A stretch of 64,000 bases of DNA from Pagrus major (taxonomy: Eukaryota; Chordata; Actinopteri; Spariformes; Sparidae), in the NCBI RefSeq assembly GCF_040436345.1, contig NC_133224.1, positions 7,122,741-7,186,740 of the forward strand. The letters are read 5' to 3'. The translations under genes were made by a program, and so were the position numbers. This document shows, piece by piece, positions 1 through 64,000 of the stretch; the first letter of the stretch is position 1, and each line of letters opens with the position of its first letter. The notes below the pieces were generated by a model that was not told the origin of the DNA, did not search any database, and worked only from the letters and a program-made list of their open reading frames with translations.

Positions 1-1087
1 GTGCTGGGAGTTAACATTAATGTTATTAATGCCAAAATCACTACATGGTTTTATTTTGAGCAGATTTTAATTGGAACAAACTTTAAATCCTAATGTTATA
101 AAGGCCTTTTACCAAACAGTTTTTAAAAAAAATGTAGAATCCAGCCTGCATGATGAACTAGATATTAGACACAAGACTAACAAAGAGGGATAATGAAAAT
201 GTTCTTCCATATTGATGTGGTCAAAACAGTCTAGTGTCTGTACTAAATGCATCCTGTGAAAGGTTATTAACTGATAAAGCTAAACATATTGTTTGATGTC
301 GATTAACCTTTTTGTCATTTTTACATTTTTGTCATTATCAAACTTATCCCAGGCTGAGGGACACCACTGGTTGTTGTGTATAATTTGGACACATGAAGCA
401 GTCAGTGTGATCGCTGTGAACAGAAATACTGTGGTGGCACTTCTGCGTAATGCTGATGGATACATGGACTTTCTCTGTCCACTCACTGCTGAAGGACAAC
501 GTGAATGGAGCAATTAATAAGTGCTTTCCAACCTCCATCTCAGACACATACAACTTGTTTTCTGTGCCAGAATTATGCAGGCCGTGACTCACTGTTCACT
601 GTAGAGAACCATTGATGAGAAGGCTGATAATACACAGTATTCCACTTGTGACACTAACAGCTGATTAGTGCCAAGTATGACATATTCCTCCCCAAAAGAA
701 ACCTGACAGTCATGTTACATAATCTGCTAACCTGTACTTGTAATAGATGCATCTTGTGTTCAGAGTGCAGAGAGCAATTAAAACTCCCCTGGAGGAACAT
801 GGATGACTTTCATCTTATTCAGGACATGAGTAGTGGTGCACTTCAGCCTCTTGTGGTCAAAATGAGTATTAGAGAAAGAAACACTTCGAAAAATGAGCCT
901 TAATTTCCTCTTTTCACAGACACAGAAAAAAAAAAATCCATCCTGAAAAATGTTTTCACTCCTACTCAAACATGAAAAGAAAACTACATTTTACAACTCA
1001 CACCATATAAAAAAATGTTTCACTTGCCTTTTGCACGGCTTCTGTACATTTTCTGTTTCCTTACTGTGAATTCTTAAACTTTAACAG
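1..1087 (+). other. Intron of receptor A (window starts inside gene)
   Basis: This sequence matches the intron before the 'TLQPNW'-type Ig exon in receptor B (about 32375-33516) and partly that in D (from about 58095). Receptor A therefore began upstream; its signal-peptide exons and any first Ig exons are outside the window. No exon was recognised here. The short open frames around 280-970 recur in B's intron with altered frames, so I do not call them genes. Confidence 0.7.
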
Positions 1088-1363
1088 ATCCAAACAAGGC
1101 TGTTGTGACTCTGCAGCCAAACTGGTCTGAAATATACAGAGGAGAGACGATCACTCTCAGATGTGAGATCAAAGATGGAGGAGACACTGAGTGGGAGTAT
1201 GAATGGAAAACAACCAACTCAGAAAAACCTTCAAATCAAAATGAACACAGAATAAGATTTGCTACTGAATCCCACAGTGGAGACTACAGGTGTAAGGGCA
1301 GAAAGAAAAGTGAAGAGTCTTCAACAGATTGGAGTGATCCCATCAAACTGACAGTATCACACA
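1088..1363 (+). CDS. A, Ig exon ('TLQPNW' type)
   Basis: The acceptor is TTAACAG and the donor GTAAGT. It encodes a C2-like Ig domain with ITLRCEIK and GDYRCKG cysteine contexts and a WSD motif before the last strand ([12 protein letters not shown]). It is nearly identical to B 33517-33792 and D 60006-60281. Confidence 0.85.
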
Positions 1364-4300
1364 GTAAGTCACATCACATTTCTTTCAAAGTGAAGATTAT
1401 ACAGCTCATTAAAAGGCTGTTTTGGTTCAAATATATATTTAAAGTAAATCTTCAGTATGTACTGATTGTGCAGAATGTATTTGATCCACTATCAATACAT
1501 GTTTTCATTCTGAAAATAATTTTCCAGCACCACCCCGGCCTGTCCTCACTGTGTCTCCATCATGGCTGAGTGCTGGAGCCTCAGTAACTCTGAGCTGCAG
1601 TGTTGAAGATCAATCTGCAGGATGGAGGTTCTACTGGTATAAGACTGTTCCTGATATATCAAACTACTATTACAGCTATGAGCTGCTACCTGGCAGCAGC
1701 AGTGGGACTGAACAGGATTCCTACATTGTTCATGGACAGACACACACAGCAGGATATATGTGCAGAGCTGGAAGAGGAGATCCAGTGTTGTACACTGATT
1801 GCAGTAAACCTAAGTTTGTCTGGTCTGCAGGTCAGTTTGTTTCTATCTCTTAAGAAACAGATGTTATATCAGCTCTGTTCATCTTTTTCCTAAATGATGA
1901 TAAACATACAGTATCTTGAAAAAAAGAATATTAATTTACTGTGGTCTGATGAGCTTGTCTCTCTCACTACGTCAAGCTAAACTTCATGCTTTCCACCTTA
2001 CAAAGCTAAAGACTATTTGAATTGAGACATTTTATATCTGAAGATCTCTGTGCTCTGTTCGACCTCTTATCACATGTTGTTTTTCAGATTTTCACTCATC
2101 AGTGTCTCTCACAGTGAGTCCTGACAGAGCTCAACACTTCACCTCTGACTCTGTCTCACTGAGCTGTGAGGGAAACTCTACTAAGTGGAGAGTGAAGTGG
2201 TTATCAGCTTACAACAGATACCCGTCAGACTGCACCATCTGGGGGACAATGACTGGATCTACATGCAAACCAAGGACTTACGGGCGCAGTGATGCAGTGT
2301 TCTGGTGTGAGTCTGGATCAGGAGAGTTCAGCAACGCAGTCAACATCACTATACAGGGTATGATTTCACTACATTACACTTTTTTTACATATCAATTAAT
2401 TGATTAATTAATTTGGAGAAAAAAAATAATATTAATTTAAAATACATTAATAATTATTTAAAATAAACAGTCCATTGTGTGTTGAGAACAGTACACTGAC
2501 ATTTTAAGAGTTTTGCTCGTTAGCTGGCTTAATGATATCTTAAGTAATTAATTGTTTTCAATTAATAAAAATAGTTAAGTATTCATTTAAACTGTGATTT
2601 TAAACCTGTACTACACGTTAGCAGTGCCAACTTCACCTCACTATGATGAGGACTGGATGCAGTATACAGCAGGTTTGTGTAGGTTTATGGGTCATCTGTA
2701 CTTCAGTTTTTATGTCAGTGAACATGTTTAAAGGTCCAGTGTGTAGGATTTAGTGGCCTCTAGCAGTGAGGTTTCACATTCAACCAACTGAATACCCCTC
2801 TCCCCACTTTTGGTTTCCAAGTGAGTCGGAGAAAACTAGAAACATAAAAACATGAAGGTCCTCTCTAGAGCCAGTGTTTGTTTTGTTCATTGTGATCTAC
2901 TGTAGAAATATGGAGGTGTCACATGGCAGACTTAATGGAGGAGGACCTGCTGTCTGTACAAATAAAAGACTCATTCTTAGGTGAAAGATAACATTCTTAA
3001 TTCAGGTGATTGTGCACTCATTTAAACATTATGTATATTATATCTTCCATTTCTGCCAATAGATCCCCCTAAATCCTACACACTGGACCTTTAAAGCACT
3101 GTGTGGTTTGTAGGACCCTGTTGACACCTGTTGTTTATTTGGTAAAAGGTGACTTGTACAGTAGGAGACTCAAGGTGTTTGATAAAACATCAGATTTTAT
3201 GATCACTCTGTTAAATCAGTGAGCAATAAGCAGAAGAAAAACCCAGTATGTATCTTTTCTCATCTCTCTACATCCACTCATTCTCAAGTTCCTCGACCAG
3301 CTGATCTCTGACTGAAACCTCGTATTCTTTGACTGTTTAGCAGATGAAGATATGATCCTGCTGAGTCCTGCCCGTCCTGTGACTGAGGGAGAGTCTGTTA
3401 GTCTGAGCTGCAAATTAAGAAACCAAACATTTGGCTCCAGTGTGTTTTTCTATCACAATGAGAAACTGATTCAAAATGACAGCAGATGGGAGTTAAATAT
3501 CTCTGCAGTGTCAAAGTCAGATGAAGGATTCTACAAGTGTCAACACTCAGGACAAGAGTCAGCACAGAGCTGGATGTCAGTTCAGGGTGAGTAGGATTAA
3601 AATAATTATTCCATTTTCTTTTATATGTGAACTGTTTCTGTCTGAGAAAGAAGTTTAGCTGAATACTGAACCAAATTCAAAGTAGTTTTAGTTTCAGACA
3701 CCTTCACCTGTTGGTTTCCGTTGACTCTGATTAAAGCACTTTGTAAATTCAGTTTTAGAAACATGTTCATTAATAGTTAATATTTACTATTTATTACAGC
3801 AGTGTCCAGGCCTGAAAGCTCTCCATTTCCTGTACTGTTGATTGTTGGGCTGGTTTGTGGACTCGTTCTTGTTCTTCCTCTGCTCGTGTTGTTTTGCTAC
3901 AAAGCGTCCAAGGGTGAGATCTTCTTCTTCTATTATTAAATGTTTTTTTAATTATTCAAATACACACACATACTCTGATCTCATGAGATAGAATAGCAGT
4001 ATAACAACCATCTAACAACAAATGTCTTTTTCACAGATTCATGCTTTGTCAGGTAGGTGCAACACTCTCTCATCTCATTTTGAACATAACATCAACACAT
4101 GTTTATGTTCCTATTTAAATGTATTGTATCTGATATATGTTGTAGACCAGTCCAGCCTGAGAGCGCCAACGCAGATCATGTGGTCTACGAGAATGATAAT
4201 TACTCTGCTCTTCTCCATGGTAAGCAGTTAAACTAATCTTTATTTTTTACATATAATATTTTAAGTAATCTAAAAAAATCTTAGTTTGTTTAATAAGTAT

Positions 4301-7300
4301 TGGAAACGAACCTTGACTTGATTTTCATTTCTCTGTAGGTGATGTTTGTCTCTATGAAACAGTCAGTGGCTGTCAAGAAGCTGAACATGGTACAGTTTAT
4401 ACCTTTTTATTTAACATGGAGCTGTTAGAAATATGAGACAATTTAATTTAACTGTAAATGACTTGTTGACAATCCTTGAGCGTATTTATTTGTCTGAATG
4501 ACATATTTTAGACTGAGTTACACATCTAACAACAAATGTCTTTTTCACAGATTCAGTCTTTGTCAGGTAGGTGCAACACTCTCTCATCTCATTTTAAACA
4601 TAACATCAACACATGTTTATGTTCCTATTTAAATGTATTGTATCTGATATGTGTTGTAGACCAGTCCAGCCGGAGAGCGCCAACGCAAATCATGTGGACT
4701 ACGAGAATGATCATTACTCCTCTCTTCTCCATGGTAAGCAGTTAAACTAATATTATAAGTCTAATCTTACATATTTATACAGTGGGGTCCAAAAGTCTGA
4801 GGCCATTGAAAATCTCTAATATCACGTAAACCAGGAAATAATCAGAAAATGCTAAGAAAGTGTGAGTCTTAGCATCAAATCATTTCCAGACTCAAGGTTT
4901 CTAAAGGGGCAGTGCATGTAACAATATAAACTATAAAACACTTCACAGAAACTGGATCAGTTGTATCCAAAGACAGACCCAAAGTGGCCACACCATCAGA
5001 AGATCAAAAAATCAAGTTTGTTCCCTGAAAGATAGAAAAGCAACTTCATCACAGATACAGAATTTGATAAATACACAAGAATCCAATCAGGTGAAGTCTG
5101 TCAAAGGAAAGCTGTCTTGTAGTTGTCTCGAGGACGATTAGCCGTTCCTAAACCACTTCTTAGTTGGTGAAGCAAGACGAAAGACTGGAGGTGGGTTAAG
5201 AAATACCAGAATTCTTCAAAGAATCGACTTTTAACTCAAATTGTTCAGCTGATATTCCATCCATCCATCCATCCATTATCTGCCGCTTATCCGGAGCCGG
5301 GTCGCGGGGGCAGCTGCCTGAGCAGGGATACCCAGACTTCCCTCTCCCCGGACACTTCCTCCAGCTCCTCCGGATCCCAAGGCGTTCCCAGGCCAGCCGG
5401 GCGACATAGTCACTCCAGCGTGTCCTGGGTCTTCCTCGGGGTCTCCTCCTCCCGGTGGGGCATGCCTGGAACACCTCCCGAGGGAGGCGTCCAGGGGGCA
5501 TCCGATACAGATGCCCGAGCCACCTCAGCTGACTCCTCTTGATGTGGAGGAGCAGCGGTTCTACTCCGAGCTCCTCCCGTGTGACAGAGCTCCTCACCCT
5601 ATCTCTAAGGGAGCGCCCTGCCACCCTGCGGAGGAAACTCATTTCGGCCGCTTGTATCCGGGATCTTATTCTTTCGGTCATGACCCAAAGTTCATGACCA
5701 TAGGTGAGGGTAGGAACATAGACTGACCGGTAAATCGAGAGCTTCGCCTTTCGGCTCAGCTCTCTCTTCACCACGACTGACCGATACAACGACCGCATTA
5801 CTGCGGCCGCCGCACCGATCCGCCTGTCAATCTCACGCTCCATCCTTCCCTCACTCGTGAACAAGACCCCGAGATACTTAAACTCCTCCACTTGAGGCAG
5901 GAACTCTCCCCCAACCTGGAGGGAACAAGCCACCTTTTTCCGGTCGAGAACCATGGCCTCAGACTTGGAGGTGCTGATTCTCATCCCAGCTGCTTCACAC
6001 TCGGCTGCAAACCGCCCCAGGACATGCTGAAGGTCCCGGCTCGAAGGAGCCAACAAGACAACATCATCTGCGAAAAGCAGGGATGAAATCCGGTGGCTCC
6101 CGAACCAGATCCCCTCCGGCCCATGACTGCGCCTAGAAATTCCGTCCATAAAAATAATGAACAGAACCGGTGACAAAGGGCAGCCCTGCCGGAGTCCAAC
6201 ATGTACTGGAAACAGGTCTGACTTACTGCCGGCAATGCGAATCAAGCTCCTGCTCCGGTCGTACAGGGACCGTACAGCCCTTAGTAGAGGGCCCTCGACC
6301 CCGTACTCCCGAAGCACCCCCCACAGAATGCCACGAGGGACACGGTCGAATGCCTTCTCCAAGTCCACAAAACACATGTGGACTGGTTGGGCAAACTCCC
6401 ATGAACCCTCCAGCACCCTGCTGAGGGTATAGAGCTGGTCCAGTGTTCCACGGCCAGGACGAAAACCGCATTGTTCCTCCTGAATCCAATGTTCGACTAT
6501 CGGCTGAATTCTCCTCTCCAGTACCCTGGAATAGACTTTACCAGGGAGGCTGAGGAGTGTGATCCCCCCCAGAATTTCCTCGAGGCCGACCGGTAGTCCT
6601 TCTCCATGGCCTCCCCGAACTTTTCCCAGACCCGAGTCTTTGCTTCCGCGACCGCCCGTGCTGCAGCACGCTTGGCCTGCCGGTACCCGTCAGCTGCCTC
6701 AGGAGTCCCCCGAGCCAGCCAGGCTCGATAGGACTCCTTCTTCAGCTTGACAGCATCCCTTACTGTCGGTGTCCACCACTGAGTTCGGGGATTGCCGCCA
6801 CGACAGGCACCGGAGACCTTACGGCCACAGCTCCGAACAGCCGCGTCAACAATGGAGGCGGAGAACAAGGCCCATTCAGACTCAATGTCCCCAGCCTCCC
6901 TCGGGATCTGGTCAAAGCTCTCCCGGAGGTGGGAGTTGTAGACCTCCCCGACAGAGGGTTCCACCAGACATTCCCAGCAGACCCTCACAGTACGTTTGGG
7001 TCTGCCAAGTCTGTCCAGCTTCCTCCCCTGCCAGCGAAACCAACTCACCACCAGGTGGTGATCAGTTGACAGCTCAGCCCCTCTCTTTACCCGAGTGTCC
7101 AAGACATACGGCCGGAGGTCAGATGACACGACCACAAAGTCGATCATCGACCTCCGGCCTAGGGTGTCCTGGTGCCATGTGCACTGATGAACACCCTTAT
7201 GCTTGAACATGGTGTTCGTTATGGACAAACTGTGACTGGCACAGAAGTCCAACAACAGAACACCACTCGGGTTCAGATCAGGGAGGCCGTTCCTCCCAAT

Positions 7301-8188
7301 CACACCCCTCCAGGCAACACTGTTGCTGCCTATGTGAGCGTTGAAGTCCCCCAGCAGAACGATGGAGTCCCCAGTTGGAGCACTCTCCAGTACCCCTCCC
7401 AGGGACTCCAAGAAGGCCGGGTACTCTGCACTGCCGTTTGGCCCATAGGCCGAAACAACAGTGAGAGACCTATCCCCGACCCGGAGGCGCAGGGAAACGA
7501 CCCTCTCGTTCACCGGGGAAAACTCCAACACATGGCGGCTGAGCTGGGGAGCTATGAGCAAGCCCACACCAGCTCGCCGCCTCTCACCGCGGGCAACTCC
7601 AGAGTAGAAGAGAGTCCAGCCTCTCTCAAGGAGTTGGGTTCCAGAGCCCAGACCGTGCGTGGAGGAGAGCCCGACTATCTCTAGCCGGTAGCGCTCAACC
7701 TCCCGCACCAGTTCAGGCAGCTGATATTATCATCTGCAATAAAAAATATTATTACATTCAAAACAAATGCAAAATAGAGTTGTCGCGTGGTCTCAGTCTT
7801 TTTGACTCTATAAACACATTTTAAATGATCAAAACAATCTGAGGAGTCACATGATTCATTTGTTGTTTACAGTTAAAGTGGTTAAATTAACCTTGACTTG
7901 ATTTTCATTTCTCTGTAGGTGATGTTTGTCTCTATGACACAATCAGAGGCCGTCAAGAAGCTGAACATGGTACAGTTTATACCTTTTTATTTAACATGGA
8001 GCTGTTAGAAAAACTGAAATAGGACAATTAACTATAAATGGCTCATTAACAATTCTTTAAGTAAAAAAATATTTACATTTCAAATTAATCCAATGATGGA
8101 TTAACATATTATTTTATTGATTGTAAAGAATCCTGACATAAACCTCAATCTCTTTTTGTTGACTTTGCTTTTTCTTTCAGGTCAATAA
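1088..8188 (+). CDS. Receptor A: LITR/FCRL-like Ig receptor with two ITAM-spaced tail cassettes (5' partial)
   Basis: Exons: 1088-1363, 1528-1830, 2088-2357, 3344-3586 (Ig domains); 3800-3913 (TM); 4037-4052, 4146-4219, 4339-4389 (tail cassette 1); 4551-4566, 4660-4733, 7919-7969 (cassette 2); 8181-8188 (two last residues and TAA). All join in frame with GT/AG borders, and every Ig exon is phase 1-1. Each Ig exon has the B-strand LxC and F-strand YxC or WxC cysteines. The TM segment has no charged residue. The tail holds YSAL-x7-YETV and YSSL-x7-YDTI, the second matching ITAM spacing exactly. YEN motifs, which could bind Grb2-type SH2 domains, precede both. The ITIM exons of B and C were not found. 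The product is probably a type I leukocyte surface receptor able to signal by itself. The family call rests on domain look and synteny with B-D; the ligand is unknown. Confidence 0.82.
1528..1830 (+). CDS. A, Ig exon ('[12 protein letters not shown]' type)
   Basis: Phase 1-1 Ig exon of 303 nt, one codon longer than the 300-nt copies in B, C and D. The cysteine contexts are VTLSCSVE and YMCRAGRG. It normally follows the 'TLQPNW' exon at a distance of about 165 nt. Confidence 0.85.
2088..2357 (+). CDS. A, Ig exon ('[15 protein letters not shown]' type)
   Basis: 270-nt phase 1-1 exon with cysteines in VSLSCEGN and FWCESGSG, and extra cysteines between them (SDCTIWG, GSTCKP) that could form a second disulfide. 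Paralogues: B 34518, C 45914, D 61147. Confidence 0.85.
2727..3096. repeat. TIR element (MITE-like) in intron of A
   Basis: The ends are inverted copies: TTTAAAGGTCCAGTGTGTAG starts the element and its complement ends it, with TTAA at both outer edges. No coding capacity was seen. The same element is in D at about 61776-62121, and a 5' remnant is in B at 35039-35106. The superfamily is not assigned. Confidence 0.75.
3344..3586 (+). CDS. A, membrane-proximal Ig exon ('[10 protein letters not shown]' type)
   Basis: 243-nt exon, one Ig domain with cysteines in VSLSCKLR and YKCQHSG. It is the last Ig domain before the TM exon in all four receptors. Confidence 0.87.
3800..3913 (+). CDS. A, stalk and transmembrane exon
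   Basis: The exon starts with a short AVSRPESS stalk, then a hydrophobic run ([16 protein letters not shown]...) ending in a basic CYKASK stop-transfer patch. There is no acidic or basic residue in the membrane span, which argues against pairing with a charged adaptor. Confidence 0.87.
4037..4389 (+). CDS. A, cytoplasmic cassette 1 (three exons)
   Basis: Exons 4037-4052 (DSCFVR), 4146-4219 (ends [14 protein letters not shown]) and 4339-4389 ([11 protein letters not shown]...). Together they are 141 nt (47 residues), phase 1-1 as a unit. The pair YSAL and YETV is spaced by seven residues, ITAM-like with V in place of the last L/I. Confidence 0.82.
4551..7969 (+). CDS. A, cytoplasmic cassette 2 (tandem copy, split by transposons)
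   Basis: Exons 4551-4566 (DSVFVR), 4660-4733 ([14 protein letters not shown]) and 7919-7969 ([11 protein letters not shown]...). The layout is the same as cassette 1, including the flanking intron sequence, so it arose by tandem duplication. YSSL-x7-YDTI fits the ITAM rule YxxL/I-x6-8-YxxL/I. The intron between the two half-motifs is about 3.2 kb because of the Tc1-like and LINE insertions; the splice sites on both sides are intact. Confidence 0.8.
5196..6416 (-). pseudogene. LINE reverse transcriptase region
   Basis: Palm motifs are visible: [22 protein letters not shown] (about residues 75-86) and the catalytic FADD at residues 115-118 (about 6063-6074). A thumb and C-terminal region with [16 protein letters not shown] follows. 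The frame is open to the end of the element, but the first part of the domain is in another frame upstream (about 6417-6560), so this copy is not functional. Confidence 0.82.
5246..7728 (-). mobile_element. Rex3/RTE-type non-LTR retrotransposon with 11-bp target duplication
   Basis: The sequence CAGCTGATATT stands on both sides (5246-5256 and 7718-7728), giving the element body 5257-7717 on the - strand. The 3' end is a tandem GATG tail (CCATCCATCC... on the + strand). It encodes an APE-type endonuclease followed by a reverse transcriptase, the RTE order, and the GATG tail is characteristic of fish Rex3. The 5' end is truncated within the endonuclease start. Higher GC than the surrounding DNA marks it as an insert. 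Confidence 0.85.
6497..7708 (-). pseudogene. LINE endonuclease region
   Basis: 403-codon frame. APE endonuclease motifs are LLGDFNAH (residues about 118-125), MIDFVVVSS (188-196) and STDHHLV (214-220). The N-terminal strand with the first metal ligand is missing because of 5' truncation, so the enzyme should be inactive. Near 6555-6575 the frame runs from the linker straight into a shifted copy of the reverse-transcriptase fingers, which suggests an internal deletion plus a one-base shift in a C-rich run. Confidence 0.8.
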
Positions 8189-8740
8189 AGAAATCTGTAT
8201 CAACTGAACCAATGGAGCGGACGACAACATGAAAAACTACATCTGTGTACTTTCACAGCTTTCATGTGATCACTGTGTGCAGCTGTGCTGTCCAAATAAC
8301 AAACATTATTTGGTAAAGTGAATCTAATAGCAGGTCATTTAAAATAAATGTATCATATGGTTTTAATCTTCTGTTGTATTTGGTATAAATAGTTTAGATT
8401 ATCACATATAATAATTGAAATGTTTTGTTGTTTACGTCCGGTATGTTCTGACACCTTTGTTGTTGTTGTTTGTTGTTGCAAAGAACAAATATTATGTGTC
8501 GACACTCGGTACGAGGTGATTGTGCAACTTTAAAGTCAGCATCTTTTGTAGTTTTTGATTAAATCGAGTTAAACATTTATAACATTTAATGTATTTTATG
8601 TGAAAAAAATCCTGTTACACAAAGAAGCTTTCTTCTGTCATTTTAAAAATGGCTTGATATTCTCTATATTTTATGTTTTGTTATATATATATATGTATAT
8701 TTTTAAAAGGTCGTTGAACATTTTATGCATCAATAAACTT
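8181..8740 (+). other. A, terminal exon and 3' UTR
   Basis: The acceptor CTTTCAG ends at 8180. The exon adds GT CAA TAA, so the protein ends in ...EAEHGQ. The 3' UTR runs to the poly(A) signal. The UTR end is related to those of B and C (similar text around the AATAAA and in the following CAGCTGTCAG). Confidence 0.7.
8732..8737 (+). terminator. Poly(A) signal of A
   Basis: AATAAA, about 545 nt after the stop codon, in the same context (CATCAATAAAC) as the signals of B and C. Confidence 0.7.
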
Positions 8741-9229
8741 GTTCCAGCAATAAGCTGTCAGCAGTGTTCCTCATAGATTTAGAGGGGAAAAGGAATATAA
8801 CTGTAGTTACTTCAGTTTGAAAAGTCTCATCATATTTGTGTCACTACTCACTCTTCATAATGTGTATTAGAGTCAAGCCCATTCAGGCATATGTTGTACT
8901 GCATGTCAATTATCTTAGTGTCTCAACATGATGTAGAGATGATGCCTTGACATTGGAAGCCAACAGAACTTTATGTGCTTGTGCCGGTAGGGGTCAGCAT
9001 TCAACAGCTAAGCCTAAATCTATTTACATTTTTTACATAACTTGTAGTTACATAGCAATGGCAGATAGCAGTAATACCACTGTGCTGATGTTATATGACA
9101 GTTGCTTCAAATAAGTGGGGGGTTCAAAAATAGACTGCTCTGATTATCTGACTGTGTTCTGGTTGGACTAAGTTTCCTGCAGCTTCAGAGTGAAACTAGT
9201 TGTTTATGTTGTTTACCTTCCAGATTTCT
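8741..9229. other. Intergenic, nothing recognised
   Basis: Space between the 3' end of A and the V-set island. No exon or repeat was recognised, except that about 9130-9190 resembles 24725-24790. Confidence 0.5.
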
Positions 9230-9399
9230 CTCTTATGTATTGATATTTGTTTGAAGCATTAGAATTAAATCATAAAGACAGCTGCAGATGTTTCCCTACT
9301 CTCCACAGGAGTTTGCTCTGAAGTTTTCTTTATGTTTAAATGTAACTACATGATTTTATTTGACGTATTATTTTTTACCACTATAACGTATAATGCCAA

Positions 9400-9730
9400 A
9401 TTAACAAGAAGGCACAAATAGTTAAGAATGTGTTGTAGACCAAGTGTATACAGTTCTTCTAAACGTAACAAGTCCCAAAATTGAGTGTTTTCTTAATGGA
9501 GTCTGGTGACTTTCTCCACGGACCACAGTTTATATTTGAAATGTTTACCGTGAAAATGTCATATTCTTAATTAGATTTGGTGTAAATGATGAAACGACGA
9601 ATTTACAAGAAAGCATCAATGACTTAGACTGTGTCGTAGCTGTTTCACAAAGTTTGTTAAGTTTCTCCTCATGAACCAATACTTAAAATCACATGATTTG
9701 TAAAGGGAGTCTGGTGGTATTGTCCTTACT
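9400..9730 (-). repeat. Paired ~130-nt repeat units, inverted
   Basis: Two diverged units read on the - strand (about 9400-9525 and 9595-9730), each with 'CACCAGACTCC', a 'GTGAAAC' core and 'CTTGT[T]AATTCGGC'-like end. The same pair occurs on the + strand at 12554-13050 and 23664-24180. Confidence 0.6.
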
Positions 9731-9854
9731 AGTCACTTCCCCTTTAACGTTGTCCAAAGCCGTGACTTTCACCCACAGATTGAAGGACTCAGGTGGGAAC
9801 TGCTCCTGCTCTTCTCCTCTGCTGGCATGGAGGGGGAGATTGAGCGGGCTCCGG

Positions 9855-9868
9855 GCGCCCTCTGCTGG
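9855..9868 (-). promoter_or_regulatory. Candidate CTCF core motif
   Basis: The - strand reads CCAGCAGAGGGCGC, a full match to the CTCF core CCASYAGRKGGCRS. It lies in the left arm of the inverted repeat. A motif match only; occupancy unknown. Confidence 0.45.
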
Positions 9869-10520
9869 TCAAGGTTCTCCACGACCAGGTAAGAGCAGGG
9901 TCACACAGATGGAGGTGAACTTAAACTCTGAACAAACCATCCATGAAGTGGGAGATTATTGATGGAAAGCAGATTAAAGACAGTGACAGTTGTTCTGCTT
10001 GAAAAAAAAGGTGAAACACTTGAACTGTCTCAGTAATAAAACAGAGCTGTGCAGTGGGTTAGTGGAGCTGTCTGTGAGAAATGATTAACTTCATAAGAAG
10101 TGCAGTTCTTTTCCTGGATTAGACACATTCGCCAAGTTCATTGTTACACATGATTAAAACATTCAGGTGTCAAATGATAAAATGAGTTGGAAAAGTCCCT
10201 CAAGACTGAGGATGTTAAAAGAAAAATAACATTTATCAAATATTAAGAAAAAAAGAGGGATTTTCACAAGACACACAGGAGTTGGACAGTAAAAATTTAT
10301 GTTTTCGCATCATATAAAACAGTCATATTTCATGTTTAAACACAGAGTTATAAAGTGCTTCACAGAGTCAGAAGTGATTTGCAGAAGATACAAATTCAGT
10401 TTGGTTTGAGAGATAATTTAAAAACGATACAAACAAAGACAAATAAATATGTGAACAAAAGGTTCCAGTTTCAAGGGGTTGCCTGCTGTCAGACACATTC
10501 ACATATACATGTATGATCAC

Positions 10521-10526
10521 TTTATT
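10521..10526 (-). terminator. Candidate poly(A) signal of E
   Basis: TTTATT on the + strand is AATAAA for the - strand gene, about 320 nt after the stop at 10842. No stronger candidate lies closer. Confidence 0.4.
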
Positions 10527-10841
10527 AAATATGAAATATATACAAACACTGACCACTACAGTGTACTTAGAATAATATGCAATAAAGTGAATGTTAGCAG
10601 ATAAAAGTGCATGTATGGAGCACAAGCTTGTTTCAGTGCAGTTTGAGAAACAAGTTACAGAAACTTGTTAGAAATCATTAAAAACACGTTTGGCCACGGC
10701 GCTTCAGGTTTGAAGAGAGACTAATAATTTATCGATCCTGTTTGTGTCATGGATCACACATTTGATGTTTGTCAGGTTAACAGATAATGTTTAAGCCAAT
10801 AAAATCTCAGTTTGTCATCAAACTAATGAAATATCAGACTG

Positions 10842-11846
10842 TTAAAATACGTCATCATGGACACTTTTCTTAATTCCTCCACTGTACTTTTGTTTGTTAG
10901 ACAGACAGTGAATAAATACCATGTAACAAACAACCAACACAAGTACCACTGCTGCTGTCAGTCCCAGTCCACAGTAGAGGCCGATCATTTCCCAACTGAC
11001 CATGTTGGGTCTCTCAGGTGTGTCTGTGTTGGGTTTCTCAGGTTCTGGCCAATCCCTCGCTGCTGTAAAGAGAGCAAACAACAGAACAGCTGAAGTTGTG
11101 ACATATTTCTCGGATACTGTGAGAATGAAGTGAAGGATTGTGGATTGTGGTCGTCCTCAATACTTTTCTTCAGGTTCTTATTGATCCAAAAAAGCTGCTG
11201 AAATGAACTTGTTAATAAAGTTCTACTAACTTACCAGAGACGATGAGCCAACATTCACCAAAGTCCACACCATAGTTTGTCCTCACATCACACAGGTACC
11301 GGCCTGAGTCCTCAGTCCTGAGTCTGGACACATTAAGTCTGAGTCGTCCGTCTCTGATGACATCTTTGTCCCACTGGACTCGTCCTACAAACTGTTGATC
11401 TCGAGACTCTGGGACCACAACACCTCCACGTAGTTCAAACAGGACTGAGACTTTATGATCAGTTTTCATCTCACAGAAGGTAAAAAGGGACTTGGGAGAA
11501 GTATCAGTTGTGGTTGGGAACATCCATTCCAGTGTGATGTTGTGGTTCTCCTCTGCCTGATAGGAGGTCTGTGCCACATTCACTACAAATGTTCCTGTTG
11601 AGGAGACAGAGAGGGAAAGTGAGGAGCACTGACAACTTCAACATGGCAGCCTTTAAACTCCATCTACAAATGTTTCTGTGGACAGTTTAGTGACGTCTCA
11701 GAGCTGCAGAGGCTCATCAACATCAACTGTTTGCTCACATGTGGGCTACTTTAACTGATTCATTGAATCACGGTGTAATAAAGTGAAGCTGTAAACTAAC
11801 CACAGACACAGTTGAGGCTGATGAGCAGCAGGATCCTGCAGATCAT
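10842..11846 (-). CDS. E: V-set Ig membrane protein (B7/butyrophilin-like)
   Basis: Exons on the - strand: 11846-11801 (signal peptide, MICRILLLISLNCVC), 11594-11235 (V-set, 360 nt) and 11062-10842 (stalk, TM, tail, stop). They join in frame to 208 codons plus stop. A 5' UTR exon probably ends at 12032, where CTCTCT is followed by GTAAGT. The V domain has F-strand YLCDV and an N-glycosylation site at NITLEW, but the usual B-strand cysteine is a tryptophan. The stalk is rich in P and E (WPEPEKPNTDTPERP). The TM is uncharged, and the short tail (KQKYSGGIKKSVHDDVF) has no ITIM. F is a near copy on the other strand. It is probably a leukocyte co-signalling-type surface protein; the exact family name is uncertain. 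Confidence 0.78.
11235..11594 (-). CDS. E, V-set exon
   Basis: 360-nt phase 1-1 exon, the same length as in F and G. It differs from F's V domain by only a few residues (for example D/H in TTTDTSP and I/N in CWLIVSG). Confidence 0.82.
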
Positions 11847-12479
11847 CTTCTTCCTGTGAGAGGAGACAGAGGTGAAGAGTCATGTGATCACAGTTCAGTC
11901 CTCACATGTACCACAACAGACATCTACAGTCTAAACAGAGTCAGTCAATAACATCCCTATAGTATAATAATAATAATGTCCCTCATACAGTTGACTGATT
12001 CTTGATGACTTCAACAAACACGGTTACTTACAGAGAGGAGCTGCTGAAGTCTTTGGTCAATTAAGAAAGAAATCATGAATAGCGGGTCGAGTAAGGTCAA
12101 CTGGGTTAGGGGAGCTCTGTCTGTCTGTCAGAGATCGCTGTTACTGACTGGCTTTTATATGCCTGTGTTAACAGGCATCAGCTTTCATCCGATATGTCCA
12201 AGGCTATTTGCAGCCACACTCTTGTCACCTGATTCAGAATACTTTGTCAGTTACATTTTCTATTTTAGTCATCACAGACAGCTCCACTAACCCACTGCAC
12301 AGCTCTGTTTTAATACTGAGACAGATCAAGTGTTTCACCTTTTCTCAAGCAGAACAACTCTCACTGTCTTAAATCAGCTTTCCATCAATAATCTCCCACT
12401 TCATGGATGGTTTGTTCGGGGTTTAAAGTTCACCTCCATGTGTGTGACCCTGCTCCTACCTGGTCCTGGAGAACTTTGA

Positions 12480-12493
12480 CCAGCAGAGGGCGC
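12480..12493 (+). promoter_or_regulatory. Candidate CTCF core motif
   Basis: CCAGCAGAGGGCGC, a full match to the core consensus. It is the inverted partner of the site at 9855, about 430 nt upstream of E's likely first exon. Confidence 0.45.
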
Positions 12494-12553
12494 CCTGAGC
12501 CCGCTCAATCCCCCCCCTCCATCACAGCAGAGGAGAAGAGCAGGAGTAGGATA

Positions 12554-13050
12554 CTATCACCAGACTCCCTTGAAAATTTGCGTGATTTTAAGAGGTGGCG
12601 CATGAGGAGAAAGTTAAAGAAAACTTTGTGAAACAGCTACGACACATTTTACATCGCTGATACCTTCTTGTAAATTCAGCATTAAATACAAAACATCAAG
12701 ATTTTTATTTCTTTGAAAAAATGCGTCATTTTTGCCTCATCGCTGTCAAAGCCTGTCTGCTTCTGTGTCTGAAGAGTTTCTTACTTCTCAGCAGCTGTAC
12801 CTCAAGATTTACACCCCATGTATTAAAGAATGAAACATATTTACGGTAAACATGTCAAATTTTACAAATACAGTAAACTAACTACAATAAACTGCTTCTC
12901 GTGGTCCGTGGAGTAAGTCACCAGACTCCATTAGAAAAACACTCAATTTTGGGTCTTGTAGCGTTGAGGGGAACTGTACAAACTTGTGAAACGCTATCTA
13001 CACCATATTCTTAACTATCTGGGCCTCCTTGTTAATTCGGCTAACGTTAT
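12554..13050 (+). repeat. Paired ~130-nt repeat units upstream of E and F
   Basis: The units at about 12554-12690 and 12922-13050 align with each other (both begin CACCAGACTCC and contain a GTGAAACRGCTA-like core). They lie between the divergent starts of E and F, about 500 nt from E's first exon. The same arrangement exists about 560 nt upstream of G. Confidence 0.6.
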
Positions 13051-13837
13051 AGTGGTAAAAAAAATAATAGGTCAAATAAAATCATGTAGTTACATTTAAA
13101 CATAAAGAAAGCTTAAAATCAAACTTCTTTCCATCAGGAGAAAAGTGGAGTGTTTCCCATCATGCACTGTGTTCTGTGGAGAGGAGAGAGAAACATCTGC
13201 AGCTGTCTTTAAGATTTTATTCTGATGCTTCAAATACATATCGATATATGCGAGAGGACGCTGGGTGGGAAGCAAACAACTTCACTCTGACCATGCGCAG
13301 AAACAACACAGTCAGTAGACCTCCCTGAATGAGACAGGAATACCTCCCATCATCATCAAACTGGGTGGATGGTAAGTTTGACTTTGGTTCGTCTTCAGAA
13401 GCAACGTTCGTGCTGTGGCAAAGCCTGTTTTCTTGTAATATGTCTATAAACGTCTGGAGATATTGAAACTATCTCTCTCTAAGTAATCACGTTTGTTGGT
13501 GTCAGATGAATCAGTCAGCTGTAAGAGGGACATCTACCAGAAACATCATTTCCTCTTGAATAAATCTTGTGTGTGAGACGATTGTATTGATGGAACAAAA
13601 CAGAGTCAGTGTTGATATTTACCTCCACCTTCATCTACATGAACAACAACATGAGCTTGTTTGTGTTTATTTGCAGTTGTTTTCTCGTGACTTTATATGG
13701 AGACACTGTTTAAATGTATTTCTAATGTATCAGTGTTACATTTGAGTTTTATACATCAGCTTCAATCTTTAAAGAAATACTAAATAAACACTGACGTCAT
13801 GCTATGTGCAGCAGACTAGAGTAATTTCTGTTTTTCA

Positions 13838-13851
13838 CCACTAGATGGCGC
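13838..13851 (+). promoter_or_regulatory. Candidate CTCF core motif
   Basis: CCACTAGATGGCGC fits CCASYAGRKGGCRS at every position. It lies in the first intron region of F, about 300 nt before its start codon. This sequence type also occurs within fish repeats, so function is uncertain. Confidence 0.45.
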
Positions 13852-14133
13852 CATTGTTGCTCCCGGAGGTGTCCACATACATTTGGGTACTTTTGGGGGT
13901 GTTTTTATTATGAAGTTAAATGATTTTCTGTTTTCTTCGTTTAATTTGTTGAACCGCAGAGCTGCTGATGTGTTTTTACTGAGTCACCATCAAAGCTGTT
14001 GGACAGCAGGACAATAAAGACAAAGGAGTATTGTAAAGACTAAAGACAGGCTGTAGATGTCTGTTGTGGTACATGTGAGGACTGAACTGTGATCACATGA
14101 CTCTTCACCTCTGTCTCCTCTCACAGGGAGAAG

Positions 14134-15338
14134 ATGATCTGCAGGATCCTGTTGCTCATCAGCCTCAACTGTGTCTGTGGTTAGTTTACAGCTTCACTTT
14201 ATTACACCGTGATTCAATGAATCAGTTAAAGTAGCCACATGTGAGCAAACAGTTGATGTTGATGAGCCTCTGCAGCTCTGAGACGTCACTAAACTGTCCA
14301 CAGAAACATGTGTAGATGGAGTTTAAAGGCTGCCATGTTGAAGTTGTCAGTGTGTCTGCTCCTCACTTTCCCTCTCTGTCTCCTCAACAGGAACATTTGT
14401 AGTGAATGTGGCACAGACCTCCTATCAGGCAGAGGAGAACCACAACATCACACTGGAATGGATGTTCCCAACCACAACTCACACTTCTCCCAAGTCCCTT
14501 TTTACCTTCTGTGAGATGAAAACTGATCATAAAGTCTCAGTCCTGTTTGAACTACGTGGAGGTGTTGTGGTCCCAGAGTCTCGAGATCAACAGTTTGTAG
14601 GACGAGTCCAGTGGGACAAAGACGTCATCAGAGACGGACGACTCAGACTTAATGTGTCCAGACTCAGGACCGAGGACTCAGGCCGGTACCTGTGTGATGT
14701 GAGGACAAACTATGGTGTGGACTTTGGTGAATGTTGGCTCAATGTCTCTGGTGAGTTAGTAGAACTTTATTAACAAGTTCATTTCAGCAGCTTTTTTGGA
14801 TCAATAAGAACCTGAAGAAAAGTATTGAGGACGACCACAATCCACAATCCTTCACTTCATTCTCACAGTATCCGAGAAATATGTCACAACTTCAGCTGTT
14901 CTGTTGTTTGGTCTCTTTACAGCAGCGAGGGATTGGCCAGAACCTGAGAGACCCAACACAGACACACCTGAGAGACCCAACAGGGTCAGTTGGGGAATGA
15001 TCGGCCTCTACTGTGGACTGGGACTGACAGCAGCAGTGGTCGTTATGTGGTTCGTTCGTCGCCTTTTATGTGGTCACTGTGTGTCTGCTGAGTCCAGTGA
15101 AGGACCACAGGTAATAGCTTTATCAACACTGTAAATGTGACCGTTAAAACACATCCTGCCTTCATGTTGTTCAGTACGTGTCCATGATATAAGAGTCAGA
15201 GGAGATAAACAATAATGGAGTTGATGGAGGAAACGTTGTTCTTTACCTTTATGTTGTCCTTTATTTTGACAGGACGTCTCATCAAACTCTGTCACTTATT
15301 ACACAGATCTGAAATCTGCTCTATGTTCACTTTACTAA
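14134..15338 (+). CDS. F: V-set Ig membrane protein with tyrosine-based tail
   Basis: Exons: 14134-14179 (signal peptide MICRILLLISLNCVC), 14391-14750 (V-set), 14923-15110 (stalk, TM, first tail part) and 15273-15338 (tail end, TAA). They join to 219 codons plus stop. A non-coding first exon may end at 13371 (GATG then GTAAGT), with its acceptor just before 14127. The V domain has NITLEW (N-glycosylation; tryptophan in place of the B-strand cysteine), FCEMK, YLCDV and ECWL. After the TM (GLYCGLGLTAAVVVMWF) comes a basic patch (VRRLL), and the last exon has NSVTYYTDLKS, a TxYxxL switch-like motif. E lacks this exon. The likely role is an inhibitory or co-signalling leukocyte surface protein. 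Confidence 0.8.
14391..14750 (+). CDS. F, V-set exon
   Basis: The acceptor is CCTCAACAG and the donor GTGAGT. 360 nt, phase 1-1. It keeps DSGRYLCDVR, the D-x-G-x-Y-x-C signature of a V-set F strand. Confidence 0.83.
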
Positions 15339-15436
15339 AATAATGCTGAGAAACTCGACCTCGTACACCATGTGTATGTTACAACTGTATATATGTATTT
15401 ATACTTTTCATTTCTCTACATGATGTATTTATCCAT

Positions 15437-15442
15437 AATAAA
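15437..15442 (+). terminator. Poly(A) signal of F
   Basis: AATAAA about 100 nt after the stop codon. A second AATAAA at 15641-15646 could give a longer transcript. Confidence 0.6.
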
Positions 15443-15649
15443 ATATGACATTATGATTCATGTCATCTCTCCTGTACTGGACCCCTGCAGGATGTCATGA
15501 AGCTTCAGCTGAACTGATCTGCCTGTTCTCATGTGTTGTATGATGTTACAGGACACACAGGAAGTGATGTCTTTATTTATTTTATCTTCATCTTCATCTT
15601 CTGATGAACATTGTTACAATGCACTGCCTTAAGTGCCTTAAATAAACAA

Positions 15650-17510
15650 CTGTGGTTTCACTCTGAGCCTGCGCTGGAAACTTTACACCACAACAAACTC
15701 AGGTAGTCAGACCAGTGCGGGTGCGAAGTCCCTACTAATAAGATTTGTGGAACAGTTCCAAGCTGGCTGTTTCCCTCATTGGTGTAATAAGATAAGCTGA
15801 AGACTTGTGGATGAGGATGGGGAGGTGTGCAACAGAAAGGTGTCGCCAAAAGGAAATGACCTAGACCGGCAGCTGAGAATGTTTGTATAGTCAGTACTTG
15901 AAATAATTTCTCTCTTCTTGATGGTTATTCCATACAAATTGTCAGGGGCGACGACTTAGACATGTTACAAACCCAACATTAAGGTGTGTCTCCACTGTCG
16001 GCTCAGATAAACTCCCTCTCTGACAGAGAACACACTTGTATCGCAGATCACTGTTTTCTGTCCTCTCAACAGTTTCGTCCGCAAATGACCAAAGACTCAC
16101 GAGTTCATCTGTGTGAGTAATCTGTTTATTGAAGTCGTATTAATCAGTCAGCTGTATGAGTGACATTCTACCAGAAATTACAGAAATAACGATGTCTATG
16201 CTGTGCAAGTATTTCATATACAGGAATTATTATGTATGACAGCATGATTGATAGATAGATACAAAAAAAACAACTATAAACCAAAGACCACACTCTACAT
16301 ACAGTATATGAAATCTAAATTAAAGTGAACATATTCACTGATGCTAAGCTTACAAAAGAGCACATGTGAAACAAAAGTACGGAGGATAAAACAATCAAAG
16401 ATCATTCATTCATTCACCTTCAATCATCACAATGAAGCACTGTTACTCTGGGAGGTAGCACGGAAGAATATTAGTGTAACATTGAGATTAAATTTATACA
16501 TAATACATCCATGATTTGAACTTGGTGTCCAGGCAGAGATTCATGAGGATAGTTAAACATCAGTTATATTGTCTCTCTGTCTACAATCTCAAGGTGTTGA
16601 TAATGTTACAAATGGTGCTGACATTATAACACAGAAGTGAGTAATGCAGCAATTAGTATTGTTCTTATTTAAAGTCGTTAACAGAGATGAGGTATGCTGT
16701 ACGGTCAGTGACGAGGACTTGTTTGACACTCAGACCAAAATGACTTGAGTCACATGTCTGGCAAGAGTTAAGGGAGGTAATGCCTCTCACTGAAATGACA
16801 AAAACTGAGTTTGACTGAGGTACTGGAGGCCTGGTCACATCAGAATTCTTTACAAAACAAATTAGGAAATTCAAATGAAATCACTCTGATTCATTTACAA
16901 GTAAATCATTTCAAAATACTCACAATAGGCTCAACTTTGGTGACTTCTGACACACCAGTTTTCACCTTTGATCAACAGTAAAACTGTTTTGACGGTGCTG
17001 CCGACTTTTGATGAAACAGACGGCCAGAAAGTCTAACGTAGAGGTAGTTATTGTACCTTTGTAGCTGTGTTGCACATCTGTTTTACCCTACTCTATCAAA
17101 GTATAAATGGCTAAGGTATTCCTAATAAACAGATTACACATAATAGCAACAGCAGCTTGAGAAGAAGAGGTAAACGGACTCTATTACATTAATATCAACT
17201 TGGTGAGGTAGCAAGGCCAAATACTTTGTTTGCATAGGATGTCACGTCATTCCGTAGCTAATGGCGCAAACTGCAGATGGAAGGCAGGAAGTGATTTATG
17301 ATTCATAATGAGACATGTAGTGATACACAAGGTTCCTCTTTAAATACTTAATAGGCCATATTAACACATCTGACCCTGACATCAGGTTTAGGGTGCAAGG
17401 CTTGAATGCTGGAATAATGTAATGCTGCTGTTTTCTAGGTTGAAAGTTGTATACACGTAGGTAATGACAAAATGTTACCATTTCACCGCTTTGCAATTGA
17501 TAAGGTGACG
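15650..17510. other. Intergenic, no gene recognised
   Basis: Only short open frames with no family resemblance were seen. Nothing here shows paired splice sites around an Ig-like or other known domain. Confidence 0.5.
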
Positions 17511-17514
17511 GGGA

Positions 17515-17727
17515 GTGAAAATCTAGAGGGACATCGGGCCATATTTCAATGTAAAACAGCATATTTGATAAACATTAGCTTTCATTAGAAAACAGATCAT
17601 GTTGGCAATTAAAACCACTTCCTAGCTAATGTGACTAGGAAGTGGTTGAATGCTAACGTTAGCTAATGGGCTATCATATATGTTGTTTTATTTTGAAATA
17701 TGGCCTGATGTCCCTCTAGATTTTCAC
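17515..17727. repeat. Foldback element with nested hairpin
   Basis: Arms 17515-17564 and about 17679-17727 are inverted copies (GTGAAAATCTAGAGGGACAT against its complement). Inside is a shorter inverted repeat, CCACTTCCTAG at 17615-17625 against 17635-17645. A further direct copy of the right half lies at about 17989-18100. Confidence 0.7.
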
Positions 17728-17988
17728 TAATCATCATCTTTTCTGTTGCTGATCAATTCAGGAAGTGCTGAAATAATAACGATTCGTCAGATCTCCTGTG
17801 TTTATACGACAACATTACCTAACGTAAGCATTCAACTACTTCATAGATTACATTATTGTTTGATTAAAACCAGTGTGGTTCACTTTCAGGCTTAAATAAA
17901 TCTGTCCGAGATGTGTGCGTTGATGTTTTAGAATTAATTCACGACTTTCCTGTCATATCGTGAAACACTATCAGACAGCAATGTTAAC

Positions 17989-18100
17989 TAGGAAGTGGTT
18001 GAATTGCTAACATTAGCTGTTGTCTAACGGAAGCTAACGGTTAAAAAATATGTTGTTTTATCTTGAAATATTGCCTGATGTCTCTCTGGATTTTTACCAT
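17989..18100 (+). repeat. Third copy of the foldback right half
   Basis: Begins TAGGAAGTGGTTGAAT and continues through GCCTGATGTCTCTCTGGATT, parallel to 17636-17722 with scattered differences. Confidence 0.6.
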
Positions 18101-18759
18101 ACATTGTCTTCAATGTCTCAAAACTGTTTCCTTACTTTGTAATGTTAAAGTTATTGTTTTTTTTTTCTTTCATTTGTGGAGTTTGGGCCACTGTAAATGA
18201 ACAATAAGAACACATAAGAACAGTAGCTTTCCTATATCCTATCCATTCTGCTTTTCACTTCCGCTCCACATCTGAAATTCACGTCATTGGAATCACGTGA
18301 CTGTAAATAACAAACATAGACCAACTATTGTGGTCTCATTTCTTCAAGTAGATTGACTGAGGTATAACACTAGCTTCATAATGACAAATCGAGTTCACTC
18401 TTCTGTGCATGAGGTATTTAAAGAATAAAAATTAGGGATGCATGATAAATTATTGGCCTGAATTTATCAACTATTAATTGTGTCTGTGAAAATATAGCCA
18501 ATAATACGAAAAGTTGTTTTGTGATCTGCAAATTAACAGAGAAGAAGAAGGAAGATGAGGAGAAGAAGCAGAGGAAGAAGAGGAACGCTCTTTTCACGCT
18601 CAAACGGCTGCTAACAGGTTGTTAACTTCTTTCTAAAATAGAAAAATGTGAAATTATGGGTTGTTTTATCAGTATAAACAATCCATATCATGCATCCCCA
18701 AACAAAAAATAAATCACATTACTTCCCAGGTGTTCTCCTCGTTACAGTACGTATAAAAA

Positions 18760-18899
18760 TCACATTATAACGTGTTTGAAAATCAAGTAAAGTGCAAGTG
18801 CTGCTTTTACTGCTGTAAACAAACCAAAACCTGTATAGAGTCCGATCCTTCCCCGGCTCACTGGGTTTGATGTCTCATTTACTGGTTGATTGCTGGCAG
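18760..18899 (-). CDS. G, stalk/TM exon with lysine
   Basis: It starts AASNQPVNETSNPVSRGRIG, parallel to AARDWPEPE...SWGMIG of F, and then has a span with one lysine near its middle. TGA at 18760-18762. Confidence 0.78.
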
Positions 18900-21800
18900 C
18901 TGTGAAGAGATTTAACAAATATTAGCCACTGTCTACAGATTTATGTTAACAGAAAATGAAGAATTATAATTATACACGTTTTTAGATTTAAATTATGATT
19001 GCATTAATATGTGAGCATGACCTTAATGTTGTGGCTGGTAAAGATGGGGCTAATTCTAATTACTTTATATACTTGAGTATAGAGTAGCTTAATCAAGAAT
19101 AATATATCATAATTTGGTAATTGATTATAGAGAGCTGAAGCCACTCTCCTTCTGGTGGACCCCATGGGACCTTATTTCATGAAAACTTTGTATGTTAGTG
19201 AATAAAGAGAGACAAATAATTTATTGATTCTGTTTGAATTGTGTCATGAAACACACACACGATGTTTAAAAGATATTTTCTAAGACAATAAAATCTCAGT
19301 TTGTCATCAAACTAATGAAATATCAGACTGTGAAAATACGTCATTGCAAAGACGACACAGCCAACAGTGTCGTTAGTGACGTTGTCTCCTAACTTAAACT
19401 TTGTAGGGCTGCTCCTGTATATTAGCAGCTCGCAGAACTGAACCAGAACCAACTCTCCTTTCACATAACTGCAGTTGTCAATATGAGCAGATTTATTGTG
19501 ATTTTTCATCTTTTTACGACCTTGTGGTGTTGGTGACGTGCGTTGAGTGAGACGATGTAGTTCACTGAGCGCTTTAACATAAAACTACATGAGATTTTAC
19601 TTTAATTACAACAAACTGAGACTTTATTGACTTAAAAAAAAGTAGCACTCCACAAACTGGCAGCTACCAAGACTGTTGATGCTGATGACACACAGACACC
19701 ACGTGATACCAATAGCGTTACTATTGGCTGACAAACCATGTTAGAAACCAACCATTTTTTCTTTTTCTTTTTTACCATTTGAAACAAGTCTCCAACTACT
19801 TCAGTTGTTTAGGAGAATGCTGCAACATTGTTTTTGCTGTGAAGCTCCAGAAATGTTTTGTGGAAACTTGACCTGACTTTCCATCAGCATGGAGGGAGGA
19901 GATAACTTTAGCTTTTAGTAATCAGACACCCATGATGCAGGTGTTAAATTAAATCAACACATTTACACTGTGGGTAATGCCGGGATCAGACTACATGGTA
20001 TTTATGTCGTTCACAATGGTCACCATGTCAGATTAAGCAATAAAGTGGTATAAATTCTTGCCATATCTTGGTTGGAAGACTGGCAACGTGAGTTCATAGG
20101 TCATCGTTGAGGCGGGACAGGACGGTCTTGTGCTCAGACACAAACAAGAAAAAGAAAAAACATTGTGGACCCGTTCCTGGGTCTCACGAAGAGTGAACAG
20201 TGTGGCTTGTCTGTCCTTCAGAGAGAACTTGAGGTAAGTTAATGAACGTGTACATGTCAAAATCATTACATTACTGACAGCAGGGATGCTGCTGTCCCGA
20301 CGTTCATAATCAGGCCCACGACCAGATCATGTTAAAATCTGCCTGAATTCGGGTCGTCTGATCCCGGCATAAGGGGAACAACAGTGGGGCTTTACTAATT
20401 TGTGTAACTAATAATGCAGTGGCCCTGGTATAACTGGGTTAATATCAATGTACATGATTGTGAAAACAACATACAACTTGTCAGTGATGTCATCTTACCT
20501 GTAACATTGAGGTTACATGCCTTGTGGTCAGAATCTTTATTGATGGCAACAATACACTGATAGGTGCCTGTGTCATTGAGCCTCAGATCCGTAAGTAGAT
20601 ATTCAATCCGTCCTTTCTTGGCGAGCTCTGGATCACACCACGCTCGACCTCTGTAGTGTTCATCTTGATATGGTTCGACGTCAGGTGGGCTGTTGTAGAG
20701 GAAAACTGTCCTTTGTTGGTTCACGCTCCAAATACGTATATGCAGTGAGGCAGAAGACATGTCAGTATTGACAGGGAAGAGCCATGTCAGCGTGATGTTA
20801 CTGTGTTCCACTACCTCCCAGTCCTCCCTGGTCACATTCACAGTGAATGGCCTCTTACCTGCAGGGGTGAAAGGACAAAACACAAACACTGAGTGAAGGA
20901 ACTTACACAAGAATTAAAGCTGCGCGTTATCAGTACGTTGATTAGCAGTTACTTTAGCAACAAGTAAAGCTATCTGTCCCAAGCTGCTTCCGAGACATGA
21001 CCCGGTTTCACCTGAATCACTGGATGGAGTTATAGGGCCGCAAAGCGCAGCGCACTAGTGCGTTTAGGGCGTGTACATGTCCATTTTGCTTGTTAAATGG
21101 TGGAAAATCTGGGCGCAAAGAGGTGGTACTTAGACTCTGAATTTGTCATGGGTGTGTTTTGGGCGAAAAATAAATCAAACCAATCCAAGTAACGTCTCCC
21201 TGTAAGAGCCAGGTGTGCCAGGACTCGTCTTCAGTGAGGGACATGTGTGTGATCCTCGGCTGCTGGACCCTCTGCCCCGCTGTTTCACAACAACTCTGTT
21301 TGACTGCATATGAAGAAATAAACTGATGTTAAACTGAGGAGGAGGAGAAGCTGCTGCGTCCCTCTGTGTGGGCGCAGATCTAAGTCGGTGGATCAGGCGG
21401 GACGGATGATAAAAAGTATCATCCTGATCAATAACGGTGGGGTGACGGGAGAAATACGTCCTTAATGAGGAAAATATTAATGACATCACTTGCAGCGATC
21501 CTCCAGCAGCAGAAACAATATGTGTATTTGTACATTAATGTGAGGAACAGATAATAAACTTCATTGATTATTTAAAACTCCTTACGCGTTTCTTTCTGAG
21601 AGTTTATAACTACAGCTTTTAGTTTTGTTGATTAAATGAGCCACAATGTGTTACAGTGACATGACTGTGTTCAATGAAATGCTTAAAATAACTGAGAGCA
21701 GCCTCTCAAATCATAAAATCAGAGTGTATGAATGGTGTGAAGCTGCCTGTGTAGGCACATCTAACGTGTCCTCAAATAGCAGAAAACAGACTGTGCTTTG

Positions 21801-21910
21801 ACTTTGACCAGTAGCAACAGTAAATAATCAGATACGATGAACGGCTACTCACCCACTGCGAGAGAGAAGAGGGTCACAGTTATCAAGAGCGGAGCCGTCC
21901 CGACTGGCAT
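18760..21910 (-). CDS. G: V-set Ig membrane protein with a lysine in the TM and a very short tail
   Basis: Exons on the - strand: 21910-21853 (signal peptide MPVGTAPLLITVTLFSLAV), 20858-20499 (V-set, 360 nt) and 18899-18760 (stalk, TM, stop). They join in frame to 185 codons plus stop. A 5' UTR segment reaches an acceptor at about 21927, and a non-coding first exon likely ends at 23013. The V domain parallels E and F (NITLTWLFP, tryptophan for the B-strand cysteine; LNDTGTYQC F strand; extra cysteines in AWCDP and KACNL). The TM, GLYTGFGLFTAVKAALALYL, carries a lysine, followed by only KHVIM. The form resembles activating receptors that pair with an acidic ITAM adaptor (DAP12, FcR gamma); this is inference. 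Confidence 0.78.
19285..19345 (-). repeat. Relic of the E 3' region inside G's intron
   Basis: AAATCTCAGTTTGTCATCAA and the following text match 10802-10856, the last codons and 3' side of E. It suggests an E-like terminal exon once followed G's V exon. The open frame around it (19312-19509, - strand) is not recognisable. Confidence 0.5.
20499..20858 (-). CDS. G, V-set exon
   Basis: The acceptor reads CCCCTGCAG and the donor GTAAGA on the - strand. 360 nt as in E and F but clearly diverged in sequence. It retains N-glycosylation sites at NVTRE, SNITL, LNDTG and LNVTG. Confidence 0.82.
21036..21640. repeat. Probable interspersed repeat in G's first coding intron
   Basis: GC-richer block (GGGCCGCAAAGCGCAGCGCA, TTTAGGGCGTGT) unlike the AT-rich flank, with an open - strand frame of 104 codons (21175-21489) that I cannot assign. 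It looks like a DNA-transposon-derived fish repeat; the limits are approximate. Confidence 0.35.
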
Positions 21911-22688
21911 CTTTCATCGGGCCGACCTAAAGTGGGAAACAGAACATGATGCATCATTATTGAACTCATTCAGAGGGCCCTAGGATTTTAGAAATACTGA
22001 GGTCACCCATCAATCCAGAACATTTTGAAGACTATAAATCTATAATTCTAATTCTCTGCATTTTGAAAGCACCAATAATCACTTAGGAAATCATCACAGT
22101 GCCAGCACATAGATAAAAACTGAACTCAAATTAAGACAGAAGACAAATAAGAAGATAGGTAACAAATATGGTCAAATTTGACTTAAATGTATTAAACGTA
22201 TCTAAACTTATCTCTATGCTAAAATAATTGATTAACATGGGTAACGCTTATTTAAACTATCCTTAATAAATGGTCAATTTATGGTTAGTTAGATAATTTC
22301 ACTGTGTTTCAATGAAATGGTAAAGGTTAAAAACATCAGTTGCACCTCTCTAATGGCCATCCAAATAATGTTTATAAATGAACTACACAGTATTTATTAA
22401 CCATTTACACAGTATTATGAACATCAATTGCAACTTTCCAATACACAATTGCTAATAAAAAGTTTATAAAGCATTTCATTGCTTGTTAACAGTGAAATAA
22501 CTATTAACTACAGTTAATAACTATTAATTTTAATTTGCCATTTTTATTATGTCTAATTGTTTATTTTAATGAAATGATATTTAAAAAGTGTTACCAAATG
22601 TCACACACACTGTATGTAAGATATCAAAGACCCGAGAAATACCGAGGACATGAGCTCAGTTTCTTGAATGCTAGCTCGGCTCTGGGCT

Positions 22689-22948
22689 CAGGGGTGAGAA
22701 AAAAAAAAAGTTTTTTGTTTTTCATTATGCACTTCAAGGAAAAAGTGGAAATGTTCGAGAAAAAAGTTGAAATACAATACACGTCTTCTAAAATTGGGTG
22801 TTTTTCGAGTTTTCGATACGCGCTGTTTGGTTCAGTCTCAAATGGTCGACTCTAATCTTGAAATATCAAGTTTATAGTGATTAAGTGCGTGATGGAAAAG
22901 GGGGGAAAAAACGAGAAAAAACTTCCTCATTTTTCTTTCTCACCCCTG
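22689..22948. mobile_element. hAT-like MITE, about 260 bp
   Basis: The ends are CAGGGGTGAGAAA and its complement TTTCTCACCCCTG, typical of hAT termini. The interior is A- and T-rich with no coding capacity. No clear 8-bp target duplication was found. Confidence 0.55.
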
Positions 22949-23012
22949 GCACTTCTCTTCCGTACCCGACCTCCCGACTATTTGCAAACACGTGTTACAT
23001 AGTAAAGTTTAC

Positions 23013-23100
23013 CTGAAGGACGTCGATGTGTTTCTTTGTTGTCTGCAGATTTCTCCCTCCTCTCTTCTGTCGCTGAAACGCTTCCAGTCACTACAGTCTG
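23013..23100 (-). other. Likely non-coding first exon of G
   Basis: On the - strand CCTTCAG is followed by GTAAAC, a plausible donor, upstream of the acceptor at about 21927. The transcription start is not defined. Confidence 0.4.
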
Positions 23101-23663
23101 AGGAACATTACTGAGGAGACAGAGGTCCAGTTTGTTCTTCCTTTCTTGTTACATGCATGAGGACTGAGAGCAGAGATTTAAACTACTTTTTGAAACTAAT
23201 CTGGAGGCCGCAAATCTAATTTATGAGCCGGTGGCGTTGGTTAAAATCCCCACATATCCTACCGACTGGTTGGTTTCGTTTTCACTGTCGCTCCTCAGTC
23301 TTCTCACTGTAAATATAACTTCCTTTTACACCACATCTCTTGTCCTCTGTCTCGACTGCGATGGTTAAATTTAGCAAAAGGCGACAACACATGCTCTTTC
23401 ATTCCTTCACTCCATGGTTCACTTTGTCAACTGCGCACTCTTTTCACAGGAAGACTGTGAAGTGGGGAAGTGACAGGAGGATCACGTGACAAACAATATA
23501 ACGATCACATTTTTAATCTCACTGTGTTTGTTTTGTTTCATATTTAATTTAAATAACTTGTTTTGAAGTACTTGATCTAATTGTTGTGTCTGTGTGGTTG
23601 TGTGTGGGTGGGTGTGTTTGAAACTCATGGACTCGTACCACGCACTGAAGTAAATTTACGGCA

Positions 23664-24180
23664 TCATCACCAGACTCCCTTAACAATCAGGTGATTTTAA
23701 GAGTTGTCACATCGTGAGGAGAAACTTTAAAAACTTTGTGAAACGGCTACAATAAATTCTGAATCATTGGTGCCTTCTTGTAAATTCGGCATTAAATACA
23801 AAACATTCAGATGTTTCTTTCCCTGTAAAAAAAAAGTTCTCTTTTTTAAAGTGCATCCTGTCTGCTTCTGTGTCTGAAGTGTTTTATTACCTCCCAGCAG
23901 CTGTTTGAACTCACATTTTCAACTTATTTCATCATTCACACCAAATTGATTGAAAAGAATATAACATATTGATGGTAAACATGGAAAATTTAACATATCT
24001 AGTGAACACTAACAAGAGCTGCTTCTTTGGGGGAAAAAGACTCACCAGACTCCATTAAAAGATGCTCAATTTTAAGACTTGTTGCGTTAGGAGAAACTGT
24101 ATACATTTCGTGAAGCTCTGTCTATAACACATTCTTAACTATCTAGGCCAACTTGTTAATTCGGCAAACATTATACATAA
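23664..24180 (+). repeat. Paired ~130-nt repeat units upstream of G
   Basis: Units at about 23664-23800 and 24045-24178 match the pair at 12554-13050 (CACCAGACTCC, GTGAAACGGCTAC, CTTGTAAATTCGGCATTAAA). Relative to the - strand gene they lie in the same place and orientation as the pair upstream of E. Confidence 0.6.
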
Positions 24181-24888
24181 AGTTTTTCCTTTCTTTGTGT
24201 AGAAAACGTATTTGTTTTTTCCCAGTGCAATGACCTCATTTGAAACTGCTACTTCCTGCACTGTGGACCAATGTTACACATTTTAATGTGAACCTGGGTT
24301 GCTTTACACATTTAAAACTCATGTATTTCTTCTTTGCTTTTACAGAAACAGTTAAATGTTGTGCAGAGCCTCAGATGAAGACAGTGATGATGGCTGAGGA
24401 CACTGGAGCCTGTGGTGACGGCTCCATTACACAACTCCCTTTTACAGTGCTGTGAGAGGGGTCTTTACATGAGAAGAATCATCTGATTCAGATGAGTAAT
24501 TTTCTTCTTTCCAAACAGATGGAGTCCACTCGGCCTCCTGCTTAGGAAACTTTACGCTCAAGGAAATGTCTGTGAGGATGATTTCATACGAGACGGTCTT
24601 CATATAACCTCTCACTCAATCGTCTGCATATGACTGTTTCACCGTTCAACTTCACCAAACGTGACTGTAGGCTACATTAGCTTTTCTAGATTGACTGTAC
24701 TATGCGTCATCATGACCTCGCAATTATACTGATCTGACTACTTCTTGACTGTGTTCTGGTGTAAAGCTTCCTGTTCAGGTTCATGATGGCAAACGCTCCA
24801 CTTTTCTCCTGATCGAAAGAAGTTTGATCTGAAGTTTTCTTTATGTTTAAATGTAACTACATGATTTTATTTAAATGCTTAGGCGATC
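24181..24888. other. No gene recognised
   Basis: About 24725-24880 repeats text from 9130-9350 (GACTGTGTTCTGG, GAAGTTTTCTTTATGTTTAA). The rest shows no exon-like structure. Confidence 0.4.
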
Positions 24889-25903
24889 TGAGGGGGGATG
24901 AGGGAGGATGCCATCCCCCTTGTTAGCAAAATTACCAAAAAGCATCCCCCTTGTTAACCTGCCATCACTCTCCATCCGCTAGTAGGAGATAGTGTGTTAC
25001 AATTCACAGGCGGCCGCGATCAGCTCCGGCTCACAGTGGAGTCAAGCCGTGCACGGCTTCATGTTTATTTTTTATTTTGTTTATTTCATGTTTATTTTCA
25101 GTAATGTTCAAGTTTTTTCAGAGATGAGTTTTTTCTTTAATATCAATAGTAAGTTTGCTGTTTATGTTGCTGTTTAATGTTACTTTTTGTAAGTGTTTTT
25201 AGTGTGTCTGTTCAGAACATGGTGGCTTATGTTATGTTGATAATTGTCACTTTTGTGCTGGTTTATAGTTTAACCATTAGTGAGGTAGCTGTTACATTTC
25301 CTGACACCAGCTGTTTTATCCCCTTTTGAAGTGCACTCTGCTGGGCAAACTATGTCATAACATCAATTTAAAATTACCCCAAGCATGTTTTTCTGCATTA
25401 TAGTTTTTAAATGTAAGGTTTTCATATCAGTGCAGGTTGGACAATGTACACACCGATACTGATATATCTGTGATAGGCTAATATCGGCCGATAAAATCAG
25501 CCTACCGATAAATCGGTCGGGCTCTACTTTTTTGCACAATGTTCATTGTGTGTCCTTCAGGGAATTTAGATGGTAAAAAATTCCAAGGGGTCATGTAACT
25601 TAAAATGACCTTGCTTGTAGTGTATTGTGAGAAACATGAGAAAACCCTGCCTGAATAAACTCAGTCCACTGCATACAATTTAAAGTTGTATTTACTCATT
25701 ACTTTAATACAGTTATGAAAAGACAACTGTAGTAGGGAGAGAAGGAAGATGACTGGATGAAATGGAGTTGTAGAATCAGAAATGTCACAGTTATGGTTAA
25801 GGCGTCCTGCAACAATGTCCTTTGGGAGGTGTACATAGGTGTGTCGGGGCAGGGTGGTGCTCCCATTGGGCCATCCCCCCGGTTAAAAATTAACAAATCA
25901 CCT
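24889..25903. mobile_element. Composite DNA-transposon relic
   Basis: The left end AGGCGATCTG...GGGGGGATG and the right end (CCATCCCCCC...AAATCACCT) are loosely inverted. Right after 25903 homology to the intergenic blocks of C (39796) and D (51077) begins, which fits an insertion or junction edge. Inside, 25440-25530 has the ATATCGGCCGATA and AATCGGTCGGGCTCTA text typical of fish hAT-type ends. Confidence 0.45.
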
Positions 25904-26553
25904 ACTGGTTAAGTCCCAGGATGCCAAGTCAAGGTTACCTGTGAGCCTCATTCTCAAAAAGTTGTAGTCCGCTCTAAGTAATAACAACTTTGTGAACTTC
26001 TCTGATTTTAAACTTTTCATGTTCTTTGACTCTTTTGCAGCGGAAAATGTCACCCTGCTTTACTCGACTCAACTTCTACAAGATTAGATTTTCCCTCATG
26101 ATTATCCTATTTGATATCTGGACTCATTGTAGTAACATGAGGTAAAAACAAAGGCATCTCAGTTTACAGACATCTTCACTCCATCTTATAAGGCTGCAGC
26201 TCACAGGCCAGGTTACGTCTTAAAGGTTAAAAGTTGTGAAACATTGATAGCTAATGTAATACTTGTCCTTTTTTAGATTAATATCTGAGGACACCCAACT
26301 GACAATCTTTTCTAATTTGTTAAATTTAATTCTTTAACTGAATAAAACACAGAAAATCCACAAATATGCTATAAAATGTTAGTATATGGTCTGACATGTG
26401 CAATAATCACTGTTAATGCCACTTTTTCATTTGACATTTTTTAGGTACCAGGAAGTAACTTTTGCACGAGAGACAACTTACATAAAATTAACTAATACTG
26501 TCTATAGCTTAATAAATAAGTTTGTTGTATAATGTGTTGCTCAAGAAATCAGT

Positions 26554-27340
26554 AACGAGTGTCAGGCCTGGACAAGGAAAGAGGACTCAGGAGCAGATTT
26601 AGAGCAATACGAGCAGGTTTTTATTTGAGATTTGATATCTTCACTTGAGCTCTTAAACCAGGTGACAAATAAACAGGCTATGAAACAATCTTATCTGAGG
26701 GCTATAAAACAAGAAATGAAACTACAATAAACTGGAGGCAAAACGACCTCAAAGAAAAAGACTAATGAAACAAAAAAATCACTCTTGACGAGGCACAGAA
26801 AAAGTACAAAGAACTAAACTACACTGGCACATACGGCTATAAAAACTTATAACAAAAAAATCACTCCAATCGGAGGAAAAAGGAAAAAGGCTATAAACAA
26901 ATTCTACGCTATCGACTATCTCTGAAAACGAATGAAACAAGAGGCACTCCACTGGAGGCAAACAACAGGCTATGAAATTATCTATGAATACTCTGAAAAA
27001 AGATTATCAAACGAAAAGTCACTCATTTAAGAGGAAAAGTAAAAGAATACAAACTCGCAAATTTCGTGGCTTGGATCTAGGCTGTGGACGAGGGCTGGGG
27101 TGCGGGATGAACACAAACACTCTGGCACAAGACAAAGGGAGAACGCAGACTATAAGCACATGAGGGAATTGGGGAGCAGGTGCAAACAATCAGGGCTCAG
27201 GTGAGACAATCAGACCGGTGACACATGAGGAAGGGCAAGTGACCTGAAATGAGAGGAGAGTTAGGTTTCAAAATAAAACAGGAAGTTACGAGACAAAACC
27301 CAAGACAAGACAAACCTCACCGCGGTGTGACAACGAGTGT
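26554..27340. mobile_element. Interspersed element with 7-9-bp target duplication
   Basis: AACGAGTGT flanks the body on both sides (26554-26562 and 27332-27340). The body begins CAGGCCTGGACAAGG and ends CACCGCGGTGTGAC. It is purine-rich on the + strand with no long frame. Near its end it has TTTCAAAATAAAACAGGAAG, also seen in related form at 30230-30260 and (complement) 39400-39430. Confidence 0.6.
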
Positions 27341-28310
27341 TGGAGAGGTCACATGATTTGTGAGGCTGCAGAGAAAGAGAGACAGTTTCCTTCCTGACAT
27401 AGATTGGATCATCCTGTAGATTACTGCTGCCTCAGTTGGGAACATTTTATCTGATAATTCTTCAGTTTTAATCACACAATTTAAAGGCAGTACTGTAGAG
27501 GAGATTGTCTCCTCCCTCCAGCACAGAATCTTTACATACATACATTTACACTTTAAGGTGGTTTTGTCACAACTTCACCCATAGGAAGTAACTGAACTTG
27601 GAGAAAAACAGAAATAGTCCTATGAAGAGAAGTGAGCATGAAGAGAGCAGAAAGCCCTCTCTCACAGCTGCCCTCTGTTCCATTACTACTACTCTGGCTT
27701 TTACTTTACAAGGTACAAAAACATTAAGAGGACCAATATCAATTTTCAAATCTGATGCACCATGAGTAAATATTAAGAAAGAACAGTCATGGAAAACCCC
27801 CTTAAATTTAAAAGACAGTGGCATAACATAGGTCTACTTTAGGTAGAGACAAACATAAGTTTTAAAAAACTTCAAACATACTACAAGGAACATTTAACTG
27901 GTTATGAAACAGTCTCTGTTTAATAATGATGGCTCTATATGACCTACATACGCAAACAAGACCAGCAGTGAGAAGACGGACTGTTTCTGAATAGTTATTA
28001 GTTATTCTGAATGCAGAACAACTCAAACTGGATCAGAAATGAAATTTCTCTCTCACCATTCACTACTATACATTTTCTTTTCTGAAATAAGGTCCCATGA
28101 GGTCGACCAGAAGGGACTGACTTCTTTCTGCTATGACATATGTTTCTTAGATGTGAAATAAGGAGGAGGAACAAACCTTTGCAAGAGAGATGAGCTAAGA
28201 GTTTATTCACAGTGGACAGGAAATGTAAACATGCTGCGGTCAAAGCCACTGCAGTGGTTTGAGCTTTGTGTGAAAAGGAAGCAAGAACAGAGTCAGAACT
28301 GCACTCAGAC

Positions 28311-28350
28311 GAGGAAGTTGATGAAAAACTCTGCTCTCACATTTATAAGA
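28311..28350 (+). promoter_or_regulatory. Candidate core promoter of B
   Basis: GAGGAAGT (28311-28318), a PU.1/Ets-type box, lies about 30 nt before a TATA-like TTTATAAG (28342-28349), about 100 nt before the start codon. D has the same pair (52171 and 52202). C keeps the TATA-like box (41763) but has AGAAGAAGT in place of the Ets box. Confidence 0.4.
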
Positions 28351-28446
28351 AATTTAACTTCTCTTTTCTTTCTGCTGCGTTTATATTAATACAAAGTAGG
28401 AAGTTTGATCAGAAGCAGAGCGACAGTGTCGGTGCTGGATGTGAAG

Positions 28447-28888
28447 ATGGGGCCCACTCTGCTCGGTGTGCTCGGGTTACTCTGTGAGTACATCTGACTT
28501 TCTATGTGATGTTCAGTATTTATATCAGTGTAGTAGTTGTGTAGGCAGGACCTTTGTTGCTGATTTGGCTTGGTTCAGATTGGAGGATTATGTCCATACC
28601 TGGACAAAACATGTACAGTATATGATCTAAGGTGTTATGTATATAGCTGTGGAGTTACATTTATTGCTTATTTTACTGGGCCTCTATATATTGAAGAGTT
28701 TTTAAATGTGTTTCCCACCTCTGTAGCTCTGTAGCAGGATATCATCACAGAAATGTGTGATACTGTTGATTGATAAACAATAGTTACCACTGATGAAACT
28801 CCAGCTGGATTTTGTATTTGATTCTGGTCTAATGAAGTTTTCATCTTTATTTTAGTGCTGAATACACTCCTGTACGGACATGCTGAAG
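28447..28888 (+). CDS. B, signal peptide exons
   Basis: 28447-28483 (MGPTLLGVLGLL, donor GTGAGT) and 28856-28888 (LLNTLLYGHAE, donor GTGACT). The split leader, with a 33-nt second exon, is the layout of FcR/FCRL genes. Confidence 0.82.
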
Positions 28889-30053
28889 GTGACTAGTTAT
28901 CTTTTCTATATTTACTGATTATTGCAGTTGTGTTTTTCCATATATGTTTCATTTTACTCAGTGCACATTATGAAATGACTGGATTAGTGCTCAATTGTTA
29001 AGGGAAGCTACTTGGAAAGCGTAGCTCTGCATGATACCACTGACTTCACACTGGAATAAGTTTAGTGTCTGTAAAGCTACTTTAGTTTGGTTCACTGAAG
29101 CTGTGTAGAAAAAGCTGTTCAAACTGCTTTGTTAGAAAGATCAAATGAACAAAACCTTATGCAAAATTAAAACAGAATTGTTACGACCGTAGTGGTCGTA
29201 TAAACATATGAGTTTACCTACACTCACGTATGAGTGAGTGTAGGTTGTCCAGGGAGCTGGTTTTGAGACTTGCTAAGTTAGTTAGCCATCTTGGGCAGGC
29301 CAGTAAAGTTTGGGTGTCTCTGCAGTTTGTTTCCCTTAGTTTTATACTTTGCACAGCAACTTGGTTTTGTGTGAGATGGCTGCTTTTGTTTTGGTCATTT
29401 TGGTGATGTGTGGCTGTAATTAACATTTTGTGTGCAGTAACTTGTAGTTTGTGACCTTTGGTTGTGGTAACTGTACTCCACTGGTGTAAGCTGACAACAT
29501 TTGTGTGTAGTGGTGACTACAGAGTGAAGCCTTTTGTGTGGTGGTTGTTGCAGTCAACTTTTGGTGTGGTGACTCAGGTGTTACTGCTTTAGTGTACTTA
29601 ATTACAGTTAGTGTGTTTGGGATGGAGTCACTCCACAGATCAGTGGATCTTGAGTGGTGGGTGTGGCTTCCCAGTGTGTCCAGTCACTTTGTTTCTGGGT
29701 TACTATCTCCATTAGTTACCTGTGGTTGGAGACCACAAGGTGTCCATTTTGTGTTGTGGTAGTGGCAGTTCACTTGTGTTGGATCTATGTGTGCTGCTGT
29801 TAGTGGATGGCAGAAATTCTGTAGTTTAACTACTCGTTGTGACCCTTTCGTTTTGTGGCTGTTGCACTGTTGTGTTGGTCACCTGTTGCTGTTTTGTGGT
29901 GAGTGTTACGACAGTAATTATGTGTTTGGTTTTAGTGGGAGTGGCACCCACTGATTTTGGTCCTGTAGAAAAGATGAAGTGTCATTTTTATGTAGATTGT
30001 GGTTCTTTAGGGCAGAAATGTTTTAGGGGGGGTATAAACTCTCTCTCTCTCTC

Positions 30054-30123
<70 letters not shown>

Positions 30124-33100
30124 CGCCATGCCCTCTGTGCTTAAATACCCTCTGTGCTTTAATTGCCCCTCTGTTACCTGAGTGTGTGGGTTAGGGCAAG
30201 AAGTAAAGCAAGATGAGACACACAAGGGTGAAACTTCAAAGTAAAACAGGAAACAGAAACAAACAGACACAGAACCATGACACCTATGACAAATATTATA
30301 CAAAAAGTCACAAAAATTTTGAGTTTTACTGCAAAAAAGTCCACTTGTTCACAGGTCATACATAAAGAAAAGAACAAAAATAATAAACCTCACTATTCAT
30401 AGTGAAGTGCAGAATGTCAGTTTTGTTTTGTATCTAATGTCCAACAGACACTTGCCTTCCAAAAACTAGAGTCCAGATGAGTCATTTCTAACAACTTCTC
30501 TGACCATTTGACTCGACATTCCTTCACTGCAGTCAGGATCAAAGAAAAAGGGGAGCGGGGCTGGTGACAAGTTATAAACCAAACTAAAGTGTCTTAAATA
30601 ATCAAAGTAGTCGTAAGTCTTTGAAAACTACAAACTTCCAGAGCAGTTTCAATGCTCTTTGGCATAATTTCTGTATGTCTTTAAACTTTATCACTCTATA
30701 GTCTCTATGTCTGAGTAAAATAATCAAAAACATATTTAGTATTGATGTAATATAACTGCTAAAAAAAAATTATGTTGTCAGATAAATCATACATTGTTTT
30801 GATTGAGCTTATTGAAAAATCATCTCTCTACCTCTGTTACATAGGTGATGGTGCAACCCTCGAAATTCCTGAATTCACTTTGTTTGAAGGAGACTTGGTG
30901 ATTCTGCGCTGTAAGCATCGTACTTCAAGTAACATGATGACAGCTACCTTTTACAAAGATGGATCACCTGTTCAAGACAGAACGAATCTGTCATTTAGAA
31001 AAGAAGAAATGACCATTTATCATCTGTCAGTGTCAGATGTGGGCTGGTACAAGTGTAAGTTTGATGATGGGACAGAATCTGCAGAAAGAGAGCTGAGAGT
31101 GAAAGGTAAGAAGCTGTCTCACTGTGATGAACAAACATTATTATTGTTTTCAGTGCTGCACCAAGAATCCAAAGAACAGGTCACAAACTCTCTAAAAATC
31201 AAACATTCACTTATTAGCTTTTCTAAGCTTTCAGTTGCATTTCACTGTCTTCATCCAGTTGAGTTTTCTTTCTTCTTGCAGTAGATTCTACATGAAGTAT
31301 TCACGATTCTCTTAAAATACTATCAAGTGCTGAACAACAAGTTAAGCTTTCATCTGCCTTCAACTAACCGATCAATAAACAGCCTGACAGTCCTCAATGT
31401 CAAGCAGCTCTTGTCACAAGAATCCTGGTGGCTGAGAGGCTGATTGCCTGATTGAGTTATTTCAGATATTGGGTACACGTACTATCAGCCTTTTACTACT
31501 AGTGGTCCCTAGAAATGTGTTTGGTATTGAAACATATTTATCTTGATGTGAACAACTTTTCTCTGTTTTCTTGTGTTTTCTGTACTTGCAGCTGTTTGTG
31601 GGGTCAAAACTGTTCAACTAATCAGTTCATTGAAACAATAAGTGTTTTCATTGTGTTATGTTAAAATGTAAACACATTTTTAATGGCATGTCCATGACAG
31701 TAATTTCCTTGTGTTATTGTTTTTCTAAACCAAACAGCAGGCAGACGTACAGTCACACTGACAGCAGACAGGACAGTCATACCACTGGGGGACAGAGTGA
31801 CACTGACATGTGCTGTGGAGGATCCTGCTGGCTTCAAATATCAGTGGTTCAGACAGACGTCAGACTCTTCTGATAAAACTCCTCTTCAGACTGAAAATGT
31901 TTCTGAATCAAACAGAGTTATCTCACAAGGAGGCACATACACCTGCAGAGGATGGAGAAGGGAACCAGATGTCATCTCACCTGATAGTAATGCAGTCATC
32001 ATTGAGGAAACTGGTGAGTTTAGTATTTTCTAATGAAATAAACAACCTACAGTCTTTATGTTCTTAAACAATGTCCACAGTGTGAAGGGAAAGTGATTGT
32101 TAGTCATGTTAGCACAGTACCTCTCACTTTACTGACAAAAATGTTTAAATATCCTTCATCAGGTCAAGAATGGGCTACTGGTTTGAACTCCTTCAATTTG
32201 TTAACAGAAACAAAGAGTTGAGGATGCTTCCTTTATGCTGTTCAGTTTAATTAATCAATATCTGGAATCAGGAGATTGTTCATAAGAAAAAGTTTACACA
32301 GTACTGCTGCTAATACTGTAGTTGTGAACAAGAGGAAGTGAAGGTGGCTGAGAAAACACACAATCTGCATGTTGTGCTGGGAGTTAAACATTAATGTTAT
32401 TAATGCCAAAATCACTACATGTTTTTATTTTAACCAGATTTTAAGCAGAACAAACTTTAAATCCTAATGTTATAAAGGTGTTGATGTGTTCATAAAGGCC
32501 TTTTACCAAACAGTTTTTTTTTGTTTTTTTTTAAATGTAGAATCCAGCCTGCATGATAAACTAGACATTAGCAACAAGACTAACAAAGAGGGATAATGAA
32601 GATGTTCTTCCATGTTGCTGTGGTCAAAACAGTCTAGTGTCTGTACTAAATGCATCCTGTGGAAGGTTATTGACTGATAAAGCTAAACATATTATGTTTG
32701 ATGTTGATGAAACTTTTTGTCATTTTTACATTTTTGTCATTATCAAACTTCCATTTTCAAATGATATCTCAGGCTGAGGGACACCACTGGTTGTCGTGTA
32801 TAATTTGGACACATGAAGTGTGATCGCTGTGAACAGAAATACTGTGGTGACACTTCTGCATAATGCTGATGGATACATGGACTTTCTCTGTCCACTCACT
32901 GCTGAAGGACAACGTGAATGGAGCAATTAATACGTGCTTTCCAACCTCCATCTCAGACACATACAACTTGTTTTCTGTGCCAGAATTATGCACTTTCTTC
33001 CTCTCAGTTGTGGCTGTGACTCACTGTTCACTGTAGAGAACCATTGATGAGAAGGCTGATAATACACAGTATTGCACCTGTGACACTAACAGCTGATTAG

Positions 33101-36100
33101 TGCCAAGTATGATATATTCCTCATCAAAAGAAACCTGACAGTCATGTTACATAACCTGCTAACATGTACTGTAATAGAAGCATCTTGTGTTCAGAGTGCA
33201 GAGAGAAATTAAAACTCCCCTGGAGGAACATGGATGACTTTCATCTTATTCAGGACATGAGTAGTGGTGCACTTCAGCCTCTTGTGGTCAAAATGAGTAT
33301 TACAAAAAGAAATACTTCGAAAAATGAGCCTTAATTTCCTCTTTTCACAGACACAGAAAAAAAAAATTCCATCCTGAAAGATGTTTTCACTCCTACTCAA
33401 ACATGAAAAGAAAACTACATTTTACAACTCACACCATATAAAAAAAATGTTTCACTTGCCCCTCAGGGCTTCTGTACATTTTTGTTTCCTTACTGTGAAT
33501 TCTTAAACTTTAACAGATCCAAACAAGGCTGTTGTGACTCTGCAGCCAAACTGGTCTGAAATATACAGAGGAGAGAGGATCACTCTCAGATGTGAGATCA
33601 AAGATGGAGGAGACACTGAGTGGGACTATGAATGGAAAACAACCAGCTCAGAAAAACCTTCAAATCAAAATGAACACAGTATTAGATTTGCTACTGAATC
33701 CCACAGTGGAGACTACAGGTGTAAGGGCAGAAAGAAAAGTGAAAAGTCTTCAACAGATTGGAGTGATCCCTTCAAACTGACAGTATCAGACAGTAAGTCA
33801 CATCACATTTCTTTCAAAGTGAAGATTATACAGCTCATTAAAAGGCTGTTTTGGCTCATATATATTTTTAAAGTAAATCCTCAGTATGTACTGATTGTGC
33901 AGAATGTATTTGATCCACTATCAATACATGTTTTCATTCTGAAAAATCATTTTCCAACAGAACCCCGGCCTGTCCTCACTGTGTCTCCATCATGGCTGAG
34001 TGCTGGAGCCTCAGTGACTCTGAACTGCAGTGTTAAAGATCAATCTGCAGGATGGAGGTTCTACTGGTATAAGACTGTTCCTGTTCAATCAAACAACTAC
34101 TACAGCATTGAGCTGCTACCTGGCAGCAGCAGAGGGACTGAACAGGATTCCTACATTGTTCATGGACAGACACACACAGCAGGATATATGTGCAGAGCTG
34201 GAAGAGGAGATCCAGTGTCTTACACTCATTACAGTGAACCTAAGTTCGTCTGGTCTACAGGTCAGTTTGTTTCTATCTCTTAAGAAACAGATGTTATATC
34301 AGCTCTGTTCATCTTTTTTCTAAATGATGATAAACATACAGTATCTTGAAAAAAATTTAAATAATTTATTGTGGTCTGATGATCTTGTCTCTCTCACTAC
34401 GTCAAGCTAAACTTCATGCTTTCCACCTTACAAAGCTAATGACAATTTGAATTGAGGCATTTCATATCTAAAGATCTCTGTGCTCTGTCTGACCACTTAT
34501 CACATGTTGTTTTTCAGATTTTCACTCATCAGCGTCTCTCACAGTGAGTCCTGACAGAGCTCAACACTTCACCTCTGACTCTGTCTCACTGAGCTGTGAG
34601 GGAAACTCTACTAAGTGGAGACTGAAGAGGTTATCAACTGAGGACAGATACCTGTCAGACTGCTCCACCTGGAGGACAATGACTGGATCTACATGCAACA
34701 TAAAAACTTTCTGGCTCAGTGATGCAGTGTTCTGGTGTGAGTCTGGATCAGGAGAGTTCAGCAACGCAGTCAACATCACTATACAGAGTATGATTTAATT
34801 ATATTTTCTTTTTCTTTTACTTGTTATTTCAAACATCCCATTGTGTGTTGAGGAGTACAGGACACTGACATGTTACGAGTTTTGCCCAACACTCTGCTTC
34901 ATGATCTCTCTAGTAATTAATTGTTTTCACTTAATAAACATAGTTAAGTATTTAATCACACTGTGATTTTAACCATGTATAAATATAGAATATAGATTTG
35001 TGGCTGATCTGTTCTTCAGGTTTTAGGTCCATGATCACCATTTAAAGTCCAGTGTGAAGGATTTAGTGACATTTAGCTGTGAGGTTGCAGATTCAGCCAA
35101 CTGAAAGGGTTCTTGAACAGTAAGACACACAAGGTGTATGAAGATACAACGTCAGATTTTATGATCACTGTTAAATCAATGAGAAAAGTCAAAGAAAAAA
35201 ACCCAGTATGTATCTTTTCTCATCTCTCTACATCCACTCATTCTCAGGTTCCTCGACCAGCTGATCTCTGACTGAAACCTCATATTCTTTGACTGTTTAA
35301 CAGATAAAAACATGATCCTGCTGAGTCCTGCCCGTCCTGTGACTGAGGGAGAGTCTGTTAGTCTGAGCTGCAAATTAAGAAAACAAACATTTGACTCCAT
35401 TGTGTTTTTCTATCACAATGAGAAACTGATTCAAAGTGACACCAGATGGGAGTTAAATATCTCTGCAGTGTCAAAGTCAGATGAAGGATTCTACAAGTGT
35501 CAATACTGGAGACAAGAGTCAGCACAGAGCTGGATGTCAGTTCAGGGTGAGTAGGATTAAAACAATTATTCCATTTTCGTTATGTGAACTGTGTTTCTGT
35601 CTGACAAAGAAACTTTGAATACTTAACTGAGTTTAAAGCAGCATTCATTTCAGATAACTTCCCCTGATAGTACAATATATACAAACATGTCAGAATACAG
35701 TGTGAATCTGTCAGTGTATCACAACATGTGTGGCATTGAAACAGGGATCTTCATTGTGTCTGTTCATGTGTATTTATACCTCTGAACAACAACTCTGATA
35801 TTAATTAAATCACTTTGTAAATTCAGTTTTAGAAACGTGCTATATAAGTTTATTAACAGTTGTTATTTGTTATTTATTCCAGCAGTGTCCAGGCCTGAAA
35901 GCTCTTCATTTCCTGTACTGTTGATTGTTGGGCTGGTTTGTGGACTTGTTCTTGTTCTTCTTCTGCTCCTGTTGTATCGCTACAGACCTTCCAAGGGTGA
36001 GACCTTCTTCTTCTATTATTAGATGTTTGGTGTTGACATATTCTGGTCTGATGAGATAGAACAGCAGTACAACAACTTACAATACAAAACCATGTAACAA

Positions 36101-38041
36101 CAAATCTTCATCTGTTTTACAGATACATGCTTCAATAGGTTGGTGCAAAACTGTTTTGTCACATTTTGAACATAACAGCAAGACATTCAATGTTCCTGTT
36201 TATTAAATGTTTTGTGTTGTCTTTATTTTTTAGGCCAATCCAGTTTGAGAGCTCCAACACAGATCAGAATGAGGCTCAGTGCAATGAATACTCCTCTTCT
36301 CAACATGGTAAACATAGAAAATAATCTTATTTACATAAGATATACAGTATATATGCCTTTTCTTTAGTATCATACAATTAAAAAGATGACTGACTGTGGC
36401 TTGTTTTCTCTGCTCTGTAGGTGTCTGTCTGTATGAATCAGTCAAACACTCTGAAGACACTGAAAATGGTACAGTTTATATCTTTTATTAACATGCATTG
36501 CAGAAACACTCTGTTAAATTTAAGTGAAAAGATTTATGGTTGACAGCAGTGAGATCACTTTCATTATTTCAGATTAGTCAGGATCATTGACTGTATATAA
36601 AGATGGGCGACATGACAGCTCCCCAAAAGTGAAGCCAGAACATCTTGAACTGCTGGTTAGCATTTAGCTCAAAGCATTGCTTTACCTCCAGCCTGAGAGG
36701 TGTGTTAGCATCAATTTACACAATTTCCTTATTATCAGTGTGCATCATGAAAATATCACCTTTGATGACACGTGACTATTAATGATGTAGTTACTTTGAA
36801 AATGTGTCTTTTTCATCACGTATCTACATCACTGTGTCTGCTGCACGTGTGTCATCATTGCTGTGTAGATGTACCATATGTTCTACTCTGGATCATGTAC
36901 TGTTTCTGAATCTATTGAGGTTCTGCAGTGAACGTTAGAAATGCAACCACTGCATGAATTAAGAGAACTGATCCCAAGTGATCGATATAAAATCCTGTAA
37001 CTAAATATGCACATTTCAGTTGCAGGTGGATCCCAGGACGTCACATATTCTTCAATTATACTTAAAAACATTGGCAAGAAGGGTGAGTTCTCTAAATAAA
37101 GGCAATAAATAGAATTATCTTTATTGTAAAAAGTTTTGATTTATTTTTTTTCTGTATGGATTCATGTGATTGTCTTCACAGGGAAGCAACATACACCAGA
37201 GGAGACATCAATTTACTCTGATGTGAGGACAGGAGCTGCAGGTACAGTCAGTTACAACAGTCATGTTCAAAGTTTGGTTTGAAATGTTGCATATCATTTT
37301 ACTGGAGGTAATTATTTGTTGTTATTTGTTGTTAATCTTTGTCTCCTTGGGTAAGTATTAAAAACTACCACTAGGTGTCACCAGAGTTGTAAATCTCACA
37401 CATTACTCTGGCCTTTCACACTTTGGTGTTGGTGTTGTGATGAGAACTCATTTGGAAATATTTTGATTTTCATTTAAACACTAGAAGCTGCTGAATTGTC
37501 ATGAAATAAACACAAGAAGATCCAGAATGTATTTTATTTTTATTCTACCTGTCAATTCATCTGTTCATCCATCCAGCCGTACAGGGCCGTAGTGTGTACG
37601 TCTGTGGAGCAAACAAACCCTAACATCTGCCCTCTGTTTCAGACGACAATCTGTTGTATGCCCAAGTCTTCAGCCACAATAAAGACAAAGGCAAGAAGAA
37701 GAAAGGTCAGTAAAGTCTGCATCCACCTGCAGTCGTTATCATCCAACATGTTGGTCTTGGTTCAGCTGTTTGTTGTTACTTATTGTTTTTATGACTCATA
37801 TTTCTTTTAAGTGATGTATTGTTTATTATCTGCATTGCTTAAGAACAATTTATTTTATTTTATACATAACTTATTCTGTAAAAATGTAAACTACTCCAGT
37901 GGAGACGTTAACACTGACAATGTTCATGTCTTATCTCCATTTATAGGAAAATCAGCTCCTGCAGCAACTGATGAAACTGTTTATTCTGAAGTCAGAGCGG
38001 GATCATCTCTCGGTAATAATGCTGCCCTTCTAGAGAAGTGA
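28447..38041 (+). CDS. Receptor B: LITR/FCRL-like, six Ig domains, ITIM/ITSM tail (complete)
   Basis: Exons: 28447-28483, 28856-28888, 30845-31105, 31738-32013, 33517-33792, 33961-34260, 34518-34787, 35304-35546, 35883-35996, 36123-36138, 36234-36307, 36421-36468, 37020-37082, 37182-37241, 37643-37705, 37947-38041. The total is 2229 nt, 742 codons plus TGA, with no frame break. The signal peptide MGPTLLGVLGLLL...HAE is split over two small exons, as in Fc-receptor family genes. Six Ig domains, an uncharged TM, then a tail with three ITIMs (VTYSSI, SIYSDV, LLYAQV) and one switch motif (TVYSEV). These would recruit SHP-1/SHP-2-type phosphatases when phosphorylated. The start is the ATG opening the signal peptide. 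It is probably an inhibitory leukocyte receptor; the ligand is unknown. Confidence 0.87.
29178..30293. mobile_element. 1.1-kb insertion in intron 2 of B
   Basis: C and D have continuous text here (…ACAGAATATTACAC…), while B is interrupted after ACAGAATTG and resumes at AAATATTATAC. The insert starts TTACGACCGTAGTGGTCGTA, is TG-rich, contains the (GT)n tract and ends with AACAGGAAACAGAAAC and CCATGACACC, a terminus also seen (complement) at 39385-39430. The class is not certain; a solo LTR or non-autonomous element is possible. Confidence 0.55.
30042..30123. repeat. (CT)n/(GT)n microsatellite
   Basis: A short CT run followed by about 30 GT units with one TATG interruption. It produces long low-complexity frames on both strands that are not genes. 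Confidence 0.9.
30845..31105 (+). CDS. B, Ig exon 1 ('EFTLFEGDLV' type)
   Basis: 261 nt. Cysteines in VILRCKHR and WYKCKFDD. Closest in look to the FcR D3-type domain. D has its counterpart at 56571-56831. Confidence 0.85.
31738..32013 (+). CDS. B, Ig exon 2 ('VTLTADR' type)
   Basis: Cysteines in VTLTCAVE and YTCRGWRR. The acceptor can be at 31737 or three bases later (CAGCAG), changing one residue only. D has two copies (54739 and 57464). Confidence 0.83.
33517..33792 (+). CDS. B, Ig exon 3 ('TLQPNW' type)
   Basis: 276 nt. ITLRCEIK and GDYRCKG cysteine contexts. It begins [13 protein letters not shown] like A. Confidence 0.86.
33961..34260 (+). CDS. B, Ig exon 4 ('[12 protein letters not shown]' type)
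   Basis: 300 nt. VTLNCSVK and YMCRAGRG cysteine contexts; 168 nt after exon 3. Confidence 0.86.
34518..34787 (+). CDS. B, Ig exon 5 ('[15 protein letters not shown]' type)
   Basis: 270 nt. VSLSCEGN and FWCESGSG, plus the extra inner cysteine pair (SDCSTW, GSTCNI). Confidence 0.86.
35039..35106. repeat. 5' remnant of the TIR element seen in A and D
   Basis: TTTAAAGTCCAGTGTGAAGG and the next ~45 nt match the left end of 2727-3096; the rest is deleted. It shows that B's ancestor carried the element. Confidence 0.65.
35304..35546 (+). CDS. B, Ig exon 6 ('[10 protein letters not shown]' type)
   Basis: 243 nt, membrane-proximal domain. VSLSCKLR and YKCQYWR cysteine contexts. Confidence 0.86.
35883..35996 (+). 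CDS. B, transmembrane exon
   Basis: Stalk [10 protein letters not shown], then an uncharged span rich in L, V and G ending LLLYRYRPSKG. Confidence 0.87.
36123..36468 (+). CDS. B, juxtamembrane tail exons (degraded ITAM-like pair)
   Basis: 36123-36138 (DTCFNR), 36234-36307 (ends NEYSSSQH) and 36421-36468 (GVCLYESVKHSEDTEN). These match the three-exon cassette of A. In B the first tyrosine motif reads YSSS, so the +3 leucine is lost, and the exon is 12 nt shorter than in C and D. Confidence 0.82.
37020..38041 (+). CDS. B, ITIM/ITSM tail exons
   Basis: 37020-37082 (DVTYSSI), 37182-37241 (TSIYSDVR), 37643-37705 (NLLYAQVF, then a lysine-rich end) and 37947-38041 (DETVYSEV, then ...NNAALLEK and TGA). 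One tyrosine motif per exon. The last exon reads past a GTAATA donor that C may use, because the downstream acceptor region is deleted in B. Confidence 0.83.
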
Positions 38042-39065
38042 ACAAACAAAAGATGAATCAACAAATGATTGTCTTTTGTGTTAAAATAGTAAGATAGAAA
38101 AATAGAGAATAACAGAGTCAATCTATTTCAGCTGAAAGGTCAGCGCTCTTCACATCAGGGCGTTCTGGGTGAGTCTGACAAAGAGCTACAGAGAAAGTCA
38201 CAGTTTATAGAAGACTATGATAATAAGACACAAAGGGAGGTTCAGAGCAGAAGATGAGATGCTCTTGAAAACACCTCAGTACCTACGGTGAACTGATGAG
38301 TGTCCTGAGAACACAATGTTTATTCTGTACCAACACAGTTCCCTTAAATTAGCCGAGGTCACTGCTCACCCCACGTCAGATTGTTACTGACACAAGTTCA
38401 CGTCAGGTCACATCATAACTCACACATATTCTGAGGTGTAATAATATGTAAGGTCAGAAGACAATGTCAATATGTAAGGTGAGTGATGGCTCTGCAAGGT
38501 GGAAAGGTAACGATTATATGTGAGGTTAAAGGTAATGAACACAGTTTGTATTACAGTTGGCAGCATTTCATTAGACTGCTATAGAAATATGAGACATGCT
38601 CAGTATTCTGTACAGTTAATTTGTTAGCAGATTATGTAAAATAATGGCTTCACATGGATTTTATTATTGTCTCTTTTAGCACAAGACTACTGAAGCAAAA
38701 TCCCTGTTTTATTTACGCACTTCATCATTACTTTTCATTTTTATAGTTCTGTTGTCACCTGTTGTTTTTGTTAAGTGTTTGTAGGAAACATTGAATGTAA
38801 GTTTGATACAATATGTTTGAGCTTGTGTAGCAGGGCACCAGCTTTAGAGTCAGCATGTTTGTTAAGTGTTAGATCCAGGATAGACGTCAACACTTACTTT
38901 TGATAGAAGTAATAATCTGCTATCAAACAACATCTCCTATTGCATGTACAGTATGTATGTTTTTATGTCATTTTTAAGGCAACTGAGAGGTACTGTGTGT
39001 ATTTTTTCACCTCAAAGTATTTTATATTCATCGTATTTTAAAATCTTGTGAATATTTTATACATC

Positions 39066-39071
39066 AATAAA
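39066..39071 (+). terminator. Poly(A) signal of B
   Basis: AATAAA about 1 kb after the stop; identical context in C at 50239. Confidence 0.65.
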
Positions 39072-39435
39072 CAGTTTGTTTCCAGCAGTCAGCTGTCAGT
39101 TGTGTTTTTAATTCCTTTTTTGACTGCACAGCCAAACTGCCACAGAGCGCTGTAGCAATGATCATGTCCCTTAATGTCAGTGTGTCTTAAAGTTTTTATC
39201 TTTTTCATCCAAACATCCTGGTGGTTCAGATTTGGAAACTTCAAGACATCTATGTACAGGTTTGTTACAGGTCTGAGATTCATGACAGTGTTGTTGCACT
39301 CAGAACCTGGGGGGGGGGGGGGCGCCAAATCACACAAAATTCTAATTTTCTACATAATGTTGCTTTAATTTGTATTTTCTGTCATGGTTTTGTTTGTGTT
39401 TTTGTTGTTTCCTGTTTTATTTTGAAGTTCTGCCC

Positions 39436-39545
39436 TCATTGACTATAACAGTAAGTCCTGACGGTGTAGCACTGAGCTGTACAGGGAGTCTTCTTCTTCG
39501 TAAAGGATGGTAATACAGTGTACCAGTGTGAGTTTACCAGGTAGC
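39436..39545 (+). pseudogene. Relic Ig exon upstream of C
   Basis: One frame reads LPSLTITVSPDGVALSCTGS, the start of an Ig domain with its B-strand cysteine. After a frame shift in a TTCTTC run the next frame reads KDGNTVYQCEF, an F-strand YxC. The middle of the domain is missing and a TAG follows. Confidence 0.6.
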
Positions 39546-39921
39546 AATGATAAGGATGTGTGATTTAAGTTAATACAGAGACAGGTCAATGAAACTTCTT
39601 AAACTTTATTTTATATTAACATGATCAGGTTGATGAGTAAGTCAGTCACTGTACTTGATAGACCTCAGTCACTGTGCAGTTGAAATAAAAGCTTTTTCCA
39701 CAGGTCACCACAGGGGGGTGCCAAACCACACTAACTGATACCGACACAATGCATGTGCTCCTTTTGACCTCTGAGACGAGGGCGGCTGGAGTTAAGTCCC
39801 AGGATGCCAAGTCAAGGTTACCTGTGAGCCTCATTCTCAAAAAGTTGTAGTCCTCTCTAAGTAATAATAACTTTGTCAACTTCTCTGACTTTAAACTTTT
39901 CATGTTCTTTGACTCTTTTGC

Positions 39922-39972
39922 AGCTGAAAATGTCACCCTGCTTTACTCGACTCAACTTCTACCACAAGAGAA
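39922..39972 (+). pseudogene. Possible relic tail exon upstream of C
   Basis: CTCTTTTGCAG followed by text that in phase 1 reads AENVTLLYSTQLLPQE, a tail-like sequence with one tyrosine. The copies at 26040 and 51193 keep it. No donor or linked exon is evident. Confidence 0.35.
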
Positions 39973-41867
39973 AAAACACTTCTGAGGTGTGAATAACGAC
40001 CCTGTCGAGTTCTTGGTATTTCACCATAACATCCTTATGTGTTAAAATGAAACTGGAAACATATTTCAGTCATGCTGATGAGAACTGGCTTTCTGTGTTC
40101 CTTCTCACACTAAGACATGCTTCAGTTTATTTCAGTATTTTGTTTGTTTGATGTGATTTTCCCTCATGATTATCCTCTTTGATATCTGGATTCATTGTAG
40201 TAACATGAGGTAAAAACAAAGGCATCTCAGTTTACAGATATCTTTACTCCATCTTATAAGGCTGCAGCTCACAGGCTCAAAGTTGCAAAACATTGATAGC
40301 TAATATAATACTTGGCCTTTTTAGATTAATATCTGAAGACACCTGACTGATAATCTTTTCTAATTTGTCAAATTTAATTCTTTAACTGAATAAAACACCA
40401 CTTTGTCTGTATTCTGAAGAAACAGCTGTTTTACTCTGGTGAGTATTTGCTGATGTAGTATTTGAAACAAAACTGTATGGGTGAAATAGTGTACACATAA
40501 CACAGGCCCACAACAAAATGTGGGCGCACAACTGTCAGCATTAACTGCATAAAATGCACAAATATACCTGCAATAAAATGTTAGTACATGGTCACACAAT
40601 TTAAAGGCAGTACTGTAGAGGAGAGTGTTTCATCCCCCCAGCACAGAATCTTTACATGGTCTCACTTTAAGGTGGTTTTGCAACCACTTCACCCACAGGA
40701 AGTGACAGAGCTCAGAGAAAAACAGAAACAGTTCTCATGAAGAGAAGTGAGCATGAAGAGAGCAGAAAGCTGTGCCCACTCTCACAGCTCCCCTCTGTTC
40801 CATCACTAGTACTCTGGCTCTGACTTTACAGGTTTTATCATGTTTTAGCAACAGTGAGGTGATTTAGTTGGTTCTGATGGTGCCAGTTTACAAAAACAAT
40901 TAAGTGGACCAATATCAAGTTTCAAATCTGATGCACCATGAGAAAATATTAAGTACAGTCATGGAAAAACCCTTAAATTTAAAAGATGGTGGCATAACAT
41001 AGGTCTACTTTATGTAGAGACAAACATAAGTTTTAAAAAACTTCAAACATACTACAAGTAACATTTAACTGATTATGAAACAGTCTCAATTTAATAATGA
41101 TGGCTCTATATGACCTACATAAGCAAACAAGACCATCAGTGAGAAGAATAGTTATTAGTTATTTTGAATGCAGCACAACTCAACCTGGATCAGAAATTAA
41201 ATTTGTCTCTCATCATTAACTACTGTACATTTTTTTTCTGTAATAAGGTCCCATGAGATCGACCAGAAGGGGCCTGACTTCTTTCTGCTTTGACATCATG
41301 AGTTACTGAGTGTAGATTGATGAGGGAAAACTGAATGTAATTGATTTTAGCATGAGGCTGCATCATAACAAAATGTGATAAAGGTGGAGGTACCTAAATA
41401 CTTTCTGACTGCACTGTGTATACACACAACACACACCCTCATTGAAATACAGGTACTGTGGATGCAAGAACTGTTGGACGGCATAACATGTACAGATTAG
41501 CTAACAATAAAATGCTACTGTGATGCAATATGATAAAATTCAATGATCTTGTGTTTCTTGGATGTGAAATAAGGATGAGGAACAAACCTTTGCAAGAGAG
41601 ATGAGCTAATAGTTTATTCACAGTGGACAGGAAGCATAAACATTTCAAAGTATGCTGCGGTCAAAGCCACTGCAGTTGTTTGAGCGTTGTGTGAAAGAGA
41701 AGAAAGAACAGAGTGAGAACTGCACTCAGAAGAAGAAGTTGATGATAAACTCTGCTCCCACATTTATAAGAAATTAAACTTCTATTTTCTTTCTGCTGCA
41801 GTTTTATCAATACAAAGTAGGAAGTTTGATCAGAAGAAGAGCGACAGTGTCGGTGCTGGATGTGAAG

Positions 41868-42309
41868 ATGGGTCACACTCTGCTCGGTGTGATCGGGTTA
41901 CTCTGTGAGTACATCTGACCTTCTATGTGATGTTCAGTATTTATATCAGTGTAGTAGTTGTGTAGGCAGGACCTTTGTTGCTGATTTGGCTTGGTTCAGA
42001 TTGGAGGATTATGTCCATACCTGGACAATACATGTACAGTATATGATCTAAGGTGTTATGTATATAGCTGTGGAGTTACATTTATTGCTTATTTTACTGG
42101 GCCTCTATATATTGAAGAGTTTTTAAATGTGTTTCCCACCTCTGTAGCTCTGTAGCAGGATATCATCACAGACATGTGTGATACTGTTGATTGATAAACA
42201 ATAGTTGCCACTGATGAAACTCCAGCTGGATTTTGTATTTGATTCTGGTCTAATGAAGTTTTCATCTTTATTTTAGTGCTGAATACACTCCTGTACGGAC
42301 ATGCTGAAG
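41868..42309 (+). CDS. C, signal peptide exons
   Basis: 41868-41904 (MGHTLLGVIGLL) and 42277-42309 (LLNTLLYGHAE). The second is identical in protein to those of B and D. Confidence 0.8.
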
Positions 42310-45300
42310 GTGACTAGTTATCTTTTCTATATTTACTGATCATGTTTGTCCTATATGTCACCTACTGTATCTCTCTTGATCACTTGTTTTTGCAGTTGTG
42401 TTTTTCCATATATGTTTCATTTTACTCAGTGCACATTGTGAAATGACTGGATTAGTGCTCAATTGTTAAGGGAAGCTACTTGGAAAGTGTAGCTCTGCAA
42501 GATACCACTGACTTGACACTGGAATAAGTTTAGTTACTGTAAAGCTACTTTAGTTTGGTTCAGTGAAGCTGTGTAGAAAAAGCTGTTCAAACTGCTTTGT
42601 TAGAAATGGAAATATTAAATCTAATATGAAATAAACAGAATATTACACAAAAAAGTCACCAGAATGCCACTCAGTTGAGCTTACTGCAGAAGTCCACTTG
42701 TTTACAGGTCATACATAAAGCAAAAAAACAAACAAAATACCTCACAATTCATGGGGAAGTGCAGAATGTCAATTTTGATTTTCAGAATCAGAATGCATCA
42801 ATTGTCATTGTTAACTCGGCATACAACAAAATTAAAAGTGCACCTGTAGAATCCAGCCTGCATGATAAACTAGACATTAGACACAAGACTGACAAAGAGG
42901 GATAATGAAAATGTTCTTCTGTATTGCTGTGGTCAAAACAGTCTAGTGTCTGTACTAAATGCACCCTGTGGAAGGTTATTGACTGATAAAGCTAAACATA
43001 TTATGTTTGATGTAGATTTAACTTTTTGTCATTTTTAACAGAAGCCCTGAGGGGCCAGTGAGAATTTTGTTTTTCTAGTGCGCCATTTTCTAAACATTCA
43101 AACCAGCAGTGTTACTCACGTACTTGCACTTCCGTGTTTGTTCATGTAGTGAAGTGTAATAATTATTCCATAAACACCTTTCAGTTGTAAAAATATCGGC
43201 CAACACAAATCTTAAATCAGTATTTCCTCAGTCAGTGCTGTGTCATCATCACATACAACAACAACTTGTTTTCTGTGCCAGAAATATGTACTTTCTTTGT
43301 CTCCCTCTCAGTTGTGGTTGTGACTCACTGTTAACTGCAGAGAACCATTGATGAGAAGGCTGATAATACACAGTATTCCACTTGTGACACTAACAGCTGA
43401 TTAGTGCCAAGTATGACATATTCCTCGCCAAAATAAACCTGACAGTCATGTTACATAATCTGCTAACAGATACTGTAATAGATGCATCTTGTGTTCAGAG
43501 TGCAGAGAAAAATTAAAACTCCCCTGGAGGAACATGGATGCTTCTCATCTTATTCAGGACATGATGGTGGTGCACTTCAGCCTCTTGTGGTCAAAAAGAG
43601 TATTACAGAATGAAACACCTTCAAATCAAAATGAACACAAAAAGATTTGCTTCTGAATCCCACAGTGGAGACTACAGGTGTAAGGGCAGTGATCCCATCA
43701 AACTGACAGTATCAGACAATAAGTCACATCACATTTCTTTCAAAGTGAAGATTATACAGCTCATTAAAAATCTGTTATGCTTCATATATATTTTCAAAGT
43801 AAATCTTCAGTATGTACTGATTGTGCAGGATGTATTTGATCCACTATCAATACATGTTTTCATTCTGAAAACTCATTTTCCAACAGAACCCCGGCCTGTC
43901 CTCACTGTGTTTCCATCATGGCTGAGTGCTGGAGCCTCAGTAACTCTGACCTGCAGCGTTAAAGATCAATCTGCAGGATGGAGGTTCTACTGGTATAAGG
44001 CTGTTCCTGATCAATCAAACAACTACTACAGCATTGAGCTGCTACCTGGCAACAGCAGTGGGACTGAACAGGATTCCTACATTGTTCATGGACAGACACA
44101 AACAGCACGATATGTGTGCAGAGCTGGAAGAGGAGATCCAGTGTTTTACACTTATTACAGTGAATTTAAGTTTGTCTGGTCTGCAGGTCAGTTTGTTTCT
44201 CTTCTCTTAAGAAACAGATGTTATATCAGCTCTGTTCATCTTTTTTCTAAATGATGATAAACAAACAGTATCTTGAGAAAAAGAAAATTAATTTACTGTG
44301 GTCTGATGATCTTGACTCTCTTGCTAGCGTCAAGCTAAACTTTATGCTTTCCACCTTACTGGGTTTAATTTACTTGTTTCCTTCTGTCCTCACTCTTTAA
44401 CATAAAACACAAAAGGGAGATATGTACGGAGCCCCTAAAGGGACATGGAAAAAAAAAAAAACTTAAACGTTTCTTGTGCGCTCGAGATACTTTCTCATGA
44501 ACATGAAACTGGGCAGCCTGGGATATCGTTTGAAAATGGAAGTTTGATACGTGAACACTATTTATTCATTGAAGTGTAGTTAAGGTGAACTCGGCCTGCA
44601 TCATGATCACGACTCACAATGAGGATGTGAAGTATAATGATTCTGTGAGAGCTGTCACTGACTTTATATACAGGCTTTGATAAATCAAAAATTCAACATT
44701 TCAGAAATCCAATATTAAATCAAAAAGATTTAAGAATGAATAGCCTACTGTTCATGTTTCATCAAATACGATTTTAGTTTTCATGTAGTTTGTGTGTGAA
44801 ATCACTGCAGCGTACACACTGTGCTGTCAGGCGCACGCTGCACACTGGAGACAGCGCAGTCTCCGCACTGTTTTTTTCCCCATGTCCCTTTAGGGGCTCC
44901 ATTGATATGATATCTTGGCTAAAACTTTATTCTCATTTGCAAAAAGTACTTTCAGTCCGGATACTTAAAGGAATAGTTCACTCTAGAACAAAATTCAGTC
45001 ATTATCGACTCACCCTCATGCTGATGAGAAGTCCGGTGTAGTTTCTTATTCCTCAAAGTGCAGCTGGAGACCCACGGGGCTACCCTCCGGCAGCAATAAT
45101 CCATATAACGGGCGTCAATTGTGCCCGAGAGGAAAAGGTCCATAAAACCACACAAAAACGTTGTGATATTCCTACATACTTCTCATCCACTGCAATGAGT
45201 GACCGAGCGACACACAAACACGAGGGATCTGCCTGCATGAGTGATTTGAAACTTTGACACTCACAGCAGGATGTATCTCTTGCGAGTCTCGTTCATCTTG

Positions 45301-48300
45301 TCCGGCGTGGCTTCCGTAGTGCAAACCGCTGTGAGGGAGACTCGCGTTCACGAGGGCGCGTGCCTCCAGGCAGATATAGCATAGTGACTGTTTAGGATAG
45401 AAAAATGTACTAAATGACGTCGTTTCGAGTAAACTCTGGATGTCGCCACTTCAGGACACTTGGATTGCAGCAGACGAGCAGTATGGAGGAATATTACAAA
45501 GTTTTTGTGTAGTTTTATGGACCTTTTTCTCGGGCTCTATTTACGCTCGTTATATGGATTATTGCTGCCGGAGGGTAGCCCCGTGGGTCTCCAGCTGCAC
45601 TTTGAGGAATAAGAAAACTACACCGGACTTCTCATCAGCATGAGGGTGAGTCAATAATGACTGAATTTTGTTTTAGAGTGAACTATTCCTTTAAGCTCTT
45701 CTTCTTACAGCAGCTGTAGTCACTTGGTTGTCTATCATTTAAAATGTACTCAAAATTGTAGCAAGAGGTCAAAGTAGAAATCATAATTTTACCAAAATAC
45801 TGAACTTTGTTGCAATAAAAACCAAACAAAGCTAAAGACTATTTGAATTGAGGCATTTCATATCTAAAGATCTCTGTGCTCTGTTTGACCTCTTATCACA
45901 TGTTGTTTTTCAGATTTTCACTCATCAGCGTCTCTCACAGTGAGTCCTGACAGAGCTCAACACTTCACCTCTGACTCTGTCTCACTGAGCTGTGAGGGAA
46001 ACTCTACTGAGTGGAGAGTGAGGAGGTTAACTAAGAACAGATACCTGTCAGACTGCACCACCTGGGGGACAATGACTGGATCAACATGTAACATAGACAC
46101 CTACAGGCGCAGTGATGCAGTGTACTGGTGTGAGTCTGGATCAGGAGAGTTCAGCAACGCAGTCAACATCACTATACAGAGTATGATTTCATATATTTTG
46201 TTTTCTTTGACTTATTATTTTAAACATCCCATTGTGTGTTGAGGAGTACAGTACACCGTTAAATCAGTAAGAAAAGTCAAAGAAAAAAACCCAGTATGTA
46301 TCTTTTCTCATCTCTCTACATCCACTTATTCTCAAGTTCCTCGACCAGCTGATCTCTGACTGAAACCTCGTATTCTTTGACTGTTTAACAGATAAAAATA
46401 TTATCCTGCTGAGTCCTGCCCGTCCTGTGACTGAGGGAGAGTCTGTTAGTCTGAGCTGCAAATTAAAATGGCGAACACTTGAATCCATTGTGTTTTTCTA
46501 TCACAATGAGAAACTGATTCAAAGTGACACCAGATGGGAGTTAAATATCTCTGCAGTGTCAAAGTCAGATGAAGGATTCTACAAGTGTCAACACTCAGGA
46601 CAAGAGTCAGCACAGAGCTGGATGTCAGTTCAGGGTGAGTAGGATTAAAACAATTAGTCCATTTTCTTTATGTAAACTGTGTTTCTGTCTGAGAAAGAAA
46701 CTTTGTATTTTTTGTGTGTTTTTGTCTTTACTATGGCTTAATGTGACACAACTGTCTCATTTATTAAAGGACTTTGTACATTTAGTTTTAGAAACGTGCT
46801 ATATAAGTTGATTAACAGTTGTTATTTGTTATTTATTGCAGCAGTGTCCAGGCCTGAAAGCTCTTCATTTCCTGTACCGTTGATTGTTGGGCTGGTTTGT
46901 GGAATCGTTCTTATTCTTCTTCTGCTCCTGTTGTGTCGCTACAGACCTTCCAAGGGTGAGACCTTCTTCTTCTATTATTAGATGTTTGGTGTTCATGTTG
47001 AATTGAAATACACAGACAATTTCTGGTCTGATGAGATAGAACAGCAGTACAACAACTTACAATGCAAAACCATGTAACAACAAATCTTCATCTGTTTTAC
47101 AGATACATGCTTCAATAGGTTAGTGCGAACCTGTTTGTCACATTTTGAACATAACAGCAAGACATTCAATGTTCCTGTTCATTAAATGTTTTGTATTTGC
47201 TTCATGTTTTAGGCCAATCCAGTCGGACAGCTCCAACACAGATCATGTGGTCAACCAGAATGAGGCCCAGTGCAATAGAAACAACTCTCTTCTCCATGGT
47301 AAGCATTAAAAATAATCTTATATACAAAAGACATATATATATATATATATATATATACATACATATATATATATGTAAAGATGACTCTGACTGTGGCTTG
47401 TTTTCTCTGCTCTGTATGTATCTGTCTGTATGAATCAATCAAACACTCTTAAGACAGTGAAAATGGTACAGTTTACACCTTTTATTAAGTGCATAAGTTT
47501 AAAGGAAAAGATTTATGGTTGACAAAAGTGAAGCCAGAACATCTTGAACTGCTGGTTAGCATTTAGCTCAAAGCATTGCTTTACCTCCAGCCTGAGAGGT
47601 GTGTTAGCATCGCTTTACACAATTTCCTTATTATCAGTGTGTGTTGTGAACATATCACCTTTGATGACACGTGACTATTAATGATGTAGTTACTTGGAAA
47701 TGTGTCTTTTTCATCAAGTATCTACATCACTGTGTCTGCAGCACATGTGTCATCATTGCTGTCTAGATGTACCATATGTTCTACTCTGGATCATGTACTG
47801 TTTCTGAATCTACTGAGGTTCTGCAGTGAACGTTAGAAATGCAACCACTGCATGAATTAAGAGAACTGATCCCAAGTGATCGATATAAAATCCTTCAACT
47901 AAATATGTACATTTCAGTTGCAGGTGGATCCCAGGACGTCACATATTCTTTACTTGAACTTAAAAACATTAGGAAGAAGGGTGAGTTCTCTAAATAAAGG
48001 CAATACATAGAAATATCTTTAGTGTAAAAGTATTGATTTATTTTTTTTCTGTATGGATTCATGTGATTGTCTTCACAGGGAAGCAACATACACCAGAGGA
48101 GACATCAATTTACTCTGATGTGAGGACAGGAGCTGCAGGTACAGTCAGTTACAACAGTCATGTTCAAAGTCTGGTTTGAAATGTTGCATATCATTTTACT
48201 GGAGGTAATTATTTGTTGTTATTTGTTGTTAATCTTGGTCACCTTGGGTAAGTATTAAAAACTACCACTACGTGTCACCAGAGTTGTAAATCTCACACAT

Positions 48301-49041
48301 TTCTCTGGCCTTTCACACTTTGGGGTTTTTTCTAAGTTTGACTTTTTCATGGACAGAATGTGATTGTTAATTTATGTTTTCTGTAATTTGTTTAAAATAT
48401 ATAAACAAAACAACAAAAGACACAGCAGCTGAGGTGTTGGTGTTGTGATGAGAACTAATTTGGAAATATTTTGATTTTCATTTAAACATCAGACGCTGCT
48501 GTATTGTCATGAAATAAACACAAGAAGAGCCAAAATGTATTTTATTTTTATTCTACCTGTCAATCCATCTGTTCATCCATCCAGCCGTACAGGGCCGTAG
48601 TGTGTACGTCTGTGGAGCAAACAAACCCTAACATCTGCCCTCTGTTTCAGACGACAATCTGTTGTATGCCCAAGTCTTCAGCCACAATAAAGACAAAGGC
48701 AAGAAGAAGAAAGGTCAGTAAAGTCTGCATCCACCTGCAGCCGTTATCATCCAACATGTTGGTCTTGGTTCAGCTGTTTGTTGTTACTTATTGTTTTTAT
48801 GCTTCATATCTCATTTAAGCAATGTATTGTTTATTATCTGCATTGCTTAAGAACAATTTATTTTATTTTATACAAAACTGAATTCTGTAAAAATGTAAAC
48901 TACTCCAGTGGAGACGTTAACACTGACAATGTTCATGTCTTATCTCCATTTATAGGAAAATCAGCTCCTGCAGCAACTGATGAAACTGTTTATTCTGAAG
49001 TCAAAGCGGGATCATCTCTCGGTAATAATGCTGCCGTATAA
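41868..49041 (+). CDS. Receptor C: shortened LITR/FCRL-like paralogue, three usable Ig domains, ITIM/ITSM tail
   Basis: Usable exons: 41868-41904, 42277-42309 (signal peptide MGHTLLGVIGLLL...HAE), 43887-44186, 45914-46180, 46392-46634 (Ig), 46842-46955 (TM), 47103-47118, 47213-47298, 47918-47980, 48079-48138, 48651-48713, 48956-49041 (stop GTATAA) or 48956-49021 spliced to 49157-49164. Joined this way it is 456 codons with stop. The first two Ig exons of B are deleted, the 'TLQPNW' exon is broken, and tail exon 47418-47465 has lost its acceptor and gained a stop. Because exons are phase 1-1, skipping them keeps the frame. The tail has ITIMs VTYSLL, SIYSDV, LLYAQV and switch motif TVYSEV. It may be a working short inhibitory receptor or an early pseudogene; RNA would decide. 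Confidence 0.7.
42781..42845. repeat. Repeat-derived filler at a deletion junction in C
   Basis: Between text matching the pre-Ig1 intron of B and text matching its post-Ig2 intron (AGAATCCAGCCTGCATG at 42848) lies AATCAGAATGCATCAATTGT...AAATTAAAAGTGCAC, similar to common fish interspersed repeats. The two first Ig exons are missing here. Confidence 0.5.
43040..43258. repeat. Unique insertion in C
   Basis: Replaces the stretch equivalent to B 32726-32960, starting near AGAAGCCCTGAGGGGCCAGT. No coding content or clear termini. Confidence 0.4.
43605..43723 (+). pseudogene. C, broken 'TLQPNW' Ig exon
   Basis: Only the 3' half of the Ig exon remains (from TTCAAATCAAAATGAACACA). The acceptor, B strand and first cysteine are gone. 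A second deletion removes the segment between GGTGTAAGGGCAG and TGATCCC. The F-strand YRCKG is still readable. Confidence 0.75.
43887..44186 (+). CDS. C, Ig exon ('PRPVLTVFPSWL' type)
   Basis: Intact 300-nt exon. VTLTCSVK and YVCRAGRG cysteine contexts. Spliced directly to exon 2 it starts EPRPVLTV, in frame. Confidence 0.8.
44428..44900. mobile_element. TIR element, 473 bp, in intron of C
   Basis: The ends GGAGCCCCTAAAGGGACATG and its complement (44880-44900) form 21-bp inverted repeats. D lacks the insert at the matching place (near 60925). No coding frame of note. Confidence 0.75.
44965..45694. mobile_element. TTAA-flanked foldback element with ~200-bp arms
   Basis: TTAA at 44965-44968 and 45691-45694. 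Arms 44969-45172 and 45488-45690 are near-perfect inverted copies beginning AGGAATAGTTCACTCTA. The TTAA duplication suggests a piggyBac-type non-autonomous element, and the end text resembles a widespread fish family. D has the unoccupied site GGATACTTAAGC (about 60990). The two mirrored short frames in the arms are not genes. Confidence 0.82.
45914..46180 (+). CDS. C, Ig exon ('[15 protein letters not shown]' type)
   Basis: 267 nt, one codon shorter than in A, B and D. VSLSCEGN and YWCESGSG cysteines kept. Confidence 0.83.
46392..46634 (+). CDS. C, membrane-proximal Ig exon
   Basis: 243 nt, [12 protein letters not shown] start; VSLSCKLK and YKCQHSG cysteines. Only about 210 nt of intron precede it, since the TIR-element region present in A and D is deleted. 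Confidence 0.83.
46842..46955 (+). CDS. C, transmembrane exon
   Basis: [10 protein letters not shown] stalk and an uncharged span ([19 protein letters not shown]) ending CRYRPSKG. Confidence 0.85.
47103..47298 (+). CDS. C, juxtamembrane tail exons
   Basis: 47103-47118 (DTCFNR) and 47213-47298 (ends NRNNSLLH). The tyrosine that begins YNSL in D is an asparagine here, so the first half of the ITAM-like pair is gone. Confidence 0.78.
47335..47376. repeat. (TA)n/(CATA)n microsatellite
   Basis: Alternating AT run in the intron; a related run lies in D at about 63306-63345. Confidence 0.85.
47418..47465 (+). pseudogene. C, dead tail exon
   Basis: Equivalent of B 36421-36468 and D 63383-63430. 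The acceptor AG has become AT (47416-47417) and the GAA codon of HSED has become TAA at 47450-47452. Skipping its 48 nt keeps the frame. Confidence 0.82.
47918..49041 (+). CDS. C, ITIM/ITSM tail exons
   Basis: 47918-47980 (DVTYSLLE), 48079-48138 (TSIYSDVR), 48651-48713 (NLLYAQVF, lysine-rich end) and 48956-49041 (DETVYSEV, then NNAAV and TAA). Alternative end: donor at 49022 (GTAATA) and acceptor at 49156 give a final exon GT CTG TAA. Confidence 0.8.
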
Positions 49042-50238
49042 TGTCCATACTGTGATGACATCTTCCACAGCTGATTAAATGGATAAAAGCCAGATTAACA
49101 TGTCAGAAAGCATCTTGAGTAACCCAATACCTTTGTGTTATGTGGTTTTCTTCCAGGTCTGTAAGGAGAGACGAGAGGAGGAAGAGGAAAATTGTTGATG
49201 TGGTGAAAATTCTAACAAACAAAAGATGAATCAACAAATGATTGTCTTTTGTGTAAAAATACTAAGATAGAAAAATAGAGAATAACAGAGTCAATCTATT
49301 TCAGCTGAAAGGTCAGCGCTCTTCACATCAGGGCGTTCAGGGTGAGTCTGACAAAGAGCTACAGAGAAAGTCACAGTTTATAGAAGACTATGATAATAAG
49401 ACACAAAGGGAGGTTCAGAGCAGAAGATGAGATGCTCTTGAAAATACCTCAGTACCTACGGTGAACTGATGAGTGTCCTGAGAACACAATGTTTATTCTG
49501 TACCAACACAGTTTCCTTAAATTAGCCGAGGTCACTGCTCACCCCACGTCAGATTGTTACTGACACAAGTTCACGTCAGGTCACATCATAACTCACACAC
49601 ATTCTGAGGTGTAATAATATGTAAGGTCAAAAGATAATGTCAATATATAAGGTGAGTGATGGCTCTGCAAGGTGGAAAGGTAACGATTATATGTGAGGTT
49701 AAAGGTAATGAACACAGTTTGTATTACAGTTGGCAGCATTTCATTAGACTGCTATAGAAATATGAGACATGCTCAGTATTCTGTACAGTTAATTTGTTAG
49801 CAGATTATGTAAAATAATGGCTTCACATGGATTTTATTATTGTCTCTTTTAGCACAAGACTACTGAAGCAAAATCCCTGTTTTATTTACGCACTTCATCA
49901 TTACTTTTCATTTTTACAGTTATGTTGTCACCTGTTGTTTTTGTTAAGTGTTTGTAGGAAACATTGAATGTAAGTTTGATACAATATGTTTGAGCTTGTG
50001 TAGCAGGGCACCAGCTTTAGAGTCAGCATGTTTGTTAAGTCTTAGATCCAGGATAGACGTCAACACTTACTTTTGATAGAAGTAATAATCTGCTATCAAA
50101 CAACATCTCCTATTGCATGTACAGTATGTATGTTTTTATGTCATTTTTAAGGTAACTGAGAGGTACTGTGTGTATTTTTTCACCTCAAAGTATTTTATAT
50201 TCATCGTATTTTAAAATCTTGTGAATATTTTATACATC

Positions 50239-50244
50239 AATAAA
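50239..50244 (+). terminator. Poly(A) signal of C
   Basis: AATAAA about 1.2 kb after the stop codon, same context as B. Confidence 0.65.
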
Positions 50245-50259
50245 CAGTTTATTTCCAGC

Positions 50260-52300
50260 AGTCAGCTGTCAGTTGTGTTTTTAATTCCCTTTTTGACTGC
50301 ACAGCCAAACTGCCACAGAGCCCTGTAGCAATGATCATGTCCCTTAATGTCAGTATGTCTTAAAGTTTTTATCTTTTTCATCCAAACATCCTGGTGGTTC
50401 AGATTCGGAAACTTCAAGACATCTATGTAACTTAAGTGAGAGGGATGGATCACAGCGTCATATACATGTTTATTCAACATACAAGTTTTCAACACATAAC
50501 ATTGTTATGACGTAATGAGTTTTGTTTGTAGTTAGCACCTACATTACATCTGACAGTTTGTTACAGGCCTGAGATTCATGACAGTGTTGTTGCACTCAGA
50601 AACTGTGGGGGGCGCCAAATCACACAAAATTCTAATTTTCTACATAATGTTGCTTTAATTTGTATTTTCTGTCATGGTTTTGTTTGTGTTTTTGTTGTTT
50701 CCTGTTTTATTTTGAAGTTCTGCCCTCGTTGACTATAACAGTAAGTCCTGACAGTGTAGCGCTGAGCTGTACAGGGAGTCTTCTTCTTCTTCTTAAAGGA
50801 TGGTAATACAGTGTACCAGTGTGAGTTTACCAGGTAGCAATGATAAGGATATGTGATTTAAGTTAATACAGAGACAGGTCAGTGAAACTTCTTAACCTTT
50901 ATTTTGTATTAACATGATCAGGTTGATGAGTAAGTCAGTCACTGTACTTGATAGACCTGCAGCTGAAATAAAAGCGTTTCCACAGGTCACCACAGGGGGG
51001 TGCCAAACCACACTAACTGATACCGACACAATGCATGTGCTCCTTTTGACCTCTGAGACGAGGGCGGCTGTAGTTAAGTCCCAGGATGCCAAGTCAAGGT
51101 TACCTGTGAGCCTCATTCTCAAAAAGTTGTAGTCCTCTCTAAGTAATAATAACTTTGTTTTGAACGTTTCATGTTCTTTGACTCTTTTGCAGCTGAAAAT
51201 GTCACCCTGCTTTACTCGACTCAACTTCTACCACAAGAGAACAAAACACTTCTGAGGTGTGAATGATGACACTGTCTAATTCTTGATATCTCAGTATCAC
51301 GTCATTATGTGTGAAATTGTCGAAAAATAGTCATACTGATACTGAACTGGCTTTATGTGTTCCTTCTCACACTAAGACACGCTACAGTTTATTTTAGTAT
51401 TTTGTTTGTTTGATGTGATTTTCCCTTATGATTATCCTATTTGATGCATGTATGTTCAATAATTACTGTTAATGCCACTTTTTCATTTCACATTTTTTAG
51501 GGAACAGGAACCATGTCGTCACTTTAAGTTGGTGTTGTCATATCTTCACCACAGGAAGTGACTGAGCTTGGAGAAAAACAGAAATAGTCTCATGAGCATG
51601 AAGAGAGCAGAAAGTCCTCTCTCACAGCTCCCCTCTGTTCAATTGTCTCTCACCATTCACTACTGTACATTTTCTTTCTGTAATAAGGTCCCATGAGGTC
51701 GACCAGAAGGGGCCTGACTTCTTTCTGCTTTGACATCATGAGTTACTGAGCGTAGATTGATGAGGGAAAACTGAATGTAATTGATTTTAGCATAAGGCTG
51801 CAACATAACAAAAAGTGATAAAGGTTGAGGTACCTAAATACTTTCTGACTGCACTGTGTATACACACAACACACACCCTCATTGAAATACAGGTACTGTG
51901 GATGCAAGAACTGTTGGACGGCATAACATGTACAGATTAGCAAACAATAAAATGTTATTGTGATGTAATATGATTAAATCCAATGATCTTGTGTTTCTTG
52001 GATGTGAAATAAGGATGAGGAACAAACCTTTGTGAGGGAGATGAGCTAATAGTTTATTCACTGTGGACAGGAAGCTAGACGTGTCAAAGTATGCTGCGGT
52101 CAAAGCCACTTCAGTTGTTTGAGCTTTGTGTGAAAGGGAAGAAAGAACAGAGTCAGAACTGCACTCAGATGAGGAAGTTGATGAAAAACTCTGCTCTTAC
52201 ATTTATAAGAAATTTAACTTCTCTTTTCTTTCTGCTGCAGTTTTATCAATACAAAGTAGGAAGTTTGATCAGAAGCAGACAGTGTCGGTGCTGGATGTGA
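50260..52300 (+). other. Intergenic block C-D
   Basis: Second copy of 39090-41860, with a segment of about 1 kb missing relative to it. It includes relic Ig exon text (50718-50840) and the relic tail-like text (51193-51243). 52171-52178 GAGGAAGT and 52202-52209 TTTATAAG are the promoter candidates of D. Confidence 0.55.
50718..50840 (+). pseudogene. Relic Ig exon upstream of D
   Basis: Copy of 39436-39545: SLTITVSPDSVALSCTGS in one frame and LKDGNTVYQCEF in another. The TTC run is longer by two units here. Confidence 0.6.
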
Positions 52301-52302
52301 AG

Positions 52303-52744
52303 ATGGGTCACACTCTGCTCGGTGTGATCGGGTTACTTTGTGAGTACATCTGACTTTCTATGTGATGTTCAATATTTATATCAGTGTAGTAGTTGTGTAG
52401 GCAGGACCTTTGTTGCTGATTTGGCTTGGTTCAGATTGGAGGATTATGTCCATACCTGGACAATACATGTACAGTATATGATCTAAGGTATTATGTATAT
52501 AGCTGTGGAGTTACATGTATTGCTTATTTTACTGGGCCTCTATATATTGAAGAGTTTTTAAATGTGTTTCCCACCTCTGTAGCTCTGTAGCAGAATATCA
52601 TCACAGAAATGTGTGATACTGTTGATTGATAAACAATAGTTGCCACTGATGAAACTCCAAGTGGATTTTGTATTTGATTCTGGTCTAATGAAGTTTTCAT
52701 CTTTATTTTAGTGCTGAATACACTCCTGTACGGACATGCTGAAG
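52303..52744 (+). CDS. D, signal peptide exons
   Basis: 52303-52339 and 52712-52744, same protein as C. Donors GTGAGT and GTGACT. Confidence 0.82.
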
Positions 52745-55700
52745 GTGACTAGTTATCTTTTCTATATTTACTGATCACGTTTGTCCTATATGTCACCTAC
52801 TGTGTCTCTCTTGATCACTTGTTTTTGCAGTTGTGTTTTTCCATATATGTTTCATTTTACTCAGTGCACATTCACACTGGAATAAGTTTAGTGACTGTAA
52901 AGCTGCTTTAGTTTGGTTCACTGAAGCTGTGTAGACAAAGCTGCTCAAACTGCTTTGTTAGAAAGATCAAATGAACAAAACTTTATCTAAACCTAATACC
53001 AAATTATAACAGAATATTACACAAAAAAGTCACAAAAATGGTGAGTTTTACTGCAAAAGAGTCCACTTGTTCACAGGTCATACATAAAGAAAAGAAAAAA
53101 AAAGAAAAAACTTCACTATTCATGGGGAAGTGCAGAATGTCAGTTTTGTTTTGTATCTAATGTCCAACAGACACTTGCCTTCCAAAAACTAGAGTCCAGA
53201 TGAGTAATTTCTTAAAAAAGCACTCAACAACTTCTCTGAACATTTGACTCGACATTCATTCACTGCAGTCAGGATCAAAGAAAAAAGGGGAGCAGGGCTG
53301 GTACAGTAAAAGAGGACAGAGGAGAAGCAGTGGTAAAGTAAAAATAAGAACTTAATTCTTCTTATTATTATTGTTATTGTTATTATTATTATGGCCCAAC
53401 ACTGTTTGTAGTTGTGTGATACAGTCACATACAGTCTGTCACTCACTCAGTCACTTTGTGCAGTGACATGGTGTTTGCTGCCTCATGCTGTGTTTCCTGG
53501 TATTACCTCTGGGAGCTGCAACAGTCACAAGTTGCCAAATGCTTCACAAACAGATGGCTGACAAATTATAAACCAAAATAATAAAAGTAGTTGTAAGTCT
53601 TTGAAAACTACAAACCTCCAGATCAGTTTCAATGCTCTTTGGCATAATTTCTGTATGTCTTTAAACTTTATCACTCTATAGTCTCTATGTATGAGTAATA
53701 AAATCACTGTTAACTGTATCCAGCAGCTCAGTAAAGTTATTGTTACTATCACCAAGTTTAGCAGCAACAGTATTACTTATTTATAAGCCATGTTGATATA
53801 ATCATGTTTTGCACTGTGCTCGTTGGATGTATGAACATAAACTCAATCGTTTCAGATCCTGAAACTTTAAACCTTGACTGGCTTAGTTTGTCATTTTTTG
53901 ACATTTTCTCTCTCACACAGCTCAGTACACACTGTAATCTGAGGTGATTTGCTTCAAGAAGCTGTCTCATAGTAATGAAAAAAAATTATGATTGTTTTAA
54001 ATGCTGCAACAAGAACCTAAATAATGTCACAAATTAGCCATCAAAGATCAAATGTCCACTTACTAGCTTTTCTGAGCTTTCAGCTGCATTGCACTGTCTT
54101 CATCCAATAGAGATTTTCTCTTGGTTTTGCAGTAAATGCTACATGAAGTATTCAAACTATGCAAAAAATTGCTAAATTGCTAAACAAGTCAATATTTCAT
54201 CTGCCTCCAACTTACCAATCAATAAACTGACTGACTGTCTTCAATTTCAAGTAGCTTTTGTCTCAAAGCTGCAGGTGGCTCAGAGCGCTTAATGCACTGC
54301 AACTTAAGAAAACGCTGCAAATAAATTAAACTTGAGCAAATCAAGAAACACATTCACAGATGTGACACTAGGGGAACTGAAGACCATTTGCCAGAGATAT
54401 TGGCAAGCTCACATTAGATTTCACAAACTGATTGCCTTCTTTAGTTATTTCAGATATTGAGTACACGTACTATCAACCTTTTACTACTAGTGGTCCCTAG
54501 AAATGTGTTTAGTATTGAAACATATTTATCTTGATGTGAACAACTTTCCTCTGTTTTCTTGTGTTTTCTGTACTTGCAGCTGTTTGTGGGGTCAAAACTG
54601 TTCAACTAATCAGTTCATTGAAACAATAAGTGTTTTCATTGTGTTATGTAAAAATGATAACATGATGAATAACATTTTTGATGGCATGTTCATGACAGTA
54701 ATTTCCTTGTTTTATTGTTTTTCTAAACCAAACAACAGGTGGACATACAGTCACACTGACAGCAGACAGGACAGCCATACCACCGGGGGGCAGAGTGACA
54801 CTGACATGTGCTGTGGAGGATCCTGATGGCTTCAAATATCAGTGGTTCAGACAGACGTCAGACTCTTCTGGAAAAACTCCTCTTCAGGCTGAAAATGTTT
54901 CTGAATCAAACAGAGTTATCTCACAAGGAGGCACATACACCTGCAGAGGATGGAGAAGTGAACCATATGTCGTCACACCTGATAGTAATGCAGTCGTCAT
55001 CAAGGAAACTGGTGAGTTTAGTATTTTCTAATGGAATAAACAACCTACAGTCTTTATGTTCTTAAACAATGTCCACAGTGTGAAGGGAAAGTGATTGTTA
55101 GTCATGTTAGCCCAGTACCTCTCACTTTACTGACAAAAAGAAAAGTGTTTAAATATCCTTCATTATGTCAAGAATGGGCTACTGGTTTGACAGAAGGTGA
55201 ATGAACAAAACCTAACGTAAACCTAATTCACAATTTTAACAGAATATTATACAAAATATTATACTGCAAGAGTCCACTTGTTCACAGGTCATACATAAAG
55301 AAAAAACAAAACAAAACAATGAACCTCACAATTCATGGGAAGGTGCAGAATGTCAGTTTTGGTTTTGAATCTAATGTCCAACAGACACTTGCCTTCCAAA
55401 AACTAGAGTCCAGATGAATAATTTCAAATGAAGCACTCAACAACTTCTCTGAACATTGGTTAAATAGCAATAATCAAGACTTAGGACTAATTGACACCTA
55501 ATACATGTAAGTGATGAATGGATTGACTCAACATTCCTTCACTGCAGTCAGGATCAAAGCAAAAAGGGGAGCAGGGCTGGTACAGTAAAAGAGGACAGAG
55601 AAGAGAAGCAATGGTAAAATAAAAATAATCTTTTCATTCTTCTTATTATTATTTTGGCCCAATACTGTTAATAGTTGCGGTAATTAGCTGCAAAAATGGG

Positions 55701-58700
55701 AAATGGGATTTAACTACTTGGATTATGATGCACATATGAATGATTTTAAACTGTCAGCAAGTCACTGCAGAATGTATTTAAGCCACTAGTTTAATTATTA
55801 TGTGTTATTATTATGTAGTTTACTTCTCCCAACACTTTGTGTCTCAGAGTTTTTGTTTGCATGTTTCTGTAGGGAGAGCTGATGCTGATCCTGATATGAA
55901 ACTGTACATTTACCAAAGAGTCTGTTACCTTTTTGATCATTTAAACAGAGCAGAATTATGAAGAAGAAGATTCGTCTAATGAGGGGAAAGAAACAGATGG
56001 CTGACAAATTATAGACCAAACTAAAGTGTCTTAAGTAATCAAAGTCTTTCAAAACTACAAACCTCCAGATCAGTTACAATGATCTTTGGCATAATTTCTG
56101 TATGTCTTTAAACTTTATTACTCTATAGTCTCTATGTGTGAGTAATAAAATCACTGTTAACTGTATCCAGCAGAGAAACAATCAGAGAAGAAAAGTGAGA
56201 AAAGAAGGGCAGAGTTCAGCTGTTCACATCAAGAGATTCATATAAATAAATAAACGTTGGTTTTCACAACAAACCATCAGACATCTTTTCTTTGTGAAAG
56301 CCAAATACCGGACTCGACCATAAAAATAACCCGTCCTGTGTGTACACAGCAAAGCAACATTCTTATAACTGTTGTACCAAGTTAAATAGGTAAATAAACT
56401 TTAACTGCTTCCTCAAATCCTCCTTAATGTTGAATGTTCTTGATACAGTTTAGAAACATATTTTTTATTGATGTAATATCACTGCTAAATAACTTGGATG
56501 TTGTCAGATAAATCATATGTTCATTTGATTGAACGTATTAATAAAACATCTCTCTACCTCTGTTACATAGATGCTGATGCAGTCCTGGAAGTTCCTGAAT
56601 TCACCTTGTTTGAAGGAGACTTGGTGACTCTTAGCTGTAAGAATCGTACTTCAAGACGTACGATGACAGCTACCTTTTACAAAGATGGATCAGTTATTGA
56701 AAATGACACAACCTATCAGTCTTCCGCTGTAGGAGAAATGAAAATTCGAGTGTCAGAGTCAGATGAGGGCTGGTACAAGTGTACGTTTGATGATGGGACA
56801 GAATCTGCAGAAAGAGACCTGAGAGTGAAAGGTAAGAAGCTGTCTCACTGTGATGAAAAAACATTATTATTGTTTTCAATGCTGCACCAAGAATCCAAAG
56901 AACAGGTCACAAAATCTCTAAACATCAAACATTCACTTATTAGCTTTTCTAAGCTTTCAGTTGCATTTCACTGTCTTCATCCAGTCGAGTTTTTTGTCTT
57001 CTTGAAGTAGATTCTACATGAAGTATTCATGATTCTCTTAAAATACTATCAAGTGCTGAACGACAAGTTAAGCTTTCATCTGCCTTCAACTAACCGATCA
57101 ATAAACAGCCTGACAGTCCTCAATGTCAAGCAGCTTTTGTCACAAGAATCCTGGTGGCTGAGAGGCTGATTGCCTGATTGAATTATTTCAGATATTGGGT
57201 ACACGTACTATCAGCCTTTTACTACTAGTGGTCCCTAGAAATATGTTTAGTATTGAAACATATTTATCTTGATGTGAACAACTTTTCTCTGTTTTCTTGT
57301 GTTTTCTGTACTTGCAGCTGTTTGTGGGGTCAAAACTGTTGAACAAATCAGTTCATTGAAACAATAAGTGTTTTCATTGTGTCATGTAAAAATGTAAAAA
57401 CATTTTTGATGGCATGTCCATGACAGTAATTTCCTTGTTTTATTGTTTTTCTAAACCAAACAGCACGCAGACGTACAGTCACACTGACAGCAGACAGGAC
57501 AATCATACCACTGGGGGGCAGTGTGACACTAACATGTGCTGTGGAGGATCCTGATGGCTTCAAATATCAGTGGTTCAGACAGACGTCAGACTCTTCTGGA
57601 AAAACTCCTCTTCAGCCTGAAAATGTTTCTGAATCAAACAGAGTTATCTCACAAGGAGGCACATACACCTGCTATGGATGGAGAAGTGAACCAGATGTCA
57701 TCACACCTGATAGTGATGCAGTCATCATCCATAGTGGTGAGTATATACATTTCTAATAAATAAACAACCTACAGTCTTTATGTTCTTAAACAATGTCCAC
57801 AGTGTGAAGGGAAAGTGATTGTTAGTCATGTTAGGCCAGTACCTCTCACTTTTCTGACAAAAATGTTTAAATATCCTTCATCATGTCAAGAATGGGCTAC
57901 TGGTTTGACCTTCTTCAATTTGTTAACAGAAACAAAGATTTGAGGATGCTTCCTTTATACTGTTCAGTTTTATTTATCAATATTTGGAATCAGGAGATTG
58001 TTCATGAGGAAAAGTTTACACAGTACTGCTGCTAATACTGTAGTTGTGAACAAGAGGAAGTGGAGGCGGCTGAGAAAACACACAATCAGCATGTTGTGCT
58101 GGGAGTTAAACATTAATGTTATTAATGCCAAAATCACTACATCTTTTTATGTTTTATCAGATTTTAATTGGAACAAACTTTAAATCCTAATGTTAAAAAG
58201 GTGTTGATGTGTTCATAAAGGCCTTTTACCAAACTGTTTATAATAAAAAACCATCAGCCTGCATGATGAACTAGATATTAGACACAAGACTACCAAAGAG
58301 GGATAATGAAGATGTTCTTCCATATTGCTGTGGTCAAAACAGTCTAGTGTCTGTACTCAATGATTTGATTTTTGAAATGCTTGCTGCAAAACAGAACAAC
58401 ATGTATTCACATAATTAATACAGTGATTATAACAGAAGATGATGGCATTTTATTAGTTCAGTGTTTAATGCTGTTTGAATCCTATTTTTTATGTCAACAG
58501 TTTCCAAAGGGGCCACTTTGACCCTTCAACCCAACTGGCCTCAGATATTCAGTGGTGAGACGATCACCCTCAGATGTGAGATCAAATATGGAGGAGACAC
58601 TGAGTGGACGTATGAATGGTATAAAGACAACTTAAAGACAACTACAACATCCAATGAATACAGGATTATCAGTGCTACTGAGGCTCACAGTGGAGAACAC

Positions 58701-61700
58701 AGGTGTAAAGGAAGAAGAGACTCATATTTCTCAACACGGTGGAGTGACGTCATCAAACTGACAGTATCATGTAAGTTGGACTATCTGTCATTCATACTGA
58801 AAATGTCATGTTTCAATGTTTTCATTGAAGTCTCTTAAATGAACTGAATGATTTTTAAAAAATGTTTTAGCATTGGAACAAAATACCTGAAAAGCAGCCA
58901 GTAATCAGAGTACTGTAGTTTTTCCATCAGAAATGACAAAAGTATCTCAAATAACTTCCAGGCTGGAATGATGCTGCACTTTAACACTGTTCTCCACAGT
59001 AAGAAGGTTCTGGCTGTGAAAGAAACATTGGCCGACTGGTTGAGTTAACTCAGGTTAATCACAGTCAGGTTAGTTTAGATGAATCACTTGAGTCGTCTAC
59101 ATCTCCTGTAAGTGATAGTGTCGATGGTCGTCTGTGTTATGTGTTCACTCTGTGATAGACTGACAGTCTGTCCAGGATGTAACCTCGCTCTCATCAAATG
59201 TGAGCTGGGATAATCACCCTGTGACCCTGCAAAGGATAAGAGGCTACAGATCATTGATAATTAAACAGTTGTCCTTCAACAATGAAAAACCACAGTGAAA
59301 GTGTTCAACTTGGCTCTTCAACACTGAAACACAAGGTTTTACCTTCACAAATGTAACATTCAGTAGTGCAGCAGCTAATTCATTAAGAAACCCAGGAAAA
59401 GAGAGAGAGGCATGACATGCAAGAGAAGTTTAAACTAATATGTGTCCAGTATTTATAAATTAATTCAGTGATAATATTAATGCAAATGTAAGTCTTACAG
59501 TTCAAGTATTTCTTGTCTGTAGGGGCTGCACTATATAAACTGAAGTAAATCCCAGTGACATTAATTTCCTTGTTTATGTCTTTGTTCTAAATCAAACAGC
59601 AAACAGACCAAAGGCTGAACTGAGGGCTGATGACAGAGACATTCCTGTAGGGGGCAGTGTGACCCTGACCTGCTCTGTGAATCCATCAGCTGGTTGGAAA
59701 TACTTCTGGTACAGAGGAGAGAAAACATCTGAACCTCTGACCACTCAACTCTCAGCTGGACGAATCAGAGTCTCAGAGGAAGGAGTCTACTGGTGCAGAG
59801 GAGGAAGAGGAGAGCCAGTTAACTACACCGAGTACAGTGATCCAATCACTATCAGCAAAAAGGGTGAGTTTGACATTTTTTTTAAATAGAATTTTAAAAC
59901 ATTTACTGTATTTATATTTGTTGATTGATTATTAAAAAAAACATGATGTAGATTTAACTCTTTGTCGTTTTTGTTTCCTTACTGTGAATTCTTGAACATG
60001 AACAGTTCACAACAAGGCTGTTGTGACTCTGCAGCCAAACTGGTCTGAAATATACAGAGGAGAGACGATCACTCTCAGATGTGAGATCAAAGATGGAGGA
60101 GACACTGAGTGGGAGTATGAATGGAAAACAACCAGCTCAGAAAAACCTTCAAATCAAAATGAACACAGAATATGGTTTGCTACTGAATCCCACAGTGGAG
60201 ACTACTGGTGTAAGGGCAGAAAGAAAAGTGAAAAGTCTTCAACAGATTGGAGTGATCCCATCAAACTGACAGTATCAGACAGTAAGTCACATCATAAAAG
60301 GCTGTTTTGGTTCATATATATTTTTAAGTAAATCCTCAGTATGTACTGATTGTGCAGAATGTATCTGATCCACTATCAATACATGTTTTCATTTCAAAAA
60401 ATCATTTTCCAACAGAACCCCGGCCTGTCCTCACTGTGTCTCCATCATGGCTGAGTGCTGGAGCCTCAGTAACTCTGAACTGCAGTGTTAAAGATCCATC
60501 TGCAGGATGGAGGTTCTACTGGTATAAGACTGTTCCTGATCCATCAAACTACTTCTACAGCTATGAGCTGCTACCTGGCAACAGCAGTGGGACTGAACAG
60601 GATTCCTACATTGTTCATGGACAGACACACACAGCAGGATATAGGTGCATAGCTGGAAGAGGAGATCCAGTGTCTTACACTGATTACAGTAAACCTAAGT
60701 TTGTCTGGTCTGCAGGTCAGTTTGTTTCTATCTCTTAAGAAACAGATGTTATATCAGCTCTGTTCATCTTTTTTCTAAATGATGATAAACAAACAGTAAA
60801 AAAAGAAAACATAATTTACTGTGGTCTTATGATCTTGTCTCTCTCACTAGCATCAAATTAAACTTCATGCTTTCCACCTCACTGGGTGGAATTTACTTGT
60901 TTCCTTCTGTCCTCACTCTTTAACCTGAAACATATGATATGATATCTTGGCTAAAACTTTACTCATTTGCAATAAGTACTTTAAGTCTGGATACTTAAGC
61001 AAGAGCTCAAAGTAGAAATCATAACTTTACCAAAATGCTGAACTTTGTTGCAATAAAAACAAAGCGTAGGACTTTTTGAATTGAGGCATTTCAAATCTAA
61101 AGATCTCTGTGCTCTGTTTGACCTCTTATCACATGTTGTTTTTCAGATTTTCACTCATCAGCGTCTCTCACAGTGAGTCCTGACAGAGCTCAACACTTCA
61201 CCTCTGACTCTGTCTCACTGAGCTGTGAGGGAAACTCTGCTGAGTGGAGAGTGAAGTGGTTATCAACTGAGGACAGATACCTGTCAGACTGCTCCACCTG
61301 GAGGACAATGACTGGATCTACATGCAACATAGACACTTATTGGCGCAGTGATGCAGTGTACTGGTGTGAGTCTGGATCAGGAGAGTTCAGCAACGCAGTC
61401 AACATCACTATACAGGGTATGATTTAATTACATTACACTTTTTTGCATATCAATTAATTGATTAATTAATTTGGAGAAAAAAATAATATTTATTTAAAAT
61501 ACATTAATAATTATTTAAAATTAACAGTCCATTGTGTGTTGAGAACAGTACACTGACATTTTAAGAGTTTTGCTGGCTTAATGATATCTTAAGTAATTAA
61601 TTGTTTTCAATAAATGAAAATAGTTAAGTATTCATTTAAACTGTGATTTTAAACCTGTACTACACGTTAGCAGTGCCAGCTTCACCTCACTATGATGAGG

Positions 61701-64000
61701 ACTGGATGCAGTATACAGCAGGTTTGTGTAGGTTTATGGGTCATCTGTGCTTTAGTTTTTATGTCAGTGAACATGTTTAAAGGTCCAGTGTGTAGGATTT
61801 AGTGGCCTCTAGCAGTGAGGTTTCACATTCAACCAACTAAATACCCCTCTTCTCACTTTATGTGAAACATAAAAAACATGAAGGTCCTCTCTAGAGCCAG
61901 TGTTTGTTTTGTTCATTGTGATCTACTGTAGAAATATGGAGGTGTCACATGGCAGACTTAATGGAGGAGGACCTGCTGTCTGTACAAATAAAAGACTCAT
62001 TCTAAGGTGAAAGATAACATTCTTAATTCAGGTGATTGTGCACTAATTTAAGCATTATGTATATTATATCTTCCATTTCTGCCAATAGATCCCCCTAAAT
62101 CCTACACACTGGACCTTTAAAGCACTGTGTGGTTTGTAGGACCCTGTTGACACCTGTTGTTTATTTGGTAAAAGGTGACTTGTACAGTAGGAGACTCAAG
62201 GTGTTTGATAAAACATCAGATTTTATGATCACTCTGTTAAATCAGTGAGCAATAAGCACAAGAAAAACCCAGTATGTATCTTTTATCATCTATCTACATA
62301 GATTCATTCTCAAGTTCCTCGACCAGCTGATCTCTGACTGAAACCTCGTATTCTTTGACTGTTTAACAGATGGAGATATGATCCTGCTGAGTCCTGCCCG
62401 TCCTGTGACTGAGGGAGAGTCTGTTAGTCTGAGCTGCAAATTAAGAAGCCAAACATTTGACTCCAGTGTGTTTTTCTATCACAATGAGAAACTGATTCAA
62501 AGTGACACCAGATGGGAGTTTAATATCTCTGCAGTGTCAAAGTCAGATGAAGGATTCTACAAGTGTCAACACTCAGGACAAGAGTCAGCACAGAGCTGGA
62601 TGTCAGTTCAGGGTGAGTAGGATTAAAACAATTATTCCATTTTCTTTATGTGAACTGTGTTTCTATCTGAGAAAGAAATTCTGTATTTTTTGTGTGTTTT
62701 TGTCTTTACTGTGGCTTAATGTGACACAACTCTGATATTTATTAAAGCACTTTGTAAATTGAGTTTTAGAAACGTGCTATATAAGTTTATTAACAGTTGT
62801 TAATTGTTATTTATTGCAGCAGTGTCCAGGCCTGAAAGCTCTTCATTTCCTGTACTGTTGATTGTTGGGCTGGTTTGTGGAATCGTTCTTATTCTTCTTC
62901 TGCTCCTGTTGTATCGCTACAGACCTTCCAAGGGTGAGACCTTCTTCTTCTATTATTAGATGTTTGGTGTTCATGTTGAATTGAAATACAGACATATTCT
63001 GGTCTGATGAGATAGAACAGCAGTACAACAACTTACAATGCAAAACCATGTAACAACAAATCTTCATCTGTTTTACAGATACATGCTTCAATAGGTTAGT
63101 GCAAAACTGTTTGTCACATTTTGAACATAACAGCAAGACATTCAATGTTCCTGTTTATTAAATGTTTTGTATTTGCTTCATGTTTTAGGCCAATCCAGTC
63201 TGAGAGCTCCAACACAGATCATGTGGTCAACCAGAATGAGGCTCAGTGCAACACATACAACTCTCTTCTCCATGGTAAGCATTAAAAATAATCTTATATA
63301 CAAAATATATGTATATATATATATTTTATATATATATATATAAAAAGATGACTGACTGTGGCTTGTGTTCTCTGCTCTGTAGGTGTCTGTCTGTATGAAT
63401 CAGTCAAACACTCTGAAGACACTGAAAATGGTACAGTTTATATCTTTTATTAACATGCATTGCAGAAACACTCTGTTAAATTTAAGTGAAAAGGTTTATG
63501 GTTGACAGCACTGAGATCACTTTCATTACTTCAGATTAGTCAGGATCATTGACTGTATATAAAGATGGACGACATGACAGCTCCCCAAAAGTGAAGCCAG
63601 AACATCTTGAACTGCTGGTTAGCATTTAGCTCAAAGCATTGCTTTACCTCCAGCCTGAGAGGTGTGTTAGCATCGCTTTACACAATTTCCTTATTATCAG
63701 TGTGTGTTGTGAAAATATCACCTTTGATGACACGTGACTATTAATGATGTAGTTACTTTGAAAATGTGTCTTTTTCATCAAGTATCTACATCACTGTGTC
63801 TGCAGCACATGTGTCATCATTGCTGTCTAGATGTGCCATATGTTCTACTTTAGATCATGTACTGTTTCTGAATCTATTGAGGTTCTGCAGTGAACGTTAG
63901 AAATGCAACCACTGCATGAATTAAGAGAACTGATCCCAAGTGATCGATATAAAATCCTGTAACTAAATATGCACATTTCAGTTGCAGGTGGATCCCAGCA
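52303..64000 (+). CDS. Receptor D: LITR/FCRL-like with nine Ig exons (3' partial)
   Basis: Exons: 52303-52339, 52712-52744 (signal peptide MGHTLLGVIGLLL...HAE); Ig 54739-55011, 56571-56831, 57464-57736, 58501-58770, 59600-59863, 60006-60281, 60416-60715, 61147-61416, 62370-62612; TM 62820-62933; tail 63079-63094, 63189-63274, 63383-63430 and 63982 to the window end. About 2500 nt (833 codons) precede the TM exon, all in frame. Two internal duplications explain the length: the Ig1/Ig2 block and the 'TLQPNW' pair. The tail has YNSL-x6-YESV, ITAM-like in spacing, and then enters the first ITIM exon (VAGGSQ). The remaining ITIM exons lie beyond the window. A long-ectodomain leukocyte receptor of mixed or undecided signalling type. 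Confidence 0.84.
54739..55011 (+). CDS. D, Ig exon ('VTLTADR' type, copy 1)
   Basis: VTLTCAVE and YTCRGWRS cysteines. It is the first Ig exon found after the signal exons and is phase-compatible with them. Confidence 0.82.
56571..56831 (+). CDS. D, Ig exon ('EFTLFEGDLV' type)
   Basis: 261 nt, VTLSCKNR and WYKCTFDD cysteines, counterpart of B 30845-31105. Confidence 0.85.
57464..57736 (+). CDS. D, Ig exon ('VTLTADR' type, copy 2)
   Basis: VTLTCAVE and YTCYGWRS cysteines; ends IIHS, unlike the EET or KET ending of the other copies. Confidence 0.83.
58501..58770 (+). CDS. D, Ig exon ('TLQPNW' type, diverged copy)
   Basis: 270 nt, VSKGATLTLQPNW start, ITLRCEIK and EHRCKGRR cysteines. No equivalent is visible in A-C within the window. 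Confidence 0.84.
59600..59863 (+). CDS. D, Ig exon ('ADDRDIPVGGSVTL' type)
   Basis: 264 nt, VTLTCSVN and YWCRGGRG cysteines. Short C-C' region. Present only in D within the window. Confidence 0.84.
60006..60281 (+). CDS. D, Ig exon ('TLQPNW' type, main copy)
   Basis: 276 nt, nearly identical to A and B; DYWCKG instead of DYRCKG. Confidence 0.85.
60416..60715 (+). CDS. D, Ig exon ('[12 protein letters not shown]' type)
   Basis: 300 nt, VTLNCSVK and YRCIAGRG cysteines. Confidence 0.85.
61147..61416 (+). CDS. D, Ig exon ('[15 protein letters not shown]' type)
   Basis: 270 nt, VSLSCEGN and YWCESGSG cysteines. Confidence 0.85.
61776..62121. repeat. TIR element, copy in D
   Basis: Same element at the same intron position as A 2727-3096, ends TTTAAAGGTCCAGTG and complement, with a small internal deletion. 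The shared position means it was inserted before A and D separated. Confidence 0.75.
62370..62612 (+). CDS. D, membrane-proximal Ig exon
   Basis: 243 nt, [12 protein letters not shown] start, VSLSCKLR and YKCQHSG cysteines. Confidence 0.85.
62820..62933 (+). CDS. D, transmembrane exon
   Basis: [10 protein letters not shown] stalk and uncharged span ([20 protein letters not shown]) ending YRYRPSKG. Confidence 0.86.
63079..63430 (+). CDS. D, juxtamembrane tail exons with intact ITAM-like pair
   Basis: 63079-63094 (DTCFNR), 63189-63274 (ends NTYNSLLH) and 63383-63430 (GVCLYESVKHSEDTEN). YNSL-x6-YESV. Both tyrosine motifs and all splice sites are kept, unlike B and C. Confidence 0.82.
63306..63345. 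repeat. (TA)n microsatellite
   Basis: AT-alternating tract in the intron before the third tail exon. Confidence 0.85.
63982..64000 (+). CDS. D, start of first ITIM exon (cut by window end)
   Basis: Acceptor CATTTCAG, then TTGCAGGTGGATCCCAGCA, matching B 37020 and C 47918 (VAGGSQ). The tyrosine motif lies just outside. Confidence 0.75.

Follow-up and report, generated by a model that had tools for sequence, protein, structure and literature searches.

Several families of immune receptors carry signalling motifs in their own cytoplasmic tails. According to published accounts, ITAM exons have replaced ITIM exons in CEACAMs (PMC2832619), gene conversion has taken place between CEACAM1 and CEACAM28 (PMC2110893), and FCGR2C is a chimera of a 2B-like 5′ part and a 2A-like 3′ part (PMC6786274). 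Mammalian FCRL1 is described as having no ITIMs and as carrying ITAM-like sequences in its own tail, one in mouse and two in human (PMC10562807), and some carp and trout NILTs, as well as a few NITRs, have an ITAM of their own (PMC3022915). The initial annotation of the DNA studied here called an own-tail ITAM an unusual layout for such receptors, which the ITAM-like sequences of FCRL1 and the ITAMs of NILTs and NITRs show to be overstated. An ITAM split between exons was also rejected as unusual in itself, since the ITAMs of CEACAMs are described as intron-split too (PMC2832619).

The 64-kb stretch of Pagrus major DNA analysed here (the window) contains a gene, receptor A, that looks like a fish FCRL/LITR-like gene of the antibody-receptor type, judging from its sequence, together with three paralogues (B, C and D). 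Four Ig-domain exons of receptor A are found in the window (1088..3586, plus strand), each open in one frame. There is one exon per Ig domain (Pfam Ig), in phase 1, as in FcR/FCRL-type ectodomains; the borders and phases of these exons were assigned by eye. Among 93 matched PDB sequences, the best match of the ectodomain is 9loc_A, which bears the name Fc receptor-like protein 5 (E = 1.1e-22), followed by PIR-B and FcgammaRI. The hydrophobic stretch of the transmembrane (TM) exon is translated without any charged residue of the kind that would call for an adaptor. The leader and any more 5′ domains would lie upstream of the window, in which the visible gene starts at the Ig exons.

Table 1. 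Features of receptor A and its paralogues, in window positions.
Feature	Position	Strand	Basis or remark
Receptor A Ig exon D1	~1088-1363	+	Pfam Ig_3/Ig_2; border by eye
Receptor A Ig exon D2	~1528-1830	+	Pfam Ig_3/Ig_2; border by eye
Receptor A Ig exon D3	~2088-2357	+	Pfam Ig_3/Ig_2; border by eye
Receptor A Ig exon D4	~3344-3586	+	Pfam Ig_3/Ig_2; border by eye
Receptor A TM exon	3800..3913	+	Translation (30-residue stretch)
Cassette 1 exon a, 16 nt	4037..4052	+	AG/GT borders; repeat copy
Cassette 1 exon b, 74 nt: YEN, YSAL	4146..4219	+	AG/GT borders, translation
Cassette 1 exon c, 51 nt, phase 1-1: YETV	4339..4389	+	Weak donor ATG/GTACAG
Cassette 2 exon a, 16 nt	4551..4566	+	AG/GT borders; repeat copy
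Cassette 2 exon b, 74 nt: YEN, YSSL	4660..4733	+	AG/GT borders; repeat copy
Nested transposon block, b2-c2 intron	4777..7811	.	Tc1-like ends outside, LINE inside
Cassette 2 exon c, 51 nt: YDTI, completes YSSL-x7-YDTI	7919..7969	+	AG/GT borders; repeat copy
Receptor A terminal exon (GQ-stop) and 3′UTR	8181..8768	+	Similar to C terminal exon, B/C 3′UTR; AATAAA at 8732
Paralogue B tail: one cassette YSSS...YESV, then exons d-g VTYSSI, SIYSDV, LLYAQV, TVYSEV	36123..38012	+	
Paralogue C tail: exon b NNSL, exon c dead, then VTYSLL, SIYSDV, LLYAQV, TVYSEV	47103..49021	+	
Paralogue D cassette YNSL-x6-YESV	63079..63430	+	Exon d only begun at window end

The tail of receptor A carries, as had been proposed, a tandem three-exon cassette: two head-to-tail copies are found, with 95% DNA identity and an open frame. 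The translation also returns the motifs that had been given, YSAL-x7-YETV in cassette 1 and YSSL-x7-YDTI in cassette 2, with the half-motifs on separate exons (YSxL in exon b, YETV or YDTI in exon c). The exons of a cassette measure 16, 74 and 51 nt, amounting to 47 codons in phase 1-1. Two tracts of DNA are duplicated, 4009-4240 in 4523-4754 and 4304-4431 in 7884-8011, each at 95% identity. All tail junctions follow the GT-AG rule, with AG acceptors in 7/7 exons after the TM exon and GT donors in 6/6 internal exons, and the joined frame is open through the TM and tail (tail translation of 47 + 49 residues). Tandem Repeats Finder returned no row for the cassettes, because the copies start 514 bases apart, more than its longest period of 500.

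Between the two cassettes, nucleotide differences are more frequent in exons (12/141) than in introns (5/219) (P = 0.0095; P = 0.0015, 0.0105 and 0.0014 with three trimmings of the tract ends), and the exons (dN = 0.096, dS = 0.071) are without sign of purifying selection. Selection peculiar to receptor A was rejected as an explanation of this excess, since the C-D comparison is also rich in exon differences (10/150 versus 5/239, P = 0.03) and B-D gives 10/138 versus 7/220 (P = 0.12). The intron counts of these two comparisons comprise the TM-a and a-b introns and leave out the b-c intron (9/108 differences in C-D, 17/103 in B-D), whose addition would shrink the exon excess. We therefore claim only that the cassette has fast-changing exons. 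The conserved tyrosines were likewise rejected as proof of constraint, the changes being too few.

The strict pattern Yxx[LI]-x6-8-Yxx[LI] is found in cassette 2. The ITAM spacing claimed by the initial annotation thus stands in its strict form for the second copy. Cassette 1 and the cassette of paralogue D match only if V is allowed at +3; cassette 1 is ITAM-like, since its last +3 residue is V. Of 100,000 residue shuffles of the receptor A tail, 0.34% contained one or more strict matches and 0.07% contained two or more loose ones (V allowed), frequencies that are indicative only, because the tail was picked for having the motif. Homology with the cassette of paralogue D is the better argument for the motif. 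The Pfam ITAM model (PF02189) matched neither receptor A cassette nor that of D at E up to 10, with HMMER filters dropping most weak matches, and did not match the whole receptor A tail. A control tail, which we take to be that of FcR-gamma, scored 29.8 bits against the same model (cut-off 22.2, E = 6.7e-7). Both receptor A cassettes have acidic residues upstream of the first tyrosine, D at -2 and E at -4; the D at -2 fits the (E/D)x0-2Y form given for ITAMs in one source (PMC2832619), and the strict (E/D)xxY form given in another (PMC10562807) is absent. Paralogue D has no acidic residue at -1 to -3.

The silence of Pfam, together with the two YEN motifs and YDTI/YETV, could also be explained if the cassettes were repeated single docking sites as in catfish IpLITR 1.1b, with YEN for Grb2 and YDTI/YETV for Nck-like SH2 domains, serving ITAM-independent actin and phagocytic signalling. 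The membrane-proximal tail of IpLITR 1.1b is described as having YxN (Grb2) and YDEV (Nck) sites (PMC4810170); its phagocytosis pathway is ITAM-independent according to its authors, who report Syk association too. Mouse FCRL1, with an ITAM-like tail, is reported to bind GRB2 and to lower pERK after BCR stimulation (PMC10562807). However, both receptor A copies keep YxxL paired with YxxV/I at x7, and D keeps the pair at x6, an arrangement for which single docking sites have no need; marsupial CEACAMs, moreover, are described as combining a YxN site with a canonical ITAM in the same tail (PMC2832619). We consider the docking-site explanation unlikely.

Each of the three paralogues has one cassette. 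The first half-motif is lost in B and C, in C with its tyrosine (NNSL), and exon c of C has both an acceptor changed from tag to tat and an in-frame stop. The cassette is followed in B and C by four ITIM/ITSM-type exons (d-g); exons c, d, e, f and g are 48-66 nt long, all multiples of 3, with one tyrosine each. The tail of D is readable only to the start of exon d, at the window edge. Exon D1 of C is truncated, and its terminal exon runs from 49157. When exons d-g were sought in the whole window (tblastn, all four peptides), copies were found only in B and C, plus the start of d in D. With receptor A 8010-8800 as the blastn query, the regions of B, C and D yielded the terminal exon, the 3′UTR and short weak matches (E = 0.014-0.6). 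The terminal exon region of A scores 38 against that of C (maximum 30 in 2000 shuffled pairs), and its 3′UTR scores 183 against that of B (maximum 68 in 200 shuffles).

The ectodomains are much more alike. Exon D1 of A is 97-98% identical to those of B and D, and over exons D2-D4 the DNA identity of A with B, C and D is 92-98%, A being about equally close to B/C and D in D2 and D3. The Ig-exon borders used for the segment and 60-base-step comparisons carry an offset of one to three bases, with hardly any effect on the identities. The identity of A and D breaks near 3610-3630. Upstream it is patchy in the ectodomain (82-100% in 60-base steps), with the D3-D4 intron at 97% and exon D4 at 98%. 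Past exon D4 it falls: the D4-TM intron has 80% at one end and 85% at the other, the TM exon 91% and the TM-a intron 83%, and values of 62-81% are found between exon a and exon c. Equivalent segments of B, C and D are 79-100% identical to one another, except for C, with 47% in the 60 bases after exon c. The genes are thus linked, and their ectodomains are much alike whereas their tails bear motifs of opposite type (A versus B/C; D with its tail only to the start of exon d), as in paired receptors. The ITIM-bearing paralogues, the absence of their exons in A and its chimeric build had no place in the initial annotation.

The motifs of receptor A could instead act chiefly in sorting (YxxPhi), directing uptake and not recruiting kinases. 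At +3 its paired motifs have L, V, L and I, residues that are compatible with YxxPhi as well. The authors of a CEACAM study left it undecided whether ITAM-like motifs serve internalisation or activation (PMC2832619). Sorting signals leave the spacing of the pairs and the absent ITIM-type exons of A unexplained, and we regard this possibility as very improbable.

The b2-c2 intron owes its length of 3.2 kb to an element, presumably Tc1-like, with a LINE nested in it. The LINE (~5257-7717) encodes an endonuclease and a reverse transcriptase in different frames of the minus strand (Pfam RVT_1, Exo_endo_phos); its target-site duplication, CAGCTGATATT, is 11 bp long and lies at 5246 and 7718. Skipping exon c, with its 51 nt in phase 1-1, would leave the reading frame unchanged, as would skipping the a+b pair of 90 nt, whereas exon b alone is not frame-neutral; it is possible that splicing could turn the ITAM of receptor A on or off. 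With the donor frequencies that we assumed, the exon-c donor has a low score, 2.1 bits in each A copy and in all three paralogues, and the TM, a and b donors of A score 8.5-10.0. An isoform ending in cassette 1 would have no canonical poly(A) hexamer there, because neither AATAAA nor ATTAAA occurs on the plus strand from 4390 to 7737. An AATAAA is found at 7738, within the intron, and read-through past exon b2 is translated as HGKQLN-stop, which would lose YDTI.

This intron with its nested elements, the AATAAA inside it, the weak c donors and the read-through product are what would be expected if receptor A were decaying or usually spliced short, so that no working double-ITAM tail is made; dN is not below dS between the cassettes, and paralogue C is an example of decay at the locus. 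The parts of the gene that can be read speak against such a fate: the tail exons have their AG acceptors and GT donors, the frame is open through the TM and tail, and so is each of the four visible Ig exons. The LINE, moreover, is antisense to the gene, an orientation usually tolerated in introns. We judge decay or short splicing to be distinctly unlikely.

We favor the explanation, with a probability of about 0.6, that receptor A is a self-signalling activating member of a paired FCRL/LITR-like set, with two tandem ITAM-type modules in its own tail. We infer that the receptor is expressed and that, once clustered by a ligand probably common to A and its paralogues, it would be phosphorylated by a Src-family kinase at YSxL and YxT(V/I); a tandem-SH2 kinase (Syk/ZAP-70) would then bind the phosphorylated cassettes, and the two YEN sites would dock Grb2. 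With a doubled ITAM in its own tail, a fish receptor would also be able to give a stronger signal with no need of an adaptor. In the evolutionary order that we infer, the ancestor would have had one ITAM-like cassette and ITIM-type exons, which D fits as far as it is readable; the ITIM-type exons would have been lost and the cassette doubled in the lineage of A, the cassette would have decayed in those of B and C, and recombination or gene conversion would have kept the ectodomains alike. More tentatively, and with the odds against it, the ITAM may be home-made: a YxxL exon pair (a+b) would have come to lie beside exon c of a single-tyrosine phase-1 tail array, which thereby acquired ITAM spacing, after which the ITIM-type exons were dropped, the unit was doubled and the linked inhibitory copies lost it. 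If true, an ITAM would here have arisen independently out of an array of ITIM-type exons, and the stages of this change could still be seen within 64 kb. The origin of activating and inhibitory receptors from one another is usually seen only as an endpoint. The present cluster seems to hold an intermediate (D, as far as readable), decayed-cassette forms (B and C) and a doubled-module activating form (A), and the order of events is therefore testable in related fishes.

Receptor A is best read as an analog of FcgammaRIIA/C, CEACAM3/28, the ITAM-bearing NILTs and FCRL1. Paired on/off receptor sets are already known, but the doubling of the unit seems to be new; what sets A apart is that its cassette is duplicated and split in phase 1 and that ITIM exons are missing. 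A search of the open-access literature returned no doubled ITAM cassette in fish FCRL/LITR. FCRL1 shares with A an FCRL-type ectodomain, the lack of ITIMs and own-tail ITAM-like sequences with V among the +3 residues, but the description of FCRL1 used here mentions no exon-cassette duplication (PMC10562807). Teleost LITRs (IpLITR 1.1b, 2.6b) are, like A, multi-Ig receptors with several tail tyrosines, and LLYAQV of exon f in B and C resembles the Csk site AVY453AQV reported for IpLITR 1.1b (PMC4810170); IpLITR 2.6b is described with ITAM-bearing adaptors, whereas A has its own paired motifs and no charged TM residue. Teleost NILTs and NITRs are also fish Ig receptors, some with an ITAM and others with ITIMs, but they have V-type Ig domains, another layout of tail exons and, in the table of the source, at most one ITAM per gene (PMC3022915). 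Human FCGR2A, FCGR2B and FCGR2C likewise set an own-tail ITAM against an ITIM, and the 2B/2A join of FCGR2C resembles the D-like ectodomain and divergent tail of A (PMC6786274), although the ITAM of FCGR2A and FCGR2C is described as single and in one exon (C3). In CEACAM1 and CEACAM3-CEACAM28 (mammals, and Xenopus too), inhibitory and activating members have similar ectodomains, as here, in their case via gene conversion. The activating CEACAM tail, like that of A, is described as spreading YxxL-x7-YxxI/M over several small exons, and YxN occurs beside the ITAM in marsupials and also in CEACAM20. The CEACAM ITAM is split by a phase-0 intron within the first YxxL; that intron is absent from A, whose b-c intron is in phase 1 and falls in a Gly codon of the spacer (LLH-G/D). 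The Ig family differs as well, and in receptor A the unit is doubled.

The ectodomain of receptor A, an FCRL/LITR-like Ig-receptor gene on the plus strand, contains the Pfam domains Ig_3 and Ig_2; its closest match among solved structures (E = 1.1e-22) is to a chain under the name Fc receptor-like protein 5, with PIR-B and FcgammaRI next. Judged by its repeat types and gene style, the genome would be that of a teleost. The initial annotation had described a duplicated cassette of three small exons (a, b and c) in the tail of this gene, and this observation is confirmed by AG/GT exon borders, an open translation and DNA repeats of 95% identity. The exons measure 16, 74 and 51 nt in both cassettes (141 nt, or 47 codons), and the unit is in phase 1 at its start and end, so that doubling leaves the frame intact. 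Beyond the transmembrane (TM) exon, the tail consists of 47 residues, another 47 residues and then GQ-stop. The repeats include intron parts (4009-4240 versus 4523-4754, and 4304-4431 versus 7884-8011), and the middle of the b-c intron gives no clear alignment between the two cassettes. Exon c2 is distant from b2 because their intron contains an insertion block, the outer ends of which resemble inverted repeats of one another (23/32 bases match); we take this outer element to be Tc1-like. Inside it, a minus-strand LINE, with reverse-transcriptase and endonuclease domains in different frames, has an 11-bp target-site duplication on both sides. The b1-c1 intron is without a comparable block, and thus the insertion postdates the doubling or struck one copy only.

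Features of receptor A and its paralogues in the window
Feature	Position	Strand	Basis
Cassette 1, exons a1, b1, c1	4037-4052, 4146-4219, 4339-4389	+	sequence reading and translation
Cassette 2, exons a2, b2, c2	4551-4566, 4660-4733, 7919-7969	+	sequence reading and translation
Insertion block, b2-c2 intron of A	~4777-7811		outer inverted-repeat ends, LINE domains, target-site duplication
Terminal exon of A (GQ-stop)	starts 8181	+	translation
Paralogue B	33.5-38.0 kb	+	tblastn with A's parts
Paralogue C	43.6-49.2 kb	+	tblastn with A's parts
Paralogue D	60.0-64.0 kb, cut by window edge	+	tblastn with A's parts
Exon f (LLYAQV), paralogues B and C	37643-37705 and 48651-48713	+	translation

Cassette exons change fast, and purifying selection is not visible in them. 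Between cassettes 1 and 2, dN is 0.096 (10 changes/111 sites) and dS is 0.071 (2/30). Differences are more frequent in exons (12/141) than in introns (5/219), an excess that leans the same way in the other two cassette pairs tested (C-D and B-D).

The tblastn search covered the whole window, and each of the three paralogues found has a single cassette, reading YNSL-x6-YESV in D and YSSS...YESV in B. The cassette of C reads NNSL, and its exon c is dead, with tat in place of the acceptor tag and an in-frame stop. The Ig exon D1 of C is truncated (43590-43720), A's D1 aligning in two pieces only (80 and 31 bases); with both defects, C may be partly decayed. Three regions (28330-28909, 41751-42330 and 52190-52760), the second and third 96-97% like the first, by eye show exons resembling leaders together with a small second exon. 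B, C and D probably begin in these regions, and the leader of A itself would sit upstream of the window. Also present are two single V-set receptor genes (V-set by Pfam; 96% identity over 1040 bases) in head-to-head inverted duplication, at 10899-11932 (minus) and 14048-15086 (plus), and a third V-set-like exon (20395-20913, minus), with a V-set score under the Pfam curated cut-off.

After the cassette, B and C carry exons d, e, f and g (63, 60, 63 and 66 nt), all phase 1-1 and with one tyrosine apiece, in the motifs VTYSSI or VTYSLL, SIYSDV, LLYAQV and TVYSEV, respectively. By the motif rules quoted in passages of PMC2832619 and PMC4810170, these are of ITIM, ITIM, ITIM/Csk and ITSM type, and exon f is similar to the Csk-binding site AVYAQV of catfish IpLITR 1.1b (PMC4810170, same passages). 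Searched against the whole window, the peptides of exons d-g have copies in B, C and D (where the window includes just the start of d) and none near A. The terminal exon region of A resembles that of C: it scores 38, where the highest value among 2000 dinucleotide-shuffled pairs is 30. The 3′UTR of A resembles that of B, with a score of 183 (maximum 68 in 200 shuffled pairs). On the plain reading, A would have lost exons d-g from between exon c and its terminal exon; the order may also be the reverse, with B, C and D having gained them.

Exon c (51 nt) and exons a and b together (90 nt) are frame-neutral units of the A tail. The exon c donor is weak (2.1 bits) in all five cassettes (both of A, and those of B, C and D), and is thus an old feature not peculiar to A. 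Unspliced read-through of c1 yields a stretch of 19 residues, and that of b2 yields HGKQLN-stop. The plus strand is free of AATAAA and ATTAAA from 4390 to 7737, and one such signal lies at 7738, inside the b2-c2 intron. Judged from sequence, splice or poly(A) variants of A without the YDTI of cassette 2 are possible.

In its build, A is a chimera that resembles D unevenly. Their identity is 97% in the D3-D4 intron (924/949) and 98% in Ig exon D4 (238/244), then 80% at one end of the D4-TM intron and 85% at the other. The TM exon stands at 91%, the intron behind it at 83%, exon b at 81%, the b-c intron at 62% and exon c at 73%. In 60-base steps, identity is 82-100% upstream of a break and falls near 3610-3630. 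Ig exon D1 of A is 97-98% identical to those of B and D, and its D2 and D3 are roughly as close to B as to C and D (92-95%); the ectodomain is thus a patchwork common to the cluster. Over the TM and tail segments compared, B, C and D lie nearer to each other than to A everywhere except in the 60 bases after exon c of C. An inverted-repeat element with 36-nt arms (92%) lies in the D3-D4 intron of A (2727-3095) and D (~61776-62123). Its region is 92% identical between them over 411 bases; B aligns over 92 bases only and C gives no match. The shared element fits a recent A-D exchange, and the overall pattern is what recombination or gene conversion would yield among linked genes of activating and inhibitory type, as described for FCGR2C (PMC6786274) and canine CEACAM28 (PMC2110893).

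ITAM spacing holds for cassette 2 (YSSL-x7-YDTI) in translation, as initially annotated, and for cassette 1 (YSAL-x7-YETV) only if valine is allowed at +3, as also in D. Human and mouse FCRL1 tails, with valine and other departures too, are named ITAM-like in a passage of PMC10562807. In 100,000 shuffles of the A-tail residues, a strict match arose in 0.34%, and 0.07% of them contained two loose matches, for a tail chosen for its motif. The Pfam ITAM model matches neither A cassette nor that of D, and an FcR-gamma tail used as a control clears the cut-off. CEACAM ITAMs have a phase-0 intron inside the first YxxL (passage in PMC2832619), whereas the b-c intron of A is in phase 1 and lies in the spacer. 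Descent from a classical ITAM is thus not supported by the Pfam and intron-position tests. Since exons c-g are alike in size range, phase and one-tyrosine plan, they suggest that ITAM spacing may have arisen through exon juxtaposition in an ITIM-type tail. Our preferred reading is that the A cassettes would work like an ITAM, and it is plausible that A has a doubled ITAM of its own. The elements of this reading have precedents, except for the tandem doubling, of which the excerpts of the open-access literature searched showed no case in a receptor of this kind.
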